Shown here in pieces: positions 1-64,000 of a DNA stretch of 64,000 bases (positions are counted from its first letter, which is position 1; every line of letters begins with the position of its first letter). The translations under genes were made by a program, and so were the position numbers. Source of the stretch: Liolophura sinensis. Its lineage: Eukaryota; Mollusca; Polyplacophora; Chitonida; Chitonidae. Under the pieces are notes generated by a model, which did not search any database, was not told where the DNA came from, and saw only the letters and a program-made list of their open reading frames with translations. The DNA is taken from positions 19,889,385-19,953,384 of the forward strand of contig NC_088295.1 of NCBI RefSeq assembly GCF_032854445.1, written 5' to 3'.

Positions 1-84
1 GAATAACTTTAGATTCTATTCTGATTTATATTAAATCCAAAGCCAATAACAGAAATGGCTGGATCTTGTTGACAGTTTGGATAC

Positions 85-3000
85 CTGAAACAAAATGTTT
101 GTGCCATGGTTAGCGCTGTGTCTACTCGTTTCTCATCCAGTAGCCTGTGTACAATAGAGATTATGGTCTTCTCCAAGTCATCAGCAACTGGTCCCTCAGT
201 GTTGCTATACCTGTACCAATACAGATATATGCAATGTTTGATGCAGGTAGTTTCTAAAGCAGGTATATAGTCGCACAAACTTCTAAGATTCAAGAAATGC
301 TTTCCTTGTAGTAATGTGAAGCAACTTGAACTTCACACTGGGTGACTGGGATGTATACACTGTAATTCTTCAAATTCATCCAACTCTTCAACCATACAAA
401 GCTAAGAAAGCTCTTGAAATTGTATTGGAATGGTTTGGCGCACTTTACAGGGCATGACAACCCCATTCATAATAATGAATAAATACTTACAAAAATTGCA
501 TTAATCAATGTGTTCTGATAATGGTGTGACAAAATCATCAGGTTATCAACATTAAAATACATGGAAACAACCAATCCCTTTCATGATATGCATATAGGCA
601 CCATGCAGCAGTCACCAAAAAAACACAGTTTTTTATAATTTGTACAGTAATACACATGAATTCTTTAAATGGACCATCCTTGTGGACACACTTACCACTG
701 CTGGACAATATCTACAATAACCATGGCACTGGATGGCTTGTGTAACAGACACTTCATCAAGACATCAAACTTTTCTCTCTCCAAATGAAAACCATCTTCC
801 GTTCTCTCGTAGATCTGTTTTAAGACTTCTAAAGCCGACAGACAACCTTGGTCTGGCGAGACACTAGACTCATCCCCAAGTGAAGCTATCATTATAGAAT
901 CTTTTACTGGAGCTTCAATCATGGTCCAAAGCTCCTGATGTATTTGCTTCAGTACTGTATTTGATTCTGAGACAGTTTCTTCTGATAACGCTAAGTTCTT
1001 TGCTCTGCCCCACAGCTCTGTGATAAATTCCTGTGCAGATGAAATTACGAACAGGCTCTTTCCAGATTTCAAGACATCAAATGCAATGTGGCAAAAATCT
1101 GCAAACACATGACATAACCATTAATTGACGTAATAGTTATAACTCAGTGACAATGGTTTTCAGCAAATTATGATAGTGCAGAAACGTCTAAGTCTCAAAT
1201 TGTGCTTTCCTTCTAGCAATGTGAAGAAACTTGAATTTATATTGGGTAACTAGGACACATATGCTGTAATTCTGCAACTTTCAAATTCTTCACAAGTATT
1301 CTAGGAGAATTATTATGTGTTGACTGATAAAATTGTTCTTTCTGTGAAATCCAGAAATTGGCCAACCCAACCAGTATTGTCTCCAAAATCAAATGAAAAA
1401 GGTGCATAAATCACAATGAAAGTAGCTCTTTCAAAAGTAAAAAGAATGAAGAATTAGAGTGAGCAACAAAGTATCGCAAAGTCAATAATCAACATATTTA
1501 TTTACTCACCGCTAGCTGTCTGAAGGAACCAGGTTAAACCTAATTTGTGGCTTAACAAGCCTCTTAGACAAACAAACACAGCACTTAGAACAGAAAGGTC
1601 TTGACACATCAGTTTGCTGCTCAGTCCTCCATAAAACCTGGTCACGAGTCCTGAACTTAGGAAGTGTTTAAAAGCCTCCTCATCTTCCCCGATAATCCCA
1701 AACAAGCGGACTGCAAATACCTTTACACTTTCATCCACTCCTTCTTGTGTCACATCTACATCATCAAGAAAGCGCTGGAATATGTCCATGTCTGAGAGGC
1801 AGCCATCATTACCTGAAACACATAATTATAACTTACATAATACAAAAGCCACAACTTACACCATGACTATATCCTACAGTTTGTAAATGTACAGATTTGC
1901 AAGAAATGCAAAAGTCTTTGTATGTCATTGCTGCACTTAAAAGGTTTTGGTACACGGATTAACAGAAGCTAATTAATATTGTAGATAAATCCTAAATCAT
2001 TTCAGTAATGTCCAGTAAAAAATATGTGTACTGTGGTATTAGCACTATACAATAAGAAGGTAAAGGGCTAGCAGCAGAAATCTGTGAAAACTGCCAGAAC
2101 CAGTAGCTGGTTTACCAAGAGCTTTGATAGGCTCTACAAAGGCTATTTTAATATTCTTTATTTATTAGTCAATTTAACTGAACTACTGTACCAGCCAGTT
2201 AACACAACCGTCATTTGAGGCAAAGTGAACTTAGTTGGGCGACTGAGCTAACACTTTGACCTAGCTCTGTAAGACTGTGATTACATATACTATCACAGCC
2301 CTGTCTTGTTCCATTAGCTTACTTGGAACACCTCTGTACTTCCCTTGCTGGCTTCAGTACACTACTGCTGGGCATCAAATAATTTGTCTGTCTGTAGTCA
2401 CAGTCATCTCAGCTATTAATTCCAGGTAGGTGTTCCCATGTGTCATCACTAGTAAATCCACAAAAGCATGAAACTATAGTGGAAACTGGATAAATTCCAA
2501 CTCCAATTGCCATGTTTGAATGCATACTCCTCACAGCCCATACACACTGGCCCTGACAGCACAGTTGGTAGAGCGTCCGTTTCGGAAGTGGTTGATCCAG
2601 TGTCAATCCTGGGTAGAGTCATACCTAAGACCTTAGAAGAGGAAGTCGTAACTTCCTCACTTGGCGTCCAGCATGAAGGGGATAGTGCAACGACTCGTTG
2701 ACCATATCAGTATAATGGCTCGGGCGGGGCGGCTTACTTACCTTCGTTAAGGCATCTCAGTGAAGCAGCACTAGATAAAAGAGCAGTGGAAATCCGTCCT
2801 GCAACAAGGAGGCACATTACATGCACTCTAGGAAATTCCTTAGAATGACTGAAAAATTGTTAAGTTCGACGTTAATTCTCAAGCACTCACTCACTCAGCC
2901 CATAAAAGCTACTGACACTTCTAGCATAAGTTATACTTGTGTATTCTTTTCTTCAATTTTGTTTATTTGAGAAATGTTTTTAGTGATCAGTGTTGATTAT

Positions 3001-3738
3001 TGTTCACTCTTGGTCATTACTGGTGAGACTGATCCTAAACAATTAGCCAGAATGCATGCCAAGGTCTAACTTGTCTAATAATGGCAGTGGTAACTGTATA
3101 CATGATTGCCCTCACTGTGAGGAGTATGCATTCAAACATGGCAGTTGGGGTTGGAATTTATCCAGTTTCCACTATAGTTTCTTGCTAATGTGGGTTTACT
3201 AGTGATGACACATGGGAACACCTACCTGGAGCTGATAACTGAAACGACTATGACTACGGACAGGCAAATTATTTGGTGCCCTGCAATAGTATACTAAAGC
3301 CAGCAAGGGAAGTACAGAGGTGTTCAGGGTTGGCTTATGGAACAAGACAGGGCTGTGATAGTACGTATACGTCCTACAGCCCCACAGAGCTAACTTTGAG
3401 CGTGCCCTTAAATTTGTCCACTTGAAAGTGGACAGTAAATCTAAATGCCTGAGCACTATTTTGCATTGACTAGAACAGAGAATATCCCGGCTGGTCTAAT
3501 CCAGAGACGTTTAAATGTAAAAGGTTTCATTTGCCGCAAGAATAATATTTTAGTCTGCTAGGTTGTGCTAGATGTTGTTTGTTGCTGTTGTCTTACTTTT
3601 CGTTTCAGGTGTGTTCTTACGGAGATTTCGTATGTTGTCTAACAGTTTCTGTAGACATGTGTCATCCAGGCGTAGAGACTTCTGATGAGACAGGTGAGAT
3701 AACACCTTCTCAAGTTTGTCCAGGTATGCTTTCTCCAT
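85..3738 (-). CDS. BRAT1: BRAT1 orthologue, 5' part (partial gene)
   Basis: Four coding exons read on the minus strand: 3738-3621 (start ATG), 1812-1510, 1098-696 and 210-85. The gene continues beyond the left edge. Each junction has AG/GT signals and the phases agree (1, 1, 2, 2), giving 316 complete codons. The N-terminus contains DDTCLQKLLD, very close to human BRAT1 DDTCLEKLLD. It is followed by a helical stretch with FAVRLFGII, GLTWFLQTAS and SLFVISSAQEF, which line up in order and spacing with the human N-terminal HEAT-like region. BRAT1 binds BRCA1/ATM and, in later work, INTS9/INTS11, in nucleus and cytoplasm. An insertion of about 80 residues relative to human (exon 1098-696, second half) is acidic and polar. 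The last donor (position 84/83, CAG|gtatcc) is less certain than the others, but a stop in the same frame at positions 9-11 means the exon must splice out before it. Confidence 0.82.
2261..3393. repeat. Foldback (large inverted-repeat) element with SINE in its loop
   Basis: The arm 2261-2536 and the arm 3115-3393 are inverted copies of each other. Landmarks on the left (AGCTCTGT, CTATCACAGCCCTGTCTTGTTCC, CCTCTGTACTTCCCTTGCTGGC, TCATCACTAGTAAA and the inner end TGCATACTCCTCACAG) recur in reverse complement on the right. The loop of about 580 bases holds a SINE (2543-2895). The element lies between BRAT1 coding exons 1 and 2, within the intron. There is no coding capacity. Confidence 0.75.
2543..2895 (+). 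mobile_element. tRNA-derived SINE, family A, copy 1
   Basis: Begins with a tRNA-like head containing the A-box-like CAGTTGGTAGAGCG and ends with CACTCACTCACT. It is about 80% identical by eye to the copy at 50696-51057 over its whole length, including the internal words GAGGAAGT, AGTGCAACGACT and CTAGATAAAAGAGC. It is bounded by a perfect 9-bp target-site duplication, CAGCCCATA, at 2534-2542 and 2896-2904, which fixes the ends. Confidence 0.85.
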
Positions 3739-6574
3739 CCTCAACCTGTCGCTACAAAACCTTCACATGTGAAATGTTACCCGCCGATATAAACATAGAA
3801 GAATCATGTCAAGGGAGGTAATCCGCGGGTATTCAACTTGGAATTGTTTTGGTCTTGTGGGACGGGGGTCAAGAGATGATTAGAGGGAGACTAGCAACTT
3901 TTTTTTATTACATGGCAAAAATCAGAATCCTGAAGGAAATCTGGTTGCGACAAATTTGATTTAATTTGTTATAAATCAAAAGTTATAACATCACTCTAGA
4001 CTCCCAACGGGACATGATCGCTCAACGTTTCCGGCGAGCACAATTCGGTACCAAGCTGTGTAAAAACACATCATTCTCTGCTGTTACTCTGTAATATTTG
4101 TGAACTACGCCTTTGCTTCATGGGCAGAAATATACAGAATCCGTGACGTATTGCTCCATATTACATTTACATTTATGAAATGATTAATCCTTATCGTATA
4201 TAATAAGCACAGTTAAATAGAACTATTAGTAGGTAGAAATAGTGACCTAACATGGTCGTCACTTTGACTGATGTCACAGTTATATTTGTAACCTGTTATT
4301 TTTTGAGTGTAAAGTGATACAGTAAGATGGCGCAGACCAGTCTGAAGAGCCTATTTAAACATAAGACAACAATTAAACGATATATATTAACCTTAGTTAT
4401 TTCAGAAAACGGGGTTGAGACAAACCTACACGTCCACCTTCTTTTTTTCTAATGTGCTTGTTATGTCTACAAAATTAATTTTTAATCTAGAATTCTTAAA
4501 AGACCATTGGAGGCGCCATGTTAGAGAAAACGGAAACACTATACATGTATTGTGTCACGTCACTCGTATATATTATACCGGCCCCGCGTGTATGGCTACA
4601 GGCAAATAAATGGGCTCGGTGACGTCAGCGGAAATAGAAGCCTTGAATTTAATTATTGGGTTATAGATATAACTCGCGCCTATTTGGTTAAAATTGATAA
4701 CATGGCGGCGCTTTCAATTTTCTTAATGTGCGCTATTTTATTTGCCATTCTGTGAAATGCGATATCTCGGTTATGGGTATGCAACATCACAAATGTAAAA
4801 AGTTATGCTTTTTAAACTTTATTTAGGACACTTTATCGCTACATACATACATTTGGTCTAGCGTGGTCTTTTCTTTTATTGTTGAGAAATATATCAAGCC
4901 CAGAACTTAGAGAGATACGCTGGATAAACTTCAAAATGATCTTTAAGCCTATAATTTATGATTTCGGACACAAAGTTTATGCTTCTCACACTGCACGAGG
5001 CGTATGCCACCTATAAAATTGCTCCTTCTTTGGTGGGTATATTTGTTTATTGTTTGAGATATGGTTCTGCTCATTCTGAAAATAATCGACAGATCGCGTA
5101 CTGGTATTAAATTGTATACGTGAACATGCATTGGTAAATACTTATATCACTAGAAGTAAATCAATATAGAAGGTTTAAACTATAGGGTGATCATTTGTGA
5201 TACACTTTCACTTGAGGGACCCTATAGGCTGACTCAGTTGTTTTAGGCGTCACCCTCGCTAGCTCTCAGCGGCACATCGAAACCCGCGCTTCAGACTAAT
5301 AAAAGCTTTTTGGTTTGTGGCAGCCGTTTCTTAAGAATTCTCTCCGCTTTCCTATTCCCGTCATTCTGAACACCTTCGTTCATTGGACATATTTTTGCGT
5401 AGAGAAACTGACTCTAGCTGTGAGTGACAGCTCCTGACACACTCGTAAAGCTACATGCACTTCTTTTTTCAGTTCTGTTTTACTCGTCTTGTCCTGTTAT
5501 ATGGCAAGCATGCGGCTTATAAAGCTCCAAAACATGCACTGAGCGACGTACAGGTCATAAAATCGAAAAAATTGTACCCGGCTCCAGTCACACTGAAATA
5601 TTTTTTTGCATTAGACACTGTACAGTTATGAAAATCACTGCACTACAAATGTAATCTCCTGAAAGATTCTTGAACATGCAGCTATGCACCAGTCAGTTAA
5701 ATAGATATATAACAAATGTAACTTTCAACCTTATACTTCCTCTACGCATAACATGTTAATGTTAATGATAGCTAGTGTACCACATGTACTCTCAACCAGG
5801 ATTCACGTATGATGTCGCTGTAGCCAAATGTTATGTAATACCATAGCCTATCCATTCTAATTCATGATAACGTTTCTTTAATGCAAGACGGCCTATGTCT
5901 TTACTGACACAAAAGTATGTTTCCAAAGAAAGAAGAAAAAAAAAGGAGTCACAAAGATTCAAACTCTTCCCCGTTATGAAACCTTTTCTCAGCATTGACT
6001 TCGTTAGTCCACAGTACTGTGGAGGATGATTGATAGATTATTGCAGAAATACAAAGTTTAAACTTTCTAAAATTCATTACATTATAAAGTTTATGTCTTA
6101 CATATGAAATAAACGTTAACCAAAAGGAAACTTTGGCAGCAAGTAGAAATACACACATGAAGGTTTCAGTAAAGATATTTTTCTGGTTAACGTTGATCTT
6201 CGTACTGTAAATTAAAAAGACAGTGTCTCGTCTGAACGAAAAATTGGGTTTTTGTCTAAGCAACCATCTCTTTGGCATGGCATTCTAACTTTCATGAGTG
6301 CTTCGACCAATTTTTATACTTCTGATTCGGAAATTTACGGGATTTTGAAATTTGGACTTTCTTATCGCACCTCTCTGGGGCCTACTCTCCGCCTTACGGT
6401 ACCAGGTCTTTTATAAAAGCTATAACCATGTACACGTTAATATATCACTGTCATGGATTTAGTTGTTTGGTTTTTTTGGGGTTTATTTTTTATTTATTTA
6501 TTTATTGTCTTTATTTTTACCATGATTAAACCCTGTGATGTGGTGGTATTGTTTCCCACATTTACGTCGCCTCA

Positions 6575-6659
<85 letters not shown>
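6575..6659. repeat. (TA)n microsatellite
   Basis: An uninterrupted run of about 42 TA dinucleotides. Any open frame through it only reflects alternating Tyr-Ile codons and is not a gene. Confidence 0.98.
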
Positions 6660-6663
<4 letters not shown>

Positions 6664-8767
6664 CCGTATTACTTTCTCCGTGTGATGATTTAATACGTGG
6701 TTACTCCATACCCGTGCATGAACACTATAATGGGAGGTTCACATACATGTATACATGTGTACGTTATGAAATACATGTATATGTGCGGTATTTATGAAGC
6801 TGTCAGTGTATGTTCTGGTCGTGGAACTGATCATCTTCTGCGTGAAGTCGTTTATGCGCTTTTGTTTGTTTTGTAAAGCATGTTTATCCTAGTAACCATA
6901 TGTGTCACAGTAGCTTTCAACATTTTATACAGCCTATGTAATTTATTAATCGTGCAGCTTTTCAACGAAACAACAGATTACACCCAGGTGGTGTTGGAAG
7001 TGCACTTACTTGAAATACAATATTTTTTTATTCAAATTGGCATACATGCCTAAGCTCCGTAGGTCTACTCAAGCAGAAGACACGTTCTGTGTAATAATTA
7101 TATATGTGTGTTTACTCCTTGCGTTCACCTCACCACCTGTGGATCTACTTCTGCTCTTAAGACTATAATGCATACATTAAAAATACCTGAGTCCATTCTT
7201 CTTTAACAAATTTATGAAATAATGAGATTATCAAAACCTTGAAAAGATGAAAATAACATACACAAGTAATTACATGTATGTATTCATATTGTGTATGGTG
7301 TAGCTCTGTATAGCTTATCTGTGCCAAAGCCAGCTGTACGTGACGTCACTCTTGAGAGCCTGTCCGACCCGTTAGGTTAATGATATGGCCCTTATTTTTG
7401 GCCGCTATAGCTGGGCTGCCGGTGTATACATGTAGACATACGGCTATCAACAGTCAGAACGAGATCGATCATGCCAATACGGCATATGAGGAGCGAGGAT
7501 TCGGGTCATGCCAGCATAGCTGACAGAATTGTCATTTCGGCTAGAAGTTAAGCCTTGTTATTGAGGCTGATTGAGGGAGAGATCGAGCTGGTGATGAGTG
7601 CTACCAACCTTAACTGAGCTGTGGTAAGTATGAACATGTGAGTGTATATCCAGCTCAGAGTTCCACGTCTGTGAGTTTACCGTGAGTCATGTATAAATAC
7701 ATAGGCTAGGTAAACTCTAACGTGCTCTCGAATTCACAGTGTTGGAGTTCTGTACGTACACAGTGCTACAGGGCCAGCCTTTCTCAGACTCCGGTTCAGG
7801 TCATCTAAAGATGTCCACGTTACTAAGGCTGGTTGAGGTAAGGCCTACCGAACTGTATTGATTAACATAAAACGAAACTGAACTCACAGACACGTGACTT
7901 CTGATAAAAAGACAACAATGCGATTTGATGAATTAATCTTAAACAATTGTTCCCTCGCCAATTTCATTTAGATTCGAAGGCTAGATATGTTCTTAATCAT
8001 ACGCTATATATATATTCTTTTGACATCAATCCAGTAAGTAGATTTTGAACGTTTCGTAAAATTAATTATGTATTGAACATAAAGCCCAAAGATGGAACAT
8101 AATTCAGGGTTTCCATTGACAAATTATGTATAAGGGATGTGTTTATTCACTGATAAACACCACTAATTCTGACCCTTGACTCGTTGTAGTTGGAACAGCT
8201 GTAAATGCTCAACAGAAAGAATTATATAGGGTTACATTACATACGCTTGTCTATGCTGGCCTCATAGACGGCTGTAGGCACATCGATTCCCACGGCTATA
8301 CATGTAGAGCATATGTAAAATAACTGATGTTATTTATACATGGCGATAAATTTATATCAAACTGTATAAGGATGTTTGAACGGCGTATTAAATCCATGTC
8401 AATAAAGGAATGTAATGGAGATACGAGATCAATTACATATATTTATATACGCAGCTATTGATTCCAGCAACCCTGATATATCTGTTAAAGCTATACAACT
8501 TGAGTTCACCAACTATAATAGATAAGATATATATGCATACAGGTATGTGAAATATGCCGTTGAGAGTGTACACACATATGGAGTGACTCATGCGGAAAGT
8601 GGCAGACACAAGATAGATCGGGTGTCTTTACACATTTTCTTATCATGGCTCTGGCTAGAATCGTATATATAATTTACTTTTCATTATATATGTATAGACA
8701 GAAGACGAACAAAACAATAGTGCCAGTGTCTGTATCAAATTCTTGAAATACGTGTCTATGTATGAAA

Positions 8768-9030
8768 TAGCGGTAGCCTCTGTGGCCAAGGTGGTTAGCA
8801 CGCCAGCGCGCCGCAATGCCTCAAGAGCCTGCCACCAACGCAGTCGCTGTGAGTTCAAGTCCATAACATGCTGGCTTCCTCTCCAGCCGTACGTAGGAAG
8901 GTCTGCCAGCAACCTGCGAGTGGTCGTGTGTTTCTCCCGATTTCCCTCCATCATAATGCTGGTCGCCCTCGTCTAAGTGTAGTATTCTTGAGTACGGCGT
9001 AAAACATCAATCAAATAATCAATAAATATA
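8768..9030 (+). mobile_element. tRNA-derived SINE, family B, full copy
   Basis: The head reads like a tRNA: A-box region TGGCCAAGGTGGTTAGC, then a B-box GAGTTCAAGTCC about 60 bases on. It is followed by a body with CCTCTCCAGCCGTACG and a tail TTCTTGAGTACGGCGTAAAACA ending in AATCAAATAATC repeats. Other copies or fragments are at 17083, 17519, 17570, 18898, 22505, 25048, 54347 and 61775. Confidence 0.85.
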
Positions 9031-9618
9031 TGAAATACCATGCATAGAGTAAGAGCATCAGTGAATAGCGTGTATATGTTTGATACCAGCCTGTTTGTAC
9101 CACAGGTGTATATAGAAATTCAAATGTAATGATATGTGCTGGTATGTTAACGATGCATACTGTCGTATACATTTATTTTTAACTCTCTTGAAGTTCGGGT
9201 TTATGAGAATTCCTCTGTAATCATCACGGTAGCCATTAATTAAAAGCTTTTTTCTCCTTACTATAGGTGATAAATATGTTGAGCTATAAGCATGTACTGA
9301 TCAGTTTAACGTTTTTATGCATAACAATGCAATATACATTTATGTAATAATGATCATTTATACGGAAAATTAAAGGTCAAACTGATCATTTCTTGATCAA
9401 GTTTAAAATGAGAAATGTGAAACCGTTGATTGAAATCTTAAAGAACGGTTGATGAGAGCGTTAGTAACGGAAAGGCAAACTAAATATTGTCCAACAAAGA
9501 GATTCCATTCGAACAACTTAACAAAAGAATTTTGATGTGAACCTTATTCTCATCACGTGTCACTTTGTTTTCAGTAATGACAGTAATGGTTACCTTAAAG
9601 ACAAATGATGTGTATACG

Positions 9619-9626
9619 TGACGTCA
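9619..9626. promoter_or_regulatory. Perfect CRE palindrome (TGACGTCA) before the pseudokinase start codon
   Basis: TGACGTCA, the full cAMP-response-element consensus bound by CREB/ATF, lies 26 bases upstream of the start ATG at 9652. Its position may place it in the leader rather than the promoter. Confidence 0.4.
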
Positions 9627-9651
9627 CTTGGATCAACACATCACTGCTGTC

Positions 9652-12600
9652 ATGGAAAACCCACCTGCGCCTGTACCAGACGATGTCTCTGTCAACTCAT
9701 CCGAAGGACATCAAGTTACCTGTGACAATACATTATCAGGTGTGTTGGTATCAAAACAACCTTGACCGGTTGGAAAGACATTAAACAGTGATTCCACGAC
9801 AGTTATATAAAAGCGTACACATATTTCCGAGTTTATTTTAGCTGCTACAGTTAACAAGGCTACAAATTTTATAAAGCTGAAGGGACGAAGTCATGAACAT
9901 GTCGAGTGTTACAGCTATTTATATAGCCTGTAATAAGCTCAAACCTTCGTGTTCATGCGTAGGCTTATGATCACCTCGGCATCTAATGTATGAATATATG
10001 CATGCTGTTTTGAGGTACATTGTGATTGGTATTCTTTGCGGCCTGATGTGTACTGGTTTAAATCGGTTCTTATGGATGGTGTGTAAATGTTAAAGGTGTT
10101 CCATATACACCCGTGGCAACCCTGGCAAATGGGCCTTTTGTGCCATGTTATATGAAAGCGCCAGATGTAAAGTAAAAGGCAGTCGGTGGAATGAGTAAGT
10201 AACCCTATGTAGTTAGTTCTCTAGTAAGGCTATCTCTTTTTTGTTTTTCATGTCCCTACAGGCGTGTTCTCCTCAGTCGGTCTGTGCAAAGTTTACAGAG
10301 CTCACCTTGGGACCCTCAGTCGTGTTACATTCTATCACAAAGGGCAAACCCATCTCAGGTAAGTCATGTTGCATTTTGAAACCTCCCAGGTGCAGACTTT
10401 GTCAAATTGTTAATTCTCAGCGGAATAAAATACCCAAGTACCTTGTCCCTTAACGTACATGTATAAAGTTTTATTAGCGTTGCTTTCATTGTGCAGATGA
10501 TACTATTATACTATTGCCATCATGACCAAAATAAATGACATACCACATAATTATCCTGATCCTTAGATTGTTTCTCTACCCTCAGAGATCACCCTGAACT
10601 GCAGCGACACGTGGAGTCATTATCTCTCCACCGTCACCCAAATGTCGCCACAGTCTTCAGTGTGGAAAGTCAACCCGGACAGACCAGCCTTCTTGTGGAA
10701 CACCCAGAGTGTGGAGAATTTGCCGCCTACGTGGTTAGTAGGTGGGCTAGGTTCTGGCGTAACAGTGACAGAAACTGTCTGAATTAAAGTGTATCTAAAA
10801 GTTGAATCAGACATTCATACACCAGTCGTCAACCAAAGATGACAAACAACAATGATAATGGCAAGATTTGGAATTCAATGCCAACTGCATGTTCGAATAT
10901 ATGTAAGATTTGTTTATTTATTTGATTGGTGTTTTACGAATATATGTAAGAATATATGTAAGAACATGAGAGTGTTGATGCTTAGACCACCCCTGAAGTT
11001 GAGTCAAGTTTGACACAGAAAAGGAAAAACACACACACACACAAAAAATGTATGGGGGTGGGGGGTGGTGGTGTTCTGCCAAGATATAAAATCTAACAAA
11101 CTTAAAATGAAAATTTTTGATGGAAAGGTGTGATCAGATACAATATAACTGTAAGTGCAGATGCAGATTCATGAAAGCTGCATTTATATGTGACAAACGC
11201 AATGCTTTCAGAAGGTTAACGTGGTCAAATGCCGTGTCAATCGTGGTGTTCGTATACTGGACTATTACTTTTCTGTGGGCCTGTCTTCCCGAAATGAAAG
11301 GAATATCTTGTAGCAATCAGTAGAATTATCGAAGTTACAGTAATCTTGCCCACTGGCTTAAAAATGATGATTGACACTGTAGCTATCCGTTGGCCGATTT
11401 GGTTTCAGAAAAGCCATGTTGTGACGTGGAGTCAAGTTGTTGGCATTACCAGGGACGTTCTCACGGGATTGACTTTCCTGGAGGCTTCAAATCGGGGCGT
11501 GTCACCTGACGTGCAGATCGATATCGGATTGGCTAATGTCTGGATGTTCTCCCGAGGTGTGGCCAAGGTCAGATATCACGTCACATGTACATCAGTCGTC
11601 AATGTGAATGTTACGCCTGTCGATATAGTTAAATTTATCCATGCATCTAGGAATTACACAAAGGCGAATGGATTTGTTCCCCAGTTATGTTGATTTATTT
11701 ATCTCAACAGAAAGGTTTCTATTGATTATTGATTCTATTGATTTCACATTTTGTCCTCTATTGGAGATATGATATGCATTGCATAGGAGGTATGAGCCAC
11801 GGGTAAATCAAGTCGGGGGCATTCTTTTTTTGCGTGGAAACACTGGTGGATTGTAGTTCCGGAGGAGATTGAATAAAGTGGTGCTCTTGTATGCTTAACT
11901 CATGCCATAACCATCTGCATCATAAGGTTGCATGCTGCGGACTGTCTTTGGTCGATCAGACATACAGTGGAACCAATGGACTGTCGAAGGAGGAGGAATT
12001 GCCTTCCCCAGCCTCGGACGTAACAGATGGGGACTATGTGGAGAATCCGTGTCACCGTGGTGATGTACACAGGTAGGTGTGCAGAGTTGCTTTTAGATTA
12101 ATTGTTATATAGTTGTAGATAGATTATAAACTCAAGTGTTTACGATTGCCCCACCCAAGTCCTAACATATTATCATAAATGCATGCGTCGAAACAGACAT
12201 CCGTATACCAACTAATCAAATAATGATAACTCGAACATCAGTTTCGTATATATACCTGCTGATATTATGCGGATTATTTTTTACCAAATGCTGCTGTTTC
12301 TTATGCATGCTACGAGCTTCAAGAATTATCGGAGAAATATCTTTTGTTTTAGTTTTGGGATGACACTTTTGGCCATGATGGAATGTCTACAAGGTAAGGA
12401 TTAAAATAAACCATACCCTTTAAATCAAGTTTTCTTTCGTTATAGTACATAATTGTTAAATCATGAAATAGCCCTGCGTTCTTGCTGAGATTTCTCTTAC
12501 AATGGATGAAGAATAATCCATTAGTGTTGTCCTGTGTGCGTCAGATTGTAAGATTGCACCGCGAGGATTTTTTTTAGAGATTTGCCATATCTGTTGCAGG

Positions 12601-15600
12601 TCACGTGACTGAGCCGTCTCAGACTGCCTATCAAAACATCCAGCACAGATTTGCCAACATTTCACCTGAATGCCCCAAAGAACTCATACACCTGGTGGAA
12701 ATCTGCATAAGAAGGGCATCGCATGACAAATTCACCTTTTCTGGTAAAGTTTGTTCCATGAGGACCATTCTTTCCTCATAAATTCCTACATCAGTATTCT
12801 GCCTTGGCATTTTACTGAGCTCGCCAACACAGGGAGTTTTGGCAAATCTGCAACATATGCTTATCTGATTTTCGTAGTTGATGGCTAGCAGTAGCAATTA
12901 TTCGTGCCAAATAAAATAACTCACACAGTATGAAGTTACAGTATACCTGTTGTATTTCACCTAGCCTTATAGACCTGTACCCCTTTATTGTTTGTTCCAG
13001 ATTTGTATTTAGTCTTCCAAAGTCTTTATCCTCTAAAGCTGTTCTCCGTATGGGATGTTAGCCTTCACAACGTTATTGTGCCCAAACACCAGAAATGGGT
13101 TGTGTTCAGGAGGCAGTTGTTTGAGGTGACGCCTAAGACGGCCGCTGTAGAACCCAGCTCTGATACGGACACGGAGGCAAGTGAGAACCTGATAGGTGAT
13201 CGGAACCATCAAGGCGTTATGGGTGAAGGCTCAACACACGTGAGCTACGTGTGCGACTGTGACATGAACTCTGCAGATCAGCCTTGTGGTGGAGACTTAA
13301 CGTTATGTGATGAACACTGTCAGGGTCACTCTACATCAATCTCGTGTAATGAAAATATTTGCCCCGAGGATGTATGCGACCAAGATAATCACAGCACTAT
13401 TGCTCAGAATAGAGACTGTGGAGAATTTAGCGAAGGTCATGATTCAGTATCCCTTGTATTTAAAGGAGAACACAACAAAATGTGCAAGATTGGGTTCCGC
13501 TGTGATGATTGTGTGATACATGAAAATGATATTTGTCTGTGCGAAAATATTGCCACCTCCGGGGCGTGTAGCTCTGTGGACTCCGGGGAGGATGCTATCA
13601 GCGAGTCTTGGCAGGAAGTTACTGAATCACAGTGTGACTCTAGTGACGAGGATAATGTTCGCATGTTTGGTGTGGGTTTATGTCCGTGTGAGGATAACCG
13701 GTGTTCCGCCCAAGATGGCACTACTTTCTGTGAGCTATCAGGATTGGAACCTATCACCAACAATAGTGATAATGACAATGGCATCTGTTTTTCTGACGAG
13801 GAAGATTTGATCCTTCAACCTAACGATGTTGATTACCGATCTGGAAATGAATCCACAGAAAAACAAAAATCTATTGATCATTCTTCGAAAGGCAGCGGAA
13901 ACTCTCTTTACTATGACAACATTGGTTTTTTTAGTGATAACGATACTGATCTCCAAACAGAAGGAATAGAAAATGTTCCCACTGAGCAAACAGACTTCTT
14001 TATGGACAATGCTCGCGTTCAGAACGACGGAAAAATTACCAAGACCTACCTCCCCAATGAAGAAATTCACTTTATTGACGATGATAGTGAAAATAATGAC
14101 ATAGTCGATACGAAAGGCTTATGTACCAATCCAACGGAGAATGGGAGTCAAAGCGAAGGTTATGCTGACAATTTTGTTACCAGAGATGAGTTATCTTCAT
14201 TCAGTGAGTATGATTGTGAGGGCTCTAGGAGTGACGGACATCTAAACCCACACGAACAGATAGGCTTCTTAAGTGATGATGACCATTGTTATCAGAACGG
14301 CGCAACTTGTAGAACGTTTAATGATGAACGCCTTAATGTTATTGGCTCTGATTGCTCTTGTGTTCACAGAACTGGAGGCATGAATTGTATGACCGATGAA
14401 GACCCACGTTACCGCTGTGATAATGAATTGTCGTTTCATAACGGAAGCAGTATAAGTGATGATGACTGCATAACTACTGATGATATTTCCGTTTTTAATG
14501 ATCAAGGCTTCTGTGATGAAGACAACAACGTTGCCAGTTCACAAGAAGCTGAAAATGGAAACGATGATATTCAAAGGGACGAGATAGGATTCCTCAGTGA
14601 TAATGATCTCTATATTCCGAAGGAGGAATGTTCCTTCAGAGGAACGATTAGCCCTCATGAAGAGATGAGTGCTTACCAAGACAATAGAAGTAACAGTGAT
14701 AAACATAACCATTTTTTAGAAATATGTTCTCCTGGTGATGAAGAAAATGGTAATGAAGATGACAGGCGTGGTGATCTTAGTAACTTCAGGTCAATGTGTT
14801 TGGTCAATACGTGTCAGTGTTTATTGCTGGATAATGTGTTAGACGTACCACACATGGCGGTAGAGACGGTTTCATTCACTGACTTCTCTGCATCTTTGGA
14901 AAGCAATGTCGTTAATATCAAGGGTGTAAAGCTTACCGTTGGTCGTAGAATTGGCTATATGTGTGAGCTGTCTGTAGCCCAGTACTGGTCAGACATTCGA
15001 CAAGATCTAACAATGCTTTTACAAGATTTCGAAGCGAAGCAACATGGCGTATCCAAAGCCTCGATCAAAAAGGATTTCAAGGGTTGTTTATTGCGGAAGC
15101 TAAGAGATATAGACTCGGAACATTTTGAGCACCAAGAGTTCCCAGTCCAGAGAGATGGCAATGCCAGAGCATTTCCGGTACCAAGTGAGATTCAGTCTGA
15201 TTCATCAAGACTTCGCAGCTGGCTCAATAATTGGGTTCCCTTTGACACTGATTTACCAGAATCCGGTTGTGCGTGGAAGGAGCTTGAGTATTCCGGTGAG
15301 TTTTCGGAAACCAATCAAGTGACAGAGTCTCCATGGTATGGAGAATGGAAGCCGTTCGATATGAGCATAGAGGGTGAAACCGCCTGGCCCAACCTGCCTG
15401 AAGACGTCATCGCTAATGACGTCCCCACGAAACAGCAGCTCATCGTGATCGAATCCCGTCAGAAGCATAAACACTGGCAGACGGAAGACCACATGGCCAA
15501 ACGACGGCTGAATCTAGGTCGCTATTTTAAAGAAAAGTACGGGTTTCAATCAAATATTATCGACGGGTACCTTGGTTTCGTTACTAGATTAAAAGAAAGT

Positions 15601-15654
15601 GACGAAATGTTGAAGTCATTAGTAGATATGGATTTAAGCTTTATCATGGTTTGA
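9652..15654 (+). CDS. Predicted pseudokinase with giant acidic C-terminal exon
   Basis: Eight exons: 9652-9739, 10262-10358, 10586-10733, 11409-11567, 11927-12072, 12353-12393, 12600-12743 and 13001-15654 (stop TGA). The total is 3477 bases, or 1158 residues, with every splice phase consistent. An in-frame stop at 9619-9621 supports the ATG at 9652. Residues ~29-274 follow the protein kinase fold: glycine-loop-like SGVFSS..KVYRA, RHVESL..RHPNV, hinge LLVEHPECGEF, RDVLTGLTFLE, catalytic-loop-like QIDIGLANV, GVAKVACCGLS in place of DFG, GDVHSFGMTLL (helix F), CPKELIHLVEICIR and a KFTF end. Key residues are replaced, so it is probably not a normal kinase. Residues 275-1158 come from one exon: first a Cys/Asp/Ser/Asn-rich acidic tract, then a compact C-terminal part rich in Trp. 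I do not recognise the family. The tyrosine-kinase-like layout suggests a signalling scaffold, but that is inference. Confidence 0.85.
10262..12743 (+). CDS. Kinase-fold exons 2-7 of the pseudokinase gene
   Basis: These six exons encode the kinase-like domain. The usual VAVK is VTFY, so the beta-3 Lys is missing. The alpha-C Glu position, nine residues before HPN, is His. HRD is QID, with the Asp and the later Asn of the loop kept but the His, Arg and basic residue lost. DFG is CCG, which removes the metal-binding Asp. Helix-F Asp (GDVHSFG) is kept, and the APE motif is not evident. The CCGLS codons straddle nothing: exon 4 ends GCCAAG and exon 5 begins GTTGCATGCTGC, so the CCG reading does not depend on an uncertain splice within the motif. 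Confidence 0.85.
13001..15654 (+). CDS. Exon 8: 884-residue acidic repeat region plus C-terminal domain
   Basis: A single 2654-base exon opened by the acceptor TTTGTTCCAG. Residues ~275-810 are strongly acidic and rich in Ser, Asn, Cys and Gly. They carry loose repeats of [EQN]IGF[LF]SD[ND]D near residues 580, 693 and 801, with weaker versions near 534 and 630. The SD[ND][DE] core fits the consensus for casein kinase 2. From ~residue 870 the composition changes to a more globular, less acidic sequence. It contains RRIGYMCELSVAQYW and two W-x-P-F-D blocks 38 residues apart (NWVPFD, EWKPFD), each followed by a Trp after AW. The protein ends in FIMV. No transmembrane segment or signal peptide is apparent. 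Confidence 0.85.
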
Positions 15655-16463
15655 ATTTGAAGTTAAGATCATGGTCACAAGGACGGATTGATTTAAACGC
15701 AGTCCTTTAGGTATGTCAACGCGCCATTCCCTGGCAGCAAAACCGTTAGGCAAGTCTTTAAAAAAATCACGTTTACCTGATAAAAAAATGTCATGTTTGA
15801 ACTTGGATACAAAGTCCTGCACAATTAATTTGCTCAGTTAACAACTTTTCGAGTTATTCTTGGAAATGTGTCGATACATTTTAAACACTTTATGTCATAA
15901 TCCATTTACATCCTCTGTTTATCTGGAATATTCCTGCGGTTAGCGTGTCTAGTTACCCAGTATATTGTCCTTGACCATTTTCGTGCCTGTTCCAAAAAGT
16001 CGTTCCAGGAAATCAAACTATGAGTGCTCTCTGTATGTACTACAGATATTTCGTAAATTTGTACATTAGTGTCAACCGAAGTTAGTTTAGGTCTTAAGTC
16101 TTCTCTGACAGTCCCATGAACTGATGTAAACCTGAGACTATTATATACACTAGTCCCGGTGTAAACGTGCGTGTAAGAAATCAAAAACATAATATACATG
16201 CATATAGAATTATATCTTTTATTACAAAATACTCTCTGATCTCATGTATGCTGCTATTGCGGTAAAGCTATATATATTTATAATCATGTGAAATACTTTT
16301 GATGTGCAAGTCTTTCTATAAGGATAACATTAAATTATGATTGTATATAGAAAGTATTTATTTATGTCTATATCCTCGTCATGCACTGCCTTTATTAAAA
16401 AGTTTAAATACATCTGTTTTTAGTTTATTTTATAAAACTTATTACAATAGATGTCCATAAGTG
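15655..16463. other. Convergent 3' regions of two genes
   Basis: The stop codons of the pseudokinase gene (plus) and the 281-residue gene (minus) are about 810 bases apart, and both 3' untranslated regions must fit here. TTTATTAAA at 16391-16399 reads AATAAA on the minus strand and ATTAAA on the plus strand. Another TTTATT lies at about 16358 and an ATTAAA at 16329. No coding signal was found. Confidence 0.55.
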
Positions 16464-19400
16464 TCATGGAAAGGGAGGATATGGTGTGAAAATGTATGAA
16501 GGTTTCATTAGTCCTGGTGACTCAAGATTCTGTTGGTGACTATTGTTGTCAATGGTACATTGGCATCTGAAACAATATACATATATTTTGTGAAAACATT
16601 TACCTTAAAAGCTCATTCTGGTTAATTTGACAGCTCAGACGACAGGGTAATTGTGTACATCGCTGACCTCAAAATATATGGTAAGAGGTCTATGTCTGAC
16701 TAATCTTTGTTGTAAACGAAAAATAGTTTCGAAATTACAGTCGTTATATACAAAGATGTATAAGGTGGAGAAAGACTTTTTTTAAAATTCTAACTTTATG
16801 ATTATTTATTCATATATAGTACTCTCTAAATGCTATTATGAACAAAACATGCACAAGCTACTTAGACCCTATACCACATATACATTTTATAAATTGTAAC
16901 AAATTTACATTACAATTTACATTATACAATTCACATTACTTATCGGGACGTTACACATTTATTTTTGTGTACACTTATCTTTGTGTACCTATACACTTTA
17001 TTTAAAATGTGCATTAAGCTGTGCGCGCCTGTACACATTCTGAGCTAAGTAAACAAACAGGAGTACAAATAGTGCACATTGGCTTGTGATTGATTGGTGT
17101 TTTAAGCCGTACTCAAGAACATTTTACTTATACGACGACGGAATTTACTTTTGAGAATATGTACATACTATGAACTTACCTGATAGCTGTCGTCGTCCAG
17201 CTGATTTCTTCGATATCTTTCTGAAAATTCCCTGCGAATATAATACGGGAATGATTTTCAAATTCTACTAAATAATGGTGTTTGAAAAGTAAGGTTTGTG
17301 GAAGACAAAATTAGAGTTAAAACTCACTCACATATACCATGTATGTATACATATAGAACTTTACTTACATCATCTCCACTGCGGCGCTGTCTTGTGTACA
17401 CATCGCTGACCCCGGTCTCTGTCAGCACGATGTTTTCTAACATACTGTCTATGGATAAGCTGATCAGGGCCTCTGATTATAGAAAATATGGATCATGATT
17501 TATTTATTATTTGACTGTTGTGAATATTCTTGAGTACGGCATACAACACCATCATTCCAATAAAAAAATGTATTTGATTGTTGTTTAAGGCCATACTCAA
17601 GAATGTGTCACTTGCACGGCGGGTGATCCGTTTTACGGTTGAAAGAAACCGGGGTAACCTAGCAACATTTGTCAAGTCATTGGTGAGCTTTCCCACAGCG
17701 GTGCAGACATGCCCACGATATTGGTGGAAGACAAGCCCAACGAATGCCTCCACACGAGCGTCATTGGCCGCATATATTTTGTCTCTATATAAAGTACCAG
17801 GAACAATGAGTGCGCGAATTCACAAATTCCCTGTCTAAGGTAAGGACTGAACTGTACATGTATGTATGCTGTAGTGATTAAGAGCCAAACTGAGTATCAT
17901 ACACTGTGTGTACAGCAGTGTGGATATTATTTACAGGTACATGTAGAGTTTTATTCCTGAAGATGACACTTTTGAAACTTTTTAAACCAGAAATTGTTTT
18001 ATAAGAAAAAAGTGTGTGACGAAATGCTTGTTCATGCTCGACAATGATAACATCAAGTAAACATGAACTGCTATGAAAATGATTGGTTATCTACCTTCTA
18101 ATTCTCCTTCAGGTCCGCGCACCACAAGGGAGCCAACCACGGGCCAGGAGATGTGATCTTTTCTGACTTCGCAGCGATGTTTAGTGCAGCAATTGAGCTC
18201 ATCCCAGATCTACAATGTCAATCCTCATACAGTAACTAAAGTGCCATGTTAATATTCCCTGTGTGATAAACCAAAGCAATGTTTAGAGCACATTTAACAA
18301 GAAACCATCAAACAATCCAACGTCATGTATAGGCCTATTACATCGCCAATACAGGTGTACTTGTATGTTTTATACATTTATCTCACCTTGGCGAGTTTAG
18401 AGTGTCGGCTTTTAGGCTGTAATGGGATCCGATCATCCACATCAATGTGGACTAAGCTGTCTGCGTTCTCAGCTAAACAGATAGCAAATGAGAAAGAATT
18501 GAATGAGTCTGAGTGGTGGTGGAATGCTGTACGTTTATAAAGCCATACCTATCGCTATGGAGAGGAAGTAGTGTAACACAGGACCATATATACATGTAAA
18601 TGTATAATATTCCCACGATATTATTGTGATATTGCCGATATGGCCTAAAACTTAAGCCACTCATTCATTAATTCCTAATATATTAGTAGCACCGAACATA
18701 ATGCAATGGCAAATGGGACATGTATTATATTCAATAACATCTTAAATGATCGCCAATTTAGTCACCTGGATCAAAGAATGGCCGCTGGTAGACTAAGGTG
18801 TTCATAATGGGCAGAGAAATTTCATTTTCCCTAATCCTAGCAGAGATGGTGTTGGTCGCTGTCTTGCGTGGAACAAAATCCTGAAATCAATCAGAACAGT
18901 TTATTTATTTATTTATTTATTTATTTGATTGGTGTTTTTTGTCGTACTCAAGAATATTCCGCTTATATGACGGTGGCCAGTATTACAGTTGGAAGGACCC
19001 ACGACCATCCGAAGGTTGCTGTCAGACCTTCCCACGTACAACCGGAGAGGGAACCATCATGAGCTGAAATTGAACTCGCATTCGCGAAAGGCTCCTGGTT
19101 CATTGTGCTGCGCTAGCACGCTAACCGCTTAGCCACGGAGCCGCTGAATCAGAAGAGAACTGTACTGACAGTAATTATCATGTATAACATAAGTTCACAA
19201 GTATAGCATGAAATAACCGGTTCTGCTATGTCACAAAGTTGTCGCGATCTGCAAGCGTATTAAGAAGCGCGAAACGCTAGTTAAGATAAAATTGCCACAT
19301 AGCCCTCGCAGCTTACCTGAAATTGACCAGGTCGTCTGTGTGGGGCGAATGTGACTTCATCACGGGCCTGAGCAGGGGGTTGAACTCTGTCCTTTTCATG

Positions 19401-19958
19401 TAGTGAGAAAGACGGGTTTACATACGCAGTCAGCTGGTACTCTGTCTTTCCCTCTCTCCCGTCGTCAACACTACACTCGTACTTTTCGCCACATACATTG
19501 AACTGATGAGGCTGAATACAAGAAAATGAAAAGGATAACTTAACTAACTCGGGCTTTTTTATAGGGTGAATATTGTGGCCAAACATTCCTGTTGAGAAAC
19601 TAATCAACAGGATGCCACATAGAGAATACCATTATTCCAAGTAAATGTGTGACTTCACGCACATTTTCCACGTGATCCTCTTTGGCTCTATACCTTGGCA
19701 TGATAGCGATATTCACATCATCGTGACTATATACTTACCTTAGAGAGATGAAAAGTCTTCTTGGAGGCTAAATTAGGTCGTTTGTTTAGAGGTTTATCTG
19801 AAACAGAATTCGACTTTTGTAAAAACATTACCTTTTTTTTCTTTTGAGATGGATATGACAATGGATGTGGATATCTAAAGATGATGAGGAACTACATGTA
19901 TAAGCAGTCAGTGACACTTACTTTTCTTTTTGACTGTGGCATCAGTTTTTGAGGCCAT
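16464..19958 (-). CDS. Uncharacterised 281-residue protein, nine coding exons
   Basis: Coding exons on the minus strand: 19958-19922 (ATG), 19797-19739, 19502-19317, 18880-18766, 18472-18387, 18209-18095, 17472-17369, 17220-17180 and 16566-16464 (TGA). All junctions are AG/GT and the sum is 846 bases in frame. The upstream part of the first coding exon reaches an acceptor at 19997-19999, and a non-coding exon ends at 20509 (CCA|gtaagt). The protein starts with a Lys-rich segment (VKKKNKP) and continues as a soluble, mixed-charge chain with YQRPFFDP, HIDVDDRIPL, IWDELNCCTKHRCEV and SWPVVGSLVVRGPEGE, ending PYPPFP. There is no signal peptide, membrane segment or catalytic motif I can name. Short exons and a conserved-looking core suggest a real but unannotated gene; a ciliary or axonemal role is only a guess. 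Confidence 0.8.
17519..17660. repeat. Two family-B SINE tails joined tail-to-tail
   Basis: A plus-strand tail (TATTCTTGAGTACGGC..ACAACACC) is directly followed by a minus-strand tail (TTGATTGTTGTTTAAGGCCATACTCAAGAATG), so two decayed copies meet at their A/T-rich ends. They lie within the intron between coding exons 17472 and 18095 of the 281-residue gene. A further tail fragment in minus orientation is at 17083-17160. Confidence 0.6.
18898..19145 (-). mobile_element. Family-B SINE, full copy on minus strand
   Basis: Starts with (TTTA)n and GATTGGTGTTTT..CGTACTCAAGAATATT, runs through a TACAACCGGAGAGG block, and ends with the reverse complement of a tRNA-like head (GCTAGCACGCTAACCGCTTAGCCACGGAG). 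It sits in the intron between coding exons 18880 and 19317 of the 281-residue gene. Confidence 0.85.
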
Positions 19959-20508
19959 GGTGAAGAAATTATGCTTGTCGATTTCAAAGAATGCTTCTGT
20001 AAAAAATGAGAATAATTTATTCAATTAAATATACGTTTACAACTACTGTGGAAACTAAGAGCACTGTAAGTAATAACACTTACAAAAATTTAATGACATC
20101 AGAAATTTGGTCTACTACTCATATCTGCCAATGTTAGGCTTCTTGAGACATAAAGATCTTAAAAATTAATTTCGGTCCCGAAACGTATAGGCCTATTTGT
20201 CCAGAGGGACATCATCCTACTTTCAAGATAAATCTTAAAACATCAGCAGAATGCTAAACTTTGTCTTCAAGGTAATTTTAGGTCACAAAAAAAACACAAA
20301 TAAACACAGTAATCATAGGGAACAAAACACAGCGGGGCATTGCTGTCACTGCATGAAGACGACAATGTTGTTGGTAGCAGGCTATATGCATGTACATTGA
20401 CATTTTAAGAAAAAATATATGAATTCACAAGGCTTATAATCAAAGAACCGTCACCTTAATACAGTTGTTACGAATGCTTGTCATAAAATTATCAGAAAAC
20501 TTACTTAC

Positions 20509-20640
20509 TGGTTATAACTGATCTTGCACTCTTGACGGAAGTTTGGTCAAACACAATAAGCTGACGTCATGGGTATTGTGACGTATGAAGGTCGATCCCA
20601 CTGTATCCATTGACGTCATCTGTACGTTCAACGCGCTGTG
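20509..20640 (-). promoter_or_regulatory. Promoter / non-coding first exon with two CREs (281-residue gene)
   Basis: A strong donor (CCA|gtaagtaag, read on minus) at 20508/20507 ends a leader exon. TGACGTCA occurs perfectly at 20562-20569 and again at 20611-20618, and a related TGACGTAT lies at 20579. The spacing of 49 bases between the two palindromes and their place at the 5' end of this gene suggest CREB/ATF control. The transcription start itself cannot be fixed. Confidence 0.5.
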
Positions 20641-21215
20641 TAAAACGTTGTTTCTGTCCCTTTGTGCGACGTGGCCTTTTGCATCTGCAGATAGGGAAAG
20701 TGTGATTATGTGGCCAAAATGAAAGAATATCTGTGAAAGTCATTGTTTTAAGCCTTTGTACTGATCAGTATAAAGAAGAGAACAAAAAATTACCTTGCCT
20801 TATTTTGAACATCTTGTATTAATGTTGTCTTTGTAAAAATGCCAGTAACAAAATAAAGCCTGAAAGGTTTCTCACTCCAGGTGCAGACCCCCTTTGGCCA
20901 TCGACACTGTGTGAAGGCGATATTTGCACATTGGCGACATACTGGAAGTGCCATGGAATATTGTATATAGCATGTATACATGAATGGAGACACACTATAG
21001 ATAGGCCGAATATATAGTGTGCTCTGAAAGGAAAGACAGTTCATAATTCTAGCAGTTCTAACTTGCAGTAAGCATCGCCTTACTACCGCTGACTACTATA
21101 TCTAAGACTACTTTACTTCTACCTTTTCGAACTGAAATTATATGCATTGAATGTTTGATTTTAATCTCTCAAGGATATATCACGGCAGTAGTCAGAAGTA
21201 ATGGGTCACCATCGC

Positions 21216-22215
21216 ATTTCTCAACACGGTTTTATTGGCCATTTCACCAGTCCCAAACTAGTTCCCAACACCACCTCACTGGTCATTTCACCAGTCCCAG
21301 ATTAGTTCCCAACACGATTTCACCGGCCATTTCACCACTCCCAAACTAGTTCCCAACACCACCTCACTGGTCATTTCACCAGTCCCAAATTAGTTCCCAA
21401 CACGATCTCACTGGTCATTTCACAAGTCCCGAACTAGTTTCCAACACGATCTCACTGGTCATTTCACCACTCCCAAACTAGTTTCCAACACGATCTCACT
21501 GGTCATTTCACCAGTCCCGAACTAGTTCCCAACACGATCTCACTGGTCATTTCACAAGTCCCGAACTAGTTTCCAACACGATCTCACTGGTCATTTCACC
21601 ACTCCCAAATTAGTTCCCAACACGATCTCACTGGTCATTTCACAAGTCCCGAACTAGTTTCCAACACGATCTCACTGGTCATTTCACCAGTCCCGAACTA
21701 GTTCCCAACACGATCTCACTGGTCATTTCACCAGTCCCAAATTAGTTCCCAACACAATCTCATTGGTTATTTCACGAGTCCCGAACAAGTTCCCAACACG
21801 ATCTCATTGGACATTTGATCAGCCCCAAACTAGTTTCTAACACAATGTCATTGGTCATTTCACCAGTCCCAAAATAGTTCCCAACACGATCTCATTGGTC
21901 ATTTCACCAGCCCCGAAATGATTCCCAACACAACACAACAACTGGGTTATCTTCCGAGTCATTTCGCCAGCAGGCCTGAATCATTTCCCAACACGATCCC
22001 ACAGGTTATATTCCTAGTCAGTCAGGAATTGATTCACAAAATGCAATCTCACTGACCATCTCCCAGTCTCAAAGTGGTTTCGAAGTCGCCATCTCATTCA
22101 TTCGTGCACTGATGTTCTCTCCGGTCTAGAGTTGAAAACGCGATCTTATCAGTCTTCTTGTCACTTCTGAACTGTTTGTAACACGCGATTTCATTGGTCA
22201 GATCGCCAATCGCGA
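21216..22215. repeat. 44-bp satellite array (~22 units)
   Basis: The unit is approximately GGTCATTTCACCAGTCCC + AACTAGTTCCCAACACGATCTCACT. Copies between about 21230 and 21920 are very similar and alternate between two or three variants (CCAGTCCCAAA, CAAGTCCCGAA, CCACTCCCAAA). Toward 22215 they decay progressively. Most units carry ACTAGT. There is no coding capacity. Confidence 0.95.
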
Positions 22216-22504
22216 ACAAATTCTGAAATGGTCGCAAAACTCAGGAATGATGACCACTTCATTGAAGTTAAAATTTCTCATACAGCTCATACTGATCGTA
22301 CCGTTTGTATGCACTACATCTTTCCAGACAATGGCGACTCATTTCCCAGCTGGACTGACCACTGTTCTCTTGCACTGTATATAAGCAATACGTGCCAACA
22401 CAGAGTCGCAAATAAACGACACAGCTAAGAACCGATTTCCTTTGTCCTGAAATTGTTTCTCCATTGTTCTAAACAATTGCTAACGTGGTGAAACAGTTAC
22501 TGGA

Positions 22505-22660
22505 GAAATATTATTTATTCACTTATTGATTTCATTGGTGTTTTACGCTCTACTAAATATGCACTCATACGACGCTGGCCAGCGTTATGGCGGGAGGAAA
22601 CTGGTCAGAACCGCAGACTGCTGACAAACCTTCCCGAGTACGACCGGAGAGGATACTGGA
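22505..22660 (-). mobile_element. Family-B SINE fragment
   Basis: TTATTTATTCACTTATTGATTTCATTGGTGTTTTACGC.. followed by CATACGACGCTGGCCAGCGTTATGGCGGGAGG and a CGACCGGAGAGG block. The tRNA-like head is missing or too decayed to see. Confidence 0.7.
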
Positions 22661-25047
22661 GCAAAGATGTGCATGCATTGATATTAAATTAATATCGGCA
22701 CGTTACCAACATTCCCACAAAACTTCATCGCTTGCAGCTGTAGGAATGAACAATATAATCTATTCGTACGTCCGAATTTTAAGTGGTAAAGGATCGCCAT
22801 TTCATAGATAAGCCATCCTACACGTGTGTACTGTTATCAATACCATTATCACCTTTCTCTTTCCAGTGAACAGGAGATTTTTAGTAAACACAATACAGAA
22901 TATTCAGCAAAGATCTGATGTGTAAACTGTGATCCAACATATCCGAGGCCAAAGAAAAGGACTTAAAATGTTTTACATTGTCATGAGCGGTCTGCTTTAC
23001 GCGATAACACCGATTCATTCATAGCCTAATATACCACACGTATATAAGCCCCTACTTTATCATGTGCTGTTTTTCCACGCTGCATGCCGTTTGGTTTTAA
23101 TTTTACACGCATGATAATTAAACCTAAAATTAAACTTTCTTCACAAAGACATATGACTGAAAAAAGGGGTTTTGATTGAAGCTTTATGTACAAATTTAAC
23201 AACAATACGTGCCATATAGCAGGCGCGACAAAAATTTTATATGAATATATAGATATAGGATGAAATGCAGGTAATTCGGAACGTTCATTCATTTTTCACA
23301 GTTGGATGAGTGACCTCCCTTACACTAATTTAAAAATTCAAGAAAGCCAAACAATTCAGTAAGTGTAATATGCAATAAGATGTTTCATCTCTTATAGGGG
23401 TTTCAATGGCAAAATTTGGTGTCAGTGACGTCAGAATTTTAGAATAGATATTTTATGTACATGAATGTAGACATTTTTTGTTCACGAATAGATATTACAA
23501 GCGAAGAATTTCCTCCACAAGTCAAACTAAACTCGGTTTCACATTAGTGGCATCTATCACGATCAATATGGTTGAACATGCTGAATTCACAAAGGTTCAC
23601 TTCCTTAATTTGCACGCTTTCCTCCACTTTCACAGATCGCTCTCTGATAAAAATACGGATAACTATAGCTTCATTTTTACTATATCATATGTCGTAGGCC
23701 TATATTTATACTATAAATGCAGTACTCCTGATCTCAGGACTATTTTTTTTTTATCATATACCCCCAATGGATAGAAATTTTTTCACAGACATGTATGCGG
23801 ACGTTCAGTACCGTTACCAGCGAGGTCACGTGTTCGAATCCCGTTTCCGCGCTGATTCAGTTTGCCACTTAAGTCTTATAACATCTTATGGATTTGCAGG
23901 CAACCTGGCCACTGCCATATACAGATGTATAATGAAATAGTTCTGAGAACAGGCTGAATCCCCATTCAAATAAATGCCGTCACGATGATACATGCCCGTA
24001 GGCATGCCCTAGTTTGGTTATGAAAAAAACCACTTTCAGTGCAATTTATGCACATTTGATTTTGGAGACAAACTTACAAATGGTTGGATTGGCATGGAGT
24101 TTCATGGCATCTCAAAAAGTATAATTTTATGAATACAGTATATACGGACTTTGACATGAGTGCCCGTATGTGTATCACTTCTGTGTAATCTTAGTGTCAG
24201 CCACCATTGGCTGAATCAATGAGAATCATGCAAAATGCGTCACTTGAAAAATGCTGAACTTTAAATGATACAGAGTATGTTCCGGACATAACCAAGGGTC
24301 ACGTGAAACCAGTGTTGAGCGGAATTCCTCTTTGCTTTGGACTGCATGTGGTCTTTATTTTTACTAACAAGCATTGCTGTTACTCTAATGTGGTTGCCGG
24401 TATGCTCCAAATTAGTTTGTCTATTGTTATCTATAAGAAATATTTATCCATTCGACTGCTGTTTGACATTTTTCACATATACGAAGGCTCTCAAATTACG
24501 GGTGAAGGAAACTCAAGTGCTCTAAGCAAACAATACCTGACCTCTGGCAAGTTACTGGCGATCTTTCTTTCGCTTGACCCTTCATCCGTAAACCTGACTG
24601 CACATAAGTGAAAAATTCTTAAGCAAGGCGTAAAACACGCGTAACATACAGCTTTTTGGTGGAAATCAAATAATCTCCCTACAACTTCATGTAAACCCAC
24701 ATAGGAGAGCACCTTAAGCAGCTTCTTGATACCAAGCCTGTGAGAGAAATTGAAGAGCAAGATAGAAGCCCTGTGATTAAACCATAAGCATCTTTTCCAT
24801 GCAGCCGTGCATGGTCAGCCCTTAAACGCAGGGCAGGCAATGTCCTTTAAGTGAAGTGAATCAGTCATCAATCTGGGTAGATACAGGACATCAAATTTAC
24901 GAAAACATGGAATTTTTCAGAAACAGGAGATTTGTCTTCCTATAACTGTGTTGCACTAACAAGATCAACAGAGGCGAGGAATTCCCCACGTTTCCAGGTA
25001 CTTCTTATTGTGAACAATGCAGATTTTCACCTACATTAGTGGGTACG

Positions 25048-25140
25048 CTTTGATTTAATTGATTGGTGTACTCAAGAATATTTCACAAGACAACAGCCAG
25101 TATTATGGTGGGAAGAAACCAGGCAGAGCCTGGGGCACAC
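25048..25140 (-). mobile_element. Family-B SINE fragment
   Basis: Tail sequence ATTGATTGGTGTACTCAAGAATATTTCAC, then AGCCAGTATTATGGTGGGAAGAAACCAGGCAGAGCC. It is truncated after about 90 bases. Confidence 0.7.
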
Positions 25141-27169
25141 CTTGACAAATCTTATATAGTTTCAGTGATGGCAAACATCAAGTTTGTACAGTTGATCAGC
25201 AAACATCAATGAAACTACATGTACATTTTGTTTTTCAATGAATTCAACACCTAAGGTCATCAATAATTCAAAATACTGTAAAAACTTTATTTTTGTCTAT
25301 GTTACCATCCTACTGGTAGTCAGCTCTGATTGGCTGAGGATGTTATGACATGATGCATATGAATATTTATGAGTCTATGTACAATAATATACAAAGGAAT
25401 GGTGTATGACTAAAATAACTAGGGTGGTGTATGGTTTTGCCACATCACAACTTCCAATTTCAGAATTCCAATTGGCAATAAAAATCACAATTCTGCGGTA
25501 TTAAAAAGCTCGGCTTTTCTTCTGAACTCAACAGAAGCCTCAGAACTAAAGCGTTGCAGTGCCAGCCCAGTACAAGTCTCAGATGTTTGCTGGATCATCA
25601 TATACCTTAACAGACTGGATGGCACATTGTAATTTTAGGTTACAACCTTAGAGGGTCTTGTGGCCTGGTCAATTCCATACAGACACGATCACAGCCATGT
25701 GGGACACAGGCCAGCAACGTCATGTGGGTGCCACACCAGCCACAGCTATATAATTTACAAGTAACAGAATAAAAACCACAAAAATTAAAAAATACAGCAC
25801 TATTAGAACCATGTCAAATTAACATCATAATACCAGCCAAAAATATAAGAGATTACAGATAGCATGCTCCATATGACAACAACAATATTATGAATCGGAC
25901 AGGTTTGGTCTGGACTTTGGAGAAGGATGGTAGGATAATCACAATTACAGGATGGAAGGATTAACAGGATCAATGGCGCGGCCGCTTGTAGATGCACATG
26001 ACCTCTTCCGTTGCCTAAAATAAGCGAATGCCCTATCAACCAGAAATGCTGCTGTCTTTTATTGACCTAATACTGTGTCATTCTCGTCTTCCATACATGG
26101 TTCATGAGCACCTAGTTTAGAATCCCATCCCTGTTACAGAAGAATCATTATTGTTATCTTCTACTTCTAATTTTACTGCTTGAAACACGACGTGTATCAC
26201 ATATACAGAACACTATTAAGTAACGTGATCCAAGTGGAAGAAATCGCATAAAACTTCAACACAGATCATCATGGAAATCACTAATAATTCTTTGTATCTC
26301 TTAATAAACACACAGGTGGCTTAACGTATCAAAAATAGTTTACTTCAGATCTGGCTTGCACCTCTATGACGGCACAAATAAGCAGTCTTTGACTTGGAAG
26401 CATACTGTGATTTCTTAACCACATACAATTGTTCTTTGTGTAAAGGCACAGCAGTAGTGTTACTCAACTAAAATGGACAAGAGAATCATTGAAAAATGCT
26501 GACAATCGCAAAATAAACAAATATGCATATTTTAACAAGCACTCCATATGATTATCTCGTGTAAGTTAGTTGAAGTTTGGAAGCTACAGAAATAACCGGG
26601 ACATAAATCAAACCCTATAGCTAAGCAGTCTCTGGAAGTTTGAAACGTTTTGATAGGAGCAAACTTACTGTCCACATGGACACAAGAATCAACTAAGAAT
26701 TCTCTAATTTCTTTGACTAAAAATTTGCAAATAATTTACTTAGGTTCGCACATATTTCATAGTCAACTTTTAAATAGAATGACCAGCATTATTCTGATGA
26801 ATTATCCTCTTTTTTAACATAAAACATCATACACCATTATAAAAACCATTTTCAATAAATAAGACAGATTTAGACAGTTTAAAACGGACCCAAATGCAGT
26901 ACTGGATACAAAGTCATAGCAAGCCTAGAAGGCGAGGGTAGATCCGCAACACCAGCAACAAGGCTTTTGGCAGTGCAACTCTCATCAAGCCTTTGACCTG
27001 ATCGTAATACAACTCAGGTATTCCACAGCGACAACTCATGAAATCAAATTGAACAGAAATCCTCAAACAAGGAAACAATAGCTTGTGTAGGCCCTGAGTC
27101 AGTTGTAACAGTTATTGTTCATACCTGAATAGTTCTGATATATTTGTACACAGCGGTGTATACACATAG

Positions 27170-27216
27170 ATATATATATATATACACACACTTAGTGTCT
27201 TTATACATATATACTG

Positions 27217-27251
<35 letters not shown>

Positions 27252-27252
27252 G
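27170..27252. repeat. TA/CA-rich microsatellite tract
   Basis: Interrupted runs of (TA)n with a short CACACAC block, followed by GGGAGAGAGAGA. It lies about 370 bases downstream of the Axin stop codon, probably in its 3' untranslated region. Confidence 0.9.
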
Positions 27253-27615
27253 GGAGAGAGAGAACGTACTAGTATTCCATTTACTTAGGTGTCAATATCT
27301 ATCCATTATCCAGTCTTGGATATTGTATCCCATCGCTCTGTGCACTGATATAGGTCTTGTAAAACAAGATCATGTGCCAGTAACCTTCAGAAGGTCAACC
27401 GGCTTTCTCATTATGGAAATATCAATGGCCAGGGTGAGAACCCCTTACTGGATGGGGCAGTTCTCAGTCTGTCCCATATCTGAGGTATCACTACACAGCC
27501 ACACAGTCATCAGTTTACCAGCTAGACCCTATGTCTTTGTGATCAGTTCAGTAGCCATTTAGTTCCAATCAAATCATTCACGCCACTATTCCACTAGCAC
27601 CAAGAATCACCCAGG

Positions 27616-28189
27616 TTAATCCAAACGTTCCACTTTGGCTACAATCTTTCCTTCCCATAATGGTAACACTAAACTGTCTTCCCCAACTTCCTCAAACACA
27701 GCACCAGAGCCAAATTCATCACTGTTCTTCTTAAAATAATACCTGAAATAAGGAGAAAAAAACATCGATGTTAATCTGACGTACGTATGGAAGGGGCATA
27801 ACTTTGGGCATTATCAGAGTTATCTCCCATTATTAGTAATGGTAACCTGCAAAATCTGGCAGCCTTTAAATTATCATGTTAATATTGTGACATATTCCTT
27901 TTCTTGTGCACTGGGGATCAAATCTATTTCAAAACTAATTATCTAGATGACTTACCTATAATTGCCCTTTTTGCTGATGAGTTGTTTGAACTGGCCTAGT
28001 GTGATATCTGTGCCTGGTATGGTGTGGCGGTAAGGAATGGGGTCACCACAGAAGTAGATGCCGATGACAGTCTCCTCACACTGGGACTGAGACATTGAGG
28101 CTGGCTGGGACATGGACTGTGATGGGAGACTGGCCAGGGCAGAGCTGTTAGCTAGCACTGGCGTACTTGACTTTTTAGCAGACCTCTTC
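27616..28189 (-). CDS. AXIN1: Axin exons for the DIX domain and C-terminus
   Basis: Exons 28189-27956 and 27742-27616. The DIX domain reads IYFCGDPIPYRHTIPG, ITLGQFKQLISKKGNYR, then across the splice YYFKKNSDEFGSGAVFEEV and LPLWEGKIVAKVERLD, in step with the vertebrate Axin DIX to the last residues. DIX polymerises head to tail with itself and with Dishevelled. The intron sits between YR and YYF. Confidence 0.96.
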
Positions 28190-31100
28190 CTGTCAACACA
28201 AATACAACACAGGCTTAGTAATGTTTCCAGATCTAATGTACAGATTTTTCTCTGAGCTTTTAGCATTGCCATCCCCAATTAAGTACATAACTTGCACAGA
28301 ACAAATTTCAAAGTATACTAGGCTAGTACAAATCCCTGTAAATAATAATGATTTCACTTTCTTGTTCAGAACATTATACACAAGTATTTAAAGCACAGAG
28401 AGAAATCTAAACAAATTCAATGAAATGTTATCACATGTTTCGATCCACATATCCATTTCTTGCAGTCAAAGTTTATCTTTCTGATGACATCTTAATAAAA
28501 GGCAACTTTGTGAACATGCAATTCTACTCACTCTGAGGACGAAAGTGTGGGGAGTGTAACGTTTCCTGACTGAAGGTCAAGACCACTGGGCACAACCCTT
28601 GTAAATGGAGAACTTCGAATCTGCGAGGTGCTCTGAGATGGAGGGGGATTTCTCTTATCACGTGCCGAAACACCAGCGAAAGACCTGGGACAAAAACGGA
28701 AAATAGGTAAAACTGTAACAAGTGGAAACAGAGAAATGCATTGCAGTTCATCCATCTAATGAAATTAACTGACTATATTCTGACATGTTTTCTTAAATCT
28801 GTTCATTCTTTAAACATTGATATCATACAGAAGTTAACCATCAACAGAAGTAATCAGATCTCTTCATGATCTTATAATAAATGCTGAAATATTCTGTAAC
28901 ACTGAAGCTATTACTTTTCTGTCTAGCACTATTTGTGTATTTAGAATAAGGAGTTTCGATGCAACATCCACATCTTAGCAGACTTTGGACTTCTGATCTT
29001 AAGTTTGCAATTGCAAATGTATCTGGGCTCTTACTTTGATTTGACAGGCAGAGCCCTCGCCTCGCTTTCCAGGCGTCTCTTGGCCTCCTCTAACTGCGTC
29101 ATCGTGTTGGGCGGTGTCAGCAGTGGCATGGACGGATCCTGTATGATTGGCTGGTTCGGCTGAACTCCTCCGTGAGGTATTCGGGGTGGAACAGCCCCGC
29201 TCCTCTCTGCTGAGGCAGAACGATTGCTTGAGTTCAGGCTTTGCTGCTTCTTCGATGATCTGAGGAGCAAAAAGGTGACCAAGTTATTGAATTACACATT
29301 CAAGTTAAACCACAGAATAGCTAGAGGACCACACTGGAACGTGTGTGTGTGTTCCATTAGACAACAGGTATTTCTACACAAATCTTAAAAGTGAAATATG
29401 TTCAGAAATTCTAGTTTACGAAGATCAGAAAAGCATACATGGAAGGGTGCTTGTAACCCAAGTCAATGATAAACATCTTTAGACATTAACAAATGAAGAT
29501 CTCTGACTTACCCTCCTTTGTGAGGCTGAGGGGATGGGGATGATGAAGCTGCTTTATGCGACCACTTGTGAGAGGAGCTACGGTCAGAGTCAGCAAGGTT
29601 ACCACCGGGCGCTGTTACATTATCACTTGCCAGCATCCAACCCATAACCCTACAATAGTAGAAATAATATAATATTATAATTATAGATTATACTAGAAAT
29701 AGTATAATCATTACTAATCATAATTTTGGTCTGGGATGAAGTTTCCTTTGACGGGCAGTTCTTGATGAGACACTTATACATGTAGTGCTCCTTTTGATTT
29801 TTTAGCAATCCAGGTATAGTACACCAATACAGCGTTAAAGTGCTTGGCAACACCAACTACACCTGCCACTACAACTTCCCAAGACGATGTGCCTAATACT
29901 AGGTACATACAGTATAGTAATATCTCAGTATAGTCCACAAGATATAGAACTTCACAATCATTTCATACAAGAAAAAAAACTACCCAGTTCATAATGGGCA
30001 ACTCACATCCACTCTATAGAACTGCATGCTTAAAATTAAGTATGAAACTCAAATTATCACTGTAATCTTTTCTGTAACATTTGCAATGATAAACAATATG
30101 AGGGGACAAGATTTTGTGTCTTCAATGCTTTCAAAACCTTTTACATACAAGGTAAAACAATAGCCAAAGTATTGTTTTGTTTGAACAGATCATCAGAGAC
30201 CCCTGGCAAATTACCAGCAGCAGTACTGCCTATGTGTAGCTGTTAGAATCACCATTGTTCTGTACTGGACACAACAATTGTCTGCTACAGTGTCTCACTA
30301 GCAGTGTAGCATCCTAATGACAACAGCATACTGCAGCAGTGCCTAGTGTGGTCATAGCATTGAAAAACAGGCCACCAAGACATGCACTATGTGGAAAACA
30401 GCTTGAAGAGAAGTTAGTTATGGGTGTACATGTAATATTTGTGATGATTATACTCCTACTGAAATAAAACTGATAGATTTGAGGAGCTTACTTTTCGTAA
30501 TTGGGATCCGATGGGTTTGGAGTTGGTAATAAAGGTTCCTTTTCGTACACACCACTAATGCCACTGTCAAAAACACTACTAGCATCCGTTGAAGTTTTGC
30601 GACTATTTGAGCGCCTTCCTCCATCTTTCCTCCTGTCATTCAACTCCCCTGTTGGTCCTATACTGCCTGCACCACTACTTGATGTCTTTGTACCCTGTAA
30701 GAAGTCTCCGTGTGGCCGCCCAGTTTGATCCCCACGCCAATGTGCCATTGTCTTGTTCTGGGCTACCCATTCCAAGGTGGCACGGCCGTGGCCCTGAGTT
30801 CCGTGATGATGATGGTGGTGATGATGTATTGTATGCACACGTTTTTCATCACCAACACCGCTGTCCGACGACAACATGGAAATACAATTGTCCTTTTTGG
30901 CTTTGCGAGATTTTGTTAGTGTTCCTGGGAAGGTAGTATTTGCCGACGCCGGCATTTTGCGTAATGTCCTGTCAGGAGATTTTGATTTGGGTGAATGCCG
31001 ACCAGGTGACCGACTAGGTGTGTGATGGGATGAATTGTCCCAAATTCGGGAACAATGTTCTTCTAATATTGATTGTGCATTATCCTCTTCTATTGACTGT

Positions 31101-34100
31101 ATCAATAACAATGAATTGGATGCCTTCATGAATTCCTCCTTATCACCATCTTCAATCTGTAAACAAACATACAGATCATTTTTAATTTTCAGAACTAAAT
31201 CAGACAAGAAGCTCCATCAATCGTCCTGTATGAAGGTCAGATTTCAGATATCCTACATGCACTGCTTGACATGAGTCGTTAACTTACTGATGGGTCTGAG
31301 TGCAAGACTTATTGTCACAAATGGTGAAATCTGTAACATGTATTGACAATTACATCTTGCTACACTCTTGCTAAGGGGGCAATCTGTTAGTTCATAAACA
31401 TCAAGACAGACTATGGTGTCACCTACCTCACACATTCGAAGAGACTCAGCCATTTTTTCTTCCTTTTCCCTCTCTTTTAGCACAATATGTAACCTCTCAA
31501 TAAGAAGAGAGGCGAATTTCTGAGGATCAGTTTCAGCAATGTTTCTATCTTTTGGTGGACGGTCTGTCCTCTGCAAAAGAAGAGAGGAAAAACTTAAAAA
31601 AAAAACTTATATAAAACCACTTTCTGTTAACAGTTTCTCATCTCCATCTTTAGAATGACTTGAGCAGGTAACTTGACAGCTTTGTGTGACAATGGACGCC
31701 TTTGATGATAACAATTCCCAGACAGACTATGATAATTAGGTCAGATAAAAGACAAGCGCTTACAGGTATGACTAATGGGGCATCTTTCCCTTCCTTATTC
31801 TGTTGGGCTCGCCGGCTTACTGCTCGTCTTTGTTTCCAATGCTTTTTGTACGTAGGAAAGCCATCCCTGAAAGTACATAAAACACCATCAAATACAATGA
31901 AAACTTACCACCAATGGATTATTAAAGAGGCACTAAAGTTGTCAACAGTGAGCCAACCCTAACAAACCTTCTTCCACCCAATTTCATAAGGCTAAAAAAA
32001 ATATTTTGCAACTTTTACATCATTTTTTTGATCACCATTTGACAAAAATTTCCTACTGAAGTGGCCCACACAAATATTCAAGTCCAATGATTGTGTGCAT
32101 ATTGTTTCCTACAGAGGGGTTCAAAGGAATTTTCCTCTTCCTCCATTCTCATTTAATTATGCGAATATGTGTTTACACAGTACCAATCATGGATGGCCAC
32201 TATCACTAGAAAACATGCCACAAGCTTTCATTCATGCTGATTTAACTGCTTCATAAATCTTCAAAACAGGTTAACATGAGTTACCTGGTGACAATTCCCG
32301 ATCCATATTTTTATGAAAAAGCTTGTAGACCCATGAAGGTATAGCCTTCACCCTGTGGAGAACTTACACACTGCTGTCTGTGAGGGACATGGTATCATCT
32401 GTGAGAGCATCGCTGGACAGGCTCTGGATTTCGCTGTCCACAGCGGACACTGTGGCGTAGGAGGTGTAGTAGGGCTGAGACTGTGGCTGGCGAAAACTTG
32501 TGTACGGGTTATACCTGCAGCGAAGAAACAAGAATGATTATAATTTTGCTATTCACGTTAAATGGATGAAAATAATCATTTCAAAGCACATGATGTTTGT
32601 GTGGAATAACATATAAAGTCAAACATAACAAAAATGTAAAACTAATTCCCTGTATACCAGTGTGTTTTCTCAAACACTGCTCAATGAGTGACTAAGATGT
32701 TTACAGCAAATCTGGAAGTTTTTCTGGACCAAAGGCAAAGCTCTGAGCAAATAATATCTCCCTGGGCTTTATACCAGTTTACAGCACACGTTTTATCCCA
32801 AGGACCATGTTATATCCACAGACAATTCAGTTTATCTATACCCTGTTTGCTTGTCTTTTGACTTGTATCACTGTCAATGTGACAAAGCACCGATGCACAA
32901 GATAACAAGAAATATCACAAGATGTTCAGTCCTAGAGTAGACACTCCAGTATTATATAAATATGTTTGTTTTTGTGAGTGGGAAGCCCCTTGATGTGGTT
33001 ACATATCTGGACTGATGTGGTTACATATTTGGACTGATGAAGTATGTGTGTGTTGGGTGAGGAGGTGAGATAGGGCCAGTGAATAAAGTTTAGCTTCAGA
33101 TACACTCACATTACGGTGTCACGACCAAACAGAAGCCCTGACGAGGGCTCACATATCAGTTTGTGTACTGATTAAACCGCACTTTTCATGATCGTGTTAA
33201 GCAGAGTTATTTTTTTCCAGGTTTTACGGACATGACAGAGAGAACAAGGTTTTCAATCGGAGTGTTTGTTAAGAGTGCTCTAATCTAGCTGGCAGGTACA
33301 GGTTGAGCAGGTTATCAACATCAAAGGAGACCAGGTGTATAATTATACTGCGGAATGAAGCCTGACCAGCATTGACAACAGGCTCAATTGACTAAAGGTG
33401 TTTACATTGCTATATGTTGAGTGTACATGTCACAGCCTCCTCCTCAGGTAACCAAAGCAGAGGAGACTGTTACACTTAAACATAACTGACATCATCCCTA
33501 CAACATCTCTACCTATTTGAAGTGACAGCTTTATCATCAATGGCTATCTTTAAAGTGTTTCCCTTTTACTTTAAACAACCCGCTATGAGTGGTTCCGAAC
33601 AGTGGTGTCCTTATATCCTAATAAAACAGCTCTTATCTAAGGCCCATGTATAAGTTTATTGGATCATTGGCTCAGACACGTATATTTTCTGCTTTCGTAG
33701 AACACTTTTAAACAGTTTTTTGTCTTTTGTGTAATAAAGCACTAGTGTCCTAAATGATCTTTCCTCCCTCAAAGACTTTCTCAGACAATAATATAAGAAC
33801 TTCATATTCTACCATCTGTAAAAAGTCTTTGTCTGTGACAATAGGTACACTTGGTTTATTTAATGGACTATTACTCATTGCATTAAAATAAGTTTGAGAA
33901 GAAATAAAATAAATCCTGAGCAACCCCTCAAACACCTGGCAATAGTTGTCTCAGCTTGATGAATATCTGCCACTAGATCAATCCTTAATGGCGCAGTGCT
34001 TCTTTACCTGGGAGAAGAAAATGCCCTCAACCCTGATTAATAGAGGAATAAGATGCAAATTGGTTGTGTGGGACTAGCAGATTCCCCCCCTTAACAATGA

Positions 34101-37100
34101 CATCTGACCAATAAAACTGACAAAGGTCCACATACAAATGAGTCTGGAATGTACTGGCTTAGGGACTGGTCACTATTTATTGTAGCCTGGGTTGTAGGGC
34201 TCTTTCAGCAGGCAGGATACCTGAAGGCCTTCCCCATTCACAATGGAAAAAGAAAACTGGCCATTAAGTCTCTTAATGCTTCAGCTAACTCTTCCACAGG
34301 AACAAATACAAGTAGTCAATACCCAGAAAGGCATGAATTCTATTTGGCTCAATTTTGGACAGTTGGAATTACATCAGCATGGAGCTCCCCTTGAGGGTCA
34401 TGAGGGACACCCTCAGTCTGTTTGATTTTTGCCTTCTTATTGTAAAACAGATGTTCACATTTTGTCCCACCTAAAGCTTATCTCCTCTTTACAAGTTCAA
34501 CCAGAGGACAAGATTTTGTGGACATGTTCCTCAGTTTGCAGCACATTTTGAGATTATCCAAGATATTAATCGATAAATACCCCCTGGAGAAGAGCTTTTT
34601 CTGGGCACAAGTCCCCCATGGAAGCCTCCACTTTATACTGGTTGACCTGTACATACATAGAGCCAAACTTTAAGCTTGAATGAGCCACCCAGCCCAGGCT
34701 GGCATTATAGGTTGTTGGCGGTCAATATATCCACAGGCTGACTACATACTCTTCTTGCTCCCACAGCTTACACCTAAACTTAGCCCTAGGTTATAGCTGG
34801 CAATCCTGAACAGTCAAACAGAGGTGGGTCATTAAACCATACTTTAGAGACAACAGGTAGCCTGGCAAAGGTGCAGTGCCCCCTGGCTACCCCTGCATGC
34901 TATCCAGTGCACAACCCCTTTAGAAATATTGGGCCTCATAGTAAATGTGAACAATTCCAGCCAAGCTCTTCACAAAATTAATGTCAGCCTCGCAACATGT
35001 AGGTGACCTCTTAAATTCCTGCAGCCTCTTTTCCTACCTAGACCAAGGAGATAACCCCCCACCCCCCACGGTGCCTCCTACGCACATAAAATTCTACCCA
35101 CTTCTGCAAGTAGTAAAAAGACGCATTTCCCTTTGATTAAATAGTTGCCCAGTTTAATGGTCCTCTTTTTTATCCATTAAATTAAAGTACTGTATAAATC
35201 CTAAAATATCCTTGTGAAAAACTAAACTCATTCTCAGGCATGAGAGACACGGATGGAGCAGATCATGACAACATATGTACATATATTTCCCACCCATAAT
35301 AAAGTACTCATCGCGTATTCATTCCGGATAATTCATTGCACGTGGCTGCATTTATCCTTTCACTTATGCTACATGTACCTGTGTTTCTCAATGTTAAATC
35401 AGTGTTTGGACATGACAACATCCACGAAGAAGACACAATGTAAAGTTATACGGATATTTTCTTTTCCAAAAATTTCAAATGTTTTTCCATAAAATTAAAT
35501 AATAAATGTGTATATCAAAGATTCCCCTGACTGGATTGACATGAACCAGAACTGGCTTTGTTTTTTTTTTCAAAATAACTCAGCCACAATTTTCTGGATA
35601 TAGCCGTTTTTCTTTCAATCACATAAAAAATCCCACACAGTTGTACAACAGCACTTGTCACGGCCACCACCCCCTCCCCACCCTCTTATCGTCACTGAAT
35701 GTGAAAATAGCACAGTTCACTCGCTCAAGAGAGGCCGAGAACCTTCAAAGGGGAGTGATTTGATCAGATTACTGACGGCATAATGGACTATAAGGGTAGA
35801 GTTTATTTAACAGGAGATAATTGCGAAAGATCAATATATAAATGGTGTCAATACAATTATCTGATGAGAGTGCCCTGCAGTGACATAAATGCACTATTAA
35901 CCAAATGAGGATGGTGCAAACTCTTACTAATCATAAGCGCATGTAGTACCAGTACTAGATGATGTTCTCCACTTGGAAATGCTCGTAACTTTATTGACAT
36001 AAAACAGACCTGATCATTATGTGCTAAAATCAGTAACCAAGCTCCAATGAAGACTGGATATTAATGTCAGATCATGATCCTATTTGACTCTATAACTGAT
36101 GTACAATCTACACATAAATATCCGCACAATTCATGTTTGTACATGTACCTGACAATGGTGAGGCCTTCAACTTTCTAATGCATGTGAGCTTTCACGTCAT
36201 CAGTTGCCAGTCACATTGTCTTTACAGCATATGTGTAACATGAAATACTGAATATATTATATCACCTGTAAATAAACACTAACGTGAATAAAAAAAAAAT
36301 TTACTATTCATGAGATGCAATTACAACCTTTGCCTCAAGTGCCACTAATTGAGCACAACCATTCTAAAGTGCATGAAGTACTTATGCAAAATGTGTGCTG
36401 TTTGACAATTTACATGAGGTTTTATTCCTTGCACTTTTTGAGGCTTGCATGTGGCCTACAATGATGTTTATCTGTATTGAACCTTAATCTTACTAATCCT
36501 GTCAGCACAAGTTAGAATGAGGTATTGCACGAAATCCTGATGAAGAGACTGGGTTCATTAAATTGGTTCACAGGTGACTCTGGACAGATAAATTCAGACA
36601 AGACAAGACAAGCCCGTGCATGTATAGTAATACCCCTACAGGAAAATAACCATACACCTTACACAGGTTGGCAGTTTTGGCTTTATTAGGTAATACACAT
36701 AATCTATTCGCACCTGTGTTAAGCATGTCAAGTATTTTATTTGTCTTGAGGTTAAAAAAACAATATCCCTGAATTGATATATTATTCAAATGAAAAGTTA
36801 AAAGGCTGAAGAGTTAAGTCATAACAACCTAATGCAGCAATTTATTTCCTTGGTGTTTGAACTGTAACGTGTTTGTATGACTGCATGGCTGGCTAATCAT
36901 AAATAATTCTACAGCAGAAATAGTAATTACAATATCCTTTATGATGACCAATAAAAGTGGACGGATGTCAACCTGAGGGGCAGGTTCATAAAGCACACTT
37001 GCGTATCTAGCTGGGATCTAAGACTGGAGCAGAGTAAATAACAAACAAAAGACTGCTGGCCTGTGTCTTAGTGTGGTCTCTTATTTCCCTGCCTTTGTTC

Positions 37101-39101
37101 CTGGGTCAGCCACAGCACAAATCCTAGGCTTGTACAGAATCTGTCAATAACCACACAATTACTCCTTGCTTTTTGCCCATATCCACACACACTGACTGCA
37201 TCAGGCCAGTTTGATGAACAGTACTACAAAAAGGTCAATTCATATTGCCCTGCTTTTCCCCTTACTGCCAGGTCGACATCTTGCCTACAAGTGACATAAC
37301 GAGGTAAAACTAACTCCACCCTACAGCCCAGGTATCCCATTTCCTTCTGGATCAATGTCTCTTTGATCTATTCTCTACTGACTTTGTTCGGACAAGCCTT
37401 TGTGAGACAAGCTCCACTATTGAGCTAATAATTGAATATTAAGTACTGCAGAAGCCTACACGTTACTTCTGATGTGCTTTGATGTGGAGATCTCAAAGCG
37501 GCAGCCAGCAATACAGGCCAGTCAACTCTTTTGTCAAGTGATACGCATTTGTATGTTTTTAATTTACATGCATGCATAAATGATATAGATACAAAGCCTG
37601 TCACCCAGCACCAATTGAAGTTGCTTTGCTTGTACAGGTACTGGTGCCAATAATTCCTGTTACAGTATTATGGCTAATGACAAAAGACTTGATACAGGTA
37701 AAAGCAAGGCTGAGCTTACCTAGGTTACTAACAAAGACTTCCACGTTTTATTCCTATCATATAATGATTATATTTTTTCTGAACAAGGTGTCTATTTCGG
37801 TGTCAAGATGGCAAGTTAAATGTATAGTGCTGTCCAATGGTGGATGTAAATGTATGAAAGACTGCATAGATCTTCCTTTTACACTGAACTGAATTTTATT
37901 ACAGAGTGATGATGTTAATGGCACATCATAATTCATTTATTTATTTTGTTGCTTAATGCCATTATCCTAAGAGTGGAGGAAACCAGAATACCCTTTGACC
38001 CATGTCCCCAAGAACTGTGAGAGTACAACTCCTAAATACAACAGCCTTTTTTTAGGCACTTAGGCACTGTAATATTCCTTACTGCACAATGACCATTCAC
38101 TTTATACGGTCTTAAACTATAAATGACACTTACCCAGATATTGTCTCCGGACGCCTTGATCCTTTACTTTCTGGCTGTGTGAAGGAGGTATAACGACTTG
38201 ATGGGGGTCCCATCAAAGACGATGCGTCGAAACTTTGAGCTGATAACTCTTGGTCTTCTAGCAATGTGGGTAAAGGTCCAGAAACAGGACGAACACTGTT
38301 CGAGCCACTGGAGGTCTCACTGCTCTTGGGGCTTTTGCTGGCTCGTTCTACATATTGCACATAAAAATCCGAATTGAGAAAAAGACGGTAAGAATTGTTC
38401 CTCATGTACTCCTCCACCTCTCTCTGCGCCTCGTCAAATATAGACTGCAGCAAATTCTTACCATCTATTTGGTCGGATATAGACTTTCGAGTCCGAGCTG
38501 AAATGCATGAAAGGGATTCACCTCTAATATACTTTTTATTGATCACTTTAATAATATAGTTTATTTTCACGGTTTCACTTGGAGGTTGTTTCTTGAGCCC
38601 TTGACAGGCATACCAGAAGTCCAACGTATGCTTTCCACCTGCTTCATTCTCCAGGAACTTACTATATAACTGCACTCCATCGCTATCCTCCAAGAGGTGG
38701 TGTAAACTGGTCGCCCATTTCAAACAGGGTGGGGTGCTGTTTTCCGTGAAGGGCGGCGAGTTTGCCGCACTTCCCTCAGGTTCAAATCCTAAGGGGGCAT
38801 TCTCATCATCACACTTGTCCAGACCCTGTACAGAGCAGCTAAGAGATCCCCCTGTACACGACTTGTCCAGGTTGGAGCGCCTCGGTGTGGCAGCCGGAGA
38901 GTGACCAACTTCGCCATTCAGTGATCCTCCGCTTTTCCCGGAGGAGTGACTCTTCATAGACATGTGACTTTTATGAGAGCCACTACTGTGAGTCGATTGA
39001 AGCTCATTCTCTTCCCCGGGTACTGGAGGTCTGGGGGCATTTTCCGTGAACTTGTTGCCCTCTAAGTCACTCAGATATTCACCGACTTTGTTCTGAGACA
39101 T
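27616..39101 (-). CDS. AXIN1: Axin, complete coding sequence (10 coding exons, 967 residues)
   Basis: Exons on the minus strand: 39101-38134, 32514-32368, 31866-31764, 31570-31427, 31156-30492, 29649-29512, 29259-29035, 28684-28532, 28189-27956 and 27742-27616 (TAA). The total of 2904 bases is in frame at every junction. In order it has the tankyrase-binding motif RPPVPG (residues 24-29), an RGS domain (~128-252), SLSSDALTDD and DGFPTYKKHW as in vertebrate Axins, the GSK3-binding helix (~407-454, DPQKFASLLIERL), the beta-catenin-binding helix (QSILEEHCSRIW), an eight-His run (~565-572), IQDPSMP..QLEEAKRRLE, and a C-terminal DIX domain (~886-967). Axin is the scaffold of the cytoplasmic beta-catenin destruction complex in Wnt signalling. 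One gene is expected in most invertebrates, corresponding to both vertebrate AXIN1 and AXIN2. An acceptor at ~39217 shows the leader is spliced to a distant first exon. Confidence 0.97.
30492..31570 (-). CDS. AXIN1: Axin exons for GSK3- and beta-catenin-binding regions
   Basis: Exon 31570-31427 encodes RTDRPPKDRNIAETDPQKF and the helical KEREKEEKMAESLRMCE, matching the Axin GSK3-binding segment. Exon 31156-30492 encodes the beta-catenin-binding helix (AQSILEEHCSRIW), SPGRHSPKSKSPDR, LSSDSGVGDEK and eight consecutive His residues. The His run corresponds in position to the His-rich patch of vertebrate Axin1. The remainder is Ser/Gly-rich and probably disordered. Confidence 0.93.
32515..38133 (-). 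other. Axin intron after the RGS exon (5.6 kb)
   Basis: AT-rich intronic sequence without a supportable exon. A GGAGATAAC word occurs at 35047. ORFs in this stretch lack splice support and protein-like composition. Confidence 0.7.
38134..39101 (-). CDS. AXIN1: Axin exon with N-terminus and whole RGS domain
   Basis: A 968-base exon carrying the start codon, the tankyrase motif NAPRPPVPGEE (human Axin DAPRPPVPGEE), a Ser/His/Gly-rich stretch and ATPRRSNLD, and then the RGS domain. The RGS begins LKWATSLHHLLEDSDGVQL, includes LDFWYACQGLK and ends FLNSDFYVQYVERA. In known Axins this domain binds the SAMP repeats of APC. Having the whole RGS in one exon is notable for such an intron-rich gene. 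A 5.6-kb intron follows. Confidence 0.95.
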
Positions 39102-42100
39102 AGTTCATCCATCGAATGATGGTTCAACATTGACTTTTCACTTTGTTACTCCATGATCACTGGTAATCCTTATTTATCAATATGGCAGGTGGGTTAGGCA
39201 ACAGGAGATGCTCAGCTGAAAAGAGAAAAAAAATAATCTGATTAAAATAAAAAGTTAACTCCTAAAGACCACTGATTATAAGATTTCTAAGGCAGATTTT
39301 AAACGCTACAGTATCTCACAAATTATGAGGTTCTCTACAAACATGCGAGATCTGTGCAGACAAACCTGGACACAGAGCAGGATCCCTTAAAGCTTTATCT
39401 CCAGCAAACATGTACACAATTTTTATCTTGTTTGTTTCCACTTACTTCAGTAAAAACAATTTCAGAAAAGTTATCAAAAAATTGTACATATATCGCAGAT
39501 AGTTGGCCCATATCAATGAGATGCTTAATTCGTCTCCTGTGTGCACTGATTATGAAATCTGACACTAAGACTCAGATAATAAAGTTACCATTAAACCCGC
39601 TCAAAAGCCTCCTCTCAAACATGTAATACGAAGGGAAGGGCATGGCATTCCTCAAATCCCTTAGCACAAGACCAAAGCGGAACATATTTTACACTGCCTG
39701 CCCGCACTTTGAAGGGGGTCACAGACTGTCAGAACATGTATAAGTTAATAGTTCACACCGTATCTCTATCCCCACCCCACACCAAATTATCCCAGCCACA
39801 GAGGTTAAAGAAGGAACTTAACAAGCCCCATGGTGCAGCCTCTACAGAGACAGGTCGGCAGGGAGAGGGCAAAGAATGCCAAACTTTCTGCTACAAAACC
39901 TCTTCTGCTCCACCATTACTTCTGTCATTTGCTTACAATAATGAGTCCAGTGCAAACATATTTATCTTGGGGCCTCTCAAAAGACATCATGAGATATTGC
40001 CAGAGACAGATACAAAAGAAAACTGGCTCTACAAAAGGCAGTTCTGGCAAATAAAGTAATGTCTTTTGTCTCTATTTTTAACTCATTAAGCTTTCCATCA
40101 AATAGCTGTACTAAACAGGGACACATTTCTGCCTGATTCCCTAAGTCACACAGCTTCAAATAGAACATCAAACTCTCCTAAATATAGAAGAACCATAACA
40201 AGACATCACTGTTGCTCTACTTTCATCTTAATTTCATCAGAAAAGTTGGAATTCTTTTTATGATGACTAGTACCCACATCAATACATCTCCTGTGGCAGG
40301 ACCCCAAGTGCTTATTGCCCATGATAAGTGCCATTTGCTGGCTTAAGCCTCTCCCTCTTGGGTTAGAACCCTTTGCTGCAGAACTTGTTGGAACATTCGC
40401 TCCCACATCTAAAGCCAGTTTTATGAAACCGTTTGTCCAGTTTCTTCTTAAAATCATCTTAAATAGATAAGATGTTAATGTGATCACATGTAAGAGAGAG
40501 ATCTCCTTCAAAAGCCTTTGTGGTTGAACATCAAACAGACGTTGCCTATGATAGCTAGGGCCCATCGCTATCACAGCCAGCTTACCAAATATATGTCAAT
40601 GTCTTAAGGCTTCATTTGAAAGGCTTCCCTTTACACTTTTGCCAAAATCAGCCAGGCAATCCTGTTCCTTTGATCTAGACGGTGAGTGATGTTCCAGTGA
40701 ATAACACAACAGGAATTCACACAGGACACTTTGTGAATAATCAGTGGTGAGGAATAAGTTACAACACATGGGTGGGAGGTGTGTGGGGAGTGGGGGGGGG
40801 GGGGGGTATATACTTCTGATAGATTTCTCCTGCAACAAAACAAAGCTTCAGGTATAATAGCTTAATGTATTTCCCTATGGATTATGCAAAGTTTCGAATA
40901 TCCAGCCAGGAAAAACTGTTTTTCATCACACAGTAAAAAATGAGCACCTGAAAAGCTATGTAAGTTTATCTATGTAACTTGTAACTAACATCAGTTTCAG
41001 ATTTCAAGCAAGATAAGACGCCTGGTATTTAAATTGTGTGCTACTGGGATTATCTGACAAAAAAAAAAAAAAACAGGTCCCACCCTAGTGCCATCTTTTA
41101 TGACTACAATGGGATCGTTGATGCTTTCAGAAAAATTTCATCAGGGTGTCATTTTTTCCCCCTTTTTTGCTTCCCCCACTTTGTTTACAAGATCAAACAA
41201 GTTTTGAACAGAGAAATAAGTAGCAGGTGAGTGATGACACATAACAGCGCCTTTTGATGTTACAGTGTGCCAACCTCATGGCTTGTATCTTCTCATCTAA
41301 TTTCCATTTGATTCATACTTAAGAAACTACAACAAGCAAGGCCAAGGGAAAACTCCACAGCTCTGCATTATATCTCTACAGCTGTAGTTACACACACACA
41401 CTGTGAGAATGGCCCCTGGCAGTGCACAGCCAACTTTGCATATACCATGAATATTGGGGGGGGGGGACAAATTCAAATAAACACAGCAGTTATTTCCATA
41501 GTCGGGCCTTGTTTGATGCAGCCACAGTTTGATAATTTTATGGTATATTGACACCTATCTGCTTTATGAGAGCTGCATTTCATTTTCAGGCTAGAGTGAG
41601 CATCGGAGAGGGGATCAGTCACCCTTGAGAAATCAAAGGAGCCAATCTGAATAGGGCCAGCACTTAATGCGGTCTCTCCTTTGTAATTAGGCTGGTTTCA
41701 CAACAAGAAATCAGCTGGAAATTTGTTAAAAAATAGCTGCTATGTCAATAAATGGACATGCTTCTATGGGCTCCAGTGATATTGTTTGACTCAGCAAGCC
41801 ATAGGTATAGACATTTGTCCACATTACATGTAAGTGAAAACTTCAACTGTTTCGGTGCATTACAACTATACTGCTTAAATCCATGGATGTCAAGACAATA
41901 TAAACGCATACTTCACCACATTGGCTGTAATGAAGGTATTGTGTCCTAGAATGCAAATAGAGATTGTGAAAACACTGGTATGAAATTTATCTTCAAATGA
42001 ATAATGCAATGTCTACTTCCTACTCTAGAATCCCCATTACAGTATTAGAATGCCTATGAATGGAGATAGAAAAAGTCTTCTTCACGAGTATGCTCGTTAT

Positions 42101-42318
42101 CCATGAGTATGCTCAGAACAGACCCTTACAACTACTACACTACCTGAAAACATTATAAATTATACATAAGTAACAAAACCACCAGAGCTCAGTGAAGTGG
42201 TACAAGGAAACTATGCAGAACAGCACACACCCGAGCCATCACAACTGACACCAAAACATGAACACATACATGTAAACTGAAATATAACACCATTTTGCTT
42301 ACAATAACTTTGTTATGT

Positions 42319-42679
42319 AATGTAACTCTCTGTATCGATCAACACAAAGTGTTAGGAGAGTTACAAGGAATAACTGCTTCTGATGTGTTGGATCGACTAT
42401 AAGCCACATTTACCGCATCTTCACAGGCGTAAATCCATGTCAACCGAGTGGTCCCCATAATCAACTAACCTATTCTCAGTCTCGCCGAAACAAAATGATC
42501 CATGACAATCGCACAAATTCACAAACTAAGTACATTTTCAGGCACTACATTCACCACTCTGTTGACATGGATTTACGCTAATGCATGTGTGAAGATGCGG
42601 TAAATGTTGCTCACCGTTGATCCGACACATTAGAAGCAGTTATTCCCCGCAACTCTCCCAACACTGTCGAGTTACATTC
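42319..42679. mobile_element. 361-bp foldback / MITE-like inverted repeat
   Basis: The two halves are inverted copies: AATGTAACTC at the left end matches GAGTTACATT at the right end. Further matched pairs are GGAATAACTGCTTCT, ATTTACCGCATCTTCACA and GTAAATCCATGTCAAC. Arms are roughly 130 bases with about 85-90% match by eye, and the loop is about 80 bases. No clear target duplication is visible. Confidence 0.85.
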
Positions 42680-44078
42680 CACAACTAACAATAACTACCA
42701 AAAAGTATTGACAAGTAATAAATCACTTCAATAAACAAACAAAAATAAACAAATTATATTAAGACTATATACCAATTGTTTACAAGACAGATATCACAGG
42801 CCTTCCAATAGCACAAATTCACATATATACTTGCATCTTTAGCCACAGCTATAACTCAGTATTATACTTGTAAAACTTTATCTTCCTCAATACAATGCAC
42901 ATTATAGATCTTTCCACTAATGCCAATTTGTTACCCATCCAGACAAACCCGGTGTAAGATGAAAACACCACTACATTGACACTGTTTGCTTTCACCGAGT
43001 ACTTAACATATAATACATCCTAATCTTGTGATTCTGGAGATTTAGCATCTTAATAGTACAAGATTATCAAAGTCTTCCTGTCAACCAACTTGCCACCTGC
43101 TGACTGACTTAATACAATCCAGACATCCAGACCAGGCATCCTTCCATAACAAAATTGGTCAACTGAACTGTAAAAGCCATATAAGAGGTTACAAAGGGAT
43201 CGGGCCAGTGAAGTGAAGAATAATATGAAGTGTAGGCCTCATGCCTTGACACAGTTTAGGTTATCTCCCTTGACTGAGAGAATAAAAGTACACAACACGG
43301 CATACAACTCAGTAAATAATTAGCAAACACTGTTTTTGCCATATATCCACAACCAGCATTGATCATTGCAATACCTGTGGATAGCAAATTGTTATTTGAA
43401 TATTAAATTAATATTAACAATTATGATAGTAGAAACTGTGACAAGATACAAATTCTTGCATCTCTGCACAGTTTAGTTATCCAAATATTAGAATATTTAA
43501 AAAAAAAAAATATGCAGGCAACAGAATGAATTATGGGCACTCTTTCCTATAAACAAGAAAAAATAAACAGAAAAGAAAATACACAACTTAGGGAGATAAA
43601 ACAGACACAATCAAAGAGAAGAAACAATGGGCAAGTCCATCCTGGTGCAGGACTGGTTTAGTATACAAGTGCATTGTATGGCAAAGACTTTTCACCAAAC
43701 AGACTCCTTTTGTTTGGAGAGTGTAAAATACAACTGGCTGAAAACCACTTGACTAATATCTCCTTCCTGTCCATAGATATATACATTTTATGTTGTCATG
43801 CACTGGTGACACGGGAGACACTTTATGTCAGAACAAACAATGACGTCCTCTTATCACAGAGGTGAGCTGGCAGCCCTGTTCAAGTATTGAGTGCCCGATC
43901 AGGTAGTGTACTGGCTTGAGACAGGGCTCTCTCTAAAGCCTCACACATGTACATGCTTACAATCACCTTCTGACACAGTCACATTGTGTCCTGCCCACCT
44001 CTGAGGCTCTAACTCACCTCCCATCACCTTCCTATCTACCTCTACGGAGACTTAAACTGTCAGGCCTTCCAATGTTAC

Positions 44079-44646
44079 TTAAAGGATACATGAAAAAGAA
44101 CTCTAAAACAAACATCATGTTTCTATGACTTATGCCCAGGAAATTTTGTTAAAAAAATTTCATTTTGGGGATATTTTCATATGTGCTAATTACCCCGCTA
44201 TATTATACATAATTTCTGTCAACAGTTGAATTTTTTCAGATATGACATCGTTGACCTTGCTCGGAACTTGGCGAACACCCCCGAAGTGCCCCGAGCCCGG
44301 TGAATCGTGTCGATACAGTGTGGACAAGATGACATGTACACAGGTACTGCAAGGTTCTTCGGGCCAGCTTAGCGTCCCCTCGGCGCCCCTACATCCACCA
44401 CCATTTGGTCTGTTCCTCATACCCACACCCCCAATGAGCCAGAGTTCTTTTTCAACAGGGACATCACTGCTGCAAGCTACTTAATTTCATTTACTGACCA
44501 CTGGGGCCTTAAGAAAACTGTACTTTGAAGCCATTTTCACCACTCAAAGTGAAAGTTCAAAAAACTGTTTGCACTGTTACATATGATAACCTGCGCATAA
44601 GGAAATAAAACTGATATAAAACTGAAGTGTTTCATGTATCCTTTAA
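44079..44646. mobile_element. Non-autonomous TTAA-flanked DNA transposon (MITE)
   Basis: TTAA at 44079-44082 and at 44643-44646 bound an element whose ends are the perfect 13-bp inverted repeat AGGATACATGAAA / TTTCATGTATCCT. TTAA duplication is the hallmark of piggyBac-type insertion. The interior, 44083-44642, has no transposase. The GC-rich centre (44240-44480) gives open frames on both strands that look accidental. Confidence 0.8.
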
Positions 44647-47307
44647 CAAAGAAAGAGGCTGAAGTCAGGGATCACATTTTCTGAAACATCTCCAACCAAC
44701 AAAATGTCCTTATTAAATTATTTAAACCTCATAAAACATTAATTCAATTTTGTAAAGGTTTAGCGGATAACAGTTACCTAATCCCTGGCATATTACATTC
44801 TATATCCAAATGCATACATGTGTAAGAACTGATCTGCACACAATCTGCATGATGTAATGCCCGAAAGACCATTATATACTTCATAACAACAATGCCAAGT
44901 CAAACCCATCAAATATTTAACTTGCCACAATCAACAAAATTAAAATCCAACAGACAAACTTAAACCATTCTAAACCTGCATAATAAAAACAAGCGCAAAT
45001 TCACAGTTACTTTGAAATCCCCCAAAATATTGATATCAATGGTCCAGCACTTGTGTAAATTTAAATGATCTAATTGAAATATTTAACTGAGTGACTAAAT
45101 TATAAAGCTGCATGTTATAGACCTCCAATAACAAATCAACATGCTTCACTATAAAGGTCAATCAATGGTACATGTACGTACATCAAAACATATCACACCA
45201 GGATATGCCAACATCTTTGATGTGTAACTTTGACAACATCCTGACGCACCAAATATTTCCAACTACCTATGTAGTACCATAGCACTTACCTTAATAACCT
45301 AGAGAGCAAACAGACCCAACTATTATCACTTCCTAGGGCAAGAACCATTACTGTGAGCAAATTTACAAAACTGAATGCCTTTTCAACAACGGTTTCTCAG
45401 ACATGTACATGTGCAGCACTGACAACTGCTCTGTAGAATCCTGCACAGGCATATTTCAATGTACATGCATTTCTACATTCACAATCAAAACAGGATCAGT
45501 GGGGTTTTTACATTTCCAGGAATTTATGATCGCAGATGCTAAAGCATTAAGCATCCATCCCAATATCTGTAACATTAAAATGTAATAGTACGAACCGTGT
45601 AGTCAAGCTTGTGGTCGGATTTCATTCATTTATACCACCATCTACACCATTGTAACAATGTACAACAATGTGTTATTTATGTTCATACATATACATCCAA
45701 AAGAAAAAAAAGAAAAATAAAAACACATGAACATGTCAACACCAACATGGCCTCCTGAATAATTTGCTTGCAACCAGATTATAGTTCACACTGAATTTTC
45801 CCGATAAAGACAACAGCTACAAGCCAACCAAGGTTCTGAACCGGTACCCACACCACCGAAAACAGCCCTCCTAAGCATGGCTTCTTACCTCTGGAAAAAC
45901 TAACCCAGCCAAACCAGGTCCCGGCCGAATGACCTCAATCTCTGACCCCAGCCAACGCACGTTAAAACCGTTGTTATTCATTAAAATATGCCAAATAACA
46001 ATAACCAAAGACCTACCGTAAAAATTCCTCGGTCAGCACAACCACACGAAAAGCCAGCTACTTATACAGAGGCCTCTTGTTTCACTAACGAACGATCGCT
46101 TTATAGCGAAGCGTCGCCATTGCGGAGAGTGATGGCCGCGCCATTTTGTTCTCCAGTCAAGGCTGTTCAGATGACCACAACAGTTGATTGAGCAGATTTT
46201 AAAGCCCTTTCACAGACCATCCGTAGATCCTACATCCTCTCTCGTGCGCTCAAATCCTCCACTAATTACACTGAAGAAGCAATGTCGCTAAATGTGAACG
46301 CAAAAGAGGACAAGTTGATATTCCCCACGACAAGTCCAACACTGCAACTTACCTCGTTCGTATCCTGCCTTGGGCCTACCTCAGTGAGGGCGCTGCGGTA
46401 TGAGAGGCTCCCAGTCCAACTCAAACCCATCAAATACACGCCGTGTTTCACCATTCAACCAAAAACAACGCCGTTTTTAACTTACTGGTTTTACCAAGAT
46501 CATTATAATGTCTCCATGAATCGCAACTCACACAATAACAACTAATTTGATCCCCGTCGCAAGGTTAGGTAATCATGGTTATGAAGCAAATGCTGAGATA
46601 TAGAAGCCTAACGTGTTGTAAAAGAGTCTACATTGTTGTAATTACAATTTCATAGAAATAAATGGTAAAAGGCTTTGTCAAGAGTGAAAAGCATGAACAC
46701 AATTATACTTCAGGGCTTCTTTCCCAGTGACACATTCCCTTGCTAAACAACTAAATTTCTTTATAACAAATCCATAATAATAATTTGATACCACTGCTAA
46801 TAACTTCAACATATATAATGCCATCGTGCTATAGGTCTATTCACAAAGGCAGACAGTCAAAAGTAAAATAAATACCGGTATAATGTTTATAACAGCCGAC
46901 TACTTACAAGATAAGAAAAATGCAAACTTTGTGACGTCTTGTCCAGAATCCACTGTGTAAATGTAATATTCTCGTCAGTAAGTTCACTGTATACTCCACA
47001 AAGCTATGCTGGCTTCACACTCTCACACGACCATCTGCTCAGGCTATATGCTAGAAACACACGCTTAACTCCCACAGAGATACGCTGGCTGTTTTGACAG
47101 AGCGACCGTCCGAAGGACTTCAAAGGGCCGTCGTTCCTTGTTGAATTTAATCCCCTTGTTACTTATCGCCAGTGATCCTGTACAGCTTGAATACAGGCTA
47201 GGGGGCCTGATAGCACTGATCACAGAGAATACGTAAAACACAGCAAAAGTTTAACTAGTATAACTTTGCTAACTAACTATATTAAACCTCAGACTTGACC
47301 ATCTTAC

Positions 47308-47490
47308 CTCTTGACTGCCATGCCGAACAAGTATCCATCCAAGCTGCACATATGCCACTCTTTAGAACAAAATGGCGATAAAATTTTCAAAAAGTTTGAA
47401 TCCCCTGAACATCAAAGCCACATGCCAGCCGCCGATAATCGCCCATACACGGTGACGTCAGCCTTTTGGTGAAGCCGCGCCAATCAAAGT
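47308..47490 (-). promoter_or_regulatory. Probable Axin promoter and non-coding first exon
   Basis: On the minus strand a good donor (GTCAAGAG|gtaagatgg) at 47307 ends a candidate leader exon. Within about 180 bases upstream there are an AAAATGGCG (YY1-like) word, ATCAAAG at 47411 and 47483 (TCF/LEF core), GCCGCCG at 47428 (TCF helper-site consensus), a CCAAT at 47480 and a perfect CRE TGACGTCA at 47453-47460. The transcription start site is not determinable from sequence alone. Confidence 0.45.
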
Positions 47491-48874
47491 TCAGCGAGAA
47501 TCAACATTCACAAAAATGCGGTGGTCGTGGGCATTTTATGAAGGGGAGGAGGGCAGGTTTACTGTTAACAAACGCCTTTATAACATTATCTATACTGAGC
47601 ATATGCTATAGTGTTTGAAACGTTTATGAATATTTCAGATAAATAGTATATTCTCTGAAATAAATGACGATCATAAATGAAGATAAAATATATATAGGGA
47701 AAATTATAACGTCCTTGCACCCACCACTAATATGGACTCGTTTGATGGCTTCCGATAGTAACATGAGGTTGGGAGAGTTCAGCTCCTTACAGATTTGCCG
47801 CCTCGGAAAAGCAGCAAAAACTACTATTTTTGTGCGTATTTTCTACCAAAATTTATCTTGGTGTGTAGAGAGTAATGCAGGTTACAAGTTGCGTAAAAAG
47901 AAGATGTTCAAGGCATTTTAGATTTTGTACAAATGCCATGTTCGTTCCAAAATCCTAGATAATACCCTTGCCCCTATAAATTACACACATTTGCCCGAGG
48001 CGCCTTTGAAGTCTAGGCCCATGCATTAGCGGAGCACTAAATCAGATGTGGCCGGGCAATGTAGTCGTGCGGCAGGTGTAGGCTTGAGCTAAAGCCCGCA
48101 CTCAACTAACTACAGACTTGATAGAGTTTCAAAAGAGAAGTGGTCGTTACAAGAACACTACCACAGGGGGGCATTGTGCTCGATCCTGACGACGATTTCT
48201 CTCGCATATGTGAACTGGGTATATAGACTGACTTAGCTCAGCTCACACACTGTATAGGCTACAAGCGTGTTATGGAGGTCGTCTGATCGTCCACACAGGC
48301 CCACCCGCTAATGGAAATATGGCGACAGCGACATTATACATATAGATTTTAATGTATATAGGTGCATGCATGGTTGTGAGCATATATATAGTAGATTATT
48401 TGTATTTTTATGTAGATATATACACACATATATAGTATTTACAAGGCGTGCGATTCTAGCGTGTAATTTGTATAACTCGTCCGTAAATATATGTATTTGT
48501 GCGTGTTTTTCATTAAAATCCGACCAATATATTTAACTTGGTTGTCTGTTTTGTATCTGTTATTCAACGCTGTATTGATGTATTTTCTTACATTTTCCCG
48601 TTTATCTTTATTTTCATTTTTTTAAATGATTTTTAAGCTATTCCCCTGCCATTTGTCTGTTTCACTTGGGGCTGTCTGAAAAATATAATTGATGGCGATT
48701 TTCTGGCGAAGGCAAGGTCACGTCGCTTTTGTGACTGTTTTCTTAGAAGTGAGCATGACAAGAGGCGAGAATGAGACAAGCATAATTGCATATTCCTTGC
48801 ATTTCCTCTTCATCCATGTCATCAATTTCTCTCTGGTAAAATTCTTTTGAAAGGGCCGAACAATAAAAACCGAC

Positions 48875-49697
48875 AGATCAAAGCACTCCTAGCGATCTCA
48901 TTGTCTTCAGTCGTAATTTCAGTACTCTTTTGTGCAGTCATTAATGGAGATGTGTTGGAAAACCATGAATATCAGTTTACTGTCAGTCGACTCTCTTTTT
49001 TTTTCTCTTTTTTTTTTGTTGGAGATAGGAGAAATTTAATTGTGAGTGACTAACTAGAGTGATCAAAGAGAAGTTGTGTTTGCAGGATCAGCCATAATAT
49101 CTCAAGGATTCCATAAACTCACTCGACCCGCTTCTATAACCTGCTACATGGACTTGTTTAGTTTGACGTTCTGATTAACAATTACACTGTTACCATGAAC
49201 TCTGCTATCAACGGCAGCTTTTAGCTTTTATGATTATTTTAACTTGGAAGCTTCGGCTATATTTTACTGAACAAACTCACGAGCCCAGGCCTGTAAAAGT
49301 GATGCCAGTGCAAACTAAGAGGATTTTCAATTAACATGTCGACAGAACAATGCAATTTCTCTAACAAAATAAAGATTATTGAACATTCTTTTAACTGGCA
49401 GCTGACGGCGGGTGTTAATTTCCTCGCGGCCGTGTTTCATCTTTCCTTTGATGTGGAATACACCAATCAATGCGACTGGAGACTTGCAAGCAGGCAGGTC
49501 AGTGTAAAGGATGTCGGAAGAGCACTTAATCATTGTAGAATCGTCGCCTGGCTCAGCATGTGCACACGCAGCACTGTCTGCAGGCCGGACAGGTGCGCGC
49601 TGGGTAGCACAGGCCTAGCATGCGCCATGTGGAGCCCGTGCGCGGATCAGGGGCAATTTCCTTGTTCATGAATCCTCAATCACATTTGCCTTTGATC
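48875..49697. promoter_or_regulatory. Cluster of TCF/LEF-type motifs upstream of Axin
   Basis: AGATCAAAG (48875-48883), GATCAAAG (49061-49068), CCTTTGATG (49445-49453) and CCTTTGATC (49689-49697) all match the CTTTGATS core bound by TCF/LEF. About 0.1 copy of the 7-base core is expected by chance in 820 bases. The region lies 1.4-2.2 kb upstream of the likely Axin promoter, and its right half is unusually GC-rich for this window. No gene is apparent here. Confidence 0.4.
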
Positions 49698-50695
49698 TTT
49701 TCTGTAATAGCGATTACTAAAATTGCCATTTGTTTGCGTTCTCTTCTGAAGATGTGTTCTCTGACGCCTTTTCTCTCGCTATCCTTGAAAGTTTGATTAG
49801 ATGTCGGGGAACACATCAATATGGTACAGTGTCCGTGGGTCACACATGTATATACAATATGACAATTGTCTAGTCCAGAAATCGCTCTCCTTCAGTTTTG
49901 GATAACTGGCGTGAGAGTGAGAACATTGTTCTACTATGCCAACCCACTGTATATGACGTATATTGAAGCTTGGTATAAACTGCATGGAATGAATAATTCA
50001 CATTTGTGCATGCATTGAGGCACATATATGAACAGCTAGGTTTCATTGTGGGGGTATTACTATTGTTTGTTTTGTTTTTTAAGCTCTATTTGTATACAGA
50101 CCTAAATCCTTATAAACTTACTTCTGTGTTTACATTTAGTTTCTAGTATGTAGTTGCTTAACTACATAACTGTATTCATGCCTATATATATTTTTTCTTT
50201 GTGACTATTAATCGTATCGTTTTGAAAAGTCTCTACCGGGACGAAATGCGTTAATTATGGTTTAAATACAAGCACGATGTTATATTAGTCACCCGACTTT
50301 TCGTTCATTGTTCACTTAACCTGCTTTAGCTAGCAAGTCATTCTCATATGTTTATATATAAACACACACAAAACACACACACACACAAAACATACACACA
50401 TGAAGTGAGTTGATGTTCGTTCGTATGAACATTGCTATGGGTGGCTGTTGGAACTACCCTTAGGCAGATCGTCGTGATGTGTGCATGCATGGGTACATAG
50501 TACAGTGTACGGTGCATGGCTTATCAATGCATTTTAACATTTTCTACTGCATTACAATGATTCACAGGCTTTAATATTAAAAATTATAATAAAGAATAAA
50601 GAATTTAAAGTATGTCTGAAAGCAAATTATCTGCTGCAGTGTATATAAGTTTTGCTGTGTAAACATTTACTTTTCATTAGGATTGTGACCGGCCC

Positions 50696-51057
50696 AGATG
50701 GCTCAGTTGGTAGAGCGTCTGCTTCAGTGGTGGTAGATCCAGGGTCAGTCCAGGGTCGGGTCACACCGAAGAACTTAAAAGAGGAAGTTGTAGTTTCCTC
50801 GGATGACGTCCATCCTTGAGGGGAGAGTGCAACGACTGGCTGACCCGCCTAATGGCTCGGGTTGGGCCGCTTACTTGCCTTATGTAAGTCGTCTCAGTGA
50901 TGCAGCCCTAGATAAAAGAGCGGTGGAAATCCGCCCTGGACCAAGGAGACATATTACAGGCAAGGAGACATATTACATGCACTCGAAGAACTCCTTCGTC
51001 GTCATATGACTGAAAAATTGTGAAGTACGACGTTGAACCCTAAGCACTCACTCACTA
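50696..51057 (+). mobile_element. tRNA-derived SINE, family A, copy 2
   Basis: Head GACCGGCCCAGATGGCTCAGTTGGTAGAGCGTC shows a clear tRNA A-box (TGGCTCAGTTGG). The body matches the copy at 2543-2895, and the end is CACTCACTCACT. Flanking ATTAGGATTG (50686-50695) and ATTAAGATTG (51058-51067) form a 9-of-10 target-site duplication. It carries a private internal duplication of AAGGAGACATATTACA at about 50952 and 50970. Confidence 0.9.
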
Positions 51058-51119
51058 ATTAAGATTGCTTTCCATTATACAAACAGAGGCATAAACATTT
51101 TATCTGCAGCTTAAATAAT

Positions 51120-52620
51120 TTTGTTCGTGCTTTTCCATTGCGGAGAACCTGTCTTCAGTGAAGGGGCTTTCTCCGCAATGGAAAGTTTTTCTCCATACTG
51201 GTGTAATGGTTTCCTCTCCAGTGGAAATAATATTCACTGCGGCTAACGGGTTTCTTCACAGTGTAAATAGTTTTCGGTGGAAATGTTCGGTGAAATAGTT
51301 TTCATTGGGGTTCCAAAGATTTCTCCGTGTTTAAATGTTTTTTTTTAGAGTGTTGAAGGGGAACACCGCCAAAAGAATCTCAGAATTTTTGAGTTGGTTC
51401 TGTTAAATACAACAATGAGTTGTACTTAACTCCCAACTGAACGCCATAAACCTATAGTTTTTGAAGTATGTCAATTAAGTGAATTACAAGGGGATAACTT
51501 GTAAATGGGGCAGCACAGAGATTCTCACAATGCAACGTTTGCTCACGGATCGCGCATACCCTAAATGGTATGACCATGTATTGTAAAATATTCGTACTTC
51601 TCAACGATCTGTGTGACAGAAATGAAGTTATATGTGCGATAGAAAAAGTTACATGTCAGACTGCATGATTACAACCCAATACAACCCAATGTCTGACATT
51701 TGAAGTTCACTGAACGTCTCCTTTCGTCTGCTCAACAGGTGGCGTTACAAGTGGAGGTAAATCAGTCAAAAAAAAAAAAAAAAGGCAATCTTCGGCCATG
51801 TTTCTACATATAGCGCCTCGAGCGAGAGTATAGGATGAAGGGAAACCTCGGATAAAACTGAACATTAGATTGCCCACTCAAGTCAGATATACGTCAATAG
51901 CCATACGGAAGTTTTATCTATTTGCGGATAAACTATTCGTAGTTTAAAATACCAGTACCATTTTTTTACCGTCGGCAATGTGTCCCATTAAAGTTTCCTT
52001 TGCGGTGTAAAGATTTTCTCCACGGTTCATGGAAATGTCCAACGTTTTTGCCGTTTTGAAAAGGTTTCTACTGGGGTAAAAAAAAATTTTTCAAGAACTT
52101 AAATGAAAGCAAAGATGACGGGAATATCTGAGATTGAGATTTGTTTATGGGTTTCCACTACAGAGGAAACTATCAACAACATGCATGAAGAAAACCTTTG
52201 CATCATGGTGTAAATGTGTTAAGCACGGGGAAACATTTCCAATGCAGAATAAACTTTCTACCACAGCTAAAAAAAAAATATTTGGACCAGGGAGAAAACC
52301 TTTGTGTCACCTAGAAATTATATACTGTGAACAAAACGTTTACACTGCTGAGAAAACCTTTGCACTGTGGAGAAATGGTTTACCCTATATACAGAGTTAA
52401 CTTTCACACTGCGGAGAAAAACATTACACCAAGGTGCGTTGAAAACCTTTACACCACAGAGAAAGCGTTAACACTGAAAACCTTTACACCACAGAGAAAG
52501 CGGTATCACTGGAAATCTTTAATTTACACCATAGAGAAAGTTGTAACACTGAAAACCTTTACACCACAGAGAAACACTGAATACGTTTATACCGTGAAGA
52601 AAGCCACAATGCACGGAGGA
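51120..52620. repeat. Degenerate minisatellite in two opposite orientations
   Basis: From 52150 to 52620 the plus strand repeats words like ACACTGCGGAGAAAACCTTTACACC, the cleanest stretch being three ~35-base units at 52440-52570. From 51120 to about 52080 the same word occurs reverse-complemented (TCTCCGCAATGGAAAGTTTTTCTCC, GCGGTGTAAAGATTTTCTCC). A MITE-like or unique stretch (51360-51950) separates the better-preserved parts. Translation superficially resembles zinc-finger linkers but lacks the Cys/His pairs. Confidence 0.7.
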
Positions 52621-52998
52621 AACTACACAGAAAATTGTTTATTCCGAGAATATACCTGCATGCTTGGATGTGCATAAAGCAGGGAAACTCTTGAATTTTC
52701 AAGGAAAGGTTTGATACATATACACAACAGCTTAAAAGTTTGTCTTTGACATACTGTCTCGCGCGCTAATGTTACCGCCTGCATGGAGTCGCGCCTGGTC
52801 TCGATCAACCTGCTCATCCTGTCGCCTTCCACTTCACGGGACCAATACGCGCGCGACTTGCACCCTCCGCGCGTCGTGTGTCGCGACTCAAAGGACGAGA
52901 ATTCCTCATTATTTTTCCATACATGTGATTTCAAGTTAGAATTTTCTTTGTGTATTGCTGCAATCGTTATTGTAGATACACGTTATAGCTAAAATATG

Positions 52999-53500
52999 AA
53001 CTCCAGTATGAGAAAATAGGTCTGCAATACCTGTATTGGGTGATCCGATCATGCACCAGTGAATCACTCTATAAAGTTCCACTGACTTTAGCTCAGCATA
53101 ATTTAGTGATATAGCTTTACAGGTCATATGTCAACTCTGTCTTGAAAAAATAGGTTAAAGTTCATTTAGGCGATCATGAACACTGAATACGTTCTGGGAG
53201 GCTAAAAAGCGAAACCATGTATGAGGTTTCCTCGGATTTGGCTGAGAAGGTTTTGGAGTCATGGTTTTACAAGTCACATATATATTAACTCCGACCTGAG
53301 GGAGTATGTCAGAGGTCAATTGCACTAATATCTTTTCGAGGAGAAACCATGCAGTGAATACCTTCCAGTTTCATTTAATATTATAACTTCAGAGATACAG
53401 ACTGAGAAACTCTGACCCCAGAATGTAGGTCGAAGGTCATTTAAGCCAACCATACTTTAAATATGAATTCTAACCACAAGAAAGCAGGGCAAAGGTCAGT
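52999..53500. repeat. Loose tandem repeat of roughly 60-150 bases
   Basis: A similar phrase, AACTC(C/T)GacctGAg..gtAggTcaaAGGTCA, recurs at about 52999, 53131, 53288, 53408 and 53468. Copies are diverged and spacing varies, so the boundaries are approximate. Confidence 0.4.
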
Positions 53501-54346
53501 AAAATACTACCCGACCATGTTAATTTTTTTAGGATTTCTAATAAACAAGTAGACTAAAGTTTATAACAATGTTATTTTGCATGATAACGCCAAGACAGGC
53601 GGACATACATGACTGCATCAACACGATTTGGTCATATTCCACACAGAGATTAAAAAACTTTATTCCATGCATTCGTGAAAGGTGTGAACTTTATTTTTTT
53701 ATCTGTGGAGAAAACATTCGCAACCAACCACTGCATGTAATGACGCCAACAGTAAACAAGCCAAGTAATCAATAAAAAAATTCAACGATTGATCACTATA
53801 CTTTAGCTTATTGATCAAGTACATATACATGTAGTAGCGACTGTCTATCTGTATTTTATACGGACAATATATACGTCTTTACCATCAAGACAATAATTCT
53901 GGTTCATGTGAGAGACAATTAAGGGTGTTCGCTAAAGCGCAATGAAGCCGCATTCTCTGCAATAGAGTGAGATGTTGAGCTGTTTGACTGTAATGAATTA
54001 TCAGTATGTTCTGTGAACAGGTTATTGCCGCGAAACAACTTTCATTAATTATACACGGCTTGCAAGCTGAGCGTGTACCACTATTATTTAGTCAGCTTCA
54101 AAGCTATGTCATCGCGAACACTTCAATTGGTCTCCTTGAATGGCGATATAGCGTGAACCGATGTGCATCTATTGACCTACACACACGCGATACATCAGCA
54201 TCCTTAGTAGCCCAGATATGCGTTTCCTGGATACCCCATTACCTGGTCATGCGAATGGACCGATTGCACGTGCATTGACTGAGAAATGATACTGGAATAT
54301 AAGCTGTATAAATAATACATATTTATGTATATTAAATCAAAGAAAG

Positions 54347-54570
54347 GGGCCTCCGTGAGGACGGTGGTTAACTAGCCATCGCGGCATAATGACCAAGAAG
54401 CCTCTCACCAAAGTGGACGCTCTCAAGTCCACCTCAAGCTGGCTTTGCGGCCGTACGCGGGAAGGTGTGACAGCAACCTGTGTATGGTCGTGGGTTTTCC
54501 CTGGGCCCTGCCGTCGTATACGTGAAATATTCTGAGTACGGTGTAAAACACCAATCAAAATAAATAAATT
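54347..54570 (+). mobile_element. Family-B SINE, nearly full copy
   Basis: Head GGGGCCTCCGTGAGGACGGTGGTTA, B-box-like CTCAAGTCCACC, CGTACGCGGGAAGGTGTGACAGCAACC block and the tail ATTCTGAGTACGGTGTAAAACACCAATCAAAATAAATAAA. Confidence 0.8.
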
Positions 54571-57500
54571 AAAGAAAGATGCCAGAAGCCTTGAAATTGT
54601 TTTTTGAGAGAATTGCACTGAACCATGTTCAGGGGACTTTTTGAATAAGTTTATATAATAAAATAACTTAACATCCCTGATCGAGAAAAATAATCACCGC
54701 GCAAATTGGCAGGCGCATTTCTATAAATTTAAGGCACCCAGAGCTGGATTCGAACACGCGACCTCATAGCTTAAGGGGTTGTGGTCGACCCACAGCCCAC
54801 TTTCCCCAAACCATATAACATGATCATCGTTCATTTTTTTCGTTAAACACGTCGTCTTATTCACAACATTACAACACATGCACGGAGACATGCTTTTAGA
54901 AAAAAAAAATGATCCGATGCCGGTATTTAAAAAGTAAAAAAGGGAAAAAAAAATATTGAAAGGCTTAATAAGAGAACAAAATTATTTATATATGGCCAGA
55001 AGTTGCTCACGAGTGGACACATTGCTGTACATATATACGCTGCGGGACTGTATGTACATGAATAGGACTCCCGTCTTATCCACATACATGTAGATATATC
55101 AGAACTCCATGTGAATTATAAGCGCCTGGAATCCTATCCACAGATTAGGTGTACGGGGTTGTTGGCTCAGCATGTCAATAATGTATAATTGCTGTAAACG
55201 ATGAACATGCTGTGTGAGAAACACACACGTGTGGCGGGGTCCGATATCGGCTACATGCAGAGTAAATACAGTTTTTGTACAAACGGCGAAACTTGCTACA
55301 GCGTAATGTCCGTTTAACTGGAACCCAAGATTAAAATAACACATAAATGATCCTATTGATGTCAGATAACGCTTTAGCCATTAAATCAATTGGCTCAAAT
55401 TTGGTGCTTTGATACTGAATGGGTTATCCTTTGAAGTGCTCTTTGATGAAAAGGCCAATACCTTCAAAGCGTTATGATTACCACAGCTTCTCCTCACTCA
55501 AACGATGAACGTGGGAGCCATTTTTTTCTTTACTACTTTTTTCCCCATCAGCCTCACCGGGACTCGTAATGCGTGATGTAACGATCTGGCAATGGTTGTG
55601 CGGGCGCAACTGCGGGAATCACAAGGTACAGTCACTAAGTGGAAAACATTTTGTCTTCAGTGGTATAAAAAATGGGAGGCGCATGTAAAGCGAATCGTGC
55701 TAGTCGTCCGCATCTGGAGGTAATTAACTTTAACGTGTTTTCCATTTCGCCGCCGCGCCTTGGTCACGTTGTCTAAGGATAGAGGCTGGACCGAGTGCCC
55801 GGTGTCAGACAAGTTACGTAATACACTGAAACTGGAAACCCTGATCCTAGACGACAATAATAGTTTAAAAGATCATCTTTTCATGAACCATATATGGAAG
55901 TTAAATTAAAGGTGCCCATGGGCTATGTAGAGAACACTACGTAGAGATATCACTTCAATATTGAACACTGCAACTTCGTCGCAGCACACGCTCCTATGTG
56001 TACGTATGACACCTAACCCAAGTCAATTTAAAAAAAAAAAAAACCTGAGCAAAAGATTTTTTCCATAAGAGTTTTGTTCATCCTATATTTTACGTGTAAC
56101 AGGTCATATAGGTGGAGTGCAAGAAAATTCAGGTTAGTGCTTGGAAATTTGCATATTCACAATTTCGGAAACAGAAGATAACACATTTACCCTTAACCAG
56201 CATTTAACCAACAAAATCTGTTTGTTGGTCACTGCAAAATCTTTGATCAAACAAGATGTATATGAATAATATATCACTGTGTCGGTTGTTTTCTAGTCGT
56301 CAACAATCCTTCTGTTCAAGAAATTGGGTATCAGAGTTATCCACCCCCAATAGGCCCACACTGCATGCATACTACAGTTATCTCCCCTGAAAATCTTGAA
56401 ACGGGCGAATATGGACACAGACCCCCATTACAACTTCCGATTGTAGTCCTGTGAATTTTAGGGTATAAAGTCTTTTTTTGCCTCCAGGCGTCCATTTTTG
56501 GTGCACAGGTGCATGCTTGGTATTAAAATGCTGGAAACTGTCTAAACTTTGAGGAGGTATGAGCTTTATTGATGAAAGTTTGAAATTCTGGGTGAGAGGA
56601 CACAAGGTGTGAGGTAGTGATGAGGCTGCGAGTGACGTCCCCTTGGCGTTGCTAGGCACGCCTCCCAGCTGCCGGCATGGAAAGGTCCAGATTTTGACGG
56701 TCAACCAGTGTCAAGATTTTTATGGCTTCTTTCTCACAGGCTGGGCCAGGTATGCACCAAAGCTTATTGGCCACGGAATGTTTGGGACTGAGCTACAGCG
56801 CTAGACGTTAACATTGTCGCTTATGGAAAATTAATGGGGGTCCGTGGCCATATTATAAGAAGCGTGCTCCATCAAATTGTCAAATAAATAAATTAAGAAC
56901 CACATGGAAGATTAAAAAAGAACTTTATCTGACTTTACAACAGTATTCAGCAATTTACATCAACCAATACACCTGACAGCCAAACCGGAACACACCTCAT
57001 TCAGTTAAACGTTGTACAAAAATAGCATGTTTACGAAAATTTTGGACAACATGCAGGTTTGAGCAATCCCACAGGACAAGAACACAACACAGAATTATCA
57101 TTAACAGTATAGACGACCTACTGTACCGTGTGACAGTAAGTTCAACAGAACTACACTCCTGTTTACATTAATCAATCTATGAACTTTTACCAGATAAAGG
57201 TAACCGTGCTCTTCTGGTGGTGTATTTTCATCGCTTAATCCTACTGATATATCAAGGCAGAAAAAAGTTACCTCCCCCTGTTCAAGGAAGCCGTTTTATG
57301 AAACAAGTAATGTTCCCCAATACATACATACAAAATAAATACATGTAAGTTGTATACAGTATTACAGACACCTTCATGGGGTTTAGTTATAAATTTAAAT
57401 TCAGTTTTCTGCATAACTTGAAATTATTTCACTTCACTAAGGCCAGTCAGGTTTAGGACTGGAGGGAAGAGATCACACGAGGACACAGTATGTTGTCATG

Positions 57501-59483
57501 TGGGCCTATGTTTCCGCATACCTATCAGCGCACAAGAAAACTATCACAAGGCATGTTTAGTGACAGAGTAACATAAATATCTAATGGGGGTTATACATGT
57601 TGATAAGCTCATTATGCTGAATATACAAGACAGATAGATAAGAATAAAAGAGAGAATGGTGTTTCAGATAAAGACAATCTTGGAAGTGAATTTTTGCTGT
57701 TTACAAAATGTATACATTCTTATAAAAGCAGCACGTAAACGTTTCATAACTACTATAGATGCTAACATGTAAACATTTTTGTTTCATATTCCCATAAAAA
57801 TCATGATATACACACACACACATATACTTCACTATGGGCATGTGTAAACTAAACAAAGACTCAATCCATAATTTTCATAGAATTAACATAGAAATGTTAA
57901 GTTGATATAGGTGGAGATCTATATACAATAAGCAATTTGATATCGTTGGGTATTACTGGCTTTCAAATATCCACTGTAATACAAATCTTGTGCAGTGTTA
58001 CCTGCTGATAACATTCTGATTCTGATACAATTGTGAAAAGTTTCTAGCCATCACAACCAAATCTACAGGTAACAACTACCTGCTAACAGCAGTATGTTTA
58101 TGCTTTGATTCTGGCGTCTACATAATCTTTTAAGAGCCTACTTTGCACAAGGGTTATAAACAGGGGAAAATCTTCAGACCTTTCCATAATAGTGTCCATT
58201 TCCCTCTCTATTTTACCTAAACTGATTCTGCTTGCAATATTTTACACAGAATATATCTCTAATGCTTTTTTTCCCCTCTTAATATTCATCTATAGTTTTA
58301 CACTAGCCATTTTTTTCAAGAGTAAAATCAGTATTCAACACCAGATTTGCACCTGAAGCTTCATGTACCACAGGCTGAATGCAGTCTAATTAGATTTTAG
58401 AGGAGCAGGACAGATATCTTCTTTTGACATTTATGGTCAAAAAAAAAATTCACAACTCTTTGACACTTGTGACAGCAACTGTATTAGACAGGCGTATGGA
58501 ACCATGGTCATTACGGTAAAAAGTTTCAAAAATATGATTAAAACAAAGAGTTCTAAGACAAAGAAATCTGCAACACATTCATTTTACCAAGTATGTAAAT
58601 AACAATTAATGAAAACTGATTTTTTGTGCCTTAACAAGGTATAATATAGTAAAGACACTGCCAGTCCCCTCAATGACTTGTTATGGCTTCCAATTACAGA
58701 ATTAGCCGACCATGACAAAAGTAAATATCCCCCTGACCAATGATTCAAGCAACTCTTTATGCCCTTCAGTTGCCAGTAACATATGAACACATTCAGTAAC
58801 ACTGAATTCTTTGAAATTTGAATTATACCAGTTATCATGTTGCTTTTCCTCACAATTTGTTTATACAAATAAACATGCTGCAATGAAATAGTTCTGAAAG
58901 GTACTTTTTTCCATCTAAGACAATGGCACTAATCTTTGTCCACAGGAATTGTACACCATCATCCAATTTATCATAATTTATAATGACTTTCTAGGACTAT
59001 TGTACCATAGGAAGTGTCCTCAGTAAACAATTCTGTTCTACAACAACTACATGGAATGAGTGTTCTATTCATTGGCACGTACTTGGGGCGCTCTCAGCCA
59101 CTAATTCATTGTTCAATCTGCCACCATAAGCCACCAGTAGTGCCACTGCATACACTAAGGGTAACAAATGTGGAGTTGGTGACTTTACTAAACATGTCTT
59201 AGTTCATGTGATGACTGGAAAACTTGGCATTCACATGGAGCCTCCCAGGGCTCATAGAATTTACTGCCACTGAATGTCAAATCAATGGCTAGAACATGTC
59301 ACTTGTACTTCTACCACTGATCACAAACAGAAATATCTGGAGATGAAGCAGGTGCTAACTGAACACCCAGAAATGGCCTCCGCTGTATGTATTAACCACT
59401 TTCCTCTGTCACAGGTCTTCCATTTGCATGGAATGTAAGTTTCACTCAATGTCTCCACAAACTCTGATAGGATCCTGGCTTTG

Positions 59484-62400
59484 CTAGGACAGTGTGTTAT
59501 CCAACACCATTTCAAGAAACTGCAAGAATAAGTATGTGAAATATAGTCAGTGATGCAACGAAATTGCTATATATGTTTGTTATGCATGAAGAAAAACAGA
59601 TCAAAATAAAATAGAAGATGTATATGAGTCTTTCTGGTCAGTGAAGCATGTGTCATTTTGTAAATAGAGGCACATCTTTTCTGGATGTTGAGGCAAATGT
59701 CTTTTGGGATCCTGAGGTAAATGTCTTTCTGGAAACTGAGGTTTGTGACTTTCTGGATACTGAAGCTACTGGCTTTCTGGATATCTAACCTCATGCTTTT
59801 TTGGATACTGAGAAACATGTGTTTCTGGATAATGAGGTTCATGACTTCCTTGATATTGAGGATAGTGTATTTCTTGATACTGTGGTTCATACTTTTCTGG
59901 ATACCAAGAGGCTCGTGTCTTTTTGAAAACTGAGGCACATGTCTACTTGCATATAGAGGCATGTTTTTGTTGATACCGAGGTTGAGGACACTGAGGCTAA
60001 CGTCTTTCTGGATACTGAAAGACTCATGTCTTTTTGTAAACTGTAGTTTAACTCTTTCTGAATACTGAAGCATGTTTTGCACATTGAAGCACTTTCTGAG
60101 GCATACATCTTTCTGGTATTGAAGACACACATGTCCTTCATTCTGGATCCTACGGCATGCACCTTTCTGGATAATGAGGCATACATTTGCATATTATTAG
60201 TTTCATGGTTGCTAAGTGATAGGAAATGGAAAAATATGATGTCAGTAATAGGGTTATATGAGCATTGCTGACACCATATATTTCCATATCCTATCAATAA
60301 GTAACCATGTAGCAAATTTATCCTGCAAAAGAGCTATAAATTCAGTGCATAAGGTCAATGAATAGGTGAATCGTTTCAGTGATGTAACCATTGTTTCTAA
60401 ACTGAACAAAAGAAGATAACCTTCTCTGCAAACATATTTGACATCGACTGCAGGATAAGGAAGTATACACGTCTCCCACGAGTACTTTGTCTGATGCAGG
60501 ATCATGAGGCCTTCATGGTTTGTCTTTCTGGGTAACCGAGTCATGCATGTTCCAGACACTGGGATATATATGTATCTTTGTGAATACTGAGGTATATGTC
60601 TTTGTTTATATTATGGTATATGACATAGTGAATATTGAGGTTTATACTTTTCTGAATATTGAGGTATAGGTCTTTGTGATGTGAATATTGAGGTTTATGT
60701 CTTTGTGAATATTGAGGTACATGTCTTTGTGAACATTGAGGCACATGTCTTTCTGAATAATGAGGCACAGGTCGATATGGGACAGATCAGCCTCTCGTAC
60801 ATCAAGCTATATGAATGGAGTTGCTCTATGTGTGCACTGTTGCCATAATATTTAATGCATAACTGTCATTTACACCAAGGTCAATTTACTTATTCCCTTG
60901 GGCGTAATGTATCACTCCAGAGTAAGTTATTTGTCACTCTATAAAGTATGGCTACTAATATATCCGAACTAAACTTCAAACTGAAAATTATCTGTCTTTT
61001 GAGAAGTACGTAATAAGTATTCAACATACATGTTTAGTTTATGACATGGTAAATGGTTTCTTAGCTTTATTAGTTTTATATCATAGTGTAGAGCCTCACC
61101 TGTTCATAACTGATATGTATAACACCTTGCTGTTGTACATCATGTGCCCTGAATTTATCTGTGAGAGATTTCAGCATGACGCAGGCCTGGATGAAGTCAT
61201 CAAACTGTATGGTTGTTGTACTCCTTTTATCAAACACTCTGACTACAAGCTGACAAAACTGGGGGGATCTGGACATGAATAAATACAGATTTTTGTCAAG
61301 ACAGTTACAGTTCTTTTTCTTAAAATTCTCGTAACATTCCTTTTATTTCCATTTTTTCATAATGATGTAATGTTATCCTCAACTTACATGTCTCCAAAAA
61401 TGTGTGTACAAAACATAAAATCAAAATGCCTTTATAGTAAGCTAGTGTGACATAAGATTATTTTTAATCTTGACTCACTGGAAGTAACAACAGTTGTATC
61501 AGGTAACAACAAAACATACTTCCAGGGAACCATGGACGATTCACGGGAACAACTTTGTTTCAAACATATTCTTCCAAACAATATATCAACTTACAGTCTG
61601 TAGCCAAAGGCATTAAAAGCATTATTAAGTTCTCCGGCATCTATATTTCCTGACCGGTCAGTGTCAAACCTGTCAAAAACAAATCACCAAATATTACCAT
61701 AAAATATATTGAGCAAGGTCTTTCAAATGTCCTACACGGCTACAGCAAAAACGAAAAGCAATTAAGAAATATATATTTATCTATTTGACCGGTGTTTAAC
61801 CTCTTACTCAAGAATATTTAACTTATCCAACAGGAGCTAGCATTATGGTGGGAGGATACCGGGCACAGCTAGAGAGGAAGCCAGCATGAGCAGGTCTTGA
61901 ACTCACAACAGCAGCACTGGTGAGAGGCTCTGGAGACATTGTGCTATACTAGTAAGAAATAAATAAAATCAGTCAACAGTCCTCCCAAAAACATGTCTGG
62001 ATACAAAATTCATACTTTCTGGAGAATATATAAGTTTATGTGTACTTAATCATTCAACCTGATTCAATTTGATTCACATAAATAATGCTTTCCCATTAAA
62101 ATACTAAACCTGTCAAAACATGATTTCCATTCCTGAATGTACTTCCATAGTGCTGCAAATTCATGAATGTCAATTGTTCCACTTCTGGAAAAGGAAAAAG
62201 CAGAACTAAAGTTTTAAAGGTAACTGCAAAGATTTTCCATCTGAATACCTGGGAATGATTTGTTACATATTTCTGGTATTTGGCAACATCCTTTGAAACG
62301 CTGTGGCATTAAAGTGGTGCTGGGTCAATGATCTGTCATCAACATTACAAAAACTGTTACAGGCAATAAAAGTTCCACATATCCATACAAAAACAACCTG

Positions 62401-64000
62401 ATGACAAAAATTGTAGCAAAGATTGAAATCTTTGCAGGTCATCTTTAATACCTCTTTTTGGGAAATCAGGATTGCTGAATTGACAAATGGATTAATCTTC
62501 CCACCTGAACAAGTCAGTCTCAATCTTTGCATGTCACACATTAAGTGTATTTGTACACAGACACTGAAGCAAGATAGTGTGTTGCGATGGGTTTTTATAC
62601 ACTTTGGTACACTTTGACTTTAGCAGTCATCTTAACATAGTACCTGTTAGTCAACTCACCTGTCTTTATCAAACATGCCAATCATTAGCCTGCATGTTTC
62701 AGAATTGAACTGTGACCAGTTACTGTTGACAAGTGCCCTCTGAAGTTCATCAGCAGAAATCCTTCCAGATCGATCTTGGTCCACTGACTGATGGAAAAGA
62801 ATACAACAAAGGCCAAGTGGATAAAAATTTGTCATTGAAATTGCAAGTCTTAAACTATTACTTTTCTGTTTGTATTATTTGTGTACATATTTTCTGCTTC
62901 TATAAACACACTAGTAAGCCCCCCCGCCCTCCTTTGCCCTTTGCCAGCACTGCCTCATGGGTCACCCAGGGGAGATTATCAGCCAGTTTGTTATTCATCA
63001 AGGGGTTTGTCCAGTAGCTGTGGAGCTTCTTCTCTGGGATCTGCGTGGTTTTTTCTTTCCCTTAACCTAACGATCTTTGAATGGTACTGTACTAGGTTAA
63101 CTGCCCTGACATTTTAGTATGGGACCGCACACATGAACAAGGGTATAAAAGCATCATAAAATATACCACAAAGAATTAATAACACATCTGCCAGGACGCT
63201 ACAACATAGTGTGCTCTACCTAACAATGGGAAGACTACTGGAATGAAAGCATCTACAAAAATAATGATAATTACTGTCTCAACAGATAAACGGATGGCTA
63301 TAGGATTACTTCAGTATCTCAGCCAGTCTTACCTGGAACCAGGACCAGAGTTCAGGGTTTATCCCTGGGGGCGGTCCTGCTGGTGGTGCAGAGTAGGCCG
63401 GGACTGGGGGACGTCCCCCATAGCCCTGCGCTCCATACGGATTCTGCTGAGGGGGAGGGCCATACCCATACTGCTGTTGTGCCCCTCCCCCATACTGCTG
63501 TCCATAGGCCTGTGCTGGGGGCCCACCATAGCCTCTGTTAGTGCCGTATGCTCCTTGTCCATAACCACCCTGCCACATACAGAAAACCAAAATATATTTC
63601 ACTGAAAACACAGAGCTCGAGAAGATTTCATATTAAACGTGCACAATTATACAAAACCTTTAGCTTTTAGACCAAGGTTCTATACTTGTGTAGTCTATGC
63701 CACTTCTGATATTGAACCACTGGTTGTGACATACCATAGAGCTAGTATCAAGCCTAAATATGTGATTTATGGAAAATTGAAATTCAGATGCTGAGACCTG
63801 GGGATGAGGGTCATCATTAGCATCTCAAGACACTCCATGGTCTTTCATTATCTTTCTAAGCAACAGGCTATCATGAACAAGTGCCTCCCTGACAGATGAT
63901 TAAAATTAGTAAAGTTGATGTTTTGGTCAGAGTATGTGGCTACCTGCTCAATTTTTTTAATAAAGTAGCAGACAGCTGGTACCCACCTTCTGATGAATCC
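59484..64000 (-). CDS. PEF1: Peflin (penta-EF-hand protein), 3' part of gene
   Basis: Exons on the minus strand: possibly 64000-63987, then 63569-63333, 62787-62660, 62184-62110, 61669-61595, 61268-61100 and 59519-59484 (TAG). All phases agree, giving 239 visible residues plus the missing N-terminus. The first full exon is the Gly/Tyr/Pro/Gln-rich domain typical of peflin, ending [12 protein letters not shown] (human NVDPEAYSWFQ). Five EF-hands follow: loops [24 protein letters not shown] (made across a splice) and [12 protein letters not shown] look calcium-competent, while the fourth ([12 protein letters not shown]) and fifth ([12 protein letters not shown]) are degenerate, as in the family. 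The C-terminus is [11 protein letters not shown]. Peflin pairs with ALG-2 (PDCD6) and acts as an adaptor in ER-to-Golgi traffic and KLHL12 ubiquitination. The short last exon is 1.6 kb downstream; it was found by its phase-0 acceptor and the expected FxxM ending. Confidence 0.93.
59631..60775. repeat. 24-bp minisatellite in the last peflin intron, two blocks
   Basis: Blocks at 59631-60195 and 60546-60775, same orientation, consensus about TCTTTCTGGATACTGAGGYACATG. The second block is cleaner, for example three consecutive units from about 60700. Because the unit is 24 bases, minus-strand frames stay open (187 codons over 59567-60130) and read as an eight-residue repeat such as YSQRHVPQ or IQKDICLN. 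There are no exon signals linking it to peflin. Confidence 0.85.
61775..61955 (-). mobile_element. Family-B SINE, partial, in a peflin intron
   Basis: TTTATCTATTTGACCGGTGTTTAACCTCTTACTCAAGAATATTTAAC, then AGCTAGCATTATGGTGGGAGGATACCGGGCACAGC and a decayed head with GTCTTGAACTCACAAC (reverse B-box). It lies between exons 61669 and 62110. Confidence 0.75.

Follow-up and report, generated by a model that had tools for sequence, protein, structure and literature searches.

The locus and the gene model

The window analysed in this study is a stretch of 64,000 bases of a chiton genome (C1:19889385-19953384), taken from an assembly published under the name Liolophura japonica (PMC11068029), which has since been corrected to L. 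sinensis (PMC12441733); our whole-genome searches covered 609.46 Mb in 632 contigs. On the plus strand of the window, eight exons join into one open frame of 1158 codons that starts with an ATG at 9652, ends with a TGA at 15652-15654 and encodes a kinase-like N-terminus followed by a long acidic tail (Table 1). Other genes noted in the window lie on the minus strand. One is an Axin gene, with RGS and tankyrase-binding parts as well as a DIX domain. Another is represented by exons of a penta-EF-hand protein, whose EF-hand part matches PDCD6/ALG-2 (E = 2.6e-11) and is adjoined by a Gly/Pro/Tyr-rich frame, an arrangement that we take to be that of peflin. Finally, several serial open frames resemble the exons of one gene, perhaps a BRAT1-like one; two of these frames gave no match in Pfam or the PDB.

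The seven splice junctions proposed in the initial annotation held throughout: each intron of the gene (206-675 bases) has a GT donor and an AG acceptor, the phases are compatible, and a single open frame results. Exon 8 contributes 883 codons and lies within an 893-codon stop-to-stop ORF, the sole long open frame of the gene region, which agrees with the earlier remark that the kinase part is easily missed when genes are sought by ORF length. The gene thereby illustrates how a kinase part carried on seven small exons would be overlooked if only the long last exon were annotated. In the short exons 2 and 6, codon usage gave no support for the frame assigned to them. This looks like an ordinary nuclear protein-coding gene of the chiton, a mollusc, and one that is presumably expressed.

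Table 1. Position of the features discussed, numbered from the first base of the window
Feature	Position	Strand	Content	Basis
Exon 1	9652..9739	+	Start codon, residues 1-29	GT donor; in-frame stop at 9619, 11 codons 5' of the ATG
Exon 2	10262..10358	+	Glycine-loop and beta3 region, residues 30-61	AG/GT, phases; kinase profile alignment
Exon 3	10586..10733	+	alphaC to hinge, residues 62-111	Splice sites, Pfam match, profile alignment
Exon 4	11409..11567	+	alphaE and catalytic loop (QID, Asp149, Asn154), residues 112-164	
Exon 5	11927..12072	+	CCG replacing DFG, activation segment, residues 165-212	Splice sites, profile alignment
Exon 6	12353..12393	+	Remainder of DVHSFG, alphaF region, residues 213-226	Splice sites, profile alignment
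Exon 7	12600..12743	+	C-lobe, residues 227-274	Splice sites, profile alignment, removal test
Exon 8	13001..15654	+	Kinase-domain end, acidic Cys/Asp/Ser-rich region, Trp-rich C-terminus, stop codon	
Acidic stretch with four IGF[F/L]SDxD-type repeats	13915..14619	+	Residues 580-809	3 exact copies and 1 divergent
Duplicated WxxxWxPFD...AW unit	15220..15387	+	Residues 1015-1070	Local alignment
Two ATTAAA polyadenylation-type signals	16329..16399	+	Starts at 16329 and 16394	Consensus match only
Serial open frames	9-3760	-		
Inverted repeat	2288-2536 and 3115-3363		249-base arms, 578 bases between	90% complementary
SINE-like dispersed repeat	8765-9030			tRNA-like A- and B-box sequences
Tandem array	21218-21931		44-base unit, about 16 copies	
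Axin gene	27952-39104	-	RGS and tankyrase-binding at 38130-39104, DIX at 27952-28278	
Tandem arrays	59667-60773		24-base-type units	
Penta-EF-hand exons and adjoining frame	62656-63632	-		EF-hand match to PDCD6/ALG-2

Kinase homology and replaced catalytic residues

The profile search suggested in the initial annotation, run on the spliced protein, matched PF07714 (PK_Tyr_Ser-Thr) over residues 57-277 with an E-value of 3.9e-10 and a score of 39.9 bits, against a curated cut-off of 23.1; PF00069 was weaker, at 20.5 bits and below its cut-off of 31.7. The closest solved sequences to the N-terminus in the PDB are those of Roco4 (5.8e-8), Lck, RIPK1 and ZAK/MLT, and by these nearest neighbours it belongs in the TKL/TK branch of protein kinases. 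A second profile, assembled from 20 PF07714-detected kinase stretches in the chiton's own genome, aligned to residues 30-275 (glycine loop through C-lobe end) and gave 35.5 bits for the first 300 residues, where 200 shuffles reached 1.4 at most. In this kinase test, none of the exon ORFs was significant alone without splicing. Omission of any one of exons 1-7 left a score of at most 23.3 bits, a drop partly due to the broken frame in the case of exons 1, 2, 3, 5 and 6; exons 4 and 7 can be removed in frame, and because this costs 12 and 13 bits, respectively, we regard both as part of the gene. The splice sites had been picked by a reader seeking a kinase, so that some selection is built into the match, but this is an unlikely source of an E-value near 1e-10. 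The earlier description of the gene as unrecognised therefore has to be narrowed: the N-terminus is recognisable as a TKL/TK-like member of the kinase superfamily, and on these searches only the tail, whose 883 codons found no match in Pfam or NCBIfam, is unfamiliar.

Aligned to the own-genome profile, the N-lobe has Thr52 at the position of the beta3 (VAIK) Lys (Val51 in an alignment with RIPK1) and His70 at that of the alphaC Glu, and the glycine loop apparently lacks two of its three glycines, the alignment here being of moderate quality and the exact replacement uncertain. In the same alignment, HRD reads QID with its Asp retained (Asp149), the catalytic-loop Asn is kept (Asn154), DFG is replaced by CCG at residues 167-169, and the alphaF Asp is present as Asp210 in DVHSFG. 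If a pseudokinase is a kinase domain that has lost at least one of the VAIK Lys, the HRD Asp and the DFG Asp, then the first and the last of these are gone here and the second is present; the complete VAIK/HRD/DFG set of an active kinase is represented by Thr52/Val51, QID and CCG. Because the ATP-anchoring Lys and the metal-binding Asp are both lost, ordinary catalysis is unlikely, and these replacements point to a kinase domain that is probably without phosphotransfer activity. The profile matches, together with the loss of catalytic motifs, support the proposal of a spliced gene that codes for a pseudokinase and ends in a long acidic exon.

The retention of Asp149 and Asn154 leaves room for residual or non-canonical activity, and the protein could be an active kinase in which another residue near the beta3 position, such as Lys56 or Arg50, has taken over the role of the Lys. 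We consider this unlikely, since it would also have to accommodate the change of DFG to CCG, the His in place of the alphaC Glu and the apparent loss of the loop glycines.

Compared with the TKL/TK kinases of PF07714, the chiton protein keeps the domain order from the glycine loop to alphaI, the catalytic-loop Asp and Asn and the alphaF Asp, and differs in its replaced beta3 Lys, alphaC Glu and DFG Asp. Neither the death domain that accompanies the kinase in RIPK1 nor the ROC-COR of Roco/LRRK proteins was found in it with Pfam at E<=10. The resemblance to Tribbles, VRK3, titin kinase and KSR3 lies in kinase homology with degraded catalytic motifs and in an expected action by binding, whereas the accessory regions are different; our general searches showed no sequence-level link to any one of these families. 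In the receptor kinases BMPR2 and LMTK, a long cytoplasmic tail is encoded by one large last exon. The chiton gene is built alike, with small exons for the kinase part and a very large one for the tail, but, unlike these receptors, it shows no transmembrane or extracellular part, and its start codon stands just before the kinase domain. TEX14 is also a long, mostly non-catalytic protein with a pseudokinase inside it; there, ankyrin repeats precede the pseudokinase, whereas the chiton protein has no ankyrin match in Pfam at E<=10.

The gene appears to be single-copy in the chiton genome, as a paralogue search of the whole genome, queried with the N-terminal 320 and the C-terminal 292 residues, returned the gene itself only, all other matches having E-values above 1. 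The best match outside the gene (C1:81852678-81852935; E = 2.9, not significant) is a kinase exon with a transmembrane stretch, which from its sequence we take to be an activin-receptor-II-like kinase. We also weighed descent from an activin-receptor-II or BMPR2-type receptor and set it aside, this match giving it no significant support. No relative was found in viral contigs scanned with the C-terminus. In the literature, a paper on the oyster kinome leaves pseudokinases unmentioned, and our search found no paper containing both "chiton" and "pseudokinase".

The acidic tail and its repeated motifs

Beyond the kinase domain, Pfam returned nothing at E<=10. Between residues 319 and 870 the net charge is -93 (22% acidic, 6% basic residues), and FoldIndex is below zero from about residue 300 to 900, which suggests that residues ~300-900 are disordered. 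The Cys/Asp/Ser-rich region and the Trp-rich C-terminus that had been described for this protein are both evident, with 21 Cys within residues 359-537 and 7 Trp within residues 1015-1100. The C-terminal part of the tail had no match in a PDB sequence search, and single-sequence structure predictions were too poor for use, both for the C-terminal 298 residues (mean pLDDT 33.7) and for the last 84 (mean pLDDT 55.4).

CK2-type [ST]xx[DE] sites are in excess in residues 319-870, where 33 were counted and shuffles gave 20.2 +/- 3.6 (33 was reached by 5 of 5000). Two further motifs, which the initial annotation does not mention, are repeated, and the shuffle figures for such tail motifs are optimistic, as these were picked after viewing the sequence: I[G/H]F[F/L/I][S/D]D occurs four times in the acidic region and in none of 5000 shuffles, and the two copies of a WxxxWxPFD...AW unit near the C-terminus, WLNNWVPFDTDLPESGCAW and WYGEWKPFDMSIEGETAW, align with a score of 48, which none of 2000 shuffles attained. 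The exact copies of the first motif read DNIGFFSDND, DEIGFLSDND and EQIGFLSDDD, and the divergent one EEIHFIDDDS. The Ser of the Ser-bearing repeats is itself a CK2-type site. Its counterpart in the divergent repeat is Asp; perhaps, then, an acidic group at this position is what counts. A reading of these repeats as SUMO-interacting motifs was dropped after a regular-expression test.

A candidate scaffold and its alternatives

Based on the intact frame, the kinase homology, the lost motifs, the charge, the CK2-type sites, the repeats, the Trp unit and FoldIndex, we favour, as a probable though far from certain reading, a cytosolic and phospho-regulated pseudokinase scaffold made of a dead kinase, an acidic arm and a C-terminal docking site. 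The TKL-like pseudokinase domain at the N-terminus would serve as a protein-docking module, probably without transferring phosphate, and residues of about 320-870 would form a mostly disordered acidic arm. Phosphorylation of this arm, at the IGF[F/L]SDxD repeats and the excess CK2-type sites, would switch the binding of partners, and the duplicated WxxxWxPFD unit would offer a second docking site at the C-terminal end. It is possible, but a good deal more doubtful, that the protein stands for a lineage-restricted pseudokinase family of chitons or molluscs, a CK2-switched scaffold unlike the named pseudokinases, in which the IGF[F/L]SDxD and WxxxWxPFD...AW motifs would be previously unreported. 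Should the gene prove to be expressed and conserved in chitons, the pseudokinases would gain a member whose tail has an unfamiliar architecture and carries two repeat motifs; if it is merely another divergent scaffold in one genus, its interest would be modest.

Two specific forms of a scaffold deserve mention. In the first, the protein would be an endocytic adaptor, with WxxF-acidic motifs for the alpha ear of AP-2 and the pseudokinase part for a cargo or a regulator. The two WxxF[DE] motifs of the protein, WVPFD and WKPFD (0.07 expected in shuffles, for motifs selected after inspection), resemble, in consensus only, WXXF and WVXF, which are given for SJ170 and stonin2 as ligand motifs of AP-2 alpha (PMC8806629). 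Against this, regular expressions for FxDxF, DPF and NPF found nothing in the protein, and clathrin-box-like matches are at chance level; we see such an adaptor as improbable. DPW, GAE and LIR motifs are absent too, and YxxPhi and dileucine matches are as frequent as chance predicts. In the second form, the protein would be a tether at ER contacts, where the four acidic repeats would act as VAP-binding FFAT or phospho-FFAT motifs, with phospho-Ser or Asp at position 4. The FFAT core consensus is E1-F2-F3-D4-A5-x6-E7 with an acidic flank, and in phospho-FFAT motifs position 4 is a Ser or Thr that is phosphorylated (PMC7610837). A core xF[F/L/I][S/D]Dx[D/S] is present at four places, with F2, S/D4 and a mostly acidic position 7 that fit; positions 1 and 5, however, are Gly/His and Asp, instead of the Glu and Ala of canonical EFFDAxE, and the enrichment of this loose pattern, whose resemblance to FFAT was noticed after the fact, is moderate (4 against 0.87 in shuffles, p = 0.011). 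We give the tether little credence.

The exons were joined from genomic DNA, and exon 8 is open for 893 codons by itself; the model could have fused two genes, a short pseudokinase gene and an acidic-protein gene starting inside exon 8. This would be a surprising outcome, considering that exon 8 is in phase, that its first residues resemble the last kinase helix (FTFS/DLYLVFQSL across the junction), that the Pfam match extends beyond the exon 7/8 junction to residue 277, and that the first in-frame ATG of exon 8 does not come before residue 348. As for a decaying gene or pseudogene, which the degenerate kinase motifs might bring to mind, 1158 codons without a stop or a frameshift and splice sites that are all intact make it highly improbable.

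The window also contains repeats of several kinds. The SINE-like repeat upstream of exon 1 is a dispersed element, with 40 scored copies that are about 80-84% identical and a first look across the genome giving 6860 candidates, and the inverted repeat looks like a foldback or MITE-type element. Besides the 44-base tandem array, the arrays of 24-base-type units give a 208-codon open frame on the minus strand, which is probably a repeat and no gene.
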